This document shows, piece by piece, positions 1-64,000 of a DNA stretch of 64,000 nucleotides (its first letter is position 1; each line of letters opens with the position of its first letter). This DNA comes from Phytophthora colocasiae (Eukaryota; Oomycota; Peronosporomycetes; Peronosporales; Peronosporaceae), in NCBI GenBank assembly GCA_018806915.1, contig JAGKQI010000050.1, positions 248,001 to 312,000 on the forward strand, in the 5' to 3' direction. Both the position numbers and the translations under genes were made by a program. The notes under the pieces are model-generated. The model saw nothing but the letters and a program-made list of their open reading frames with translations. It had not been told where the DNA came from and did not search any database.

Positions 1-571
1 GGCCGACGCCAAGTTCCCCCCCTCGGACTTTTGGTTTTCACTTTGTAGTGACAAGATCTTCTTCAGGTCTCGTTAACTCGTCCCGGTTCTGCGCTGCTGA
101 CGTACTTGTGCTGCTTGGACTCTGTGATGCGTGTCAACCGCTCCAGACACTCAAGAATCTTGAGTCAATTTGTGCGAATCCTCTCGAGTCCATTCGCTCT
201 TCCTTGGCGATTTCTCATGGTCTCCATCCGCGGTACCGCGGTCTGTCAGTGACATGACCATTTATTTCGCTGGAGATTCCAGCCGCCAAGTCTTTATCCA
301 CTGCTGTCCAATTGCGTTCATCGAGCCGACGATTTACATTTTTTTTGGAGCGCAGAGAGTATTGCCGCACCGATATCAACACGACAATCACTAAGCTCTA
401 TACATGTTTAATGCATTATACGCACGCAAAATGGCAGCGAAAAACAAGAAATAGATAGCCTCACTCAAATTCTCGTTTATATTTGAATCTCATTGGCTAT
501 AAATCCTGTGATCGTACAGAGACCATCCATTCCGCATACGTGGCCTGTATGGTCTCCAGTGGGATCCTCCC
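1..571. other. Intergenic, left edge
   Basis: I recognise no gene here. Short open frames exist, but none has a recognisable domain. A CATTGGCTATAAAT stretch (CCAAT-like plus TATA-like) lies at about 490-503 and a second initiator-like CCATTCC at 527-533, both probably belonging to the promoter of the downstream pyrophosphatase. Confidence 0.4.
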
Positions 572-587
572 TCATTCGTCGATTTGC
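572..587 (+). promoter_or_regulatory. Oomycete Inr/FPR core promoter, pyrophosphatase
   Basis: TCATTCGTCGATTTGC matches 14 of 16 positions of YCAYTYYNCAWTTTNC and lies 55 nt upstream of the ATG at 642. Two telo-box-like AAACCCTA repeats sit between it and the ATG (about 619-636). Confidence 0.55.
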
Positions 588-641
588 TGGTTCGGGCTCA
601 AGTCAAAAGTAGGTCAAGAAACCCTAATAAACCCTAGTATT

Positions 642-2315
642 ATGGCGTCCACGATCGCGTCGTTTGCCAACTTCCTCAAGCAGTCTAAGGCCCACGCGGT
701 GGACAACCGCGAGGTGCTGATCGCTGGTGTCCTGTACAAAAAGCCGGAGCGCAACTCGCTGCTCTGGAAGAAGCGCTACTGCGTCATTTACAAGGGCGAA
801 CTGCAGATCGTGTACTTCCTGTCGCTCGAGGACTTTGAGAAGCGCGCGATCCGAGGAAAGATCCCCTTTAGCTCTGTGCACGCGTGGGACGGTAAGCCCA
901 ATGGCTTCCAGTTCTACACGCCCAGCGACAACTGCTTCCGTGTGTACACGGAGACGGCGGAGGACCAGCTCAAGTGGATCGAAACCATGCAGAACTGCAT
1001 TGACAACGCTCCCGACAAGAAGGATGGCGCGAAGGTGGAGTACACACGTCCTGTGGCTTCTTCTCCTTCTTCTTCACCTAAGGGAGCCAGCTTCCGTTCA
1101 AAGCGTAGTGACTCCTGGCGTGAAGAGGACCCGGACGTCCTCTCGATGGCGACGGAGCTAGAGGACCTCCGTAGCGAAGTCACTACGCTCAAGGCCGAGC
1201 TGGCTAGCTACGAACAGGCCGAGAAGCGCTACGGCACGGAGATCTCTGCTGCCCGTACGCGTCGTGGCTCTGTTCTTGATGATGGTACCGAAGTGAACAT
1301 TGAGCCGAGGGAAATGGAGCGTATGCGTGCTATCTTCAACCTCTTCGACGTGCAGGGCAACGGTTTCATCAGCGAGGACGACCTCATGGACCTCCACGCC
1401 AAGCTGGGAGAGCCAATCTCTAATGAAGACGCCCGTGAAGCCATCTCGTTCATGCACTGCAAGTCTACCACCGGTCAGATCGACTTCAACTCGTTCATGA
1501 AGTGGTGGAACGATGATCACGCTGCTGATAACCAGACGGAGGCGATGCGTCGCTACCAGGCCAAGTTCAAATTCCTCAAGGCTCGTATTGCCAACCCGGA
1601 GGTCGGCAACATTGAGACGGAAGCTGTGGGCGCATTCCCGAGCTTCGAGTTCCGTGTGAACTTCTACCACACGGGCCCCAACGGTGAGCGTCAGCAGATT
1701 TCCCCGTGGCACGATATCCCACTCTACAACCCGGACGGAACGGTGAACTTCATCTGCGAGATCCCTAAGTGGACTCGTAAGAAAATGGAGATCGCCACGG
1801 GCGAGCCGTTCAACCCCATCAAGCAGGACACCAAGAACGGTAAGCTGCGCGAATACGGTTGGGGTGAGATGATGTTCAACTACGGCGCCATGCCCCAGAC
1901 GTGGGAGGACCCGTCGCATGTGACGGAGGGCACTGGCTGTGTGGGTGACAACGATCCTATCGATGTCGTTGAGATCGGTACCAAGCAGTGGCGCACGGGT
2001 TCAATTGTTCAGGTCAAGATCCTGGGTGTGCTCGCTCTGATCGATGACAACGAGACGGATTGGAAGGTCATTTGCATCAACGTGGAGGACCACTACGCGC
2101 CGCTCATCAACGACGTGGCGGACATTGAGGCCCACATGCCTGGCTGCATCACGGCCATCCACGACTGGCTCCGCGACTACAAGTTGCCCCAGGTGAACAA
2201 GTACGGCTACGAGGACAAGTGCATGGGCCGTGACTTCGCTGAGGCCACTGTGGCCGAGACCCACGAGTTCTGGAAGTTGCTGATCGAGCAGCGCGGCGGT
2301 CAGGCCACCGTCTAA
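642..2315 (+). CDS. Inorganic pyrophosphatase with N-terminal PH and EF-hand regions
   Basis: A 557-residue protein. The C-terminal part (about 334-545) is a family I soluble inorganic pyrophosphatase, which hydrolyses diphosphate to two phosphates with Mg2+; the signature DNDPIDV is at residues 436-442. The N-terminus (about 27-122) reads as a pleckstrin homology domain, including an LLWKKRYCVIYKGEL stretch. A serine-rich linker, a short coiled coil (about 166-200) and a helical region with one degenerate EF-hand loop (DVQGNGFISEDD, about 236-247) follow. Fungal and animal cytosolic PPases are roughly half this length, so the extra modules suggest membrane or phosphoinositide recruitment (inference). 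The ATG at 642 is chosen because upstream in-frame sequence has no convincing start and a core promoter lies at 572-587. No intron is needed. The enzyme call is firm; the EF-hand may not bind calcium, since loop position 12 is Asp and position 3 is Gln. Confidence 0.93.
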   Translation: MASTIASFANFLKQSKAHAVDNREVLIAGVLYKKPERNSLLWKKRYCVIYKGELQIVYFLSLEDFEKRAIRGKIPFSSVHAWDGKPNGFQFYTPSDNCFRVYTETAEDQLKWIETMQNCIDNAPDKKDGAKVEYTRPVASSPSSSPKGASFRSKRSDSWREEDPDVLSMATELEDLRSEVTTLKAELASYEQAEKRYGTEISAARTRRGSVLDDGTEVNIEPREMERMRAIFNLFDVQGNGFISEDDLMDLHAKLGEPISNEDAREAISFMHCKSTTGQIDFNSFMKWWNDDHAADNQTEAMRRYQAKFKFLKARIANPEVGNIETEAVGAFPSFEFRVNFYHTGPNGERQQISPWHDIPLYNPDGTVNFICEIPKWTRKKMEIATGEPFNPIKQDTKNGKLREYGWGEMMFNYGAMPQTWEDPSHVTEGTGCVGDNDPIDVVEIGTKQWRTGSIVQVKILGVLALIDDNETDWKVICINVEDHYAPLINDVADIEAHMPGCITAIHDWLRDYKLPQVNKYGYEDKCMGRDFAEATVAETHEFWKLLIEQRGGQATV

Positions 2316-2819
2316 GCTGCCCAGAGCTCTCCTCCAGCCACTCCGGCTGGGAGATTAGTAGAAGACAGACGCAGGCACCAGGATGCTGGAGTACATGTAA
2401 ATCACCAACAAAAATGAACAAACACTCGTTTTCATACACGCTGAGCGCTGAGCTCATTGCACTCCCTCCAGATTGGCGACTACAAATTTCCAGACATCGG
2501 ATTCCGTCTCTAGTCAAGGTTTCACTCAAGTCGTTTGCAGCGGTGGGAAGCAGTACGTTGAGCTGGATTCCAAGCGTGTTCTGATCCTCAGTCGACACCA
2601 AGAAAAGCTCGTCTTATCGCCTGAAAATACCACATTTTGATGGGCTTACAGTGATCTCGAAGGCGTTGGTCATGCTGCAAATAGCGAGTACAGCGCTGAA
2701 ATTGGAAGTTCAAGGCCGATGTGGGTTGTCCGGTGACTACCGTTGATGTGCGGTGTGCCCTTCAGCCTCGTCCTCGGACAGCCAGCAGATGACGGCTATT
2801 CTCTACCGGAGCTCAGAAT
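2316..2819. other. Intergenic 2316-2819
   Basis: 3' flank of the pyrophosphatase and 5' flank of the lipid kinase. I see no gene or repeat. Confidence 0.5.
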
Positions 2820-2836
2820 TCATTCTGGAATCTGCC
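2820..2836 (+). promoter_or_regulatory. Inr-like core promoter, PIP kinase
   Basis: TCATTCTGGAATCTGCC has a perfect initiator half (TCATTCT) and a weaker flanking element. It lies 41 nt upstream of the ATG at 2877. Confidence 0.4.
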
Positions 2837-2876
2837 CTGCGTGGTGATTATATCCGGAACACAAGAACGCCACACC

Positions 2877-4874
2877 ATGTCAATGGAAGTTGTCGTCCCC
2901 TCTGGACTGGAGCTCGTAAGCAGTACGAAGGATGTCGGTCCAGAACTGCTAACGTCCAAGACGATGTCTTCTTCTCCCGATCGCCGAAGATCCAGATCTC
3001 CTTCGTCGCAGAACTGCCGCCCAGCGTCACCAACCTTCATTGAGAGCGATGGAATGGGAACCAGCTGCTCCATGATCACAGCCAGCGCCACTTCTGTTTC
3101 CACCTCGACGTCAATAACGCTGGATATGGACTCGTCGCCCGAGAAACCAAACAAACGAGAGACCGAGTCAGACTCGAGATATCTGGAGAAAGCCAACTCG
3201 AAGGCGAACCTGTCGATTCTTTTAGATAAGCGCATGCGCATTGGGAAGTCGAAGCCGCGTTATAGGAATGTCGAGCGTAGCTTCAAACGCCCCGAGGGCA
3301 ACGTGATCAATCTGCAGCACGAACAGTACGCGCTAACTTATGGTATGATGTGTGGGATCCGAGACTCAGCGGGACTTCAAAAGCCGTTCAAGCAGCGACT
3401 GGAGATGGTCGACTTCATGCAGGTGGACAACAAGATCTTTCCTGCCAACGCTCAGCTCCAGCATCCGTTTAAATTCAAGGATTACTCGCCTGATGTGTTC
3501 CGCCAAGTGCGTCGTCGGTTTGGTATCGACCTAGCCGAGTATATGCTGACGCTGAGCGGAGACTTCAACTTTATCGAGTTCATGTCGAACTCCAAGTCAG
3601 GGCAGTTCTTCTTCTATTCCCATGATGGTCGTTTCATGATCAAGACCCAGACCAAGGACGAGTCCAAGTTCCTACGTCGTATCCTGCCACACTACTACAA
3701 ATTTGTTATGGAGAACCCAGACACTCTAATCACGCGTTTCTACGGTATGCACCGAGTCAAGATGCACCACCTGGGAAAGAAGATGCACTTCGTCATCATG
3801 GCCAGCGTCTTCCATACGGATCTGGATATCCACGCTCGTTTCGACTTGAAGGGGTCACGTGTTGGACGGCATGCGTCTCCAAAGGAGCATCAGAGAGGAA
3901 GTGCTGGTGTTCTCAAAGACAACGATCTATTGGAGAAGGGATTCCACCTGCAGATGGGCATGGCACGACGAGCTATGTTCCTTCTACAGCTCCGGAAAGA
4001 CGTCGAGTTTCTCAAGAGCATGAAGATCATGGACTATAGTCTTCTGATCGGCGTTCATGACTCGGGGTGTGAGCTGCAAAACGACCTGTACACTGGCACG
4101 CCAACAAGTGACAGCTCTGAAAGTATGAACTCACAACAAGGTGTTGTCTCACTCTCGTTACCAGCTTCACCGGTGGGTTCAGAGCCTGAGGAGTTTAGTC
4201 TGGAAGTTCCTCGAACTCGACACTTTCGGTCCACCTCCATGCCCGAAGACGATATTGTACTGCAGCCGCCTCCTGTTCCCGGTTCCGTCGCTTCGTTTCA
4301 CTCTCGACTCGCTCTTTCTCCTCCGATCACGCCAACATGTAGCGAAGGCTGCATGGATCGAGATATGGACTCGGACAACGATTCAGAGACGAGCAGTGAT
4401 GGTGGATACAACATTTTAGGGGGCGCTTTCTCCTCACCCGCCAACCGCAACTCTGTGGGATCTTTACCAGGAACACCAAGGGGTTCTGGGTCGATGACTC
4501 CGTTATCTCCTCGGCTTCTAGACACTGCAGCCCTTGGCGAATACTCCGAGTCAGTCTTTTGTAAGGATCATGGCGGGATTTACGGGCGTGATCGTCACGG
4601 CGGTAAGAACGGCTTCGTCTACTTCCTCGGCATCATTGACATCCTGCAGCAGTACAACACGCGCAAGATCGCTGAGACGTTTATCAAGGGCTTCCGCCAC
4701 AACCGCAAGCAGATCTCATCGGTAAATCCGGATTTCTATGGCGATCGGTTCATCGAGTTTATGGAGAAGCACGTGGTGCAGGACGACACCTTGATTTCTC
4801 CCCGCCCTCGACTCTCTCCGACATCTACAGCTACTTCGGACACCCTACCACGTATGGAGGAGGACGCGTGCTAA
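2877..4874 (+). CDS. Phosphatidylinositol phosphate kinase (PIPK family)
   Basis: A 665-residue PIPK-family lipid kinase, expected to phosphorylate PtdIns monophosphates to PtdIns(4,5)P2 at membranes. The first ~120 residues are Ser/Thr-rich. The kinase core begins around residue 148 (YALTYGMMCGIRDSAG) and contains the nucleotide-binding region KSGQFFFYSHDGRFMIKT, FDLKGSRVGRHAS and IMDYSLLIGVHD. About 160 low-complexity residues then split the core before the C-terminal GFVYFLGIIDILQQYNTRK and FYGDRFIEFM blocks. The activation-loop segment reads NTRKIAETFIKGF: the specificity position that is Glu in type I and Ala in type II enzymes is Ala, which hints at a type II-like PI5P preference (inference). 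There is no seven-helix N-terminus, so this is not one of the oomycete GPCR-PIPK fusions. The ATG at 2877 is the first in frame. Confidence 0.9.
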   Translation: MSMEVVVPSGLELVSSTKDVGPELLTSKTMSSSPDRRRSRSPSSQNCRPASPTFIESDGMGTSCSMITASATSVSTSTSITLDMDSSPEKPNKRETESDSRYLEKANSKANLSILLDKRMRIGKSKPRYRNVERSFKRPEGNVINLQHEQYALTYGMMCGIRDSAGLQKPFKQRLEMVDFMQVDNKIFPANAQLQHPFKFKDYSPDVFRQVRRRFGIDLAEYMLTLSGDFNFIEFMSNSKSGQFFFYSHDGRFMIKTQTKDESKFLRRILPHYYKFVMENPDTLITRFYGMHRVKMHHLGKKMHFVIMASVFHTDLDIHARFDLKGSRVGRHASPKEHQRGSAGVLKDNDLLEKGFHLQMGMARRAMFLLQLRKDVEFLKSMKIMDYSLLIGVHDSGCELQNDLYTGTPTSDSSESMNSQQGVVSLSLPASPVGSEPEEFSLEVPRTRHFRSTSMPEDDIVLQPPPVPGSVASFHSRLALSPPITPTCSEGCMDRDMDSDNDSETSSDGGYNILGGAFSSPANRNSVGSLPGTPRGSGSMTPLSPRLLDTAALGEYSESVFCKDHGGIYGRDRHGGKNGFVYFLGIIDILQQYNTRKIAETFIKGFRHNRKQISSVNPDFYGDRFIEFMEKHVVQDDTLISPRPRLSPTSTATSDTLPRMEEDAC

Positions 4875-4966
4875 CAACGATGCCCGCAAATAATAAAGTA
4901 CTCAAACCTTTTTCTTGTCTGAATTATTGATCTCCTCTTGTTATCAATAGTCCGATATTGGTGATC

Positions 4967-5641
4967 CTAAATCTTCGTCGAACGTACACCGGAGACAGCA
5001 AGACTCCATGGTCCAGAGAATCTTTTAGCCGTGACCGTCTCCTCGTCCAACGCAATAGCGCCACCCTGACCCTTTCATTGCAGGTGGAGGGGGTGGAATA
5101 ACTGCTGAGAATTCGTCCGATGTGTTGAAGTCGTCGTACGATGACCAAGTCTTCCTGTCGTTAGTGACAGGGCTTCCAGTTGCCATTAATGACTCGATGT
5201 CGGGACTGGTTTTCCCACACGTAATGACATTGTTCATACCGATCTTCAGCTACGTGTTTCAGACAAACCTCCAGTTCCACTGACGGTTGGCAGCGCTGCT
5301 TTGAGAATTCCTTGGGCACTGATAAGTGGTATTTTTCGTGCTGCCAGAGGTCGATTTTATCTCACAGGTAGTACGAGTTCTCCCAGGAGATCGTCGCGTT
5401 TGATGAAGTCCAAGTCGAAGACTTTTACACTGAGAACAGCACTGACAACTTCTTCAATGGGGAAGACGAACTGCTCCGGAGGGTTCCACTGCGGATCGAG
5501 ATTGTTCTTGAGACACAAACTCCGGTGTTTCGTGTTACCAACCTTGATGACTACATAAGGATCACTCTTTCCTCCTACCAAAATGGAGTCACTTGCAGGG
5601 AGATCCGCAGCACTAAACAGCGTCACATGCAAGTACGGCAT
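4967..5641 (-). pseudogene. Frameshifted C2/DysF-type membrane protein gene
   Basis: The ATG at 5641 opens a clear C2 domain (PYLHVTLFSAADLPASDSI, then GGKSDPYVVIKVG and KVFDLDFIKRDDLLGELVLP), a Ca2+/phospholipid-binding fold. That frame hits TAA at about 5353. The next frame resumes sensibly at once (DKIDLWQHEKYHLSVPKEF) and leads to YEQCHYVWENQSRHRVINGN, resembling the start of a DysF (dysferlin/peroxin) domain. A second shift near 5160 leads to TNDRKTWSSYDD, the matching second half of that motif. A third shift near 5060 gives a short tail ending at 4967. I found no convincing intron that removes these shifts. Either this is a decayed gene or the assembly has indel errors. The C2 identification is firm, DysF moderate. 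Confidence 0.55.
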
Positions 5642-5830
5642 CGTTGATGCTTCGTTAAGTAGACTCCGTCAATTTCCAGAATAATGGGATGGAGAGTTTA
5701 CTATCCAGTTTTCCACATGGACTTTGTTGGTAGCAGGCAAGGAGAAGGAGTTGGGCTTAAAACTTATGGCATTACTCGTCCTCTCTTGACTGCTGGTGAT
5801 ATTGATTCGGATAAAACTGTAAGTTTCGTA

Positions 5831-7507
5831 CTACCGACCTGTACTGGTAGTGACTGAACGAACCACCGTTTTGGTTGATTTCAGTGCCAACCTACCGTTT
5901 TCCGCTTGAGAAGTTTCTGTTCCTCCTCCAGTTCTTTTACTATTGCTATTCGACTTGTGTTTCTTCACTTGCCGCCCTGCAGCTTTATTTGAGTTAAACT
6001 TTGTCACATGAGCCACCAACATCACTCGATTCTCTGCAGCTGAGAACGTTTGACGTCTGCGAGAATATCCAAAGTAGAAAAGTGTCAACAGCGCCACAAT
6101 AATGGAAAACGCGATGATCTCGATCCCTCCATTCTCATGAAACCCGATCACCGCTACGATAGACAACAGCCAAATTAGTATCGCGTAAAGTGCTCCATAT
6201 ATCCCAAACGGACTCTGAAACTCGGAGCTCTTGATGTTCCGGTAGTTCCGCTTCAGCGAGATGTAGCCGATGCATTGGCCCGTGTACGACATGAACCCTG
6301 ATAGAATGCAGATCCGGAAGAGGTTTTGACCCACCGCAGGGACAGCATACGAGATAATACACAGAGTATAGCTGAGAGCGGAACCGGCCAGCAGAGCTCC
6401 GTACGGAGTTTCGTTCTCCTTGGTTGTTCTCGATAGAAATGTAGGCAACAGTCGCGACGTGGCCATCGCAACGATAAGTTTCCCGTAACACCACATGAAC
6501 CCGAACGCTGTGGCGTAGGTGGCTGGTAGTGAAAGCACAGTGGCTACATGGCGTGGCATATCGAACATGAGTGTGAATCCTCGATCGAACGGAACCAGTT
6601 CGGACGGCAGCGTGGCAAGACCTGGTGGGAGTGACGCCGTGACGAAATAAACGACCAACCCAGTGGCAAACAGCGTCGAAACACACGCCACTTGCGCTAT
6701 TGGGACGATTTTCTTGGGCTGATCCACTTGGTCGCTAGATAAACTCAGCGCCTCCACTCCAACGAAGAACCACGCAGCCAACGGTAACGATCTCATGAAT
6801 CCGTGAAACCCATCGACAAACTGGAGATTCGGATCTGTGGCGTATTTCTCGAAATCCACGAAGGCGAAGGATCCGAAACAGTAGATGACAACGATAAGAA
6901 GTGAGACAATGGCAATGGACCGATTGAATATCCAGAAGACTCGACCCCCTTTGATCTGGATCAAGAGAGCGCTGAGGTAGAAGAGGGCCCATAGCAATGG
7001 AGAGAGCGACTTCAAAGAGGGAACTGCATCGACGATCAACTGGACGAAGGAGATGACGGAAGCCGAGACGTACGCGATGTACTCGAGCGCTTCGCAGCAT
7101 CCAACCATGAATGCTGGATAAAATCCCAGTGTACATCGAGCCAATCCATACGATCCACCAGCAAACGGGAGTGCACCAGTGATTTCTGCCGTACAGCAGC
7201 ACAAGGTAATATACGCAGTCCCGATCAAGAAGAATCCGATCAGAAAACTGTAAATTCCAGCACCAATACCTTCATTCCAACAGAAATACTGTCCGCCGAT
7301 CACAATAGTGATTCCTAACATGAAAATGTCCACTTGACCATGTTTATATGTCGTTGCTTTGTCCGCAGTTGGTCCTGTAGCTGACTGAGAAGGGCGTGGA
7401 GATGAAAGCTTCTGTCCGCTGGGTGAAATCTGAACGGATGTCGGTGCCAAGGGCTGAACGACGGTCGGTCTCCTGACTTTGCGACAGAATCGAAACATCT
7501 TCATCAT
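5831..7507 (-). CDS. Ethanolamine-permease-like APC transporter 1
   Basis: A 558-residue multi-pass membrane protein of the amino acid-polyamine-organocation superfamily, closest in feel to the ethanolamine/amino acid permease branch. After ~65 hydrophilic N-terminal residues comes the first membrane segment DIFMLGITIVIGGQYFCWNE, then AEITGALPFAGGSYGLARC and about ten further hydrophobic segments, ending in a basic, Ser/Thr-rich cytosolic tail. Substrate is unproven: ethanolamine, choline-like amines or amino acids. The first ATG in frame is at 7507. It is one of three paralogues here; its core (about 5996-7213) is nearly identical in DNA to the oppositely oriented copy at 11661-13283, while the two N-termini differ strongly. 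The next paralogue lies about 110 bp upstream on the same strand. Confidence 0.9.
   Translation of the reverse strand: MMKMFRFCRKVRRPTVVQPLAPTSVQISPSGQKLSSPRPSQSATGPTADKATTYKHGQVDIFMLGITIVIGGQYFCWNEGIGAGIYSFLIGFFLIGTAYITLCCCTAEITGALPFAGGSYGLARCTLGFYPAFMVGCCEALEYIAYVSASVISFVQLIVDAVPSLKSLSPLLWALFYLSALLIQIKGGRVFWIFNRSIAIVSLLIVVIYCFGSFAFVDFEKYATDPNLQFVDGFHGFMRSLPLAAWFFVGVEALSLSSDQVDQPKKIVPIAQVACVSTLFATGLVVYFVTASLPPGLATLPSELVPFDRGFTLMFDMPRHVATVLSLPATYATAFGFMWCYGKLIVAMATSRLLPTFLSRTTKENETPYGALLAGSALSYTLCIISYAVPAVGQNLFRICILSGFMSYTGQCIGYISLKRNYRNIKSSEFQSPFGIYGALYAILIWLLSIVAVIGFHENGGIEIIAFSIIVALLTLFYFGYSRRRQTFSAAENRVMLVAHVTKFNSNKAAGRQVKKHKSNSNSKRTGGGTETSQAENGRLALKSTKTVVRSVTTSTGR
5996..7213 (-). repeat. 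Inverted near-identical tract, left arm
   Basis: This arm, read on the minus strand, matches about 11969-13188 on the plus strand. The middle kilobase differs at only a few positions by eye. The flanking N-terminal coding parts are diverged, so gene conversion is more likely than a simple recent duplication. Confidence 0.8.
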
Positions 7508-7614
7508 AGCAGACAAAGTTCTTGTGCTGGAATGTCTTTCGAAAGGCTATTTCGGAAAATCTTAGAAACTCCTTAGCTCCTAGTTTGCAACGATTCTCTT
7601 GTAACTAAAGTAGT

Positions 7615-9297
7615 TTACCCTCCAGTGCTTCTTCCAGACCTTGCAGACCTTACGGACCTCATTGATTTCCCAATAGTTGCGTTTTGGTTAGATCTTTTCC
7701 CTTCTGTATTTCCACTGTGGTGACTGCTGATTGTTGTGTTGCTGGACTGCTGCTTGTTTCTTCGATTCGCTGCGACCTTTTTGACGTTAAACTTAGTCAC
7801 GTGAGCGACCAACATCACTCGGTTTTCCTGTGGGGAAAACGTTTGACGTTTTCGAGCATAAGCGAAGTAGAACACAGTCAAAAGCCCCACTACCGACAGA
7901 AACGCGAAGCTTTCGACTCCTCCGTTGTCTTGAAACGCTACGATCCCCACAATACTCAGCAGCCAAACACACATCGAGTAGAACGCTCCCCATGACCCAA
8001 AAGGACTTCGAAACTCTGAGCTCTTGATGTTGCGGTAGTTGTGTTTCAACGAGATGTAGCCGATACACTGCCCTGAGTACGACATAAAGGCCGACAACAT
8101 GCAAATGTTGAACAGATTCTGGCCGATAGACGGGGTCCAGTACACAACGAGGCACAAGGTATAGCTTACAGTCGTTCCCGCAATTAACGCGGCGTAGGGC
8201 GTGTCATTGCTCGTAGTTTTAGCGAGAAATGAGGGTAAAAGCTTGGAAGTCGCCATCGCCACAATGAGTTTCCCGTAGCACCACATAAAGCCAAAAGCAG
8301 TAGCGTAAGTTGCAGGAAGAGAAAAAACTGTGGCGCTGTGACGTCCAATGTTGAAAAGTAGAGTAAATCCCGCATCGAACGGAACAAGTTCAGTCGGAAG
8401 TACTGCCAGGCCTGGAGGGAGCGAAACAGTGACGAAAAACACGAAGATTCCAGTCACAAAGAGCGTTAGAACACATCCAACTTGGGCAATAGGCACAATG
8501 TGTTTGGCATGTTCGATCTGGTCACTGGCCATAGGAAGAGCTTCAACTCCAACGAAGAACCAGGCAGCTAAAGGAAGTGCTTTCATGAAGCCGTGGAGTC
8601 CACCCACAACTCCCAACTCAGGATCCGCTGCGTATTGTGCAAAACTGACGTAAGGGAGTGATCCAAAGCAATAAAGCACCACGATCAATAGAGAAACGAC
8701 AGCAAGAACGAAGTTGAATGCCCAAAATGCACGGTCTCCTCGGATATGGACGGCCAAAGCGGTCAGGTAGAAGAAACCCCACAATAATGGACGATACGGC
8801 TTCGTTTCCGGCACTGAATCGACCACGAGATCAACGAACGCAATGGTGGACGTTGACACGTACGCGATGTACTCGAGAGCTTCACAGCAGCCGATCATAA
8901 AAGCAGGATAAAACCCTAAAGTACACCGTGCAAGACCGTACGCTCCTCCTGCAAAAGGTAGAGCTCCAGTGATCTCCGCCGTACAGCAACACAGCGCAAT
9001 GTACGCAGTTCCCATTAGTAGGAAGGCAGCGAAAAAGCTCCAAAGACCTGCGGAAATGCCCATGTTCCAACAAAAATATTGTCCGCCAATGACAATGGTG
9101 ATTCCGAGCATGAAGATGTCCCATTTGCCAGGTTTGTATTGAGCTGTCGGGGTTTCCGCGATTGGCCCGACAGTTGAGGTCTTTCGAGAAGTGGTTTGCT
9201 TTACAAGTGCTGGTGTTGGCAACGTCGGGTTGGATCCTACTTTGACTGATCGAATTGACTGAGAAGTTGGTGCAACAGCAACGTTGTTAAACGGCAT
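7615..9297 (-). CDS. Ethanolamine-permease-like APC transporter 2
   Basis: The second APC paralogue, about 560 residues from the ATG at 9297. It shows the same architecture: a hydrophilic N-terminus, KWDIFMLGITIVIGGQYFCW, AEITGALPFAGGAYGLARC, about twelve membrane segments and a basic tail. It is clearly diverged from copies 1 and 3 in both DNA and protein, so it has not taken part in their recent conversion. An in-frame ATG also exists at 9432 and would add 45 residues. I prefer 9297 because the resulting N-terminus matches the paralogues in length and an Inr/FPR-like motif sits at 9318-9333. Substrate is unproven; a plasma-membrane amine or amino-acid permease role is expected. Confidence 0.88.
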   Translation of the reverse strand: MPFNNVAVAPTSQSIRSVKVGSNPTLPTPALVKQTTSRKTSTVGPIAETPTAQYKPGKWDIFMLGITIVIGGQYFCWNMGISAGLWSFFAAFLLMGTAYIALCCCTAEITGALPFAGGAYGLARCTLGFYPAFMIGCCEALEYIAYVSTSTIAFVDLVVDSVPETKPYRPLLWGFFYLTALAVHIRGDRAFWAFNFVLAVVSLLIVVLYCFGSLPYVSFAQYAADPELGVVGGLHGFMKALPLAAWFFVGVEALPMASDQIEHAKHIVPIAQVGCVLTLFVTGIFVFFVTVSLPPGLAVLPTELVPFDAGFTLLFNIGRHSATVFSLPATYATAFGFMWCYGKLIVAMATSKLLPSFLAKTTSNDTPYAALIAGTTVSYTLCLVVYWTPSIGQNLFNICMLSAFMSYSGQCIGYISLKHNYRNIKSSEFRSPFGSWGAFYSMCVWLLSIVGIVAFQDNGGVESFAFLSVVGLLTVFYFAYARKRQTFSPQENRVMLVAHVTKFNVKKVAANRRNKQQSSNTTISSHHSGNTEGKRSNQNATIGKSMRSVRSARSGRSTGG

Positions 9298-9317
9298 CTC
9301 ACTGGGGGACTCACAGG

Positions 9318-9333
9318 TGAAATTCTCAAGTGG
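9318..9333 (-). promoter_or_regulatory. Inr/FPR-like motif, APC transporter 2
   Basis: On the minus strand CCACTTGAGAATTTCA matches about 12 of 15-16 consensus positions. It lies 21 nt upstream of the ATG at 9297 and supports that start over the one at 9432. Confidence 0.35.
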
Positions 9334-9560
9334 TTCGTCGCTCAGAACTGCAGCAAGAATAGGTAACAGTTTTTGGACTTTGGATAAGGAAGGAAGACTA
9401 CCCTGGCACAGCCGAAATAGTCGAGGGCTCATGAAGCCTGTAAACACTCACAGAATTGTGAACAACTGTCCAGGATGAGCATTTTGCTCATCGTCTGGAG
9501 AGTTGTCGAACGTATATGAAGTGGACTGCTCCTTCTAACACTATAAAAATTCTACCGAGT

Positions 9561-10572
9561 CTACAGTGACTCCATGTACTTCTTCTGCAGCTCGAACGCA
9601 ACGAGGGTGATGCCAAACAACGGTGCTTGCACCATCATACGTGGCCCCGCACCTTTCATCAGTGCCATGGGTCCATTGGCAGCCACAACCTTCCGTACAC
9701 AGTCGACCATACCGGTGTATGGAGATCCCTTCATCTGGAGTCGCGTCTTGATCACATCTGCTGGTGTACAGATCGCAGCGGCTCCAGCTCCAGCCACAAA
9801 GCCAGCAGCAACAATAGACAACACCGAGTTCTTGCCCGTCGTCTTGTCAGCCCAAGCATCACGGAGTGTAGCGTAGGACGGGAAGAAGAGAATCGCGTAC
9901 GGGACATCACGCAGGAAACACACACCCGCTCCCTTGTAGACCCCTCGGATGCCCAAACTTCGAGCAATTTCGAGCGCCGTTTGTCGTTCAGCCACAGGTA
10001 GTGACGTCTGCATTTGCAATCGGATCTTGACGATCTCAACCTGGAAATTCAAAGATCCCGTTAGTGAAAGTGCCTTCAGATCATCCACTATGACTGAAAA
10101 TACTTACCGGGTTGGTGATAACAGATTGAGCACATCCAGCGCCTGCACCAGCAAGTGCTTGCTTAACCAGCGACAGGTTTCCGTCAGCATCAGCGAAATA
10201 TTCTCGAAGCTGTTCGTTCACTGCAAGTTTGATGGCCTTTTCAGGGAGAACCCCCATGAGTGTAGGTGGTAGACCCCGGTACAACCCACGCACTCCATCG
10301 GTGGCTACAATGTGTTTGAAGCATTGTAGAGGACCAGAGAACATCATGCGGCCTCCCGTGCGTGTTTGGCCTTGTAAATGGGTCTTGACGATATCCATGG
10401 GGAACGTCGTGACCATTCCGACAGCTCCTGCCATTCCACCCACAGCGAGTTTCAAGTGGAGAGGGATTGCAGTGGGCGTGGAGATGGTCTTGGGGGTATT
10501 TGCAGCCTCACGGGAGGGCAGTGATCGCACTTTGAGTGGAGAAATGTGACGAAGAGCGACGGAGGACGTCAT
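9561..10572 (-). CDS. Mitochondrial carrier, glutamate/aspartate-carrier type (2 exons)
   Basis: A 315-residue mitochondrial solute carrier (SLC25 family) of the inner membrane. Exon 1 is 10572-10108 and exon 2 is 10040-9561; the 67-nt intron has donor GTAAGT and acceptor CCAG, joining NP to VEIVKIRLQ in frame. Three tandem repeats carry the signatures FPMDIVKTHLQG, NPVEIVKIRLQM and TPADVIKTRLQM. LMGVLPEKAIKLAVNEQLRE and YKGAGVCFLRDVPYAILFFP are typical of the aspartate/glutamate and glutamate carrier branch (citrin/aralar, SLC25A22). There is no EF-hand N-terminus, so it resembles the short glutamate carriers. A ~35-residue basic N-terminal extension precedes the first helix. Exact substrate is inferred from family similarity. 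Confidence 0.9.
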
Positions 10573-10621
10573 TCTGGAAGATTCAAAGGCGTCTGGAGGC
10601 TGGAGATGGAGCTACGAGAAC

Positions 10622-10637
10622 GGAAAAACGGGAATGA
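10622..10637 (-). promoter_or_regulatory. Oomycete Inr/FPR core promoter, mitochondrial carrier
   Basis: On the minus strand TCATTCCCGTTTTTCC matches 14 of 16 consensus positions. It lies 50 nt upstream of the ATG at 10572. Confidence 0.6.
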
Positions 10638-11660
10638 AGCACTGCACAGTCGCTTGCAAGCATGACAGTGAGCGGATTCAATTGAAAAAGGCTCTGGGGT
10701 GCAGGAGATGACCTCCAGAACGACACTGCACCTGGTGCAGGAAGTTTTCAAGTTGTTTGGCGTAGGATAGCCAGACGTTTTATCTTTCATCGCTTGTTTG
10801 ATGTGTCTATAAGTGAAATTAAAGTGATAGTTAGGAGATTATTGTGTGTACATTGCATAAATAAAATATACTAAAGCAGTGGATTTTATAGTTTCAGAAA
10901 GTTGTTTCAGGCTGTTTTTTTTGCCTTTGTGAGACAGAGATGGGGGACAGGTGGTTGGGGACACTTTGGTCACTGAGCTGCACTGTGCGTATTTTAGCAG
11001 TCTGCCGTCCAGTGAAAGACGCAGAGGGATCGAGGCAACTCCTTGAGGCACAAGTCGTGCTGCTCAGCTTTCGTTCTGCTTGGGGACCCTTTGCCGAAAA
11101 TTCGTGGTTGTGCAATCGATTTTACTAAATTTCTGCTTGGTGCGAGTTGAAGCGTCAATGTTTCCTACCAGTTGATCTGGTCGAAGTGCCCTCAACTTCT
11201 GCTCAAATGTGGCAAATATGTTGCCGTGCCTTACAATTCGCAAAGGTTTTGAGTCCTTTTAATCCCTTACAGTCCTTGGAGGAACGTTCTTGTGGCTTGA
11301 TCAACTGGGGTGATTACCGTAGTCGCTCATGCGCTTAACGATGCTTTGAAGAAGCTCCGAGCCGCCAGAGACAGACCGAAGTTGAAGCGCTCAGCTCCTT
11401 CAGTTTTTAACACAATTTCAGCATGGAAACGCGGTGTCAAACGAACACTTGGTTCTACTATGAGGCTAAAGTGTAAATATTTTTTCATTACCACAGTGAA
11501 GATTCGCTTGGCTGTCAATATTGGTAAACTTTACCTCCGCGTCGTGCATGTATCAATGTACTCGTGCCGCATGTGATACCGTTTTCTATTTAAACGCCGC
11601 AATGACTGATTTAGATGAACTCGATTGAAAAAACAACATTTACTCACCGCTTGTAGTCCA
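10638..11660. other. Intergenic 10638-11660
   Basis: Short open frames here have no recognisable domain. The stretch separates the carrier gene from the third APC transporter, which are divergently oriented. I see no repeat. Confidence 0.45.
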
Positions 11661-13283
11661 ATGACCAAGCTTCCATCAATGGCGCCGTCCAAGATTCATA
11701 TCCACAAGACACGCGTGCAGCCACTGTCACCTCCAACAATACAAATTCAATCCACCAATCAAGATACGCAAACGAGCATTAGAGTAGCTTCCGGACCCTC
11801 CATCAGCACTACCAAAAGCACCACGAAAACCAATTACCAACCTACAAAATGGGATATTTTCATGCTAGGTATCACCATTGTGATCGGTGGGCAGTATTTC
11901 TGCTGGAACGAGGGAGTTAATGCTGGATTTTATAGCTTTTTAATCGCGTATTTCCTCATTACCTCGGCGTATATTACCTTGTGCTGCTGTACGGCAGAAA
12001 TCACTGGTGCACTCCCGTTTGCTGGTGGATCGTACGGATTGGCAAGATGTACACTGGGATTTTATCCAGCATTCATGGTTGGATGCTGCGAAGCGCTCGA
12101 GTACATCGCGTACGTCTCGGCTTCCGTCATCTCCTTCGTCCAGTTGATCGTCGATGCAGTTCCCTCTTTGAAGTCGCTCTCTCCATTGCTATGGGCCCTC
12201 TTCTACCTCAGCGCTCTCTTGATCCAGATCAAAGGGGGTCGAGTCTTCTGGATATTCAATCGGTCCATTGCCATTGTCTCACTTCTTATCGTTGTCATCT
12301 ACTGTTTCGGATCCTTCGCCTTCGTGGATTTCGAGAAATACGCCACAGATCCGAATCTCCAGTTTGTCGATGGTTTTCACGGATTCATGAGATCGTTACC
12401 GTTGGCTGCGTGGTTCTTCGTTGGAGTGGAGGCGCTGAGTTTATCTAGCGACCAAGTGGATCAGCCCAAGAAAATCGTCCCAATAGCGCAAGTGGCGTGT
12501 GTTTCGACGCTGTTTGCCACTGGGTTGGTCGTTTATTTCGTCACGGCGTCACTCCCACCAGGTCTTGCCACGCTGCCGTCCGAACTGGTTCCGTTCGATC
12601 GAGGATTCACACTCATGTTCGATATGCCACGCCATGTAGCCACTGTGCTTTCACTACCAGCCACCTACGCCACAGCGTTCGGGTTCATGTGGTGTTACGG
12701 GAAACTTATCGTTGCGATGGCCACGTCGCGACTGTTGCCTACATTTCTATCGAGAACAACCAAGGAGAACGAAACTCCGTACGGAGCTCTGCTGGCCGGT
12801 TCCGCTCTCAGCTATACTCTGTGTATTATCTCGTATGCTGTCCCTGCGGTGGGTCAAAACCTCTTCCGGATCTGCATTCTGTCAGGGTTCATGTCGTACA
12901 CGGGCCAATGCATCGGCTACATCTCGCTGAAGCGGAACTACCGGAACATCAAGAGCTCCGAGTTTCAGAGTCCGTTTGGGGTATACGGAGCGCTGTACGC
13001 GATACTTATTTGGGTGTTATCTATTGTGGCGGTGATCGGGTTTCACGACAGTGGAGGGGTCGAGATCATCGCGTTTTCCATTGTTGTGGCGCTGTTGACA
13101 CTTTTCTACTTTGGATATTCTCGCAAACGTCAAACGTTCTCAGCTGCAGAGAATCGAGTGATGTTGGTGGCTCATGTGACAAAGTTCAACATTAAGAAGG
13201 TTGCTGCAGGGAGAAACAAGCGAGGGACTAAAAGGCGAAGTAGTGAGAGTAAGCATAATTGGTTGGAGGTGATAGGCGCTTAA
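11661..13283 (+). CDS. Ethanolamine-permease-like APC transporter 3
   Basis: A 540-residue APC-superfamily permease with the same fold as transporters 1 and 2. The N-terminal ~60 residues (MTKLPSMAPSKIHIHKTRV onward) and the first two membrane segments differ from transporter 1, but from AEITGALPFAGGSYGLARC to SSEFQSPFG the two proteins are identical or nearly so. The C-terminal tail (after VMLVAHVTKFN) diverges again. It lies about 4.2 kb from copy 1 in the opposite orientation, beyond copy 2 and the carrier gene. The first in-frame ATG is 11661; 11679 is an alternative. Confidence 0.9.
   Translation: MTKLPSMAPSKIHIHKTRVQPLSPPTIQIQSTNQDTQTSIRVASGPSISTTKSTTKTNYQPTKWDIFMLGITIVIGGQYFCWNEGVNAGFYSFLIAYFLITSAYITLCCCTAEITGALPFAGGSYGLARCTLGFYPAFMVGCCEALEYIAYVSASVISFVQLIVDAVPSLKSLSPLLWALFYLSALLIQIKGGRVFWIFNRSIAIVSLLIVVIYCFGSFAFVDFEKYATDPNLQFVDGFHGFMRSLPLAAWFFVGVEALSLSSDQVDQPKKIVPIAQVACVSTLFATGLVVYFVTASLPPGLATLPSELVPFDRGFTLMFDMPRHVATVLSLPATYATAFGFMWCYGKLIVAMATSRLLPTFLSRTTKENETPYGALLAGSALSYTLCIISYAVPAVGQNLFRICILSGFMSYTGQCIGYISLKRNYRNIKSSEFQSPFGVYGALYAILIWVLSIVAVIGFHDSGGVEIIAFSIVVALLTLFYFGYSRKRQTFSAAENRVMLVAHVTKFNIKKVAAGRNKRGTKRRSSESKHNWLEVIGA
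11969..13188 (+). repeat. Inverted near-identical tract, right arm
   Basis: Partner of 5996-7213. Identity starts near GCGTATATTACC (about 11969) and is almost perfect to about 12985, with slightly lower similarity to about 13188. Confidence 0.8.
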
Positions 13284-13695
13284 AAACTTGCACGCATGTC
13301 CGATCTGTCCGATCTGGGGCCTGATCTGGCAAGCTTCAACCTCTGGCTCCAGTTTCAAGTGGATGCACTGGTACCAGTCTGGACTCCTCGGGCCACGTTA
13401 ACAATGGCAGCGTGTTTACAGGTACGTCTCATACCGGAAATAATGGGAAGTGGGGAACCTTAGGCTCGAAACTGGTAGACCATTCTACAATCCAAAGCAG
13501 TGGAAAGTAGTCATCGATTAGGGATTGAACTTCATAAAGTGCTAGAAGTATACTCATTTTTGAGCAATACTCAAAGAAATACGACGTACTCGTAAATATT
13601 TTGTCATTCGAGATGAAAACTACATTGTTGATTAATTTGATTTACCAACACTGCTACATAAGACTTCCGGTTCCGTCTTTCACATTACCATCAGG
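13284..13695. other. Intergenic between convergent genes
   Basis: 3' flanks of APC transporter 3 (plus) and the Myb gene (minus). AT-rich in places; no gene or repeat seen. Confidence 0.5.
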
Positions 13696-14424
13696 CTATT
13701 CGTCCATATCAACCAGAAATTCGGTCAAGCAAGCCCACATGTCGAAACCATCAGCACCATCGCTTGAATTTAGATCAGGCACTGCAGTAACTGGTCGCAC
13801 GGGGGCGTCAATTGCTCTGAGTTCCTCCTCATCAATCTCAAGAACTTGTCGCGGGGGCGACAGTATCGCCTTTTCCTGGCGACAGTCACGATTTCGGAAT
13901 TGAGCTGAGTGCCATCGGTTCTTGACTGCATTATCCGTTCGTCCTGGTAATTGGGCAGCGATCCGCGTCCAGGAATTCGCGAATCTGTCGTGTAGAGCAA
14001 CCAATTGCTCGTCTTCTTCATCTGTCCATACTCCGCGGTTAATCGTCGGGTCAAGCTGGTTCCGCCAACGATCTCGACATTGTTTTGCCGTCCGTCCAGG
14101 CAGGAAAGAAGCCACGATAGCCCACTGACTTGCTCCTTCATAGGTTACGAAGTCTCTCAGCCGTTCGTCTTCTTCTGCACTCCACGGCTGTCGCGTTATA
14201 CTGCGACTCTGGAACTGATCCCAGCGAGCAATACAAGCTTCTTGTGACCAATTGGGAACAGCAGCAGCAACGGAATCCCATCGACGTACTCCATAGGTGC
14301 GTACAGCACTGCGAAGAAGGTTATCCTGGTTCGGAAACAGCACTGTTAGTTGGAATTCACACAACATATCATCTAACAAACGTACATCATGGAGTGTCCA
14401 GACCGTCGGTGTTGCAGGATGCAT
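13696..14424 (-). CDS. Three-repeat (R1R2R3) Myb DNA-binding protein (2 exons)
   Basis: Exon 1 is 14424-14386 and exon 2 is 14325-13696. A 60-nt intron (donor GTACGT, acceptor ACCAG) is inferred because its removal restores the first Myb repeat: WTLHD joins DNLLRSAVRTYG. The intron length is a multiple of three, so the unspliced frame is also open. The spliced product is 222 residues with R1 (about 9-53), R2 (PWSAEEDERL to CRDRWRNQLDP) and R3 (GVWTDEEDEQL to NAVKNRWHS). This is the c-Myb/3R-Myb arrangement, a nuclear sequence-specific DNA-binding protein; in oomycetes such proteins are often linked to sporulation and zoospore stages (family knowledge, not shown here). The short C-terminus is acidic with no recognised activation domain. 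Confidence 0.88.
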   Translation of the reverse strand: MHPATPTVWTLHDVRLLDDMLCEFQLTVLFPNQDNLLRSAVRTYGVRRWDSVAAAVPNWSQEACIARWDQFQSRSITRQPWSAEEDERLRDFVTYEGASQWAIVASFLPGRTAKQCRDRWRNQLDPTINRGVWTDEEDEQLVALHDRFANSWTRIAAQLPGRTDNAVKNRWHSAQFRNRDCRQEKAILSPPRQVLEIDEEELRAIDAPVRPVTAVPDLNSSDGADGFDMWACLTEFLVDMDE

Positions 14425-14745
14425 TCTGCTGCATTTTCCACAATGAATTCTTTAGGTAACGTAGCAGCACGATAGTTAACGTTCTAGATAAAGACGCCCG
14501 AACACAGTCAATGACGAATCTGGGAACGACGTTGGTTCGTCGCATCTTACGATTAAGTTGATTTGGCTTTAGTGTGTTTCAGCTCTGGTCAATACTTTTT
14601 CATGGGGTCGTGCTCAAGGGTTTTCATTCGATTCCTCCTTTCTACATACCTTCGGTCGACTTCTGTGAACGCATTCGACAAAGAAAGCGGTACAACGGAC
14701 TGTTTTGACAAGTTCTTAAGCGTTGTGTGACTATCTCGTTTTCAT
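14425..14745. other. Intergenic 14425-14745
   Basis: Upstream of the Myb gene and downstream of PX-array member 1. A weak initiator-like TCATTG lies just upstream of the Myb ATG. Nothing else recognised. Confidence 0.4.
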
Positions 14746-16098
14746 TTAAATAACGACACCAGTGCAGTGTTTCCGTGTCGCGAGTTTACTACGTAGCGAG
14801 TTAAGCACTACGAGCGACCGACGTGGCATCCGACGAATGTTCTCGAACCCCATCGACTTTGCTGCAGGCGCTGTGTGACGCTCTTCCGTTGGTGACGGCA
14901 TTGCGCTCGAAAGGCGCCAACTGTCCAGCATTTCCAGATCGATCTGGCATACTGACGAAGCCCTCGAAGACGAAGCAATAGAGTCACGAGGAGTGCGAGG
15001 AGTACCTGGAGATCCAGGAAAAGGTTCCGTCGGGGTTCCTTCATGTTGCACAGCAACCATCACTGTGTCTTCGGACTCACGACCACCGAGAACTGCCAAT
15101 GGTTCTAGTGGAGACGTCAGCTGTTGCGAAGGAGCTGGAGATTCCCACACACTTTTCACTTCTGGTTGCGTTGGTGTTTGGCGCTTGGCCACAATCGACG
15201 TGCGTTCGGCTCCAGCACCAGCTCGCAGTCTCATAAACCGACTGCTCATGGACACGGCACGCCAGCACGCGAAAACCTGTTCATCCGACCGAGATTTATG
15301 CAGAGCGCACATGGCACAGCACACGCGCTGACCAGCCACCACTTTATCCAAATTGGCAATAGTGGCATCTTCTTCCACTGGAATTTCTTCATCGAAGTCA
15401 TCGAGACTCGCAGTGGTTGATGTGCTGTTCTGTCCGAAAGCTTCGTCGTCCGATTTTTTGTCTTCTTCGATCTCGAACATGAACGACTCAGAAAAGGTTT
15501 TAGCCAGTGGACGATCACTTGAAGGAGAGTTTAGAGATTTCTTAGCGTCCACGTCATTGCGGTTGGTGATGAAAGTGATCACTTCCGGCGCCACTTGTTG
15601 CATTAAAACGTTGCATTTTTGGTTCAGCGGATTGAGCAACACTCGTTGCAAAGTGGCGAAAAGTCTGGCAAGAGCTTGGCGCTGGTTTTCCACCACGCGA
15701 GGCTTGACGCTATGACCTGCAACTCGGAACAAATGGTGACCCGTTCGCTCTGTTGGAAGTGCGCGTTGCACGTACGCGTAGAGCCACGGACACTCTGCAA
15801 AGCACAGATGTCCGCGACTTAGAACCTTCAACACGCGGCTCTGGAACGCTCGACATTCGGAATAGGATCGGAGATGGCGCCAGGTTGAACTCGACTTGTT
15901 ATCGTGCACAGTTAACGCGAAGGTGGATGCGTCTCGAGACAGTGTCTTGGTAGTTACCTCGACTGTCACGTTGGCCAGGTAGGCGACACTTTGAGCCAGT
16001 GGTTTGACCCTTTTCGAAGCTTCCGAGCTGAAGCGGCGATGACTGGCATAAAGTGCCGAACACTTGGGATGACGTTGCAATGGTGTGTGCATCTCCAT
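14746..16098 (-). CDS. PX-like protein, array member 1 (RING remnant)
   Basis: A 450-residue protein, first of nine tandem minus-strand paralogues. Residues about 35-205 form a PX-like (Phox homology) phosphoinositide-binding region: a YSECRAFQSRVLKVL block equivalent to the PX R-x-F-x-x-F element, then the family insert GHLCFAECPWLYAYV, then a helix pair with LNPLNQKCNVL. An acidic linker follows. VCCAMC at the position of the RING start in its relatives is not followed by the remaining zinc ligands, so the RING appears lost and is replaced by a long Ser/Pro-rich tail with three TP/SP clusters. A strong core promoter lies 71 nt upstream. Function unknown; endosomal membrane association is an inference from the PX fold. 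Confidence 0.75.
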   Translation of the reverse strand: MEMHTPLQRHPKCSALYASHRRFSSEASKRVKPLAQSVAYLANVTVEVTTKTLSRDASTFALTVHDNKSSSTWRHLRSYSECRAFQSRVLKVLSRGHLCFAECPWLYAYVQRALPTERTGHHLFRVAGHSVKPRVVENQRQALARLFATLQRVLLNPLNQKCNVLMQQVAPEVITFITNRNDVDAKKSLNSPSSDRPLAKTFSESFMFEIEEDKKSDDEAFGQNSTSTTASLDDFDEEIPVEEDATIANLDKVVAGQRVCCAMCALHKSRSDEQVFACWRAVSMSSRFMRLRAGAGAERTSIVAKRQTPTQPEVKSVWESPAPSQQLTSPLEPLAVLGGRESEDTVMVAVQHEGTPTEPFPGSPGTPRTPRDSIASSSRASSVCQIDLEMLDSWRLSSAMPSPTEERHTAPAAKSMGFENIRRMPRRSLVVLNSLRSKLATRKHCTGVVI

Positions 16099-16168
16099 TT
16101 GCAACGTTTTGCTGGAGATGGAGATTCTGCAAAGTTACCAACAAGAGCTCAACAACGAAGGCGAGGAA

Positions 16169-16184
16169 GCGAATTGCAGAGTGA
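16169..16184 (-). promoter_or_regulatory. Oomycete Inr/FPR core promoter, PX member 1
   Basis: On the minus strand TCACTCTGCAATTCGC matches 15 of 16 positions of the consensus, 71 nt upstream of the ATG at 16098. Confidence 0.65.
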
Positions 16185-17364
16185 AGACGCTGGACACTGG
16201 GCTCACATGCTGTGCCATTTGGATGGACGAGCCAACTGTACGTGGCCGAGGGCAGAAGCAGCCATCGAAGTCGCTTGCCATTCGACCCGGTCAAAAATTA
16301 TCGAGTGGATGGGATCTGGCTTTTTAGTCCAAGGTCGGAAGATTTCTGTCCAAACATTGAAGTCCCATCTGAAATCAATTTACTGGTTTTTACTAAAGGG
16401 TTAAAAGTAGAACGACGGAACGTGACTTTTCCTCTCGACCGGAGGCAGATTACTAACGCAGTTTATTGGCCCACCAAAAAGAGACTTTGTAGGAATGCTC
16501 AAGGCGATGTGAAACCTTTTTGCAAAGGCAGAAGCGATTCGATGGATGGGAATCCTGTTGTCCGAGCTTTGAACTGCGCACTGACCACAACGGCGACTGC
16601 GACACTGACGGAACTTCTGGAACCCAAAATGGTTCGGATTCCCACTGCCGACGCCTTTGACAAGTCCCACAACGCTGCGACGCAAGAGCTGTGGCGAAAT
16701 CTACGGTTGACAAGCCTCCCTGGAACCAGCAGCGCTGGTGCATCCGCTGCGACTGTATTTGCATAGAGTGCTGTTGCATCCGTCACTTCGCAGAGCAGTT
16801 AGCGTAACTCGGATTGAAATCACTGGCATAAACTGCTGTATTCCTTGCCTCCAAGTACAGTATACTTTTTCGCAGCAGTAAGGGGGATTGCGTTGGCGAG
16901 GACAGGCGATCTTCGTCACTGCAAAAACTCTTTACGTTTTTTTTTTTAAAAGTAAAGCATGAGCTTGAACTGCCCGATGCATGTTTGCTCTGCGACAACG
17001 TTCTTAGATTGCATCTTGGAGTGCCGTGGTGGCGCAGCAAGGGTGTGGAAGTTTACACCACATGTTGAACACATCCGAGCAAGGTGCGAGGGCTGTGACA
17101 ATTCTCTATTTTCTAGAGGAGATAGGCTTTCCGAAAAGTATCTTTGTGCTATGCTGTCAAAATTCCTTGTGTAGTTGTCCTCTACGCTTAGTCTTCGTAC
17201 AAAGTGAAGTTCAACTAAACTACGATCCTGAAGAGTATGGGCTGTTCTCAGCCTTTGTCGTGGGGAAGAGACTGCTGCTAGTGTACCTTCCGAGATAATT
17301 TAAAGAGCTCGAATCTCCTTTATATTTCGTACAGTACGTGCCACCCGGAAAAGTAATATTTCTT
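16185..17364. other. Intergenic within PX array
   Basis: About 1.2 kb between members 1 and 2. Overlapping open frames on both strands lack any recognisable domain and none resembles a PX member. No repeat seen. Confidence 0.4.
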
Positions 17365-18207
17365 TCACCATGCCTCGTTACGGCCACAGGTTGGGCACTC
17401 AAGTGCCTCATTCAGTTTACCGATTAAGCACTCGTCATGAAAGTGGTGACCGCAAGTTAGCGTCGAGAACGGCTCTGTCGTCGTGAGTCGGGACCACCGG
17501 TTCTCATCCGTATCCTCTTTCAGCTCCTCCTGAGAGTGGCCCACCAACGGATGATCGCATAGTGCGCAGATATCCTTGTCCACAGTGGGGTCTTCGGTCG
17601 ACATGTCGTCGGAACTCAAGGATGCCTCGGGCTCGATATCTCCCTCATGCCACCTCTGCAGCACTTGTCGAAGCCACTCCGGTACTTGTCCGTGTAGATC
17701 GTCATTCGATTCTTGCTGCCCTCCCACAATGAACTCCAGCAATTCCAGAGCAAGACCCTGCAACACCAATGGGCACGCGTGGTTCGTTCTATTCAGCAAG
17801 AAGCTGCGAATTGTCGACAAACTGCGCGTCAACGTCTTCCGTCGCCGCTCCACCACTTTTGACATCGAACCCCCGATCAACTGCGACTTCGGGTAATAAC
17901 TCTTGAGAAAAGTGAACAGCCACGGACATTCCGCCTGGCAGAAGTGACCACGCTTTAGAGCGGCCACCAACCGCTTGCGGAAGAAGCGAAAGTCGTCGAA
18001 ACTGCGTACTAAATGCCAAGTGGAAGATTCCGCTTCATCGCGACCTTGACACGTCACAGTAAGCAAATACTCGACTCGGCGATGCGATGTTCTTGGGCAT
18101 GCGATAAGAGGCGCAACGCTCATGGAAATGCTGCCGAGCCAAGCTACTTGCTGTGGTAGTGGACCAACAGGCAGTGACCGCTTCTTGCGCAGTCGGTTTG
18201 CGTTCAT
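17365..18207 (-). CDS. PX-like RING-H2 protein, array member 2
   Basis: A 280-residue protein with an N-terminal PX-like region (FDDFRFFRKRLVAAL, family insert GHFCQAECPWLFTFL, YYPKS loop, LNRTNHACPLVL) and a C-terminal RING-H2 finger. The zinc ligands run CALC ... CGHHFHDEC ... CPTC, a complete C3H2C3 set, so E3 ubiquitin ligase activity is predicted. An acidic Ser-rich linker with SSDDMSTEDPTVDKD joins the two. The start at 18207 gives the KKRSLPVGPLPQQVAWL N-terminus seen in relatives and has an initiator 40-55 nt upstream; an in-frame ATG at 18318 would add 37 residues. A role as a membrane-targeted ubiquitin ligase is inference. Confidence 0.8.
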   Translation of the reverse strand: MNANRLRKKRSLPVGPLPQQVAWLGSISMSVAPLIACPRTSHRRVEYLLTVTCQGRDEAESSTWHLVRSFDDFRFFRKRLVAALKRGHFCQAECPWLFTFLKSYYPKSQLIGGSMSKVVERRRKTLTRSLSTIRSFLLNRTNHACPLVLQGLALELLEFIVGGQQESNDDLHGQVPEWLRQVLQRWHEGDIEPEASLSSDDMSTEDPTVDKDICALCDHPLVGHSQEELKEDTDENRWSRLTTTEPFSTLTCGHHFHDECLIGKLNEALECPTCGRNEAW

Positions 18208-18246
18208 CTTGGTTGTGAGTACTGTGTGACAGTCTTGTTCTAAGCT

Positions 18247-18262
18247 GAAAGAATCAAAATGA
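18247..18262 (-). promoter_or_regulatory. Inr core promoter, PX member 2
   Basis: On the minus strand TCATTTTGATTCTTTC has a perfect initiator half and a weaker flanking half, 40 nt upstream of the ATG at 18207. Confidence 0.45.
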
Positions 18263-18606
18263 AGAGTGGAGAGCTGATGTCCACGTTTGCGCCTCCATTT
18301 CGAGCAAGTTGGCGTCATCGCTAACGGCCACGCTAACCTCAAAAACGGGCCAGTCTTATGCTTGTTTTCTCGATTTAGGCAGTACTTGACCTCGCTGGCT
18401 GTATGGAGTGAGTCTCACGCTCCACATGCAGTGGATTGCAGCGCTCGAGGACGAGGTGGTTATTCGTGATGTGAATTGATGTGTTTAAAATTTGCAACGA
18501 AAGGTTTTGATCGATCAAAAGATGCCTTCAATTAGCTTTCGATGCCTTGAAGTGAGTGACGAGGATAAGTACAACGGCAACATGTACCGCATGATAAACT
18601 ATAGCC

Positions 18607-19530
18607 TTAGCTCAGCTTGTGCCCACAAGTAGGGCATGCCAGCGCCTCGTTCAGCTTCGCTACGATACATTCGTCGTGGAATCGGTGGCCGCAACTCAAC
18701 GTGGTCAACGCTTCTGTGGCGGAATCGTCACTGGTACACAACCCGCACATGTCCAGCATGCTGTTGTTGCTACCAAGTGAGCGGACCGACGCGATGTTGT
18801 TGTCGCTGCTCGACTGCCAGCATCTGGATAGTCCTCCGGTCGGTGTGCTGATACTTCGACTGCTGCCATCCGTGCTGTACCAGGTTGAGCTGCTACTGGG
18901 CGTCTTAGAGAAGTTCACAAAGTTTTCCCAGCGGAACTCGTGGTCGATCGGCAGGTCCTCGTTCAGAAAGGTGATAAGTTCCTGCGCCACAGTACCAGGT
19001 AAAATACTACAGGACGAGTAGTTTTCGCGGTTTCGTAGCGCTTCCAAAAGCGTAGTGAAACACTCCTCAATGGCATGTCGACGCTTGCCCGTGACATAGG
19101 AGCTGGTCGAGCACATATAGCATTCCTTTGGGAACCGGCCCTTGATGCTCGAGTACAGATACGGACACTGGGCATGACACAAGTGGCCAAGCTGCATGAC
19201 CTCGAGCATTTTCTGCTGAAATTCCTGCAGCTCCTTGAACGAGCGGGTTACTGTCCACACTTGACTGCTGTCCGCGGTCGGAGTCACTACCAGCTCGTAG
19301 CGAATGTCCTTCCCATGGTCCAGCTTGATCTTCGTCGCTGTCATGCTCAATTCGAACTGGTCGAGATATGCAATGGTTGGAGGACGGTTTGACGTCGGTG
19401 AAGCAGTCGGACTCTTGACGGGTGTGCCAGGGGGTCCAGCAAGTGTAGTGCGACGACGACGGCGACGACGAGAACTCATCGACAGACTGGAACCGGCTGA
19501 GATCATTCGAGATGGCTGAGGAGACAACAT
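18607..19530 (-). CDS. PX-like RING-H2 protein, array member 3
   Basis: A 307-residue protein. After an Arg-rich N-terminus (SSRRRRRRRTTLAG) comes the PX-like region: TVTRSFKELQEFQQKML, family insert GHLCHAQCPYLYSSIKGRFP (the only member with Tyr in place of Trp), and LRNRENYSSCSIL. The C-terminus is a complete RING-H2 (CGLC ... CGHRFHDEC ... CPTC). The ATG at 19530 is the first in frame, and a nearly perfect oomycete core promoter lies 33 nt upstream, which settles the start. Likely a membrane-targeted E3 ubiquitin ligase (inference from domains). Neighbours 2 and 4 share both domains. Confidence 0.82.
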   Translation of the reverse strand: MLSPQPSRMISAGSSLSMSSRRRRRRRTTLAGPPGTPVKSPTASPTSNRPPTIAYLDQFELSMTATKIKLDHGKDIRYELVVTPTADSSQVWTVTRSFKELQEFQQKMLEVMQLGHLCHAQCPYLYSSIKGRFPKECYMCSTSSYVTGKRRHAIEECFTTLLEALRNRENYSSCSILPGTVAQELITFLNEDLPIDHEFRWENFVNFSKTPSSSSTWYSTDGSSRSISTPTGGLSRCWQSSSDNNIASVRSLGSNNSMLDMCGLCTSDDSATEALTTLSCGHRFHDECIVAKLNEALACPTCGHKLS

Positions 19531-19562
19531 TTCTGGTCGGAAGTGGTGTAAGTTGCTGAGAG

Positions 19563-19578
19563 GCAAATTGAGCAATGA
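19563..19578 (-). promoter_or_regulatory. Oomycete Inr/FPR core promoter, PX member 3
   Basis: On the minus strand TCATTGCTCAATTTGC matches 15 of 16 consensus positions, 33 nt upstream of the ATG at 19530. Confidence 0.7.
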
Positions 19579-19889
19579 AAAGCATGGCGGTGGTGCCAAT
19601 CTCTGGCATTGGTTGTGCGCTTGTTCGGTTGGATTATGCGGGCAATTTGGACGTTCAGTTTGCAGCAATCGCAGAACTCAGAGGGAAAGTATACCGCAAG
19701 ATTTGAAGTATATGATGCTGCGTGAGCATGTAGATTGGTTCAAGGTGTAATCAGACCGTAAGGCTCGATTAGAGCTGAGCATGATCAACTGAATTCTAGG
19801 TCACTTCGCTCACTGGATACTGCAGTCATGACAGACGTACGTACGTACATGTTTACCACTTCGTGCAGCCTTCTGCTCTACTGTAGTCG

Positions 19890-20747
19890 CTACTTTATCT
19901 CGAGGTAGCAGGTCGGACAACGCAGTGTTTCGTTCAGCACGGGCACGATACACTCGTCGTGGAATTGGTGGCCGCACTGCAGTGCCGTCGCGAACACGGA
20001 AGACCGGCGTCTTCCACTAGAATTGACAGAACTAGTTCCAGTCTTGTCCCTCGCGACTTCACAGGCCAACGGCCCATTGCAGACTCCACACATTGCTAAA
20101 CCACCCAGGTCCCCAGTGCAGCTTCCGTCCTGGCTGGTTTTGTCGCTTAAAACGCTTAGGCTCTGCCGTCGACTACTGGTAGATGATGCTTCGGACGAAG
20201 ACAAGTTTTCCACAATGACCTGTGCAATGGCGTCTTCGCCATACAAGAACTCGGCGAAGATTTTGGCCACGTCAGTCTTAGCTATGATGCACGCGTGGTT
20301 CTTCCTGTCCAGCAGGAACTCGAGTGTGGACGCAAGCAGTTCCAGTAGCTTCTCTCTCCGAGCTTCAACGGTTCTGGGGCTAGAATTGCGCTGGAAAATG
20401 TGTTTCTTAGGGAACTCGCTGGTCAAGAAGGAAAACAGCCACGGACAGCCAGCGTTGCAGAAGTGTCCGTGCTGCAGCGCCAGCACCAGGCGTTTGTGCA
20501 GGACCTCAAAGTCTTCAAATGGTCGGGGGGAGCTCCAGGAATTGCTGCAGGTTAAGCTCTGCTGATTGTTGTTGGACTCGAATTTAGAGCTACGGCGCTG
20601 AACTTGAAGAATGAAGAGCGGGCGTTTGCTGTCGCGAGCAGACTGTAGCGTTAACTGTAGCGGTTCAAGCAGCGCCACGTAGGTTGGCAGCAGGGGGCTG
20701 AGCTTGGCTGACTGTGACCGCTTTCGTACACGTCTCGAGCCAACCAT
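19890..20747 (-). CDS. PX-like RING-H2 protein, array member 4
   Basis: A 285-residue protein. The PX-like region has SSPRPFEDFEVLHKRLVLAL, the family insert GHFCNAGCPWLFSFL (Gly replaces the usual Glu), FPKKHIF and LDRKNHACIIA. A Ser-rich linker leads to a C-terminal RING-H2 (CGVC ... CGHQFHDEC ... CPTC) with all eight ligands. ATG 20747 is the first in frame, with a core promoter directly upstream. It belongs with members 1-3 to the subgroup whose insert reads CPWL or CPYL. Predicted E3 ubiquitin ligase with phosphoinositide targeting (inference). Confidence 0.8.
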   Translation of the reverse strand: MVGSRRVRKRSQSAKLSPLLPTYVALLEPLQLTLQSARDSKRPLFILQVQRRSSKFESNNNQQSLTCSNSWSSPRPFEDFEVLHKRLVLALQHGHFCNAGCPWLFSFLTSEFPKKHIFQRNSSPRTVEARREKLLELLASTLEFLLDRKNHACIIAKTDVAKIFAEFLYGEDAIAQVIVENLSSSEASSTSSRRQSLSVLSDKTSQDGSCTGDLGGLAMCGVCNGPLACEVARDKTGTSSVNSSGRRRSSVFATALQCGHQFHDECIVPVLNETLRCPTCYLEIK

Positions 20748-20755
20748 GACTGCAA

Positions 20756-20771
20756 GAAGATCGCAAAGTGG
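20756..20771 (-). promoter_or_regulatory. Inr/FPR core promoter, PX member 4
   Basis: On the minus strand CCACTTTGCGATCTTC matches YCAYTYY perfectly and most of the flanking element. It is 9 nt upstream of the ATG at 20747, implying a very short leader. Confidence 0.5.
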
Positions 20772-21045
20772 CAAGTCTCACTTTAGCTTTGAAGACACCT
20801 CTTCGCACTACGCCGGGTACATGGGTCCAAAATATCCACACGGAATTGAATTGAATCTCGCCAATGAAGACGTCGCAGCAGAGCTGGTGTAGCTGTGTGG
20901 TACTAGTAAACAGCTTTGTCTCATAGTTGAAGTGCGACTAGCTACAGATCTACCAAGTCTTGTTAGTATGCGTTGAATTGATCTGTTTACTGCTAATAGT
21001 GTACACTTCCCTCTCTCTCTCTCCCTCTCTCTTTCCTGTCATACT

Positions 21046-21807
21046 CTATGCCTTCATATTGCTGTGGGTTCGGCATACAACGTGTCGACTGTGGCAGGCA
21101 TCGCACTCATGTTCCTCCTCTTCCTCTTCATCCTCCGACTCGCTGTCGTCGACGTCACTATCGGAGTCCAGCGAGTCTAGTGAGTCGCGGGTGACAGCAC
21201 TATACTCGGACGACGGTGAGTCGCTGGCGGTAGCGTTGGCCTCCAGGTCTTTCATCCCCTTGACCACGAAGCGGTTGAACTCAGCTGCCACGTCGTGCAT
21301 GAGCACGCGGCAGCTCTGGTTGCCTCTGTTCATAAGCGACGCCTGTACAGTAGTGAGGCAGCGGATGAGTGTCTGCTGCCGTGCTGCCACCACCTTCGGG
21401 CAGTTATTGCAGAAGAGTGACTTCTGTGGGAAATAGTGCTTCACCACCTTGTACAGCCACTTGCACTCGGCGCCGCACGAGTGGCCGTGCTGCATGCGCT
21501 TGAGCAGGCGCTTCTGGAAAGCGCGATACTCATCAAAGCTGCGACTGATGGTCCACGTCGAGGCTGACGCGAGCTTCGGCTGAGTATACTTCATGGTCAG
21601 TTGGTACTGCGTTTTTCCATTGACGCTGTCCGTCATGAGCTCCAGTGTCAAATTATCCAGCCATGCCACTGACTCGGGCACGGCCATGGGCCCGGCGCGC
21701 TTGAGACTTGCGGCGGAGCGCGGCGCCGAGCCGGCGCAACCTGTGCTGGTGGAGCTGGAGGTGCTGGCGGTGCTGCAGCTCGAGTTTTCGATCATGGTGC
21801 CCACCAT
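21046..21807 (-). CDS. PX-like protein, array member 5 (RING truncated)
   Basis: A 253-residue protein with the PX-like region ISRSFDEYRAFQKRLLKRM, insert GHSCGAECKWLYKVV, HYFPQKSLF, LMNRGNQSCRVLM and an acidic tail. Near the end HECDACHSRHVVC keeps two or three cysteines where relatives begin their RING, but the frame stops eight residues later, so the finger is incomplete. It is the first of the CKWL/CRWL subgroup (members 5-9). ATG 21807 or 21795 could serve; the earlier is given. I saw no RING continuation in other frames downstream. Function unknown. Confidence 0.78.
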   Translation of the reverse strand: MVGTMIENSSCSTASTSSSTSTGCAGSAPRSAASLKRAGPMAVPESVAWLDNLTLELMTDSVNGKTQYQLTMKYTQPKLASASTWTISRSFDEYRAFQKRLLKRMQHGHSCGAECKWLYKVVKHYFPQKSLFCNNCPKVVAARQQTLIRCLTTVQASLMNRGNQSCRVLMHDVAAEFNRFVVKGMKDLEANATASDSPSSEYSAVTRDSLDSLDSDSDVDDSESEDEEEEEEHECDACHSRHVVCRTHSNMKA

Positions 21808-22901
21808 TTTCCTGTATCTGTTGGTTGGTAGTGTTTAAAAGACGATCCTTCTGTGTTTCTTAAACTATCCGCTCTATACAAATTGTTCCGTCGCCTTCGG
21901 ACCAAGTCGTCGAATGACCGTAGGTTTGACGGCGACAGAACAAAACCATCCGATTGGCTGAAATAAAAAGTAACCGCCTGGAGTCACTCATTCTTCCGAA
22001 ATGCACCCATAGAGAACAAGGATGATCCGTTGGTGTCAGAATGCACCAACAAATGGCAACTCGGATAAGGTAGAGCGTACGACATCGATGTTGAGCAAGC
22101 TTTTTCTTGTACGAAGTCAATATGCACGCAATATGCACGTTTGCCAGGCTGGCAACCTGTCCAGTCATCCCAGGGGCGCGTCATCAGAGGCGTTACAGAC
22201 CCGTTGCTGCGCGGCATTTGGCTGCGCGAGCGGACGATGTTGGTGCTCGGACGACGACGAAGGCGAGAGACGGAGCCGGCGACTTGCACTGCGGCGCCAC
22301 AAGAACAGCGGTGGCTGACGTGGATCGCACCGACGACGTCCTTCCTCGCTGGTCTCCGTTCCGCTGGAGAGAGTCTCTGTTCCTGAATCTCTGGGCTGGG
22401 CCCCATCTTGTTGCCCAGTCCGTCGTAACGTCGCCCGAGTTCCCACCTTACGTTTCGCGCAAACCAAGCGGTTGGATGGCTTCGGCTGCTTCAAGTTTGA
22501 ACTATTGCTTGCCATGAGACGATGCGGTGCCGACACCACAACGACGACCAGCTCCGCTGGAACAGCGGCATCTTCACTTGGTGTGGACTGGAAAATCCAG
22601 CTACGTACATGTACCGGTAGCACGTGGAGTCAAGTACCCGTCCAGCTGGAGGCTGGACGTCCGGCGTCGTCGGCGACGAAACGACTGCAACGACTGCTAC
22701 ATACGACCCAAGCACCATCCGGCCGCTGGATCGTGCATAAGTACGCACGTTTGTTGCAGCCTCCACGGCACCGCGCTTTTGAATCTGGAAGTGTCCAACA
22801 CGATACACGATACACGAAACCAAAATCCAGAGGAACTGCATAATTTACATGATTGAATTCTCTAGGCTTCTGCTTAAATACTAGCATACTAGCTACATGG
22901 T
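21808..22901. other. Intergenic within PX array
   Basis: About 1.1 kb between members 5 and 6. Several overlapping open frames, all Arg/Thr-rich and without a recognisable domain. No clear repeat. Confidence 0.4.
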
Positions 22902-23666
22902 TTAAACGGGCGAGCTCATGGTGCGGTCGAGGCTGAGATGTTCCATGGGCAGGCTCCATCCTGTGAACATATCGTCGTCGTAGTTAACCGTGTCCTCATT
23001 CTCTTCCTCATCCTCGCGTTCATCTGAAGAGGCTGAAGATGTGAAGGACGGTAACGAGTTTGCTGGAGTCTCGAGTTCTGAGGCTGTGGTGGGCGTCACT
23101 GGTGGCGTCACGCCGTCGGCACTCTGGTTATCGTCCCCTACGAGGAAAATTGCGAACTCCTGGCTCACGGCCTCCATCATAACCTTGCAGCTGCGGTTGC
23201 CGTGGTTCACCACGGATGCCTGCACCGTGTTGAGTAGTTGTAGCAGTGACTTGCGTCGCAGGTCCACGATCGGTGGGTAGCGCGAGCCGAGTAGTGTGGG
23301 CTTAGGAAAATGTTTCTTGATGGTGCTGTGGAGCCAACGGCATTCGGCCTTGCAGCTGTGCTTGGGCTGAAGCTGGCGTAGTAGACGCTTCTGGAACGCC
23401 TTGAGCTGGTCGAACGTACACTTCACGTCCCAGTGCGTGGCTGAAAAGCCCTCCGGGTGATACTCCACGCGCAGGTTGTACGTGACTGCAGAGCGGATGG
23501 AATTCGTTGTGGTCATCTCGAGTTTGATGTCTTTGAGCCATGCCACGTCCTCGGGCAGCGGCTTGACGGCCGGGGATGATCGCTTGCGCGATGCGAACGA
23601 GTTGTAACTTTGCAGCGGTACTTGCGCAGTACTACCTGTAGAATTCATCGTAGTAGGAGAGGTCAT
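22902..23666 (-). CDS. PX-like protein, array member 6 (no RING)
   Basis: A 254-residue protein with KPLPEDVAWLKDIKLEM, the PX-like block CTFDQLKAFQKRLLRQL, insert KHSCKAECRWLHSTI, KKHFPKPTLL and VNHGNRSCKVMM, followed by an acidic tail (SSASSDEREDEEENEDTV) and no cysteine cluster. It therefore lacks the RING entirely. ATG 23666 is supported by an initiator about 15-30 nt upstream. Possibly a competitor or adaptor for the RING-bearing paralogues (speculation). Confidence 0.78.
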   Translation of the reverse strand: MTSPTTMNSTGSTAQVPLQSYNSFASRKRSSPAVKPLPEDVAWLKDIKLEMTTTNSIRSAVTYNLRVEYHPEGFSATHWDVKCTFDQLKAFQKRLLRQLQPKHSCKAECRWLHSTIKKHFPKPTLLGSRYPPIVDLRRKSLLQLLNTVQASVVNHGNRSCKVMMEAVSQEFAIFLVGDDNQSADGVTPPVTPTTASELETPANSLPSFTSSASSDEREDEEENEDTVNYDDDMFTGWSLPMEHLSLDRTMSSPV

Positions 23667-23680
23667 GTGTGCTATAGGAA

Positions 23681-23696
23681 GCGAGTTCTGAAATGG
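23681..23696 (-). promoter_or_regulatory. Inr core promoter, PX member 6
   Basis: On the minus strand CCATTTCAGAACTCGC has a perfect initiator (CCATTTC) and a partial flanking element, 15 nt upstream of the ATG at 23666. Confidence 0.45.
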
Positions 23697-24661
23697 TCAA
23701 GTTGAGGCGTGGCATACGCACGGTTCTGACAGCCGATTTAACCGCTGGCGAGCGCCAATTGGACAACCGGTGGCGTGCAGCTCCGGCCAGACGATTATGA
23801 AAGCTCCGTACCATCACTTTTTCAGAGCCGTAAGCGCAGCGCAGCGATTTTTCTCGGTGGAATGGGATGTGACCATCACGTGTTGACGCCCACGCGTATG
23901 GTCGAGAGCTTCACTCGTCGCTGGATAGCCGCAATAATCCACTCGATCTACTGTTCAACACGGCAAACCCGATCTCGCGCTTGATCAAGCGCTTTGCCGT
24001 TGAGCGGCTCGACTCACGAACCGTGAGTCACGATTCAGAATACCGTGTGCTGCAAACTTGCAACGAAGCGGTAAGACACGGCTTCACTGCGTCCATAATA
24101 CACATACACACCTACAGTAGATTTATTTGGTCTAAAAGTAGCCCCAAAAAGCACGCCGCGTGCAGTTGTACAGATACACTGGAAAGCGCAGGTGGATTGC
24201 AAACACCCAATGCTTTTACCGCAGCCGGGTGGGTGTCTGGCAGGCACACGCGGAGATCGCAGTTTGATCATGGGTAAGACAGCTACATGTATATGGCATG
24301 CACACCTAGTATCCAGCTTTCGTATCAACAAGGCAGGACCAGAACAACATCCTGTGGTCGCAAATGACGACTAGCAATCGATGTGAATGTATGTTGTGCG
24401 TCATTGCACTGCTATTCGTGAAGTATTACTCGCCCCTGTAGCGTATCTTCATGTCGCTGCAGTAGCTGCACGAGTGGCTACACCGACCGGCAACTTGCTC
24501 AGCTCAATCTTTCTTTTTGCATCAAACATCATCATCTTTGCTGCAGCGATTGTGCCAATGTCCTTTTGTCCCGGGTTGCTTCGTTCGCTGACGCCGGGTT
24601 TTGTTTCGCGCTATCCGTAGGATATATCTTCCATCGATATGTGTTTTCATAGGCCCTGGCT
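23697..24661. other. Intergenic within PX array
   Basis: About 1 kb between members 6 and 7 without a recognisable gene, repeat or RNA. Confidence 0.4.
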
Positions 24662-25315
24662 TCATTTGCGGATACGAGAAAGAGTTCGAAGGCTCGCAAG
24701 TCGCCTCCCTAAAGTGTTTGGCAGCTTGAGAAAGCCCTGGCGATGCGGTACTGATAAAGCGAGAGAAGTTCGCGAGAGAGAAGTCCGGTCGCCGGCTAGA
24801 AACGTCGAAAAGGTACTGAGCACACCTCCCATCAGCACCACGCAACCGTGGTTGCCATGTGTAACTAAAGTTGCCTGGATCGTGGTCAGCGCTCGAAGTA
24901 GCGCTGCTCGTCGTCGCTCGGTCTTGAGTGCGCTCGGGGTGAACCTGGCTTGATCCTTGGGGAAATGCTGCTTAACGACGTTGTACAGCCACTTGCACTC
25001 GGATGAGCAGTTGTGTCCTAGCCGGAGTTCCTGTAGCAAATTCTTGCGGAGCTCGCAGTAGTCTTTGAACGGCCGACTCTGACACCACGATGCTGCTCCC
25101 ACCGACAGCTGAGACTTTTGGTGCTTCCTGCGCACTACGAGGTCGAATCGAATGGTTTGGTGAGGCTTGTGACTAATCTCCACGTCGAGCGTGAGGTCTC
25201 GCAGCCATAGCACCACCTCTGGCTCTGCGAGGGGTGTGTGCAGCAGGGTCTTGAGACTCATAGAGGCGGGAGACGCCTGTGATCCTGGCGAAGGGGAATA
25301 CTTGGAACGGAGCAT
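24662..25315 (-). CDS. PX-like protein, array member 7 (no RING)
   Basis: A 217-residue protein from the ATG at 25315 (MLRSKYSPSPGSQAS). An in-frame ATG at 25519 would add 68 residues unlike any relative, so I prefer the shorter form. The PX-like region has VVLWLRDLTLDVEI, CQSRPFKDYCELRKNLL, insert GHNCSSECKWLYNVV, KQHFPKD and VTHGNHGCVVLM. The protein then ends in a short basic tail with no acidic linker and no RING. It is the most reduced member. Function unknown. Confidence 0.72.
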   Translation of the reverse strand: MLRSKYSPSPGSQASPASMSLKTLLHTPLAEPEVVLWLRDLTLDVEISHKPHQTIRFDLVVRRKHQKSQLSVGAASWCQSRPFKDYCELRKNLLQELRLGHNCSSECKWLYNVVKQHFPKDQARFTPSALKTERRRAALLRALTTIQATLVTHGNHGCVVLMGGVLSTFSTFLAGDRTSLSRTSLALSVPHRQGFLKLPNTLGRRLASLRTLSRIRK

Positions 25316-25977
25316 CGAGCGAGGTCTTTTAGATGTGGTGAAATACGTAAAGCGCGACCAGCGGGAGCGAGCGGTTAGACGCACAGCAATTCGAGGCGAG
25401 AACACGCCGCAGAAGTTTGAAAAGTTTCCTAGAGGGCTGACATGTTCAGAGCACAAGCAAAGAAGCCGGGGTTGGACACGTCTGCCAATCCTCCCGCCTG
25501 ACTCGAGTGCGAAGGTCATGGCAACTCAGTCTGTGTGGAACATCCACAGACAGACCTCATCTTAGACCTGGTCGTCCTGTGCAATACTAGTACAGTATGT
25601 GTGTCATGAACCGTAAGTGGCACTTAAAGTGCTGAGCTCGGGACACCAGATTGGATTGAATCAAGTACAGCAGCATTACTGACGAGCGCTGTGGAAACCA
25701 TTGCACGTAGTGGCCATCGGGTGCGTTCGGCACGTTGAAGTGTCACTTCAACTAGATCCATGCAACAAGAAGCACATACGTGTACGACAAGATCAACTGG
25801 GGAACAATGCCATCAGTTCGCGGGCTGTGTGATCGAGACCCACACCGTAGCCGTGGTGAGTAGTAGGTGCATTGCTTCTCTGTAGAGGTAAACTTCTGCT
25901 CAGCGCGCGCCACAGCTTGACCCTAAATAATTCACGTGTTATTAAATTTTGTGTGCAAATAGCTGCCGCTGTTGTCT
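25316..25977. other. Intergenic within PX array
   Basis: Between members 7 and 8. It may hold the leader of member 7 or, if the ATG at 25519 is used, part of its coding sequence. No other gene seen. Confidence 0.4.
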
Positions 25978-26700
25978 TCACTGACCGGGCTCGGACTTGC
26001 AGTATCCGCGGCCGCTCCTGCTGCCATAAAGATCGTCGAATGGCGAGACATCCTCGTTGTACTCCTCGTCACTGCTGCAGTTCGACGCGAAGCTTGCCGA
26101 TGAGTCACGCGTGCTCTGGTCAGAGCTACATCTACTCAGCACCATGACTACATCCGGCAGCTTGGCATTCTCACCCAGAATAAAGGTGGCAAACTCCCTA
26201 CATACATCGCGCACAAGCACATTGCAGCCCTGATTGCCCCGGTTGACCAGCGATGCCTGTAGCGTACGCAGAACACGAGTGAGCGCTTGTCTCCTGGACT
26301 CTGCTGTGCGTAGCGAGTTGATTGCGAGTAGTTTAGGCTTGGGAAAGTGGTTCTTCACTACGGCGTAAAGCCACTTGCACTCCGCAGGGCACGCATGACC
26401 CGGTCGTAGGCGACGCAGCAACTGCTTACGGAAACGTCTATAAGCTTCGAACGGATGGCTAACCGTCCAAACGAGTTCTGGATCCTGGAAACATGGCGGA
26501 GTGTAACTTGCCTGCACCTCATACTGCACTTTCGAGCTTGTGCCCGTACTACCAGCTCTTGTAGTAGTGCGCAGACTTAGCTGTAGGTGCTCGAGCCAGG
26601 CTGTGGCCTCAGGCAGCTCCACTGACCCCGCGCGCTTGCGGTAGTAGCTGGAGAAGTTGATGATCGGCATGCTGCACGTGGCTGTGGAAGATATGCCCAT
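25978..26700 (-). CDS. PX-like protein, array member 8 (no RING)
   Basis: A 240-residue protein. YYRKRAGSVELPEATAWL leads into the PX-like region: VSHPFEAYRRFRKQLLRRL, insert GHACPAECKWLYAVV, KNHFPKPKLL and VNRGNQGCNVLV. The acidic tail (SSDEEYNEDVSPFDD) ends without cysteines, so there is no RING. ATG 26700 is the first in frame. The region is close to members 5 and 9 in the insert and helix motifs. Function unknown. Confidence 0.78.
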   Translation of the reverse strand: MGISSTATCSMPIINFSSYYRKRAGSVELPEATAWLEHLQLSLRTTTRAGSTGTSSKVQYEVQASYTPPCFQDPELVWTVSHPFEAYRRFRKQLLRRLRPGHACPAECKWLYAVVKNHFPKPKLLAINSLRTAESRRQALTRVLRTLQASLVNRGNQGCNVLVRDVCREFATFILGENAKLPDVVMVLSRCSSDQSTRDSSASFASNCSSDEEYNEDVSPFDDLYGSRSGRGYCKSEPGQ

Positions 26701-26738
26701 GGTATAGTTGACTCTGAAGAGCAAGTGACTTCAACGAA

Positions 26739-26755
26739 GCAAAACCGGTAATGAA
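26739..26755 (-). promoter_or_regulatory. Inr/FPR-like motif, PX member 8
   Basis: On the minus strand TTCATTACCGGTTTTGC matches 13 of 16 consensus positions, 39 nt upstream of the ATG at 26700. Confidence 0.4.
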
Positions 26756-27455
26756 GTCAAAGGCCGACCATGCGGCCGACCCCGCACGCGACATGTATGG
26801 TCAAGGTCGGTTAGCCTTGATGGCTGCCACTCTACCCGGTATTGTCCTGTGCTGAATTTTGGCCCAAACATTGTTGGCTAGAATAGCGTGGAATTCTTAC
26901 CAGGTATTTTATGTGGTAGGTGGGTGTGGTGATATGCATGCAGGCACCGCTCAAGCCACACTGTAGAGGCTGCAGTACAAAGATCGATTGCCACTACCAC
27001 AAGGTAGTCCCGTGTATATTGGCTGCATCTATTCGGTAAAACCGCACACAATGTACTAAGCTAAGCAGCCATTCATCGTTGCCATCAGAATGCATGCAGA
27101 GGCTCATTTGCAAGGCAGAAGAGAAAGAAGAAGTACGAATCGAAGCGATTGCTGTCAACGGTGACAACCGTTTTGCGACAGAGGACACAGTTTGGTTCTC
27201 AAGGCTACTTGGCGTCACGTCTTGAAGCCCATTGAAGCGAACGCTAGCTGTCAAAGAGACATTTACACCACTAGGCTTGAAATTCTTTGACCACGAAGGT
27301 TAGCAGGCTGTCGTCTGCGGCTAAAACGATTTCTGCTCAGTTTGTCACGTCACCTTTATCCAAAAAGCGCGACCACAATGGACTACTGCATCTGGTACAT
27401 TTCATGGTTATATCTGCTGAAACATTGCCCTTATATCACCTGGATTTCAAGTTGT
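26756..27455. other. Intergenic within PX array
   Basis: About 0.7 kb between members 8 and 9. No recognisable gene or repeat. Confidence 0.4.
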
Positions 27456-28298
27456 TCACTGGCACAGCGGGCACTTGCCTTCTTCGTCAAGCGTCGGGAG
27501 GATACAAATGTCGTGGAATTGGTGGCCGCAGTCAAATGTGGCGGTGGTGCAGTAAGGCGAAGTGCAAGTAGCAATTTCCTCTAGTGCGTCCAGACTCAGT
27601 CCGCACAGTCCACACTCAAAGTCAGCGAAATCATCGTCGAACTCGAAGTCCAGAACGAGGTTCTCCTCGTCAGATGTGAACGAAACCACCGACGACGTAA
27701 TTTCATCCTCAGTAGCCTCATCCGGTGACGAGCTTGTGGACTTGGTCGAATCTGTGGATGCTGTTGAGGCCGAAGCTGTGTGCTTGAGCTGCTGCACCTG
27801 CTCCTCTTTGCAGTCGGCTAGCAGGAAGGAGGCGAATTCGTGACTGACCTGATCACGAAGGATAGCACAACCGAGGTTGCCATGGTTGACTAGAGAGGCC
27901 TTAACTGTGGTCATGAGACGCAGAAGCGACAGTCGCCGACTCTCAATTGTGCTGGGGCAGTTCTTGCAAAACAAAGAGGCCTTGGGGAAGTGGTTTTTCA
28001 CCACATTCACCAGCCACTTGCATTCCGCGTTGCACTTGTGTCTAGGTTGAAGCGCCTTCACCAGTCGGCGCTGCAGTGCACGGTATTCGTCGAACGTGTG
28101 TGATACTGTCCAAGACGAAGGTTGGAGTCCTGTTCCGGGCGTGTACAAGAGCTGCAACTCGTACAGCGTGTTGTTTCGCTTGACGAGGCTCATCTTCTTG
28201 TTGGCGCACGTGGTCATGTCCAGTGCGAGGTTCTCCATCCACGCTACACTTGCTGGTAGTGCCAATGGCTTAGCACGCTTTAGACTTCCTGCCTTCAT
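27456..28298 (-). CDS. PX-like RING-H2 protein, array member 9
   Basis: A 280-residue protein. LKRAKPLALPASVAWMENL leads to the PX-like region: VSHTFDEYRALQRRLVKAL, insert RHKCNAECKWLVNVV, KNHFPKASLF and VNHGNLGCAIL. A Ser/Thr/Asp-rich linker precedes a C-terminal RING-H2 (CGLC, then an insert containing TSPYC, then CGHQFHDIC ... CPLC). It is the only CKWL-subgroup member with a complete RING, so the RING is probably ancestral to both subgroups and lost in members 5-8. ATG 28298 is the first in frame. Predicted membrane-targeted E3 ubiquitin ligase (inference). Confidence 0.8.
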   Translation of the reverse strand: MKAGSLKRAKPLALPASVAWMENLALDMTTCANKKMSLVKRNNTLYELQLLYTPGTGLQPSSWTVSHTFDEYRALQRRLVKALQPRHKCNAECKWLVNVVKNHFPKASLFCKNCPSTIESRRLSLLRLMTTVKASLVNHGNLGCAILRDQVSHEFASFLLADCKEEQVQQLKHTASASTASTDSTKSTSSSPDEATEDEITSSVVSFTSDEENLVLDFEFDDDFADFECGLCGLSLDALEEIATCTSPYCTTATFDCGHQFHDICILPTLDEEGKCPLCQ

Positions 28299-28924
28299 GT
28301 TCGTTGTCCTGAAGTTTGGTAATGTGGGCTTCACTGGCAGCGCAACATCAAGGCGAATGATGGTCGTTGCAGCTGATTACGAGGGAATTTTCGTGCCCTA
28401 CCCTCGAGAGTCTTTTTTCACCCAATAGGTGAAAGGAAAAATGAATTTTAACCAATGAAAAGATGGCATGGCATCCGTCGGATTATTCGACGCTAGCGGA
28501 TGACGCTCCAGACACTTCAGGCTTTTCCAACGGTAGGATAAGTCCGAGGACGAAGGAATGGTAACGCAGAGCGAGTGAGTTGAGTTTCATGTGTTTGCGT
28601 GGATGGATTTGGTGTCGTTGCTGCTTGCTTGGCGATCGCTGTGCATGTCAAGCGTCAACGGTTCGTGTGCCATAGCGTTTGAGAAAGCAAGCACCACAAG
28701 CCATTCACTTTTGCGCGTGCATTCAAAATGTTGGTGCCGGTACGATTTGGCCTCCAACCTCCATTGCGCATGCCACTGACCAAGTTGTGCACCAACTCTC
28801 CGCGATGAACCGCTGCGGTACGCTCTGCCCCATGGAGCTCATACGGCGTCCCTGGAGCGGTAAACTTTGAAGGGGATTTTGCAACTTGTAACTAAATAGA
28901 AGTGGCTTCACATTTTACAGCGTT
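28299..28924. other. Intergenic, right end of PX array
   Basis: 5' flank of member 9. A weak initiator-like TCATTCG lies about 60 nt upstream of its ATG. Nothing else recognised. Confidence 0.4.
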
Positions 28925-29440
28925 TTAGACGCCCTCACCAGAAATTTCAGGCTGCTGCCTTGACGAGGCATTGGCGAGGCAAGTCGCCACGGCGGCGACC
29001 ATCTCCCCAAAGAATTCTTGGTATTCCAGCTGAGCATCAACATGATCTGCCCGTCTTGCCACCACCAGCCAGTGTCGAGGACAAGATGCAAATAATAGTG
29101 GTATCACTGTATTGGTATAAACTCTTCTCGTCTCTCGCAGCTATCAGGTTTGCTGCGCGGACCTTGTTGTTGGTGTCTTGGTGCCCACTTTCAATGGATT
29201 CTCTCTTGGCTGTGTCTAGATCATGTCAATTCGCAATTGCAACCGCGTGCCGTTGATGCTTGCACTTGGTGATCTTCTTCCTCGCTTTGATAATGCTCGC
29301 AGCTGCCTCATGCAAGAGCTCCAGAATTCTTGCCCTGCTTGGTCTGTCGAAATCTCCTCCTTGAAATAAAACCCGATTTCGTTGTTCCCACAAACACACA
29401 ATACAATTGCTGCTTGAATGCGCCATAACCGTTCCCACAC
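28925..29440 (-). mobile_element. Probable LINE (non-LTR retrotransposon) 3' tail relic
   Basis: Two minus-strand frames together read RLWRIQAAIV, then LWEQRNRVLFQGGDF, resembling the W-x-x-RN-x-x-x-F block near the C-terminus of LINE-type reverse transcriptase ORFs. The frames are shifted against each other, so the copy is dead. The relic at 32403-32825 carries the same QAAIV/W/RN motif. The boundaries are uncertain. Confidence 0.35.
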
Positions 29441-29715
29441 GGCTTCAATCGCTTCTGCTCATACATACAACATTTCTTATCTTGGGCAGGGTGGTAGGTA
29501 ATACCTACGGTACCTGTACGGTTGCGCTTAGCAGTGTCGATTTGCTTCGGCTACGCGGCCTACATGCACCTAGTACATATCACACAAGTCCAAGCAGTTT
29601 CAACACAACTGGTGTTCATTATTGAACACCATGAACCAGTATTACCGAACATTACGCTAAGCAGGATTCCGGAACATGCTCAACAACTATGATGCTGATG
29701 CGGATCCACCAGCGC
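29441..29715. other. 3' flank of ECM4-like transferase 1
   Basis: No gene recognised between the LINE relic and the stop codon of the transferase. Confidence 0.4.
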
Positions 29716-30742
29716 TTACGCGAGCTGAGTGCGCTCGTGCGCAGCGTCATAGTCGACGAAAGGTCCCTCAGCAATCGCATCAGGATGCTTGTTTCCCACT
29801 CCAATTTTCAGGTGGTTCCAGTTGACCGTGCTCTTGAGTCCAGGGATCTGGTACAAGTCGCGCAAGTACTACGAGGCAAACAAAGAGAAGCATTAGATCG
29901 AATACAGTACACAGCAACAAGAATAATGATACATAGTTGCTTACCTCCACAACGTTCTGATAATCCGTCAAGTGCTTCACGTCCGTCTTCTGCTGGTACA
30001 CATCGAGACGAATGAGCGTGTGGAACAAACGCACATCAGCCTCCGTCACGCCCTCGCCCACGAGGTACCTCTTCTTCGACAGCAGCTCATTCAGTTTCGC
30101 GAGAGCTTCATATGCCTTAGCCTCAGCCTCAGCCGCAGCTTCGGGCGTGGGAGCAAAGATCTTCTTGAAGAAACCCATAGACACTTCCGCCACAATACCG
30201 TCATCGGCAGCATCGATCTCGGCACGCAACGACTCCGGATACAAATGCACGTTCGATGGCACGAGCTCCCGGAAACCAGCGTCCAACGTCCGCAAAATGC
30301 CAGAGGACTCCTCCGACACGATCGTTCCCGTCTTCTTGTCCCACAACACTGGCACGGAGAACGTGCGCGGTGCAGGGTCCACCTTCTCGTACAGGTCGCG
30401 CACGAACGCCACGTGGTTCACCGTGTCGGGGATGCAGTCGTCTGTGGGGTACGACTTCCCATTGGCGCCGACCATCGTGGGTGACGTGGTGGGGTCCACG
30501 AACACCCATCCCTTGTGCTCGTCAGTAGCATCGTCCGGTTTGGTCTTTTGGAAAATGGGGTGTGCCACGGACAGACCAATGGCGTCCTGGAGCCCCAGCA
30601 GGTTTCGGGCTGATAGTGCGCGGCAGGCGAACGGGCACGAGTACGTAACGTAGAGGTGGTATCGTCCCTTTTCGGCGGGGAACTGTGCGTCGGCACGAGG
30701 TTCGATCTGGGAGTTGTAGGGGGCAGGCTTGGTGGTGGCCAT
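29716..30742 (-). CDS. ECM4-like (Xi-class) glutathione transferase 1 (2 exons)
   Basis: Glutathionyl-hydroquinone reductase family, a cytosolic thioredoxin-fold enzyme that reduces glutathionyl-quinones. Exon 1 is 30742-29945 and exon 2 is 29868-29716; the 76-nt intron has donor GTAAGC and acceptor CGTAG, joining NVVE to YLRDLYQIPGLKSTV in frame. The product has 316 residues. The catalytic Cys is C36 in YVTYSCPFACR (bacterial and yeast relatives have CPWA). The GST N-domain also shows VPVLWDKKTGTIVSEESSG, and the C-terminal helical domain carries YLVGEGVTEADVRLFHTLIR. It is head-to-head with copy 2 at 31305; exon 1 is almost identical between them, exon 2 is not. A perfect core promoter lies 19 nt upstream. 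Confidence 0.9.
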
Positions 30743-30760
30743 TGTTGAAGGTGTTCGATG

Positions 30761-30776
30761 GCAAATTGAAGAGTGA
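30761..30776 (-). promoter_or_regulatory. Perfect oomycete Inr/FPR core promoter, transferase 1
   Basis: On the minus strand TCACTCTTCAATTTGC matches all 16 positions of YCAYTYYNCAWTTTNC, 19 nt upstream of the ATG at 30742. Confidence 0.8.
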
Positions 30777-31274
30777 CACGTTTCGAGTGACTGATACCGT
30801 GTATTACATACGTAATCGAATGTGTGATTGGTCAACAGTCTATGATAGAGAATAGATCGTTAAACAGCATTTTTCGGAGTGATGATCTACTTCAGCATCA
30901 CGAACGTCATCGGCGATGACAGAAATTGTGTGCGGGCTTGTTGGGAATCGGACCAGACTCCATCATGGAGTCCATGTGCAGCGTGAGTTCAACAGATCGA
31001 AGATCAAGCCATGAATCTGCATAAGAAAAATGCTTGGCAGCGTGTGATTTCCGTTCAAATAAGTTGTGGCCGTGACAAGTAGTAACAGTGCACATGTATG
31101 ACGCATGATTGGCCCATGGTGTTTGCATAATCTACCTCTTCATTGGATGCTACAGACACTACTGTCGTAGCCTACTGCCTTGCACTGACACTTGAAGTCA
31201 CACCATGTGATCCTAGTTTTGATTGGCCCAAACAAATCGAATGTTATCCCAAGTTTCCTGAACCGAGCGTAGAC
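30777..31274. other. Shared upstream region of the divergent transferase pair
   Basis: About 500 bp between the two core promoters. The two sides are not obviously mirror images, so the inverted duplication does not extend far upstream of the coding regions by eye. No gene seen. Confidence 0.45.
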
Positions 31275-31290
31275 TCATTTCTCAAATTGC
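31275..31290 (+). promoter_or_regulatory. Oomycete Inr/FPR core promoter, transferase 2
   Basis: TCATTTCTCAAATTGC matches 15 of 16 consensus positions, 14 nt upstream of the ATG at 31305. Confidence 0.75.
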
Positions 31291-31304
31291 TTTGAAACAC
31301 CACA

Positions 31305-32252
31305 ATGGCCACCACCAAGCCTGCTCCCTACGCCTCCCAGATCGAGCCTCGTGCCGACGCACAGTTCCCCGCCGAAAAGGGACGATACCACCTCTACGTT
31401 ACGTACTCGTGCCCGTTCGCCTGCCGCGCACTATCAGCCCGAAACCTGCTGGGGCTCCAGGACGCCATTGGTCTGTCCGTGGCACACCCCATTTTCCAAA
31501 AGACCAAACCGGACGATGCTACTGACGAGCACAAGGGATGGGTGTTCGTGGACCCCACCACGTCACCCACGATGGTCGGCGCCAATGGGAAGTCGTACCC
31601 CACAGACGACTGCATCCCCGACACGGTGAACCACGTGACGTTCGTGCGCGACCTGTACGAGAAGGTGGACCCTGCACCGCGCACGTTCTCCGTGCCAGTG
31701 TTGTGGGACAAGAAGACGGGAACGATCGTGTCGGAGGAGTCCTCTGGCATTTTGCGGACGTTGGACGCTGGTTTCCGGGAGCTCGTGCCATCGAACGTGC
31801 ATTTGTATCCGGAGTCGTTGCGTGCCGAGATCGATGCTGCCGATGACGGTATTGTGGCGGAAGTGTCTATGGGTTTCTTCAAGAAGATCTTTGCTCCTAC
31901 GCCCGAAGCTGCGGCTGAGGCCGAGGCTAAGGCTTATGAAGCTCTCGCGAAGCTGGACGAGTTGCTGTCGAAGAAGAGGTACCTCGTGGGCGAGGGCGTG
32001 ACGGAGGCCGATGTGCGTTTGTTCCACACGCTCATTCGTCTCGATGTGTACCAGCAGAAGACGGACAAGCACTTGACTGAGTACCACAACGTGGAGCAGT
32101 ATGTGCGTGATCTGTACCAGATCCCTGGGCTCAAGAGCACGGTGAACTGGGACCACCTGAAAATTGGCATGGTAAACAAGGCCCCACACGTTGCTGCGGA
32201 AGGACCTTTTGTCGACTACGATGCAGCTCACGATCGTGCTCAGCTGGCGTAA
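31305..32252 (+). CDS. ECM4-like (Xi-class) glutathione transferase 2 (intronless)
   Basis: A 315-residue enzyme of the same family as transferase 1, with the catalytic Cys in YSCPFACR at residue 36. The first ~260 codons differ from copy 1 at only a few positions. After QQKTDKHLTEY the two diverge (NVEQYVRDLY here, NVVE plus intron plus YLRDLY there). This copy has no intron at the position where copies 1 and 3 both have one, so it has most simply lost it. It is transcribed away from copy 1. Likely role: glutathione-dependent reduction of quinones or xenobiotics, plausible in defence against plant phenolics (inference). Confidence 0.92.
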   Translation: MATTKPAPYASQIEPRADAQFPAEKGRYHLYVTYSCPFACRALSARNLLGLQDAIGLSVAHPIFQKTKPDDATDEHKGWVFVDPTTSPTMVGANGKSYPTDDCIPDTVNHVTFVRDLYEKVDPAPRTFSVPVLWDKKTGTIVSEESSGILRTLDAGFRELVPSNVHLYPESLRAEIDAADDGIVAEVSMGFFKKIFAPTPEAAAEAEAKAYEALAKLDELLSKKRYLVGEGVTEADVRLFHTLIRLDVYQQKTDKHLTEYHNVEQYVRDLYQIPGLKSTVNWDHLKIGMVNKAPHVAAEGPFVDYDAAHDRAQLA

Positions 32253-32402
32253 GTGTGCATGTAGTATGCAGCATCCACAGTGTTTAACTGAGAAATGACA
32301 ACAGTAAAAAGCGATATTCCTTTGAGTGATTTGCTCCGTACAGAATTTTGTATCGACAATTGACGCAAGTATTTCGTCGAGTACTTCCAAACTCTCGAGA
32401 AG

Positions 32403-32825
32403 GTGGAATTCAAGCTACTTCCTCAAAAAGTACCTGAATTGATGCCCCGGCAACGAATACATCAAACGTTGTCCAGCTTACTATCGCTCCGATTGTTCTT
32501 ACTTCCTGTGGTGCATGATGTGATGCTGCAATTGTATTTCGGAGACTTGGTTGTGGGCTCAAGATTATATTTCCTGAAATCACTCAACCCGACAATTCAA
32601 GACCAAGCTGCCACTCGATTGAAACAGTTGAAGGAATCAAAAAGTACTTTTATATTGTGGAAAGTTCAAGCAGCTATTGTTTGTCATGCGGTTTGGAGAC
32701 TTCGGAATGACATTTACTTCCCTCAAACATTAGCTCAAACGCCAAATATCGGCAACCTGCAAAATTCCTTCAACCAATTTATCTACCATCACGCGGTTGA
32801 ATTTGATCAACTTTGGAGAAGCTAA
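32403..32825 (+). mobile_element. LINE (non-LTR retrotransposon) 3' ORF relic
   Basis: A 140-codon open stretch ends with STFILWKVQAAIVCHAVWRL followed by RNDIYFPQT, the W-x-x-RN-x-x-x-F pattern seen near the C-terminus of LINE reverse transcriptase proteins. No reverse transcriptase core is present, so it is a 5'-truncated or fragmented copy. It lies 150 bp downstream of transferase 2, mirroring the relic downstream of transferase 1. Confidence 0.4.
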
Positions 32826-33962
32826 CCCGAAAACTGGGGTTTGAATCAACGACGGATTTAATCCTTGAAAGGGCAAACAACATCTGGATTCCGCTTTAGT
32901 GTAGTTTTAGAATCTTGAGATAGAATCACACAGACGAGAAGTCCGCTTTCGGAATATCGGGATTATGTTAGCGAAAGGATTGATGGTGCGCTTGGGCTTT
33001 AAAAAAGGCTGCGAGGTTGACTTGAAGGTGTAGCAGGAGAGGGATCCTTAATCACGGCAGAAGCTACTGGTTTCGTTTCGCTGTCCTGAATCGTTTCTTG
33101 ACTAGGAGGTGCTGCCTTCGAAACATGATCAACCCCCACATAGAAGATATGAACTCTCCTTGTCTTCAAGATGGAACAGTCTCTTCTCGACTCCAACGAC
33201 CATTAAATGATCACCTCCTTCTCCTATTTACTGTGCGGGATGAGGCGTCATCATCCTTGCTCTCTTGTACGAGATCCACAACCCTCTGCTTCTCCCCGCT
33301 TTCCTTCCTTGTGAAACGTTGGACCCTCCCTTCGTTTGTCTACTGTTGTTAAGATTGCCGCGTGAATCCGAAGGCAGAATTCCTAGAAGCAACAGCTTCG
33401 CAGCAAGAGGCATAACGCAAAGTTCTTGCCCCGAAAACATCCGTGAGAGGCAAACTAACCAAAAAAGTCAAAGCATTTAGCCCGCTTTCAAATTTTGTTC
33501 ACCACTGAGGCTGTTCCTAGGCTGGCCTTAGTATCGTGCGCTTCAGAGACAAATTAGTAAATGTTGTCGATGGTTTGGAACTGCCTCGCGAAGCTGCGAG
33601 GACAAAATACAGAGCAATGCCGATCATGTTGTTGATATTATAGCTACTTTTGATTGGACATTCACTGCAACCACAACCAGTGTCGTGTTTAACTTGCTCG
33701 AGTTTTCTGCCAGCACCGAATAGATCTCCCTATCTCTTCCTAAACTACGTATTAAAGTCAGGTAAATAGCTATCGCTGGTGGAACAGGGACAATGTTGCA
33801 GCAGTTACGAGTAGCGCGAGTACCCAATGCAAATTTCCGAATGCAATCAATTCGAGAATATCTACCCGTACTATCTTATACCTTTCTCGCGAATCCATGA
33901 ATCCCCGTTAGGAAAGACTGAAAATTTGATAAGATAGTGATCTAATGAGTCCAGAAACGAAT
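32826..33962. other. Intergenic 32826-33962
   Basis: Only short open frames without a recognisable domain, probably decayed repeat sequence. It ends at the TTAA where the piggyBac-type element begins. Confidence 0.35.
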
Positions 33963-33966
33963 TTAA

Positions 33967-33980
33967 CCCCTCCAAACCGG
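33967..33980 (+). repeat. PiggyBac left terminal inverted repeat
   Basis: CCCCTCCAAACCGG directly after TTAA. It is the exact reverse complement of 39401-39414. Confidence 0.9.
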
Positions 33981-33982
33981 TG

Positions 33983-34034
33983 TGCTGCATAAGGCAGCAT
34001 TATGATTCTGCTTATGCTGCATTTATGCAACATA
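33983..34034. repeat. Left subterminal TGCTGCAT repeats
   Basis: Several direct and inverted copies of a TGCTGCAT/ATGCAGCA core (GTGCTGCATAAGGCAGCATTA and TTATGCTGCATTTATGC). The same core recurs near the right end, which suggests transposase-binding sites. Confidence 0.6.
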
Positions 34035-34272
34035 AGCAAAAATAGACTTGGAGTTTGTATGGAGTGTATCGTCCCATGTCAAGAGGCATACAAACTTTAA
34101 GAGAAACTAAGACTCGTTTCTGTTCATTGGCGATCCTGTACCATCTCTGGAACGGGAGGGGTAGGGCGGAATATTTAGACTTTCAAAAAGGCTGTTCGAG
34201 AGGTATCCGCAGATCGCGCTCCCCGATCATGACATTGGTAAGGTTTTGGATGCCGACATTGCCCACCGCCAC

Positions 34273-34288
34273 TCATTTCAGATTTTCG
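34273..34288 (+). promoter_or_regulatory. Oomycete Inr/FPR core promoter inside the transposon
   Basis: TCATTTCAGATTTTCG matches about 14 of 16 consensus positions. It sits 31 nt upstream of the transposase ATG at 34319, the same spacing as in host genes. Confidence 0.6.
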
Positions 34289-34318
34289 CGCGCCAGGACC
34301 TCAAGCAGACCAAGAGCG

Positions 34319-37300
34319 ATGTCGCGGCGTAACGTCGTGCCTGTCCAGGAGGTCACGGCACACGACCTGAACTTCAGGTCCGTATGGCGGGAGCTGAAGG
34401 GCGAAGGGTGGTACAGAAAGCCCCCCACCAAGGAGAAGCCTGGACGATCGCTATCGCTACGTGCCGCCGGGCGGAAGCATGGACGGCGTCAAAGGAACGG
34501 ACTTCTTTCTCGGGGAGCAAGAGGTTTTGGAGTTCTACGCCAAAGGTAAGATTAGTTGACGTGTGTGTGACTCGTGCTGGCTATCTAACATTACTGATGA
34601 TGAGTACAGGGCTGCGGGACCGAGCTCAAACCCGCCAGCCATCGCTCCAAGAAGCCGCTGACGCCTAACTTGCTGCTGCGGCCGCTCTGGCTGAGAGAAC
34701 ACACGGCCCCATGATCGAGGCCGCTGCTGCCCGTGAGCGAAATAGCACTGCAGACGCGCCTGTGGAACCTGCAGAAGCGCCGGTGGATCCATCTACACCA
34801 GTTCTGCCCCAACGGCAAAGCCGTGTACGACGCTCTCTGTGTCTACCAGAGTCAACTGCTGCTGAGACCCCGTCTCGGTCGTCCCAGCGCCAAAGGTCCC
34901 CACTGATCGCGACTTCTCCTCACGTCGAGAATAGCGCCGAAATGGACGATGACGTGGACTTTGTAGAGTCTGTTGACACCGCCAATCAATCCGTGCAGTC
35001 TGAGGACGATGACGAAGAGTCAGCGTACGTTGCCACGCCTACTCCAAGCGAGACCCCCCTTTATGCTGACGACTCTATGCAAGTGAGAAGTGGTGATTAA
35101 CGCGGTAGGGAGCATGTTGTGCTGCATATTGTGTTGCATGTCGTGCTGCATATTTTTTTTATAAAAAATAATTGTGCTGTATTTTTATCTGACATAGTAC
35201 CGTGTGATCTGTAGATGAGGGCGGTGACCAAGGAAGCTCTACTCTTGGATCACAGCTGATTGCCGACAACGAAGATTCATTGAATGAGGTTGGTAATGAA
35301 GAAGACAATGCAGACTATGGAGCCATGGAGTCCGGTGATGATGCAGAAAAAGATGACATTGCCGATGAAGATGATCCTGACGGTGCTCAAGAAGGATATT
35401 ACCTACCGGACGATGATGACGACCTAGAAATCACCGAGAGCGAGATTGCTGCTGAAGTATTATTTGCGGAAAAGTTTCTCGACAGCTTTGGGGGTGCGAA
35501 TGATGTGCTTGCTGGGAATTTGAAGAACACTGTCTTGCGAGATATGGCAGTTAATGGTTGGGAGGCCGTTGAGGAACCCGACACACATGACCACATGATG
35601 ATGCCGTACGAGCCCGTGGACAACACAAGCAGTTATCCTGGTTTGCGTCAAGGTTACTCCGGTCCTACAGCTGAAGCTCTTCGAAATGCTGACTCCCCAG
35701 TAGCGTTGTTTTTCTTTTTCTTGCCGGTGGTGCTGTGGCAGCACATTGCAGTGTGCTCAAATCAGTATCACCGGGAGATGCTTCCCCTACGTGTCGACGA
35801 GACGTATAAGCGCTACCGGCGCAAGCAGCGCTTGAACCCAGACCTGCCAAAGAAAACCAAGCGCGATATACGGCATGAGCTGGAAGGTATGAAGCCTATA
35901 CACCCCCACGAGTTGTGCCGTTTTGTGGGACTCCTTATTGCTCGTACAATCGCCCCAAACCGCGAAAAGTTGGCGAACCATTGGAAGATCACAGATGAGG
36001 GTGCCATTTCGAGAGGCGCTTTCGGCTCTGTACTGCGGCGTGACCGCTTCATGGAGATATCACGGAATCTCCACTTCAACCCAAACGATGACCCGCGGGC
36101 TCGCACAGACAGAGCCTGGAAAATTCGCAAGGTCGTAGAGGTATTGCAGCGGACATTTGCGCGTGGGTATGTGGCACCTGCGCACTTGGCGTTTGACGAA
36201 GCGATTCTCCCGAGCCGGTCCTCGTTCAACAAGATGAGAGTGTACATGAAAGACAAGCCTCATCGGTGGGGTACCAAGCTCTTCATGTTGTGCAGTGCCG
36301 TGACGGCTTACTGCATCCGGTACGTTTTTTTTTACGTCGTTGATTTTCTTATGCTGCACAATGCGAATTATACTTACATATATTGTTTCTGTTTATCTGC
36401 ATACATGCAGCTTTGAAGTGTACTGTGGGAAGAAAGAGCACTCCAGCGATGCACACAAGACTGACATGCAGTCAGGACCGGCAGCTGTCGTCAGAAACCT
36501 TTTAGCGGTGTTCGGACCCGAGGCACGAAGGCTAGGCATGCGCCTGGTTGTCGTTGACCGGTTTTACACGTCAGTGGCGTTGGCTATCCAGCTACTTCTC
36601 ATGGGGTTCTATTGCGTCGGTACCATCATGACGAATCGCTTAGGGTACTGCAAAGCTGTTGTGAGAGAAAAAGAAGTCACGTCCAGCCTCGATACCTCGT
36701 GGCTCATTCAAAATGGCTCGTTCTAAGCTAGTGACGAACATGGCAGCTATCAGTTGGTGGGATTCCCGGCCGGTTCACTTCCTGTGCACTGGAGGTAGTC
36801 TCGATATCGATCGGGTTATTCGTCAAGACGGTGCGACGCAGGTGGAAGTGCCGTGCCCTCGGGTGGTGAAGGATTACCACGCCTTCATGGGAGGCGTGGA
36901 CGTCCATGACCAGCTGCGCTTGCAGCGTTACTCGCTGCAAAGAGCTTTGCGCTTCCGCAAGTACTATAAGTCGCTGGTGCTAGGCCTGATTGACCTAGCA
37001 ATTGTCAATGGATACATAGTTCACAAGGCCTACCACAAGCACAAGACATCGCGCCCCCTCAGTCACGTAAAGTACATGAAAAACTGCATTTGCAGCTCTG
37101 CCAACTGCAGTCCAGCGATATGTACGAAGGCAACACGTTTGGAATCCAGCAACCAGCCACCCCCAGCACACCAGCGCCTCCCGTACCCCCCGCAGCAGAA
37201 GAAGTACATGTTCCCCAGCAGCTGGAAAAATGGCGCGACCAGACCACCCAGAGGAAACGACGTCAACGCGCTTGCAAGGTGTGCTCCTATCTGCATCCAG

Positions 37301-37587
37301 ATGGTGTGCGCGCCGCAACAAGCAAGTTTTGCTGTCGCTCTTGCAACAAAACGGGTCCTATCTACCTGTGCATGAAGCCGCGTCGCAAGATTCGCGAGAT
37401 CTCGATGACGTGCTGGGATATCTGGCACCGAGAGTGGTTGAATAGTAGTCTTGCTCCTGTCGACACTGGAAGAACGATTCGTGTGCGTCGCGAAGACGAT
37501 ATGGAGATGAGTGAGACGCCGACAGCTCCTGCTACACCGGCTACCCCGGCTAGCAAGAGACGCCGCACTACGCACGATGCTGCATAA
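34319..37587 (+). pseudogene. PiggyBac transposase, multiply disrupted
   Basis: From ATG 34319 an N-terminal DNA-binding-type domain reads FRSVWRELKGEGWYRKPPTK, then shifts frame (about 34435) to LDDRYRYVPPGGSMDGVKG and DFFLGEQEVLEFYAK, ending at a GTAAG donor (34546). After the intron the frame holds a stop near 34666, then an acidic region (34711-35100). The DDE core runs from about 35280: FDEAILPSRSSFNKMRVYMK with the first catalytic Asp, a 91-nt intron at 36320-36410, RLVVVDRFYTSVAL with the second Asp, a shift in an A-run near 36668, then FMGGVDVHDQLRLQRY with the third. A further shift near 37080 leads to a C-terminal Cys-rich zinc domain (ACKVCSYLHPDG, FCCRSC) typical of piggyBac transposases. 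Family identity is firm; the gene is not functional as read. Confidence 0.85.
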
Positions 37588-37595
37588 GTAATAAG

Positions 37596-37717
37596 CATTT
37601 GGTATAGTTTGTTCAAATGATTTGCCACTTTTCAACTTAACGGATTCCCTGTTGCTGTTGCCGTGCCAACTGTCCATTTGGTATAGTTTGTTCAAGTGAT
37701 TTGCCACTATTCAACTT
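37596..37717 (+). repeat. 43-bp direct repeat, 79-bp period
   Basis: A block containing GGTATAGTTTGTTCAA and ATTTGCCACT occurs at 37596-37638 and again at 37675-37717 with two differences. It lies just past the transposase stop, between the two convergent genes. Confidence 0.75.
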
Positions 37718-37807
37718 GAGCTGCTAAAGGAAACTTACAGAAGCATTCAACAGCTGGATCTAAAGGCGAGACCATGCTACACGATACACTTGTTCAAAGA
37801 TGGTATT

Positions 37808-38881
37808 TCAGTTAGCATTACGTTTGTATATCCACATGTTCGACGTTGACGTCCAACTGACTGGGACAGCTAACACCTTCCACAGCTTCCACCGTGCACA
37901 AAACACTGCTCGACAAAATGCCTGATGCCTCGGACATATTTGTTCGCCAAATATAACCACTCGCGCATTCTCATGCAGGCCTAGCTGTTCTTCAATCTGG
38001 ATCTTGGCACTGTCTTCAAAAAGGCGATGGTGCGCTAAAATTACGGTTGCTTGACTAAATGGTCCCTCGAAAGCAAGCAGCACGGTGCTAGCGTCTCCAG
38101 GAAGTAAATGTACCTTCGTGTGATAGTTTTGCATCAGCAAGTCCTTCTCCATTAGCTCTATTCCACGAAAGAGTACTTCGTCTCGCACTTCGATACCGTA
38201 GCATTCGGATGCTGGGGTCTGTAAAGCTACTTGAGCAACCACATTACCAAGACCGCAACCAACGTCGAGGAATACATCGTGCGTTTCAATATCTCCAATA
38301 GCTTCAATCACAGCTGCCACTCCGGCGGGAAGTATTTCACCAGCGTTAAGGTGTCGTTTTCCAGATTTTTGGCGAATATCTGCCTTCCTCACTGGTGCAA
38401 ACAGGCGTTCAACGGCTTGCATTGCTGCATCAGGGGTCATTACCCCAGGACCAGCACCACCTACATCTTCCCCATCAGCATATTCATGACCTTCTCCCAC
38501 CCCAGCACCAGCAGCGCCGTCGCCGTCGCCGCCTTCTCCCACTCCAGCACCAGCACCAACAGCGCCGTCGCCGTCGCCGCCTTCTCCCACTCCACCACCA
38601 GCAGCGCCGTCACCGTCGCCGCCTTCTTCCACACCAGTAACGCCTGATGCGCCTTGTGTCGTAGCACACTTGAAAAAAAAGCATGGGGGGAAGTCCGCGA
38701 GAGAGCTACCGTAGGTCTTCTTCAGTGCGTGAAGGCGCCAACGAAGGTCCGCAGCGGAGTGCTTCGCGCACCTCATCCTGCGACGCACATCAGACCACGA
38801 TATACGCGAACCACGCCGTTCATACACAGCGGCCAGCTGCACAAGCCTCTTGTCTTGACCGACTGAAAATTTTGATCGCAT
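37808..38881 (-). CDS. DOT1-like methyltransferase with N-terminal SANT/Myb-like domain, transposon cargo
   Basis: An intact 357-residue gene inside the piggyBac element. Residues 1-70 (FSVGQDKRLVQLAAVYERRG, ISWSDVRRRM, LRWRLHALKKTYG) look like a SANT/Myb-type DNA-binding fold. A Gly/Asp/Glu-rich repeat linker (84-131) follows. Residues about 175-357 resemble the DOT1 histone H3K79 methyltransferase catalytic domain: GEILPAGVAAVIEAI, the SAM-binding FLDVGCGLGNVVAQVALQ (D206 to N213), an acidic YGIEVRDE strand, PGDAS, and a C-terminal VSWTSTSNMWIYK like the VSWT block of DOT1. The usual NN motif of DOT1 is HH here (ILAHHRLF, 281-288), so catalysis on H3K79 is uncertain. ATG 38881 opens the frame. 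It could modify chromatin around the element or protect it from silencing (speculation). Confidence 0.78.
   Translation of the reverse strand: MRSKFSVGQDKRLVQLAAVYERRGSRISWSDVRRRMRCAKHSAADLRWRLHALKKTYGSSLADFPPCFFFKCATTQGASGVTGVEEGGDGDGAAGGGVGEGGDGDGAVGAGAGVGEGGDGDGAAGAGVGEGHEYADGEDVGGAGPGVMTPDAAMQAVERLFAPVRKADIRQKSGKRHLNAGEILPAGVAAVIEAIGDIETHDVFLDVGCGLGNVVAQVALQTPASECYGIEVRDEVLFRGIELMEKDLLMQNYHTKVHLLPGDASTVLLAFEGPFSQATVILAHHRLFEDSAKIQIEEQLGLHENARVVIFGEQICPRHQAFCRAVFCARWKLWKVLAVPVSWTSTSNMWIYKRNAN
38489..38632 (-). repeat. Coding minisatellite in DOT1-like linker
   Basis: Three imperfect in-frame copies of a unit of about 42-50 nt encode GEGGDGDGA-type repeats followed by Ala/Gly/Val stretches. 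Copy number is likely to vary between strains. Confidence 0.75.
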
Positions 38882-39221
38882 AGCAGCTTCACCGATGAGG
38901 AGAATTACTTTGTTTCAGTATGCATTTTGGTAAAGCACTTCGAGTCAGTGACAAATCGTGCCATGAAGTGTATCCACCTCGAGTGCAATCATTGATGCAG
39001 TCTACTGATCAGGTCACTCATTTGCACTTTGTATAGAACAGAAAACGCACGAATAATTAGCCTGCTGATTGCGATACCTGTAGGGGTGACACCCGTTCCT
39101 ATCTACCTCATTTTTGTATGGGAAGTTTTAGTGTCTAGTTTTCTGAAATCGAGAATGTCTACGACTCACAAAAAAGAACGCGGCAGCCCTGGCACTGTTC
39201 AGAGCCTGGCTATGCTGTGTC

Positions 39222-39382
39222 GCATAATGCAGCTTTAGCCTGCTGCAAATGGCTTGTTATGCAGCATTGCGACTGTTTAGGATTGTCTATGGTCAACTGC
39301 ACTCGTCCTTACCCGAACACCATTCCCTACCCAATCCCTTTATATACAAACGTCAAGTCTAATTATGCTGCATATGCAGCAT
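39222..39382. repeat. Right subterminal TGCTGCAT-type repeats
   Basis: Scattered copies of ATAATGCAGC, TTATGCAGCATT and a near-palindrome ATGCTGCATATGCAGCAT at about 39365-39382. They match the core seen at the left end. Confidence 0.6.
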
Positions 39383-39400
39383 AAAAAATCAAAATCGGCT

Positions 39401-39414
39401 CCGGTTTGGAGGGG
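39401..39414 (-). repeat. PiggyBac right terminal inverted repeat
   Basis: CCGGTTTGGAGGGG directly before TTAA (39415-39418), the exact reverse complement of the left end. Confidence 0.9.
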
Positions 39415-39418
39415 TTAA

Positions 39419-39646
39419 GGTACAACGAACCTCACTGCAAACGAACGAAAGAAGATATTTATTTGAACTAGAATAAATATCAACGCAGTACGTTTCCTGA
39501 TGAAAGTTTAAAGACTTCGAACGTAAGCGCGAGATGGACGCTCTAAAATTTGAACGATGTCCACTACAAGAGATTAACATTTGTCAGCTACCAGAAATCG
39601 AAACAGCAGCAACCAAATACGATGTCATTGTTGTACGCTACGTTAA
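39419..39646. other. Spacer between piggyBac and the LTR element
   Basis: About 230 bp of unrecognised sequence. An open frame from about 39534 runs into the LTR but shows no domain. The last five bases (GTTAA, 39642-39646) are the target duplication of the LTR element. Confidence 0.5.
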
Positions 39647-39987
39647 TGTTACCAATTGGTCTATGTTTGATCAGTATGGGCAAGATACTTTCATAGTAGC
39701 CGAAATTGGCAGGAGAAAACGTTTGCCAGGAATCGAGAAGGTGAGAGAAAGCTGTGAGGTTTCACAGTCTGCATATCTACATAGTTCTATAACTAGCAGG
39801 CACTGGTAGTAGTTTCAAAACGACTGCCAAAGTTGCCTCTTCATCACTCTGAAAAAACACGATAACAGAGCAATACTGTCCTCATCCTTGCTTCGTTCCT
39901 GCATTCAACGTAGCTTCCTCAGCTTAAAGGATCTGGTGGTCATCCTAACGTCTTCTTCAGGAGTGGGTGCCACCATATTTTGCAACA
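39647..39987 (+). repeat. 5' LTR (341 bp)
   Basis: Starts TGTTACCAATTGG and ends TTTTGCAACA. I found no difference from the 3' LTR. Confidence 0.93.
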
Positions 39988-40018
39988 TTGTAGCCTTAGT
40001 CAAGGAACTACAGCAAGA

Positions 40019-41354
40019 ATGAGTGATAGTCACATGGAAGAAAGTTCCAGTTCAACGGAGCTGGTACCTCCGCTTACAGCTGAAGAAGTAATATCGCTAC
40101 GTGGCCTTCTGGCGGAGTTCCATACAATGCAAACCAAGCTCGAAAAGCTTAGTGCTGATCAAGTGGGAATAACCGAGGGAATGGCAGAATACGCACTGAA
40201 GAGTGACGAGAAGCACATGGCTAGTGCTCAGATCATGAAGGACAACCAACAGGTACTCCAACAACTTGCGTCTCAAAACCCAAACGGCTTCACAGCACAA
40301 GGAAGTACGCTTAAGTACGATTGAAACCCGCGTCGGTATGCTAACGTCACAAATAATGGAGTTGAGAAACGAGATGAGTCTCGCTATTGAGAACATCAAC
40401 ACTCTCAAAGACATGGTAAACAAAATTGAGCCAGGCTCGTTGGTATTTGGCTCAGATGATCTTTACCCTGAGTGGGACGTCGCCGGGCCTGCGCCGGATG
40501 AAGCTTTGAATGTTTTCTCACCGGCGGACCTGGAGAAACAAGTCGAGAAATGTCTGAAACAAAAGGAAACACCTGTATACGGCGGAGACGACTCCGACGA
40601 TATTGAGGTATACGCCTTAAATATGATGACTTGGTATGCAGCGTATGGGTTATACTTCAAAAATCCCCAAGTGGATTCTCGAGTTGGCCAGCTCATGATG
40701 AACCATACGCGAGGCAAAGCAAAACATTGGTTGCTTCGCGATTACAAAGGCCCTCGGACATGGACGTCAATGATTAAAGGGATGCGCAACCGCTTTGTCA
40801 CCAAGGCAAAAGAAGAAGACCTTGTCGCGAGCTTCTTCGATTGTAAACAGGGAACTAAGTCGCTGGATATGTACATCGAGGAATTCGTGCGTCTTGGTAA
40901 CACGGACGATGTCTCTGAGCAGTATAAAATGATATTGTTCAAAAAAGGCTTGAAATCGTCTAAATTGCGCGAACTTCTCCAAGTGCGTGAATTTGACTCC
41001 CTTAGTGATCTCCTTGACGGAGCTAGAGGGTTAAATCCGAAAGAAAACGACAGTGAAACGGTAAAAAACACGACAAAATCGACCAAGAAAACGACACTGC
41101 CGGAGCCAAAACCACGAAGTCGAACAAATCAGCGTTGCTCGTCGTCGCGCTGCCTTGAAACAGGCCACACAGCAGATAAGTGCTGGGCGTTGCACCCCGA
41201 ATTGAAACCGCAATGGCTTTTGAATCGCGAAAGAGTTGGAAACAATGTCGCCTCGGCGCATGAAACTCAGGCACAATCATCTGACAGCAAACTTTGGGAA
41301 GTGCTAACAGCTATTCAGGCGGATCTGTCGAAAATCAAAGCTGATTTAAACTAA
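40019..41354 (+). pseudogene. Retrotransposon gag, one frameshift
   Basis: ATG 40019 opens a coiled-coil-rich N-terminus that ends at 40324. The adjacent frame continues from about 40305 to the stop at 41354. The second part carries the retrotransposon gag core (HWLLRDYKGPRTWTSMIKGM, SFFDCKQGTKSLDMYIEEF) and a zinc-knuckle-like C/H motif (CLETGHTADKCW) with an unusual C-x4-C spacing at its start. Its last codons contain the slippery site for pro-pol. Confidence 0.8.
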
Positions 41355-41382
41355 CTGGTTCTGGAGATGGCGTCCCAGGACC
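41345..41382 (+). promoter_or_regulatory. -1 programmed ribosomal frameshift signal, gag to pro-pol
   Basis: T TTA AAC (41345-41351), a canonical X-XXY-YYZ slippery heptamer, is in phase with gag and directly abuts its TAA stop (41352-41354). Five nt later an 8-bp stem can form: GGTTCTGG (41357-41364) with CCAGGACC (41375-41382), one G-U pair, 10-nt loop. Loop bases CGTC (41371-41374) could pair with GACG at 41393-41396 to give a pseudoknot. The -1 frame is open and leads into the protease. Confidence 0.75.
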
Positions 41383-44300
41383 TACCACAGCCGACGACAG
41401 TCTCATTTCTTGGGTTTTTGATCCAGGGAAGACAGACAACATAAAATATTTCACAGAGAAACAAACGTCAGCAACAGACTGGAACCGATACCTAATTAAA
41501 AAGGTTAGCTGTGTTTGCAATGACGGGATTTTCCGGGGTTCTGCATTCTTCGATGAAGGGGCCGATTTCTGTGGAGTTAGTGAAAATTTCTTGAGGCAAA
41601 ACGGATTAATGGATTTAGTTGTGGATCGAGGAAATTTCACGGTCACGTATGGAAATGGAAAGATGGAGAGTATTCCGAATCGCACCATTTCGTTGAGTAT
41701 CTTCGTGGATGAGATGTCTGCATTTGATTTTGATTTCAATGTGTGCCTTATTCCTAATGGATGCGACTTGATGATGGGAGTTCCGTGGAAACGGAAAATG
41801 AAGCCCATAATTGATCTGGGCGACCGACAGAGTGTACGACACCGATCACTTTGTCAAATTAGTGGTGAAACATGGTAAGAAACCACCTTACAAGGCAGTG
41901 CGGCGGCAACAGGATATTGAACTACGAACGCCTGTCTTAAAAATCAAAAATCGACGACAACAGCGGCCAACCAAGCTGCATATACTACGAGGTCTGACTG
42001 AAAAGCAGTTCCACTTCAGCGAAAAGCATGGAATGACCAGTTACATCTCGATGAAACAAGCAAAACGAATTGTCAAAAAGAAGGCTTTCGAATTTTTGGT
42101 AGTATTACCTCAGAAAACGATCAATGCAATTTACACAGCGTGGCAAAATGGAAGTGAAGTTCTCCCGGTGTATCTTGATGAGATTGTATCGAACAAACAG
42201 CATATGAATGCGGCCGGGACCAAGACGCGTGAAAAGTCAAAGCGTCACGCAACAACGGATCAGGACTCGTTCAAATCGAACCCGGCATACCCCTTGATCA
42301 AGAAGTACGAAAAAATATTCCGTACACAACTACCTAAAGGGCCCCCGGTTCACGGAGAACACGAAATGGAATTAAACCCTGGTCATGGTGCTATTTTCCG
42401 TCCGCAGTGGCGATTAAGCCCTGAACAAACTAAAACTTTGCGTGAATGGTTAAGAGAGATGCTTGCTGCTGGACTTATTCGACCTAGCATTTCACCTCAT
42501 GGTGCACCGACTTTCTGCATTAGGAAGCCGGTGGGGTGGCGTATTGTGCATGACTACCGCGCGATGAATGAACACACGATACGACAATCAACGCCTATGC
42601 CAAGGAAAGATAACATTTTAGATCGGATGGCTGGATGCTGCTGGTTCAGTTGTTTTGACTTGTTGTCCGGTTATTACCAGATACGCATGAGAGAAAAGGA
42701 TATTCCGTTAACAGCGTTTCAAACTCCGGACGGTCTTTTCGAGTACATTGCTGTACCTATGGGTTTAAGTAATGCCCCTGCAACTTTTAATCGTATTGTA
42801 GCTGGGATTTTTAAGGATTTGGCAGACACAGTGGCAACATACTTTGATGATATCTACGTGTTTACTCGCGGGACAGACGTCAAAATGCATTTAGAAGCTG
42901 TCGAACGTGTCTTTCGACGTTGCCAAGAACGGCAACTGTACCTGAAACTAGCTAAGTCAACTATATGCAGCCACGAAATCCCTTGTCTGGGCGATTTCGT
43001 AGGCGTTCGAGGTGTCAGGATCGACCCTGATAAAGTGGCAGTGATTCGAGACTGGCCTACTCCTCGCAGCGTTAAAGATTTACAGTCATTCTTGGGCACG
43101 ACGGTTTACGTCCAGCGATTCTGCAGTCACTACCTGAGATCAGTGCTCCATTATTCAATTTAGTAAAATCGAAGGCAAAAGTCCTCGTCTGGACCCCAGT
43201 GGCACAGGCAGCTTTTGACAAGCTCAAAATGGCGTTATCTCAAACGCCGGTGTTGGCACTTCCTGATTTTTCTCGTCCCTTTCGTATTCGAACGGATGCT
43301 TCCCGGTTTGCCATAGGAGGTGTTCTTTTCAGATGTCATCCTGTTCAGAGGAGGTCGAGCAGCAACAACGAAATACAAGTTCTGGCATCGAACACCCCAT
43401 AGCTTTTACGGGAAGAAAACTCACATCAGCCGAACTAAATTATCCTACTCACGAACAGGAGATGTTAGCAATTATCCACTGCTTGAATATTTGGCGTGTG
43501 TACCTTATTGATGGAGGGTGCACTGTGGAGACCGATCACCGTTCATTAGAGAAAGTCCTAACGCAAAAAAGTATTAATCGCCGTATCTGCCGCTGGTACG
43601 ATCAACTCGCAGATTATAATTTGAAATTCAGCTATATTCCGGGCGAGACAAACACAGTAGCAGACGCCCTTAGTAGACGCAGCGATTTTGAAATTGATTT
43701 CCTGGGCCAGAAAAATAAGCAACTGTACGCAGTGAAACAATTAGCACCGCTATCGTTGATGGATCAAGTTCGCAGAGCTCAAGACACTCAGAAAGAAGTG
43801 TTACACAGCTTGAAGAACAAGCAGAAGCCGAATGTTTCTCATGCCGAACGTTTTCGCTATTCTGAAATCGAGGATATGATTTACTACGACATGAATGGTG
43901 CCTCTCGCGTGTGGATACCAGCTGAGAGTATTGAAATCCAAAATGCCATTCTGTGGGAGCTGCATGATAGTGCTCTTAGTGGTCACCCAGGAATTGAAAA
44001 AACGATTCATGCCGTTCAAGAGAGATTTTATTGGCGTAACATGGCGCGGAAGATTACACAATACGTCAAGACTTGTCAGGCTTGTCAGCGAAGTAAAGGG
44101 AGAACAGGAAAGGCACCTGGGTGTTTGCGTCCACTGGAAGTAGCAACAGCAAGGTGGGAATCTATCGGAATGGATTTTGTTACTGGACTTCCGAAAAATA
44201 AGAAGGGAAATGATGCGGTTGTTGTGATTGCCGATCGTCTAACAAAACGGGCGCATTTTATTGAAACGAATACGACAATCTCAGCAGAGGAATTCGCTTC

Positions 44301-45368
44301 ACTGTTCCTAAACCACTACGTGCGATATCATGGGATTCCACGCGACATCACTTCTGATAGAGATTCTAAGTTTACTTCGAAGTTCTGGCAGGAATGTGCT
44401 AGGTTAACCGGCACCAAGTTGAGGATGGCTGCTGCATATCAGCAGAGAACGGACGGACAAGTAGAGCGTATCAACGCGAATTTGGGCTTCTTATCTTAGG
44501 AGCTACGCGAGTGGATACAAGAACGATTGGGCAGACTACTTGGCATTGGCCGAGTTCGCATACAACAGGCATTATCAAGCCAGTATTCAAATGACACCAT
44601 TTTTCGCTGACTTAGGATACAATCCTCCGATGCCGGTGCACAATGAAGTTCTAACTCCAGAAAAGGCGAAGGACGCATCCACGACTTTCCTTTGCATATG
44701 GAAAAATTCTGCGTGAGCTTCAAGCAAAAATCCGCGACGTTGCGCGAAATATGAAGTTACAGTTTGACAAAGGAAGGCGTGATCAAACCTTCCAGCTAGG
44801 GGATATGGTACTTGTATCTACAAGAAATTTGAGTGTGGAAAATGCTGGTGCACTCAAGCGGAAATTGGCACCCAAATGGATTGGACCGTACGAAGTAGTT
44901 GAAAAACAACATGGGGGTACCTCATATCGATTGAATTTACCATCGCAAGTAACGCTATACCCGGTATTTCACACTATGAATCTAAAGCCTTTTCGGAAAG
45001 ACGATTCTCAATCTCGACGAAATGTTGTACCTACAGTGCGATTGAAGGACGGAGACGAAGGACATTTGATCGAGGATATTGTGGAGCATCGACTAAGTAA
45101 GGAAGGGCTGGATGAATACAAGTGCAAGTGGGTCGGTTCGAGCGATGACTACACTTGGGAACCAGTGGCTAATTTACAGTCGGTACCTGGTCTGATCAAG
45201 GGATTTCTAAGGCGACTAAATGGAATGAACCCGCGGGGTTCCAAACGATTGCAAGGAAAACGTGCTGGTATACTATACGTTACTCACGACGACCAAGCAG
45301 GTTCCTGGGCGGGCGGATTATCTACCATGACAATTCATCGAAGTGTGTCTCCTTTCCACACGACGTAG
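41352..45368 (+). pseudogene. Retrotransposon pro-pol with integrase and chromodomain, several frameshifts
   Basis: In the -1 frame after the slippery site comes an aspartic protease (FFDEGADFCGV; the usual D-S/T-G-A reads DEGA). One extra base near 41816 shifts into the reverse transcriptase (41811-43163), which has GWRIVHDYRAMN, FSCFDLLSGYYQIRM and the catalytic YFDDIYVF. Shifts near 43128 and 43325 separate the RNase H region (FRIRTDASRFAIGGVLF; FTGRKLTSAELNYPTHEQE). Integrase follows with an HHCC zinc region (WELHDSALSGHPG; CQACQRS) and core (GMDFVTGLP; DITSDRDSKFTSKFW). Further shifts near 44480 and 44690 precede the last segment, which ends in a chromodomain (EYKCKWVGSSDDYTWEP). Not functional as read. 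Confidence 0.85.
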
Positions 45369-45388
45369 GTCTCTTCCAAGGGAGGTCG

Positions 45389-45729
45389 TGTTACCAATTG
45401 GTCTATGTTTGATCAGTATGGGCAAGATACTTTCATAGTAGCCGAAATTGGCAGGAGAAAACGTTTGCCAGGAATCGAGAAGGTGAGAGAAAGCTGTGAG
45501 GTTTCACAGTCTGCATATCTACATAGTTCTATAACTAGCAGGCACTGGTAGTAGTTTCAAAACGACTGCCAAAGTTGCCTCTTCATCACTCTGAAAAAAC
45601 ACGATAACAGAGCAATACTGTCCTCATCCTTGCTTCGTTCCTGCATTCAACGTAGCTTCCTCAGCTTAAAGGATCTGGTGGTCATCCTAACGTCTTCTTC
45701 AGGAGTGGGTGCCACCATATTTTGCAACA
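45389..45729 (+). repeat. 3' LTR (341 bp)
   Basis: Same length and, by eye, same sequence as the 5' LTR; followed by GTTAA (45730-45734). Confidence 0.93.
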
Positions 45730-45883
45730 GTTAATAACTATGGATACTTTGCTTTTCTTTTTTCTGGTTACCCACACCAAGTGTTCAGTTATTATCAAGT
45801 GTTGAGTTAGCACGATAACACTAAGTATGTATATCAAGATTAAAGACTTAAACCAGCTTGGATACTTTTCTGCGTTACATTAG

Positions 45884-46315
45884 TTAATGAGCGTTGGCAA
45901 GTTTTGCTGCGGCAATCGCTTTCACGTGGTCAATGTAGGCTGAGTAGGCAATCTTAAACTGTTCGATCGCCTTCTCGCTCATTTTAAGCTCTTTCATGTA
46001 AGCAGCAATGTCGTCAACTGACCTGTAGCCCGTTTTCCACGAGTTCATCATGTGCCTAAGAAATTCTGGCTCCTTCGTCATCCTCTTGAAGTCTGCCGGC
46101 AGGAAAAGGTCGTCGAGAATGTTGAAGTCAAAGTTGTGGTAGAAGGCCGTAATGGCACTAGTACCACCAGCACGTTCCTCTTCGACTTGGTTGTCTTGGA
46201 CCTTCGTCTTCATCGAACGCAGGGACCTCTTTCCAGCTTCTTCTTCCATCGAAATGGCGTTGGTAGTAGACAGGAGGGCAGTTACAGCCACAAGTAAGAG
46301 GAAGGAGAGACGCAT
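45884..46315 (-). CDS. Secreted RXLR-EER effector candidate
   Basis: A 143-residue secreted protein. Residues 1-20 (MRLSFLLLVAVTALLSTTNA) are a classic signal peptide. RSLR at residues 30-33 is a perfect RXLR motif, and EEER (45-48) provides the EER element, 12 residues later; together these mark host-targeted oomycete effectors. The C-terminal domain (about 55-140) is helical with W93 and Tyr residues around 124-127, consistent with one WY-fold unit. No cysteine follows the signal peptide. It sits alone between a fresh retrotransposon (155 bp away) and repeat-rich DNA, typical of effector genes in gene-sparse regions. A near-perfect core promoter lies 44 nt upstream. The host target cannot be told from sequence. 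No family symbol is assigned. Confidence 0.93.
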   Translation of the reverse strand: MRLSFLLLVAVTALLSTTNAISMEEEAGKRSLRSMKTKVQDNQVEEERAGGTSAITAFYHNFDFNILDDLFLPADFKRMTKEPEFLRHMMNSWKTGYRSVDDIAAYMKELKMSEKAIEQFKIAYSAYIDHVKAIAAAKLANAH

Positions 46316-46358
46316 TTCTTGAACTGTGCTGGGATCTCAAAAGCAGTGGCTCCTCGCG

Positions 46359-46374
46359 GCAAATTGCGAACTGA
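46359..46374 (-). promoter_or_regulatory. Oomycete Inr/FPR core promoter, RXLR gene
   Basis: On the minus strand TCAGTTCGCAATTTGC matches 15 of 16 consensus positions, 44 nt upstream of the ATG at 46315. Confidence 0.7.
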
Positions 46375-47280
46375 AGGCCACATTCGACTAGCGGTGGCTG
46401 GCGTCCTCGAAATTTGAGGCTCGAATACTAGCAAAATTTGCAGCTGGTTGCGAACACGTCTGGTAGAAGTCTGGCCCAGAAGTGCGCCGCAATCCATCGC
46501 CACCGTTTGTGCTATGAAATGGTCCCATCTTAGCTCGCATCTTGCGTGGCGCGTGGCATGCCTGTGCTTTCTTCGTCTTGTACAGTGCAGTTAACAATGG
46601 TTTTTGTTCACTCACTATTATAATACTATTGTGCTTTGCTGTATTTTTGGCACTTTCAGCAGTAACTCGTACGAGTTATGTGTGTTTAAGAAAATACAAA
46701 TCGTACTAGAGTACGAGTTGTTCTAATTCGTGAACGAGTTGCTATTTGTGCTGGAATACAAGTTTCAAGTGTAGACGGCTGCCCCTGGCCAACGAATGCG
46801 AGAAGCGGTTGTTTTGGCACTTTTTGAACGGGCCATTTCTTGTCTAACTGCTGCATTATGGCCTCTTGCGGTGGCGAGCGGTGGTCTTGTATTTTGTCTA
46901 CAATATGGAGGTGGAACAGAACGATCCGTCAAGCGATGGAATCTGGCAGTACGGTCGCATCAACCCAGCATTGTTCAGCGTGAAGTATGTATGTATGTAA
47001 ACGCGTTTCGCGAGCCGTCTTGCCACCGGGGTGGCTCAACTTCCGCATGCGTCGGGTTATCTATCATTCTCTACGTTTCTCTCTTCTCTCGGCCAGAGTC
47101 CATTAAGCGGCGCGCACGCTACAAGCGCTTCTGTTAAATCCCTCCAGGCAGCGCGATCCTGAGCGCATAGGCGGAGGAAAGTGCTTCTGTCAATTATTTT
47201 TTCTGCACGATTTGTCACTAATCGTGCACGACTTAGGGTAAAAGGTGTGCACCAATTAGTGCACTAGTAGTGCAGCACTA
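46375..47280. other. Intergenic 46375-47280
   Basis: Upstream of the effector gene. No gene recognised. Ends at the TA that flanks the MITE. Confidence 0.4.
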
Positions 47281-47480
47281 CAGATACCGCTGAGAAACTG
47301 GCGGATGCAATCATCAAATACATCGTCAAAAGCGATAGGAGTAACTTATCATTTTAAAGAGGGGGATTTCAAATTTGATGTTCATACACATGGCACCTCT
47401 GAAAATCAGTTTTCTGTACGGAAATTATACACTCTCGCAGTTGAAAAGATGACGATCCGCCAGTTTCTCAGCGGTATCTG
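47281..47480. mobile_element. Tc1/mariner-like MITE, 200 bp
   Basis: Terminal inverted repeats of about 26-33 bp begin CAGATACCGCTGAGAAACTG at 47281 and mirror the end at 47480. The element is flanked by TA on both sides (47279-47280 and 47481-47482), the Tc1/mariner target duplication. The interior has no transposase. The inverted repeats are nearly perfect, so the insertion is fairly recent. Confidence 0.85.
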
Positions 47481-50097
47481 TAAATGTGAAGACAAACAGA
47501 ATGCAAAGCACAATACATAGCACTCAGTGAAATTTCTAGTCGCGTTAACGCTAAGATAAATTTTTGGTACTTTTTACATGATACATTCGTATACAGTTAC
47601 CATGTATTCAAGTGCATGGTAGACTACCACTGGGCTCCAGCTAAGCTGCAGCAGCTTACTTTCACATGTACTTCAAAGAATGATGTTAGTACAAGCAGTA
47701 CAATTCATGAAGTGCATGTATTAATATAACAACATTGTACCAGTACAATTTAATGAGAAGTGGAGGGATGACTGGGCTTGGGTGTGCCAACCTTCATTGC
47801 GTTGGGATTCTGATCCTTGAAGGACGCGAGTGTACGTAGCCGAGCTTACTGGGGTTGGGGAAGGAATCACTGGTAGAACCGCTCTACAGTACACGACAGC
47901 AGATCTCAATGTAGATCATTGGATGTTACCATATGGTTTCGAAAACCAACCAACTTCAATAAGGTGGCTTGTGCCTCCGATTCCTCCACAGTCGTCGACC
48001 GAGTCGATGGCGTCCAGTCGACAGTCGACCCAACTCGGGCTCGAGCGCTTTGCACCAGATCCAGGATCTGGACTGGATCATCCGCATTCTGGTGACCAGA
48101 ATGCATGAGGAGGGGGGGGGGGGCTATCTGTATAATTGTTTGGAACTGGAGTTTTAGGAATGTTATGTCCTGGGCTAGCGAATTATGCACACATCATACA
48201 ACGAGCTAAGTACCGGTAGTAGGGCCTGGAGTTCCTTGTTCGCTGGTTGATGCAACGAGTATTATCTAAGGTGCGGGGCATAGTTGATTGACAGCTACAG
48301 GACTTCTCGTTTTGCTAAAAACTGAGCATGAAAACAGTCGCCAGGACATACTGTACGAGAGATTCAAATTCAGTGGCAGTACAAAACCGAGTTTGAAGAG
48401 TTGTCAATGTCCGCAAAAAGAACCTAGCATCACTCTCGGTCTTGCTGCTTGGCTTCACGAAACGTGTATATCGCTTCGGGGTATCTATGTAATATGAAAT
48501 CATTGCCGCAAAAAAAACATGATTAATGCCTTATCGAAATTATATTTCTCTTTAAGGTAACGAATATCTCTTCAACTGTCTCGATCGCTGTGCTTGATTC
48601 TCGAGCGCATTGCTCGAGGGAGAAATATAACTGGGTATGCACATCATACAACAGAGAGAAAACGTCGTCACAGCCTTGCGTCTTGGGTAGTTGGACTTGT
48701 AGGCAACCAAGTTTTTCCATAGTTCACCAAATCGTTCCACTAGAAAACGAGGAAGAAGACCGTTCCTTTTCCAAACCAACCAGCCGGAAAATGAGTCGAA
48801 TGGAAGTCCAATCAAGCAATACTGCGTCAAATAGTTGTAGCATTGCCCACGCAAAAGAATTAAAATACAGCTAACGGAATGCGTCATTTTAAGAATCAGT
48901 ATCTGCATACTAGAAATTCCTTTCCATAGTACCTAACAGCTTTGGTGGGCCCAGGGTGGCAAGCCATGAAACGAAATTCCGTCCACTCCATGATTGGATA
49001 CGTCTACGATGAAGAAGCACAAAAATGAAAACGACGAATTGCGACGCGACCTTAAAGTTGATGTACTTTCGTTCAGTAAATGCTCCAACTCTCAGCACTA
49101 GAGTCTTACTACAGTACAAACTACTTCGAAGTAAGAACCCATGCGCAAGTCTTATATGTATGTTTTGAGTTTACCATTGCTGTTGCAAGTTAGAATTGGA
49201 ACTTCGAAGTACTGAACAAACTGAAAGAAAAAAACTTGACACACTTTAGACTAATTTATCTAGCTTGAGCATTTTTCTTCTCTAGAAACAGTCCAAGCAA
49301 ACACGCCATGTTAACGACTGCAACGCAACACTGCGGAAAATGAGTGCAATCACGACAATTCAAACTTCGATTAGTTTCTGTGGAGTATTATACCAGACGA
49401 CCTGCAACGCTTGCGACTGCTGCTGCCGCCACCGACGGCAACGACGTGCAGACAACGACCAACTGACATCTACATGTACGCCTTGAAGGGCCGTGTCAGC
49501 ACCAGGCTGCATATACAACTGCATGTGTGCCGGTGCTGCGGAGCTGGAGTGTACTGAGCTTCCTGAGAGTCAAGCAAGTAGAATTAATGAACTCACTTTG
49601 CAACTCACTTTGAAGCGCGCAGACGTCGTTGCTTCTGATTCAACAGCTCCTAAAGTCAAAACCAAAATCCTCGAATCAACAACCATTCGAAAGTCAGAAA
49701 CTTGCCTCCCAAAACAAAATATGAATGAGTTATAGGAATACCACGATATTTTTCATTCTTCCGGTTGCAATTTGCAACTGCTTCCTAGCGGTAGTTGACA
49801 ACGCCAGCGAACATGTTTTACCTTCGCTTCTGTGACTTTCACAAGAACTGCATATAGCGTATTGGTCGGCGTCCAGTGAACGCTGGCCTCCACGACGATA
49901 TAGGAAGATAAACCCGCTGCACCACCTTCGCATAGCAATAAATTGTCCACATCACCAAATAAAAGTGGGAACTGGTCGTAATTGGCTAAGTGCCTTTCCT
50001 TAAGGATTTTAAAAGGATACGTCAACACTTTTCTTTTTTTTTTTGACATGTGCGTTCGTTCATCTTCTTCATTATCGTTTTATTCGCCTTCCTCACA
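47481..50097. other. Intergenic 47481-50097
   Basis: About 2.6 kb without a recognisable gene. It holds a G14 homopolymer near 48110-48123 and AT-rich stretches. Open frames on the minus strand at 48523-48908 show no domain that I know. A poly-T tract (about 50034-50044) lies just upstream of transferase 3. Confidence 0.4.
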
Positions 50098-51125
50098 ATG
50101 GCAACCCAGCCTACTCCGTACAACTCGACAATCGAGCCCAATGCCGACGCTGAATTCCCTGCCGAAAAAGGTCGCTATCATCTCTACGTGACCTACTCGT
50201 GCCCGTTTGCCTGTCGCGCATGGGCGGCTCGAAACCTCAAAGGACTTGAAGAGGTAATCGGTATTTCCGTGGCTCACCCCGTGTATCAAAAGACAAGGCC
50301 AGACAATGACAATGATACGCACTTGGGTTGGGTGTTCGTGGACCCCGAGGAGAGGCCGACAATTACCGGCTTCAATGGCAAGGAGTACTCAACTGCTGAC
50401 TGTATCCCTGACACTGTGAACAACGTCAAGTTTGTGCGCGAGTTGTACGAGAAGGTGGATCCAACTCCACGAAAATTTTCAGTCCCGGTGTTGTGGGACA
50501 AAAAGAAGCAGACGATCGTGTCGGAAGAATCGGAAGGCATCCTTCGCACGCTGGACTCGGGGTTCCGCAATTTAGTTTCATCGAGTTTTCAACTGTACCC
50601 CGAGGAGTTGCGTCAAGAGATTGATGCAGTCGAAAATGGACTATTGGCGGAGATCAGCAAGAGTCTCATTAAGTCGCTGTTTTCGAAAGACTCGGAAACG
50701 GCTCGTGTAGAGCTGGAAAAGGGGTTTGCGAGCATCCAAAATTTGGAAGAGCTCCTGGCCAAACAGCGCTACCTTGTTGGTAACAGCGTTACTGAGGCCG
50801 ACATTCGTCTATTCAACACGCTGATCCGTTTCGACGTTTCTCAGAAGGAAACAAACAAGCAAAACCTCGCTCAGTTCCCGAATGTCGTCGGCGTAAGTGT
50901 TTGTCGATTGATTCTGTGTTGCTAACTGTCGAGATCTAATGATGTTTTAATTTTTGCGATCTGCGGCAGTACCTACGTGACCTGTACCAGATTCCTGCCA
51001 TGAAACGCACTGTGAACTGGGATCATTTAAAGATCGCTATCGTGAACCACCGACCGGATGCGCCCGTTGCTGAAGGTCCCTTTATCGATTACGATGCGGC
51101 ACCAGGCCGTGACCACATCGCTTAA
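50098..51125 (+). CDS. ECM4-like (Xi-class) glutathione transferase 3 (2 exons)
   Basis: Exon 1 is 50098-50892 and exon 2 is 50970-51125; the 77-nt intron (donor GTAAGT, acceptor GGCAG) sits at the same codon position as in transferase 1, joining NVVG to YLRDLYQIPAMKRTV. The product is 316 residues with catalytic Cys36 in YSCPFACR, VPVLWDKKKQTIVSEESEG and YLVGNSVTEADIRLFNTLIR. It is clearly diverged from copies 1 and 2 (for example SLIKSLFSKDSETARVELE in the C-terminal domain). The ATG at 50098 is preceded by CCTCACA. It is 18 kb from the other two, across the transposon-rich region. Role as for the others: glutathionyl-quinone reduction. Confidence 0.92.
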
Positions 51126-51250
51126 GCCGGAAAATTGCTTGGGCATGGAGGAAAAGAAGGAAATCATGACAAAGACAACGAATTAAGTACTTTGAAGTCC
51201 TTCTACAATTTACGTTAAACGCAGTCAGCGACGCGACTATATGCTAGTTC

Positions 51251-52618
51251 TTAGTACGTTGACCCAAAGTCACCGGAACGGATGTTCATAAACTTCACAG
51301 CGGCATCAGGACTTGCAGCAAAGACACTCTCCGGGTCGCTACCCGTGCCCGGACAGCTTCCACGCATCGCACCAGGCTTTTTCGGGTCATCACCTGTGGT
51401 GCTGTCGAGCCACGTCATGTTGGAACCGTAGTCCACCCAAATGCTCATAGCCAACGTCATTCCTCCAACCATTTGCTTGCCAAGTTGTGCCAGCCCGCCC
51501 ATCACGTACGGGTGCTCGTCGAAGAATGCCTTGGAGGTATTGCACATGGCATCAGTGATGGAGTCTGTGCCGTTCAGGGCAGGCCACTTACTAGCCTGGT
51601 TGCGAACCACACGGTTGTCCTGCTTGTACAAGCGACGGATTTCCACCAATTCACCCTTTTCAGTGTTATCGTCCGTCACAAACTGCGTGATCACTGAGAA
51701 CGGGCGAGTCGTGTCAATGTCGTACTTCTTGCCACGGCCGTAGAACTCCTTGTTGCCCATTCGGAAGGGGTTGAAGTCGCAGCCGGGCTTGTCACACCAA
51801 CCTTTGTATTTGGTCTCTTCCGTTGCGCCGCAGTCTTCGTCGGCGCTGCATCTCGCCTGGCCGTCAGTAGAACACGGGTGCGTAGTATAAGCCGTAGCCA
51901 TGCTGTTTGCCTCCCAAATGTCCATCTCCGTGCAGCAAGCACCGTAGGTTTTGTTCAAGTTTGCCTCGCCATTGATAAACTTAACATCTTTCTGGCACTG
52001 TGCATCGCAGTATCCCGTTCCGTATGCAGCACCAGCAGTATTCGTAGGGAAGCGAGAAGTGCCTCCGTCAGCATCCATTTTCGAAAAGTAAAGGGCACCG
52101 TTAGAACCGCAGGGCAGTGTCGACATGTCGACGTCGAATGTAAATTCCTGGTTCAGCAGCTGGAACTGCTTGTACTTCTTTCCCGATGCGTCCAGCATGT
52201 AAACGCGAGTGCCTACTCCACCAGGCGTCTCAAGCTTCATTTTCAAAGCGCTGCCGGAAGTCGTGATGCTGTGCTTGTCATCGTAGTCAGCGCCTTCGAG
52301 ACCACAGATCTTGGCACACTCTTTCGGAGTTGAGCACGTCGTACTATTCCACTCGCCATCAGCTTCGCAGACGTTGGTGGTGTCAACCTGGTTCATCTGG
52401 CGCCAATTGGCATCAATAACGACCGAAGATTTCTCGGTCACGCAGTTAACTACCTTGGTGTCGACTTGATCGACCTGAGCGAGTACATCGGTAACTTTCG
52501 TGCAAACCTTCGACGGAAGCGGAGGGTGCACCTCAGGGATATTGGTCCCTGCTTGCTGGGCCATGGAAGGGGTCGAAAGCAATGAGATTGCAACAGCAAC
52601 GGCGGCACTTGAGCGCAT
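51251..52618 (-). CDS. Secreted GH7 cellobiohydrolase
   Basis: A 455-residue glycoside hydrolase family 7 enzyme (reducing-end cellobiohydrolase or endoglucanase type). It has a signal peptide at 1-20 (ends STPSMAQQ) and a GH7 catalytic domain with the E-x-D-x-x-E motif EMDIWEAN (E231 nucleophile, D233, E236 acid/base). About 19 cysteines fit the many disulphides of the family (GACCTEM, HPCSTDGQARC). There is no C-terminal cellulose-binding module. It would act outside the cell on plant cellulose. Loop content favours cellobiohydrolase, but this is not certain. ATG 52618 is the first in frame, and an exceptionally clear core promoter lies upstream. GH7 is best known from fungi and some protists; its presence here agrees with oomycete biology. 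Confidence 0.93.
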   Translation of the reverse strand: MRSSAAVAVAISLLSTPSMAQQAGTNIPEVHPPLPSKVCTKVTDVLAQVDQVDTKVVNCVTEKSSVVIDANWRQMNQVDTTNVCEADGEWNSTTCSTPKECAKICGLEGADYDDKHSITTSGSALKMKLETPGGVGTRVYMLDASGKKYKQFQLLNQEFTFDVDMSTLPCGSNGALYFSKMDADGGTSRFPTNTAGAAYGTGYCDAQCQKDVKFINGEANLNKTYGACCTEMDIWEANSMATAYTTHPCSTDGQARCSADEDCGATEETKYKGWCDKPGCDFNPFRMGNKEFYGRGKKYDIDTTRPFSVITQFVTDDNTEKGELVEIRRLYKQDNRVVRNQASKWPALNGTDSITDAMCNTSKAFFDEHPYVMGGLAQLGKQMVGGMTLAMSIWVDYGSNMTWLDSTTGDDPKKPGAMRGSCPGTGSDPESVFAASPDAAVKFMNIRSGDFGSTY

Positions 52619-52678
52619 CACGATCTACGAGTTTAAATCCAGGTACGAAGAGCAGGAAGGTGCTATCTGCCGAAGCTT

Positions 52679-52696
52679 GCAAATTGGGAAGTGAGC
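52679..52696 (-). promoter_or_regulatory. Perfect oomycete Inr/FPR core promoter, GH7 gene
   Basis: On the minus strand GCTCACTTCCCAATTTGC matches every position of GCTCAYTYYNCAWTTTNC. It lies 61 nt upstream of the ATG at 52618. Confidence 0.85.
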
Positions 52697-53025
52697 TTTT
52701 AGTCCATTAATCTGCTACGTTGCCCCGTAACCCCGTAAATCTGCGCTCTCTGAGCCTCCGCTCACGAAAGGCGCTCACCAAGGACATTCAACGAAACCAG
52801 CAGTTGTATCCCAGTGATGCGAAATTCGCATGCGAATGGATGAACCATGGCACTGGCTCATATATGAATTCTCAGTATGACCAATACATGTTCTGTACTG
52901 TAAGGAGGACTGCGTGCTTAAGATGTGGAGTGCCGATCTCGGCCAGATTCCGTAGAGAAGCGATTAGGCTGGAAAGGATACATGTTCAATTTACCGTCAC
53001 TTGTGTTTGTGCTCCGTCCAGGATA

Positions 53026-53559
53026 CCGTAATATCGGTGTCAAGTGTCACCCCCCTGGTGCCAACAAATCCAATGATAGGGATAAACTCAAGGTGCAGTG
53101 TAGAGATAAGAGAAACCCGCCGCAGCTGTTTGCAAGTCGTACAACGATGCAACTTCCAACTCCAGCATTGTATTGTACTCTGCAGAAGTGAAGACACCGG
53201 TAGTTTATTACTAGGAATATTAAAGATACCAGAGATAGAAAATAGGACATGGTAATAACGACGCGCATGCTGCAGGTTTCATACATGCAAAGCGCAGCAG
53301 CCTTGAATGCAAAAGTCTCAGACTTTAGCCTTGGTTTCCAACCGTCTCCTCACCACCATTTCACCCCTGTTCGGTGAACAGTGTTCACTTCTCTGCTCTT
53401 CGGTTGTTCGGACTATGCGACTGGCTTCAAAAATACTGAGGGGTGACACTTGACAAAGCGGAGCAAATCCTACTTGGCTGTTGCGCTATCAGGTCTGTGA
53501 TTGGCTAGAATAGGGGGGTGACAGTTAACAAAAGCGGACACTTGACACCGATATTACGG
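53026..53559. mobile_element. MITE-like element with TA target duplication, 534 bp
   Basis: Perfect 23-bp inverted repeats start CCGTAATATCGGTGTCAAGT at 53026 and mirror the end at 53559, flanked by TA on both sides (53024-53025 and 53560-53561). Related TGACACTTGACA words recur inside near 53447 and 53515. No transposase frame is seen. Confidence 0.75.
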
Positions 53560-54739
53560 TACGTCAAAGTGAACAACAAACAGCATGTCCAAGTTTCAGA
53601 TAAACAAGCGGACACAACGAATACGTGCGACAAAAGTAAAATAGACTCGATGGAAGGTTGGCGCTGTGTGCAGTCACTCGACTCAATGTTACAAGCTAGG
53701 AACTTCCTATATAAGGCTCGGACACCCCTGTTTGCGAGATCGCTCGAACACGCTTCGATGCGTGTTTCGGTCTAGCGTGTTAGCAATTATAACGTGCGAT
53801 CTACGAGCTGCACTGTGAAGTACACCCCTGCAGACTAATTGGTGCATTTGTTGGCAGCCGAGTACAAGTAGCCGTCGGCCTGGCCGGACCGGTTGATCAT
53901 ATCATACATCCAAAGTGATCTGGCACTGCGCACTCCGTTTCCGCTACGGTGAGTTCAAGTACAATGGGGGGGGGGGGGCTTTGGTGACCCACCTTAGTGC
54001 TGCATAAGCTTGCATTTGGTGTAGCGCCGCAGTGATATGAGCCGACGCGGGCTCTTTGCCGCGTTGAACTTCAAAAGACCTGTGACGAGGCAATTTCGTT
54101 TACAATTTCAACTGTACTGTACCGTACCCCAAGCGGAATGAGTCGTTACCGCTGTACATACTGCACCCCGAAAGCGACCCTGCCTTCGTGTACATGTACT
54201 TGCATGAATGCACGCATTCTAAAACACTCGGAGAGCAGACTGACTTGTGCGCTTTACGCGTGCACTCTTCCAATCGCAGTGCCGTTCGAGCACTGCGCGT
54301 GGACAAGTTTCAAAGCTGAGCGAATCGCATCTTGCCAATTTTCCTACAACACCTACTTGAAGTATTAAGGTTGAGAATTGGCACGATTCGCGCACTATGA
54401 TACAGTGTACGTGACCCAGCAAGCTGTTGTCAACAACCGCTATGTCAACTCGACAGAAGCATAAATGACACGTCAAAGAAACGAGAACGTCGTGTCTTTT
54501 TCCACTACACCCAGTACGTTAAACGAAGCCACACGCAGCAAGCATCATCGACTGGCAACGATGATGTACCGGTACATGTATAAAATGACGGCCGGGAAAA
54601 CCTGAGTCGAAGATGGAAGAAAGCTAAGAAGGGATAGAAGTTGGTTCATACACAAAAATGTATTGATGCTCCATGGCTATCAATAAAATAATAATAATCC
54701 TGTCTGCTATACGCCGTCGGTTGCTGTTCTACTCAACGC
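53560..54739. other. Intergenic 53560-54739
   Basis: No recognisable gene. A G-homopolymer of about 14 lies near 53967-53980. Confidence 0.4.
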
Positions 54740-55240
54740 TCAGAGGCGCTGCGATGAGCGGCGCATGATCTCTATCTGGTGCTTGAGCAGGTAGCAGACA
54801 GCGGCACGCGAAACACCGAACTCCTTGGCAAGGTGTGCTTGCTTTTCACCAGCGCGCACACGACGAACAATCTCGCAGCGTTCGCGTTCCTTAAGGTATT
54901 TCTTCTTAACGCGCTTGCCTGCCGTTCCGCAGGCAGTAGATGGCGACAGTGGTGCGGCGTTGAGTCCCACACTGGGCAGCGACCGCTTAAAGCCTGTGCG
55001 GCGGCTGGGTGACATTTCAGTCTCAGAGCTGCATAGGCTCGACGCAGGCGAAAAGTTGTAGCTGCTGTTGTTCTCATAGTAGTAAGGCTGCTGCATGCCG
55101 ACAGAAGCTTGGTGCCATCCGAACGGAGTGTAGCTCGGACTCTGCGGGTGCGATTCTCCGCTCAGCAGCGGCGACGGCGGCTGTGGCGTGGCGGAGTTCT
55201 GCAGGAAGGTCTGGAAGCTGGGCAACACGGTCATGGCCAT
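54740..55240 (-). CDS. Small CENP-B/psq-type HTH DNA-binding protein
   Basis: A 166-residue protein. The N-terminal two thirds are Pro/Ser/Tyr-rich and disordered-looking, with several SP sites. The C-terminus (about 115-160) is a helix-turn-helix like the N-terminal domain of CENP-B and Pipsqueak proteins: KKKYLKERERCEIVRRVRAG, then HLAKEFGVSRAAVCYLLKHQ. Such domains derive from pogo/Tigger transposases, but no catalytic part is present, so it is probably a host regulator in the nucleus. ATG 55240 is the first in frame. A clear initiator (GCTCATTTC) lies about 50 nt upstream. Confidence 0.82.
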   Translation of the reverse strand: MAMTVLPSFQTFLQNSATPQPPSPLLSGESHPQSPSYTPFGWHQASVGMQQPYYYENNSSYNFSPASSLCSSETEMSPSRRTGFKRSLPSVGLNAAPLSPSTACGTAGKRVKKKYLKERERCEIVRRVRAGEKQAHLAKEFGVSRAAVCYLLKHQIEIMRRSSQRL

Positions 55241-55286
55241 GGTGGTTGAATTGGTTGGATGCACACGGACGTGATCGAAAGCTGTT

Positions 55287-55302
55287 CAGTTTGGAAATGA
55301 GC
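55287..55302 (-). promoter_or_regulatory. Inr core promoter, HTH gene
   Basis: On the minus strand GCTCATTTCCAAACTG has a perfect GCTCATTYY initiator and a partial flanking element, 47 nt upstream of the ATG at 55240. Confidence 0.55.
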
Positions 55303-57140
55303 TGAGGCACCGGCGGGGTCGAGCCGCATGTTGTTGGCGGCGCTGTCGCGCGCGGCGGCACGGATACGCGCCTTCCAGCTGGATTGTACTGCTCGTTAAA
55401 CCATAGTGGGGGCAAGTCAAAAAGCGCACAACCCCAAGTTGCAGTTGTGCGCGTCGTTTCTTTTTGCTTCAGTTTGCGATTCAAGGGCTGCTTCGTGCAC
55501 AGTTATAGACGCCGCGTTTAACGCCGCAGCAAATCGCCTCCACCGCCGAATTCAACGGGCGGGCCCCCAGAGTCTGCCGTGAAGGCCTTTTCCCGCACAA
55601 GGTGATGGCGAACGCTGCAAAGGTGCGCGCGACTGGGGGGCGTCTGCAGCAGTAGATTGACGCTCGGTAGGTGTAAGTTATCCTCAAAACCAGCAATGAT
55701 GCCTGAAACGCGGTGACTGCCTGCCACCGTTATCGCCGACGCAACCTCGCAAGGGATCGCTCTCGTACAGGTTTAACTATTCTCCAACAGTTAGCTCACG
55801 GCGCGGCGGCATTTACCTGTCGACCAGCGATTTTAGGCAGATTGAAGTACACTTTTCGCCCCATCGCTTGCTTTGCGTGGTCTTTGTGGTCAGACCCTCC
55901 GTCGCTTTTTAACAAACAGAGCGACCGTTAATTTTGTAAAAACATCGTAACGCAGCGAGTCACAGCACTTGTTCTTCAAAGCACAGTACTATATTCTACG
56001 AGAACGTCGTTATGCATACACGCAGCTTTTTGCATTGACCTTGACACTTTCTCAACCCGCTTGAACTTAAACTACGCGTTTATAACGGTGAAACTCACGA
56101 TGCCTCCCTCGCCATTTCGTCGGTGCTCTTGGGGGTTGAGGCGCGTGCCTCTGACGCGCCGCAAAACAGCGCGTGAGCACCACTCGATTGCTTTTGTTGG
56201 GTCAGCGCCAGAAACATGCCGGCGGTGGCTCACTAAGCGCGGCGGTGACACTATCACTAACTACTGCAGGTATATGCGATAATCGAGGGCATTTAAAATT
56301 TGAAAAGGATTCTTGCCACATCAAAAGCAACAGTTCTGTCGGGTCTCACAGGTTTAGAGAGGTGTTAAATCGCGCTGGCGCGTCGCATGTGCGTGTGTCT
56401 TTGGCACGCGCACACTTCACTGCATCGACACGGCCGACGTCACAGAACAGAAATCTGTTGTTTTTATATTTTCTTGATTCAAGAAGTACACAGTGTTGAC
56501 AAAGCGGCTTCAGCCTTTCATTTTACTTGTCGACCTTATATTCAGCAAGATTTCATGACAGTGTACATGTACATGTACGTCTGAATTCTGCAGCAAACAG
56601 AGCGCCTTTTAGGTTCTGCTGCAAAAAGACTTGCTTTGTTGATTATGTCGTATGAACATGTTTCTACACCTCTTTCGCGTGTTGTTTTGCCTCCTTGAAG
56701 TGCGTTAGCAATCGACCTGCTTCGTCACAAGCAGGCATGCATCAAGGATGCACCGCTGCGGGTTGGGATCTGGTAGGCGGTGCTATTAAGAAATCCAAGC
56801 CACCAATTCCAATTCACTGGATTGATGGTGGCACCAATCGTTGTATAGTAGTAGCTTGCAGGAAATACAGCAAGCGAGAAGCGCAAAGGGCGAAGCGCTC
56901 GCCATGTTGCTGATTTAGATTCGGTGGCACCCCGACTTCTGTGTAGCGATTCATTCCGGTACGATCAATTGGCGCCACATGCTGTCACTGCGAAGCCCGC
57001 GGACGCAAGCATACCAACGCCATCTGACTGCGAGTAGCCCCATGAAAGGCAAGTTACGTCCGGCTACTGCAAACACGCTCCACCATTCGTTTTCCAAAAC
57101 TTGACCTCTTCGATCTTTAGCACGGCACACCATACAAATA
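55303..57140. other. Intergenic 55303-57140
   Basis: About 1.8 kb. A minus-strand open frame at 56951-57178 overlaps the 3' end of the kinesin gene but shows no known domain. No repeat recognised. Confidence 0.4.
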
Positions 57141-59385
57141 TCACCCGGGTCGCCACTCGTCTGCCAATGCAGTTTCATGCCGATCTCTCCACGCTTGGAA
57201 CTGAAGTGCCACTTGCTGTAGCATCTGCGTCTTGATCTTGGCCAGGTAAGCTACCTCTGCTTTCTTCTCTTGGAGTTGCTCAAACGCAGCGCGATATCTC
57301 TTCTTTGCGTCCTGGAGCTGCAGGAGCGGCAGATTCAGGAGTTCTGCCTTGTCCTCCCCGCTCTGCTGGTCGGGTGTAGCGCAGTCTCGCAACTCTTGCA
57401 ATTGCATGGTACATCCATCGATCTCCCTGCATAGAAGGAAAGTAGTGTGTCAGTGCTATCTGTCTCGATTGTTGAAGTTCGATGGTCACTACTCCTGTAC
57501 GTACATTTTAACGCGGTTAACAGTCAATGCCAGCGCTGTATACTGGGACTTTGCCGCCCGAAGATTCTGTTTGGTCTGCTCCAGATCGCGTAACGCCTCC
57601 GCACCGGGATCGGCACCACCCACAGCTTTAAACTGCTCGAACAGCTCTTTGTCGGTCTCTCTTGAGGCACGAGTAGATATAATACGCTGTTGTTCCTTGT
57701 CTCGTAACAGTATCTGGTTTCCACTGACAAGTGGTGGTAGTCTTGTCACCACACCATCCGCACTGTTCTCGTTCTCATTGTTGTCGTCGTGATTGGTGCT
57801 GCTGGGAGCAGAAGCTGACCGGATCCCCGGTGGCGTGTGTCCTCGAAGTGCTCGAATTTGCGCTACCATCTTGCTACCGGTTGTTCTAGTCTGGTTCGCT
57901 GTTGGCTCGAGTGCTTCCCTTTGCTCCAGGCAAATTAGCCGAAAAGTTTGCAGTAGCTGCTGAACCTGCTGAAGACTCTGCACTGGCGGGACTTGATCAA
58001 TATCCGTCAAGAATGAATTGATCTGCTGTCGTCTTAGGTTCTCTGTCTGGAGGCTCTCCTTGTCCTCGTGGTTGGACCTTGTCAGCCCAGAAATCGAATC
58101 ATACAGCACAAGTTCTTCGCGCAACCGCCGAATCTCGTCTCGATACATAGCACGCTCCTCACTTGGAAACTTCGACCCTGCAGCCCCAGAGCCTGAGGCT
58201 ATTACATTGACAACTGCTTGAGTTTTCACACGTCGCATTCTTGCCGCGAAGCGCAACGTCGCCAATGTTTGGTCGGCGTGTGTTGGTGCTGGCCACACAC
58301 ACGCCACCAACAATGTACGACAGTTGCCTCCTAGTGAATCCTTGAGTAAGTTGGTCAGCGGGGTCTGTCGAAATGGTACATGCGCTCGATTCTTGCTGCC
58401 CAGTGCAAGCACAACCTGCTCCAGGAATGTCAGCGATCGATTAATGAAGCAAGCCTCATTAGCTCGTGTCGAACCTGCTTCTGTCAAAGTCTTCTTCATT
58501 CGTTCTGATCCCGCCAGATCTACCAAATGAAGCTTGCTGTACACGACATTGTCTTCACTGAGGGAGTCTCCATCTCCACGACCATCCTCGTCGACCATGT
58601 CAGAAGACATGGCACTTCGTTTCCGCTCCAGATACAACGTGAAAATACAGTGCGAACGGGTAGACGCAGCATTGAGCGCATGTTCAGCTACTGCACGGTT
58701 CGTTTCACCTTGAAAAACGAGGTCTAACGCCTGCTCTTCGTTGGCCACGAGCGTTTTTGTAAGACCCCGCACAAATGTTTGTCCGCGTGCATTCTCCAGT
58801 ATCACCAATCCGTTTGAGGAGGTCCCAATGGTATGGCTGCTAACGTCCGAGGAGAGTAGATCGATGAGGCGATCGTTGTAAATCTCGAGATACGAGATAC
58901 GTAGCGCGTATGAGTGGTCGGCGTCCTGTTGGGTTTGCTGAAACACGCGAGATAATGCTCGTGCGATGAGTCCGCGGTCCTCAAAGCGGCGACGTGGGCC
59001 TCCTCCAGACATTGTGAAGGTTTTACCAGCTCCTGTCTGGCCATAGGCCAGGATGCAACCATTGTAGCCACTCAATGCTCCATCTACGACTTCTGCACCG
59101 ACCGACCGGAAAACGCCACTTTGGTCAATCGCTGAAGAAAGAACTTGGTCGAATCGGAAGCTCGTACCCCCACCGGAGGCTGTATTTGTGACCACGCTAA
59201 TGCTCTATGGCATCAAGAAGGTCATTACACGCTTGATACATGTAAGTGCAAACGAGTTCATGCATTTGTACCTGTTCCTGTTCATTGATCGCCACTGCTC
59301 CATTATGAGCTTGCTCTAGCCGCTCGATAGCATGGTTACTGGTGGTTGGCCGGACCCGAATGCACACTCTAACGCGCTTCTGCAT
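57141..59385 (-). CDS. Kinesin-9 family motor (3 exons)
   Basis: A 699-residue kinesin with an N-terminal motor. Exons are 59385-59272, 59204-57505 and 57426-57141. Introns of 67 nt (GTACAA...CATAG) and 78 nt (GTACGT...TGCAG) are placed by frame and consensus. The motor shows RVRVCIRVRP, the P-loop GQTGAGKT (93-100), switch I NAASTRSH (the usual second Ser of SSRSH is Thr) and switch II VDLAGSER. The stretch NRSLTFLEQVVLALGSKNRA followed by HVPFRQTPLTNLLKDSLGGN is characteristic of kinesin-9 (KIF9/KLP1). The tail is coiled coil. Kinesin-9 works at the flagellar central pair, so a role in zoospore flagella is likely (family knowledge). The final stop at 57141 could be followed by another exon, but I see no donor that I trust. 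Confidence 0.87.
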
Positions 59386-59530
59386 TCCAAGAAGCTTGCC
59401 TCACCACACTCACTTGATCGACGACTTATCGATTCAGCCAGCATTAGTTATCGCCGCTTCGAAACGGTCAGTTCAGCAAACGAGGTGAATGGCGAAACGT
59501 ACCGTTGTCCTATTACTTTAGCCTGCCCAA

Positions 59531-61155
59531 TTACTTGCGCTTGATAGCTGCACTCAAATCCATGTCCTCATCGTCATCTTCGTCAGAGCTCGATACCACC
59601 GCCTTCTTTCTGCCCTTCTTGGCGGGTTTCTTCTTCACAGGCTTTGACTTCGGTTTTGCATCGACAGGTTCCTTCGGTTTGGATATCGTGCCAAACTCAC
59701 TCTGAAGTACGCCTCCCTCCTCTTCGCTGTCGCTGTCACTCTCCACCACGATTTTCTTCTTTGCAGAATGGGCAGGCTTCGGTGGCTGCTCCTTCTTGCC
59801 GTGGATCAAATCACGCACAGTCGCACTGTTAGCCAGTTGCCGGAATTCATCCCGGGCTGCGTCTGTCATCGCAAAACCAGCTGCTGCCGGCTTAGGTTCT
59901 TCCTCTGCAACTTCAGCAGCAGTCTCAAGCGATTCTAACAATTCCGCCATTGATGTCACCTGCTGAGCGGTCTCCTCCTTCGTTGGATCATCGCGTAGAG
60001 CGATTGGGGCATGAAGCGTCGAGAAATCTGTCATGGCACCCAAATCAACCTGTTCAACAGTACTCTGAGCAGATTCTTCATCTAGCGTTGATGAAACATC
60101 GGCGAAGGCGCGACCACGGAGCAATGCGCGGCGGCGCTGAACAGCTTCCTTGTCTGCTGCCTCTTCCTCCTCCTTGAGAAACGTCGTGAGCTCAACAACA
60201 CGCGCTGCCGCTATATTTGCACAGCGCAGCACAGTAGACTGGGCAATAGCAGCTCCACCAATTTTGTGTACAGCGCAGAGCTCACGAAACGAGTTGAAGG
60301 TAAAGCTCATTCGTGCGTCCGTAATGCGCTCCTCGCGATCCGTCGGGTCCATGAAAATGATCGGTTCACCGTCCTCATCAGCGTCCATTTCGTCGTCATC
60401 TCCGTTCGAGTTGTGCGTATTGGCAGCTGGTAGCAGAAAACAAAACGAGATGGAGATCGGGACGTGGTGGAGACTGAGCGGGACAGCAGCGTGTTCGTCC
60501 ACACTGTAGACAGTAACACCTCCGTTGGTTCCCTCTTTCACTGCTACTTCTGGACGACGGTAATGCATCAGAGCTGCAATGGCAGCAAGTGAAGCAGCAT
60601 CCACGAGGTTCCCACCGTGGTCCACCACGTGTACGTGGCATGTAATGGACCAGACCTTCTCTCCAGCCACCACAGCTAGTGCTTCCGTGTCCAGCGCCCG
60701 ACTTTCACGTACTCCACGTTCCACCAACCTGGCAAGTTCTGCAGCTGCAACTGAAGAAGCAGCACCGCGACCTGCAGATGCTGTCGCTTCGAAACTGGGA
60801 GACGCCATGGGCGACAACTCCACTGCGAAATGCAGAAAACCCTCCGTTGGTCTGTCAGGGAAGGGCGGCACGATCTCTCCGTGCACATTACCAATCACAC
60901 TACAAGTATGAATATTGAAATTGTTTAGTGATTGAGTAATAATGAACGTAGAATGGGGAGCTCCACGTACCGAGTCCGACCTAATTGCACTTCCGCTTGG
61001 CTTTCGCTCTCACTGCGACGAAACTGCACGCGGATCTTGCGCTGCTGGAGCAGCTCACGACCATCAGCACGCACATGCGGAGGCTGGCGCAGACAATTGG
61101 CCAGGAACTGGCGCTCGTTCTCGCTCAGGAAGTCGTGCTCGTCCCGCAGCGCCAT
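59531..61155 (-). CDS. RRP45: Exosome complex subunit RRP45/EXOSC9 (2 exons)
   Basis: A 517-residue RNase PH-fold protein, a ring subunit of the nuclear and cytoplasmic RNA exosome. Exon 1 is 61155-60971 and exon 2 is 60899-59531; the 71-nt intron (GTACGT...TTGTAG) joins LGRTR to VIGNVHGEIV in frame. The typical order is present: ENERQFLANCLRQPPHVRAD, TEGFLHFAVELSPMASPSFE, LDTEALAVVAGEKVWSI, DAASLAAIAALMHYRRPEV, PLSLHHVPISISF, DPTDREERI. An acidic insert (NGDDDEMDADEDGE) and a long Lys/acidic C-terminal extension ending DLSAAIKRK extend it beyond the human ~440 residues. It is divergent from the TFIIA gamma gene, 131 bp between start codons, and 145 bp upstream of the kinesin gene. Confidence 0.93.
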
Positions 61156-61285
61156 CGTATTGGAGGATAGTGAAGTGCTGGTGGCAAGTGCCCCATTAAT
61201 ACTCTTTTGTAATTGGGTAAAATAGTGTTTTCAATTATCTATCATTGGCTATAAATAAAGTATTATTACTGTATTCGGCATTGCG
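61156..61285. promoter_or_regulatory. Compact bidirectional promoter region, RRP45 / TFIIA gamma
   Basis: Only 130 bp separate the two ATGs. It contains CATTGGCTATAAAT on the plus strand (about 61243-61256): a CCAAT-like word next to a TATA-like word, 30-40 nt upstream of the TFIIA ATG. The same 14 bases occur near 490-503 upstream of the pyrophosphatase. Confidence 0.5.
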
Positions 61286-61651
61286 ATGGATGGATACAGG
61301 CAAACGCTGCTGGGGCGAGCGCTAGCTGATGCCCTTCAGGCTCTGGAGGAGGATGGAGAGCTAGAAGTGGACGGAGATCTGCTATACTCTCTGTTCGACG
61401 AGGCTATGCAGGCAGAGCTTCGTGATAGACGCGGAAAAGACCAGGAGAATGTTGTTCGAGCTTCCACACACGACTCGTTGAAGCTGACAGGGCAAGTTAC
61501 AGCTTTCAACCGATTCATGGACGATTGGAGCGTACTGGTGCGCATGACGCCGCAGAATATCCAACTGAATAATGGAAGCGCTAATCTGCATTTGCCACAG
61601 CAAGAGGGAGAACAGGTAGCAATGAGGCTGAAATTACGCAAGAAAGCATGA
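61286..61651 (+). CDS. TOA2: Transcription factor IIA gamma (small) subunit
   Basis: A 121-residue protein similar to the TFIIA small subunit (TOA2/GTF2A2), which binds TBP and the TFIIA large subunit at RNA polymerase II promoters. The helical N-terminus reads YRQTLLGRALADALQALEED and LLYSLFDEAMQAEL, matching the four-helix-bundle half. LKLTGQVTAFNRFMDDWSVL corresponds to the K-G-x-L-x-x-Y-R-x-x-D-x-V-W strand region of the beta-barrel half. It is diverged from animal and fungal proteins but close to them in length. Single exon, ATG 61286. It shares a short divergent promoter with RRP45. Confidence 0.8.
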   Translation: MDGYRQTLLGRALADALQALEEDGELEVDGDLLYSLFDEAMQAELRDRRGKDQENVVRASTHDSLKLTGQVTAFNRFMDDWSVLVRMTPQNIQLNNGSANLHLPQQEGEQVAMRLKLRKKA

Positions 61652-61980
61652 ATGTTATTATTATTGTGTTGCATGAAGCAAATGCAGTCGTGAGGTATTA
61701 GTGTAGAATAAGTAAAATAAGTGCCAATAGTATTGGTATGTCTGCCCTGTTGCTCACCTAATGCAGCGACTGTACCAACAACAAACAAACTACTCCGAGA
61801 GCGAATTGGCCTCATTAGTAGGCCGATACAGCATTCAAGCCGAAGATGATAAGCTACATGCTATTGTGCCCGATGACCACAAAGCTGTATCGCTGGTACA
61901 CTGTACCAGTCGTATTCTCCCATTTTTGGCGAAGAGCAGCCGTCACTAATCGAGTACCGAATCAGCCTCCTACATCAACC

Positions 61981-62729
61981 ATGGAGGATGTGGGGCTGGA
62001 CCGTAAGCTGGTGATCATTGGCCCGACGGATGTGGGCAAGACGTCCATCACGATGCGCTACTGTCACGGCAGCTTCTCCACGCCCACGTCGGCCACCATT
62101 GGGGCTTCGTTCCTGCAGAAACGCGTGATTGTCGGAGATGACATGGGCGCGAGGAGAAAGCTGACGCTACAGATCTGGGACACAGCAGGACAGGAGCGCT
62201 TCCGCTCGATGGCTCCTATGTACTATCGCAACGCTAAGGCAGCCATTTTGGTGTTTGATCTACAGAATGAAGCAAGCTTTGAGAAAATTAAAGAATGGCT
62301 ACATGGTGCGGCAAGTTTTTTGGCTGGTATTTTGTGAAAATGACTTGACAGCTTGTTTTATTTACGATGTTAAATCTAGATCTGCAGCATCACGTGGGTG
62401 ACGACATAGTTCTAGCAGTGGTGGGCAACAAGAGCGATGTGCCGTCTGATTTTGACTTCTCCAAGGCTCAGCAGTTCGCAGATGAGATCGGCGCACTCGT
62501 ATTCCGCACGAGCGCCAAGTCGGGCGAGGGAGTGCAATCACTATTTGAGAGCCTGGCAGTTCAATTGCTGAAGAAACACGACCAAGAACAGCGGACGCGG
62601 AACCGCGACGGGTCCAGAACAGGCAGCTCCGCGGGTGCAGGTGCACACAACTATGGAGGCCAGAGTCCCGTCATTTTGAGCCAAGCCAACGCGTCAGGAA
62701 ACAAGGCTTCCAAAGGTGGCTGCTGTTAG
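61981..62729 (+). CDS. Rab-family small GTPase (2 exons)
   Basis: A 224-residue Rab GTPase of membrane traffic. Exon 1 is 61981-62305 and exon 2 is 62380-62729; the 74-nt intron (GTGCGG...ATCTAG) joins EWLH to DLQHHVGDDIVLAVVGNKSD in frame. Nucleotide-binding motifs: GPTDVGKT (14-21), switch I Thr in SATIGASF, WDTAGQERF (66-74), NKSD and TSAKSG. The C-terminus ends GGCC, a double-Cys geranylgeranylation site, so it is membrane anchored. The sequence sits near the Rab5/21/22 group, but the P-loop Pro-Thr-Asp and the switch I differ, and I do not assign a subtype. ATG 61981 is the start; an initiator-like CCCATTTTT lies about 60 nt upstream. Confidence 0.9.
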
Positions 62730-63197
62730 TTCATCAACAGGTCAACTTATTGTACCGCATAGAACGGCAGGAGAGGAGGAGGTCTGACGGGAAACTTAGG
62801 AGAGAAGAAGCAGACTTTGCAGGGCAGAGTAAAGAGGCAGGGAGGAAGGGCGTTTGACGCTATGGATGCTAGCTAATCATTTTTTTATTCAAGGAAAGGC
62901 AAGTCGCGTTTCGGCTAATGTGTTGCTGCCAGCAACTTGCTGGTGCTCGTTGACAAGCACGTGAAATTGTTCAGGAACACCAAGATAACGAACACAAGAT
63001 CATTCATTTCCGTTGTAGGTTCTTCATTTAGTCGTCGACATTCGTGCTAGCTCGGCTGCCCCGCCGCTTTGCTGCAAACACGAGTGAAAACTCACTACTG
63101 TCGTATGAGGAGATGAGTGGATGTCATACGCAACACCCAGCTACGTCCCTCCAACAGCAACGCCACGCTCACTCGTGACTCCCGTTGGAAGACTGAC
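62730..63197. other. Convergent 3' flanks of the Rab and OSCP genes
   Basis: No gene recognised; purine-rich stretch at about 62766-62850. Confidence 0.5.
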
Positions 63198-63893
63198 TTA
63201 CTGCTGGCTCGAGTTGGCAAGCAATGTGTTGATCTTGTCGATCTTGGTAGCGAGCGACAAGTCAATGAAGTAGTTGCCGATCTGCACCTTGAGGCCACCC
63301 AGGATTTCCGGGTCCACGACCGTCTCCAGCAGCAGCTTCTCGTTCTTCTCCACGCGAGCACCAAGGGCCTTCTTGACCTGGTCCAGCTGGGCCTTGGTAA
63401 GCGGGTCAGCCGACGTAACCTTGGCCTGCACCTCACCACGGTAAGCGCCCATGAGCTTCTTGTAAGCGGAGATGACACCCGCGGCATCCGGCAGACGGCC
63501 GTTGTCAGCGAGAACCTCGAAGAGACCAGCCACAGGCTTGGAGAACTTGGCCTTCTCCATGACCTTGGCGATGTCCTCCTTCTTGGAGGCACGGGCGATC
63601 GTGGGGTCGTGCAGGAACGAAGCGAAGTTGGGCTCCTTGGCGATGGTCTCCTCGATGGACAGCAGCTCCTTCTCCACGGACTCCAGCTGGTTCTGCTTAG
63701 CAGCCACACTGTAAAGAGCGTTGGCGTAACGGGCGTGCAGGCCGAAGAGCTGCAGCTTGGGCTGCGTCATCTGACCGAAGCCGCCAATCTCCTCCACCTC
63801 CTTCGTAGAGGAGGCGGCCGCAGCCATACCGCGCGCCATAGTGGGGGCCACCGCGGCCTTGCGCACCGAATTCTTGATCGTCGAGGACAGCAT
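63198..63893 (-). CDS. ATP5PO: Mitochondrial ATP synthase OSCP (delta/O) subunit
   Basis: A 231-residue oligomycin-sensitivity-conferring protein, the peripheral-stalk subunit that ties F1 to the stator of mitochondrial ATP synthase. The N-terminus (MLSSTIKNSVRKAAVAPTMA) is Arg/Lys/Ser-rich with no acids, a mitochondrial targeting peptide. The OSCP/delta domain follows: LFGLHARYANALYSVAAKQN, FASFLHDPTIARASKKEDI, LFEVLADNGRLPDAAGVISA, and the C-terminal signature VDPEILGGLKVQIGNYFIDL. Single exon, ATG 63893. Strong codon bias compared with neighbours (many C/G third positions) fits a highly expressed gene. Confidence 0.95.
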   Translation of the reverse strand: MLSSTIKNSVRKAAVAPTMARGMAAAASSTKEVEEIGGFGQMTQPKLQLFGLHARYANALYSVAAKQNQLESVEKELLSIEETIAKEPNFASFLHDPTIARASKKEDIAKVMEKAKFSKPVAGLFEVLADNGRLPDAAGVISAYKKLMGAYRGEVQAKVTSADPLTKAQLDQVKKALGARVEKNEKLLLETVVDPEILGGLKVQIGNYFIDLSLATKIDKINTLLANSSQQ

Positions 63894-64000
63894 GCTGATA
63901 AGTTCACATTAAGAGCACCACGTTAGAATGAATTCCTTTCGATGAGACAGAATATCGGCTCTCTAGGTCTCGGTATCCCACCCACAAGCAGCTAGTGCTT

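What the first reader, a model, noticed from the sequence alone, without database searches (positions are those of the whole stretch)
33963..39418. PiggyBac element with an intact DOT1-like methyltransferase as cargo
Perfect 14-bp termini and TTAA duplications enclose both a piggyBac transposase and, on the other strand, an open 357-codon gene with a SANT/Myb-like domain and a DOT1-type SAM-binding domain. A transposon carrying its own putative histone methyltransferase could influence the chromatin state of its insertion site. I do not know of a described piggyBac element with such cargo.
Basis: partly seen in the sequence, partly recalled or inferred. Interest (0 to 1): 0.88.

Follow-up and report, generated by a model that had tools for sequence, protein, structure and literature searches.

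The report
PiggyBac transposons carrying DOT1-like methyltransferase genes
Several families of a cut-and-paste transposon in an oomycete carry, besides their transposase, a gene for a probable DNA-binding protein fused to a DOT1-like (histone-methyltransferase-type) enzyme, which suggests that these jumping genes bring their own tool for altering chromatin.

Summary

The gene is no one-off capture. In this genome 92 of 142 DOT1-like loci lie within 6 kb of a piggyBac transposase; for the first 66, random placement gave 5-6. In one distant piggyBac lineage 45 of 51 transposase loci examined have it. In the window's own lineage only subfamily A does: 7 of 105 loci, plus one fragment beside the probable host DOT1. 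The gene has very probably moved between piggyBac lineages.

A sister subfamily lacks the gene. My searches found no paper on DOT1 in piggyBac; the nearest precedent is SET genes in Phytophthora Harbinger and MuDR elements. Function is inferred.

The parts
33963..39418 (.). piggyBac element, subfamily A, 5456 bp including both TTAA
   Evidence: TIR pair; ends shared with other copies
33963..33980 (+). TTAA duplication and left 14-bp terminus
   Evidence: genome pattern search
39401..39418 (-). right 14-bp terminus and TTAA duplication
34304..35100 (+). 5' part of the transposase gene: an N-terminal module (FRSVWRELKGEGW, like segments in C9, C100 and C3 transposases) and an acidic region, split over frames
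   Evidence: ORFs; similar segments by eye
35325..36416 (+). transposase ORF with the first half of DDE_Tnp_1_7; its last codons look like an intron read through
   Evidence: PF13843 4.1e-25; intron by eye
36361..37587 (+). rest of the transposase over three ORFs (36361-36726, 36713-37375, 37120-37587): second half of DDE_Tnp_1_7 and a cysteine-rich C-terminus; contains a frame break
   Evidence: PF13843 6.2e-8 and 1.4e-6; frame break not shared by six other A copies and one B copy; cysteine pattern by eye
37808..38881 (-). SANT-DOT1-like gene, 357 codons, open, convergent to the transposase
38675..38881 (-). SANT/Myb-like three-helix part (residues 1-69)
   Evidence: model helices 7-23, 29-36, 43-57; weak Myb matches in relatives
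38490..38637 (-). three repeats of about 45 bp coding the Gly/Asp-rich linker
   Evidence: low pLDDT residues 73-143
37811..38455 (-). DOT1-like methyltransferase domain (residues 143-357)
38246..38266 (-). SAM-binding motif DVGCGLG (residues 206-212), its D and three G invariant in alignment A1
38027..38032 (-). HH where DOT1 has NN (N241-N242 of human DOT1L)
37898..37936 (-). C-x-R-H...C...C motif (C316, R318, H319, C323, C328), shared with the probable host DOT1
   Evidence: invariant in alignment A1

Best explanation
SHOWN: this is subfamily A of a piggyBac lineage. Its second gene codes a SANT-DOT1-like protein and lies on the opposite strand between the transposase and the right end. The same kind of gene is a regular component of a second, distant piggyBac lineage and sits beside the transposase in a third. 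PROBABLE: the gene has moved between piggyBac lineages. INFERRED: the element expresses the protein; its SANT/Myb-like part brings it to the element's own subterminal DNA or to nucleosomes; there it methylates chromatin (H3K79 in relatives that keep the NN motif) or, in the window's subfamily, binds with changed or lost catalysis. This keeps the element expressed or accessible against host silencing: a self-directed anti-silencing module. The structural part is about 0.95 likely, the anti-silencing mechanism about 0.4; the number below is for the statement as a whole.
For: 5 of 5 symmetric terminus pairs carry both genes. 66 of 142 DOT1-like loci within 6 kb of a transposase against means of 5.0 and 5.8 in two sets of 500 random draws, maxima 13 and 14; 92 of 142 with the third lineage. 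45 of 51 loci in the C67/C100 lineage. C100/C83 homology runs exactly from TTAA to TTAA around both genes, C67/C19 to within one base. DOT1 fold and conserved SAM motif. dN/dS 0.13-0.19 between subfamilies and 0.27-0.57 in most closer comparisons. The SANT-like part is present in the element-borne full-length proteins aligned but not in the probable host DOT1. The window's lineage has a transposase only 22-30% identical to the others yet a DOT1-like protein 27-35% identical, and has the gene only in subfamily A.
Against: No binding, methylation, expression or chromatin data. The window copy has HH for NN. Two near-identical-terminus subfamilies move without the gene, so it is not needed for transposition. 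Within subfamily A itself dN/dS is 0.64-2.2 on 3-9 changes, so no constraint is visible there. H3K79me2 goes with silenced, not active, TEs in the stramenopile Ectocarpus (PMC12477816). 50 of 142 DOT1-like loci are not near a transposase that I found. The tree conflict for C80 is well supported, but a compromise placement is not firmly rejected (p 0.14 for the DOT1 tree, 0.044 for the transposase tree).
Confidence: 0.5

Rival explanations
1. Self-restraint or suppression of rivals: the protein puts a repressive H3K79 methyl mark on its own or competing elements, lowering damage to the host.
For: In Ectocarpus H3K79me2 is associated with intact TEs, small RNAs and lower expression (PMC12477816); DOT1 is expanded in brown algae and proposed as a repressive pathway (PMC13076208).
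Against: Brown algae are distant from oomycetes and lack marks that oomycetes may have; nothing in the sequence tells the sign of the effect.
Confidence: 0.22
2. Non-canonical target: the protein methylates the transposase, a repair factor or another protein, or is a catalytically dead DNA-binding regulator, at least in the window's subfamily.
For: HH instead of NN in the window copy, P. fragariaefolia P0003 and P0006; S or H at the first N in 2 of 13 other element proteins of this genome in alignment A1. A shared Cys-His motif next to the active site is absent from the human DOT1L alignment shown.
Against: First N kept in 11 of those 13 and both in 6 of 13; the SAM motif is invariant in A1.
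Confidence: 0.18
3. Neutral or selfish passenger: captured once long ago and carried along without benefit to the element.
For: Related subfamilies live without it; broken copies are common (stops or frame breaks in several of the subfamily A copies); no constraint visible among A copies.
Against: 45 of 51 loci in one lineage keep it; dN/dS well under 1 between subfamilies; presence in three transposase lineages.
Confidence: 0.09
4. Chance neighbours or nested insertions of unrelated repeats.
For: One pair looks like chance: a transposase fragment 2.6 kb from the probable host DOT1.
Against: Repeated order and spacing, and shared ends in independent copies; 5-6 expected against 66 seen.
Confidence: 0.01

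Closest known systems
HarbingerS and MuDR transposons of Phytophthora with SET histone methyltransferase genes (Kojima and Jurka 2014, Repbase Reports; seen only as cited in a passage of PMC12730594)
   Same: DNA transposons of oomycetes with a histone-methyltransferase gene beside the transposase
   Different: SET fold and other transposon superfamilies; here DOT1 (Rossmann) fold, SANT-like fusion, piggyBac. The Repbase paper on oomycete DNA transposons could not be read and may list these elements.
Fungal DNA transposons with TET/JBP dioxygenase (PMC12730594, passages)
   Same: A chromatin or DNA-modifying enzyme carried by diverse DNA transposon lineages and passed between them
   Different: Acts on DNA methylation; other host group; other enzyme
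piggyBac and P elements with a DEDDh nuclease (Kapitonov et al., seen only as cited in PMC3627910)
   Same: A second gene in piggyBac elements
   Different: A nuclease, not a methyltransferase
VANDAL (MuDR) anti-silencing proteins of plants (passage of PMC12730594 citing Hosaka et al. 2017)
   Same: Element-encoded protein that counters silencing of its own family: the proposed working principle
   Different: No enzyme homology; activity is shown there, only inferred here
SETMAR, human SET-mariner fusion (passage of PMC3408717)
   Same: Histone methyltransferase domain linked to a transposase
   Different: Host-domesticated fusion protein, not cargo of mobile copies
Expanded gene families associated with PiggyBac-like TEs in Phytophthora megakarya (PMC7341134, passages)
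   Same: Multi-copy genes tied to PiggyBac-like elements in an oomycete
   Different: Described mainly as hypothetical proteins; the word methyltransferase does not occur in that paper

Membership tests
piggyBac superfamily (the window element) | TTAA target duplication and terminal inverted repeats | tested here: met
piggyBac superfamily (the window element) | DDE_Tnp_1_7 transposase (PF13843) | tested here: met
   three ORFs over the cut-off; frame broken in this copy
piggyBac superfamily (the window element) | C-terminal cysteine-rich domain | tested here: inconclusive
   cysteine pattern by eye in ORF 37120-37587; no Pfam match
piggyBac superfamily (the window element) | precise cut-and-paste excision | not testable with these tools
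   needs an excision assay
DOT1 family (by fold and sequence) | PF08123 over the curated cut-off | tested here: met
   41.9 bits against 23
DOT1 family (by fold and sequence) | DOT1 catalytic-domain fold | tested here: met
catalytically canonical H3K79 methyltransferase | NN motif (N241 of human DOT1L) | tested here: not met
   HH in the window copy; alignment with 1nw3. That N241 is catalytic is recalled.
catalytically canonical H3K79 methyltransferase | methylation of H3K79 on nucleosomes | not testable with these tools
   needs an enzyme assay
SANT/Myb-like domain | three-helix fold and Myb/SANT profile match | tested here: inconclusive
   three confident helices; only sub-threshold Myb matches, in relatives; no Myb structure listed, where the DOT1 part fills the lists
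element-encoded anti-silencing system (VANDAL-like) | protein binds the element's own DNA and relieves silencing | not testable with these tools
   needs binding and chromatin data

The most novel reading that the evidence does not exclude
A mobile SANT-DOT1 module is an exchangeable, selected component of at least three piggyBac transposase lineages in oomycetes. Each copy is aimed by its SANT-like part at its own family's ends to write (or block) H3K79 methylation there: an element-borne counter-defence that has radiated, with some subfamilies (the window's) drifting to a non-canonical active site.
Probability: 0.35. Interest if true: 0.9.

Novelty: new variant of a known kind. Interest (0 to 1): 0.77.

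Why it matters
Transposons that encode chromatin modifiers are known (SET, TET/JBP), but my searches (open-licence PMC papers only) found no piggyBac with a DOT1-type gene. Repbase Reports could not be read and may hold such entries. The genome offers a natural experiment: two subfamilies with near-identical termini and about 73%-identical transposase DNA, one with the gene and one without, plus dozens of DOT1-bearing loci of other lineages. If the protein marks its own element, this would show whether H3K79 methylation in oomycetes protects or silences transposons. It may also explain many of the DOT1-annotated proteins of Phytophthora; their genome context was not tested.

Tried and rejected
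Chance proximity: rejected by 500 uniform and 500 rotation draws. The draws used 74.4 Mb, the contigs with hits, some contig lengths being approximated by the last hit.

One-time host capture: rejected. That C28 is the host DOT1 is inferred from its best PF08123 score, NN motif and lack of the SANT-like part.

A remnant of the gene in subfamily B: none in the one B element read (lowest tblastn E 0.12).

First structure model (10 sequences, mean pLDDT 46): too weak, replaced by a 27-sequence model (79). The SANT-like part alone was not searched for structure.

A fused transposase-DOT1 protein in databases: not among the 2 hits.

Ends of the C36, C3 and third-lineage elements: no TTAA inverted pair found in the stretches read. 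For C36 and C3 I therefore show neighbourhood of the two genes, not enclosure.

A control with SET genes could not be run. Gene context in other species could not be tested: the tool holds no relatives of this genome.

Limits: transposase searches scored only part of their candidates (116 of 1055; 112 of 760; 54 of 1052), so counts are lower bounds and fractions refer to the loci scored. For one search ten second pieces of loci already listed were dropped from the 115 rows (105 left), and the 60 rows were merged by hand to 51 loci. DOT1-like loci are merged to 142; many are fragments. (48 of 108) was an earlier, smaller count. Two notebook entries differ from the report: says 0 of 16 asymmetric pairs (one search prints 17) and more than 9.5 kb for the third-lineage repeat (bear out at least 9.3 kb).

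Full report
OBSERVATION. The element at 33963-39418 is confirmed: TTAA at both ends and perfect 14-bp inverted termini, the only such pair in window 30-44 kb. Copies on C8, C20, C22, C57 and C21 share its ends (three rows overrun or fall short by 1-6 bases), and the flanks printed for C8, C20 and C22 differ. The transposase (PF13843) is on the + strand in several ORFs. Its 3' half has a frame break not seen in the seven other copies compared, six of subfamily A and one of B, so this copy's transposase is probably dead; the corresponding part is open to the end in the copies on C20 and C22. The 357-codon gene on the - strand is open and hits PF08123 at 1.1e-10.

GENOME. The genome (92.5 Mb, 105 contigs) is unnamed. 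It has 135 PF08123 matches. Merged this gives 142 loci; 66 lie within 6 kb of one of 203 transposase loci, against 5.0 (max 13) and 5.8 (max 14) in two sets of 500 draws. Of the 66 pairs 43 are convergent, 20 on the same strand and 3 divergent.

LINEAGE OF THE WINDOW. Of 23 facing pairs of CCCCTCC termini, 5 of 5 symmetric ones contain transposase and DOT1-like gene (one is 22 kb long). 0 of 17 asymmetric ones (CAAACC/CAGACC) contain the gene: 8 have a transposase, 9 are short and have none. One further pair (CTCTCC variant) has a transposase and no such gene. The B element read in full matches A at 73% over the transposase and at a 62-bp block near the right end, and lacks about 1.6 kb in between, where A has the gene. 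Of 105 transposase loci of this lineage 8 have a DOT1-like gene within 6 kb: 7 of subfamily A, and a fragment beside the probable host DOT1 on C28.

OTHER LINEAGES. The 14-mer TTAACCCTTTCGCG has 78 exact matches and 0 for the pattern read backwards. C100 and C83 share sequence exactly from TTAA to TTAA around both genes; C67 and C19 share the two ends that were read, to within one base, with different flanks. Of 16 facing pairs 11 are over 5 kb, and 9 of these 11 hold a DOT1-like gene (three of the 11 are 19-27 kb); the other 5 pairs are 349-352 bp. 45 of 51 loci of this transposase lineage have the gene within 6 kb; three of the six others have one at 7-21 kb. Where aligned over more than 100 residues their transposases are 22-30% identical to the window's, their DOT1-like proteins 27-35%. 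A third lineage is a repeat of at least 9.3 kb with 28 copies matching at least 2.8 kb of its transposase part. It holds a transposase (PF13843 2.5e-21), a chromodomain ORF (2.3e-9) and a 327-aa DOT1-like gene (3e-11); its ends were not found. With it, 92 of 142 loci are near a piggyBac transposase. The other 50 were not explained one by one; some are fragments.

EVOLUTION. In a tree of 28 DOT1-like proteins the probable host DOT1 stands on a very long branch (3.9), and the window copy sits with five others, from this genome, P. capsici, P. fragariaefolia and P0006, at 100/100. C80's DOT1-like protein groups with C36, C3 and C55 at 100/100; placing it with C67, C100, C82 and C31 is rejected (p 3.6e-7), but placing it with those and the window copy is not (p 0.14). 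Its transposase groups with C67, C100, C82 and C31 at 100/100; placing it with C36, C3, C55 and C44 has p 0.044, with C36 alone 0.002. I read this as exchange of the module, with a compromise placement not firmly excluded. That the gene is confined to subfamily A in the window's lineage favours a gain there; loss in all the others is possible. dN/dS is 0.13 and 0.19 between subfamilies (dS near saturation), 0.27-0.57 in twelve closer comparisons, and 0.64, 1.1 and 2.2 between the three A copies, which differ by 3-9 changes; four pairs had no synonymous change.

MECHANISM. Shown: presence, position, fold, conservation, repeated association. Probable: exchange. Inferred: targeting by the SANT-like part, chromatin methylation, anti-silencing. 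Repression is a serious rival because H3K79me2 goes with silenced TEs in Ectocarpus (PMC12477816) and DOT1 is expanded in brown algae (PMC13076208).

LITERATURE. I saw passages found by term search in PMC12730594, PMC12477816, PMC13076208, PMC3627910, PMC4460409, PMC3408717, PMC7341134 and PMC8204020. Of all other papers I saw only search listings and abstract starts. No paper describing a DOT1 gene in piggyBac showed up; of these, the listings were capped, and one search showed 25 of 30.

VERDICT. A real, multi-family phenomenon: a new variant of a known kind (transposon-borne chromatin enzymes), function open.

Noticed in passing
window 39647-45688: Ty3-like LTR retrotransposon (reverse transcriptase PF00078) with two identical 300-bp LTR stretches (39647-39946, 45389-45688), starting 229 bp to the right of the piggyBac: a young insertion.
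   Followed up: partly
L091, L090, L082 (C57:2603000-2612504); a copy at about C72:112626-122986, same contig but outside the window: A repeat of at least 9.3 kb with 28 near-identical copies that carries a piggyBac transposase, a chromodomain ORF, a 282-aa ORF without Pfam match and a DOT1-like gene, with short repeats at its left side that recur in inverted pairs about 3.6 kb apart beyond it. Ends not found.
   Followed up: partly
C36:993045, C50:846455, C58:1448628, C82:82469, C94:525457 (G000): Five 349-352-bp pairs of TTAACCCTTTCGCG termini: probable MITEs of the DOT1-bearing lineage. Likewise six 1634-1635-bp pairs with CAAACC/CAGACC termini.
   Followed up: no
L079 (C28:745777-747237) and C28:749031-749702: The probable host DOT1 gene has a fragment of a piggyBac transposase of the window's lineage (79% identical) about 1.8 kb upstream of its start.
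   Followed up: no
alignment A1; window 37898-37936: A C-x-R-H...C...C motif next to the DOT1 active-site region is invariant in element-borne and probable host DOT1 proteins of this genome but not in the human DOT1L alignment shown: a possible oomycete-specific metal site.
   Followed up: no
window 17365-28298: Tandem array of related genes on the - strand; of two tested, both hit PX just below the cut-off (0.0011, 0.003) and one hits RING fingers. The others look alike by eye.
   Followed up: partly
window 29780-30742 and 31305-32252; 5831-7507 and 11661-13283: Two nearly identical glutathione-transferase-like proteins on opposite strands, and two long nearly identical permease-like protein stretches on opposite strands (by eye): recent inverted duplications or gene conversion.
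   Followed up: no
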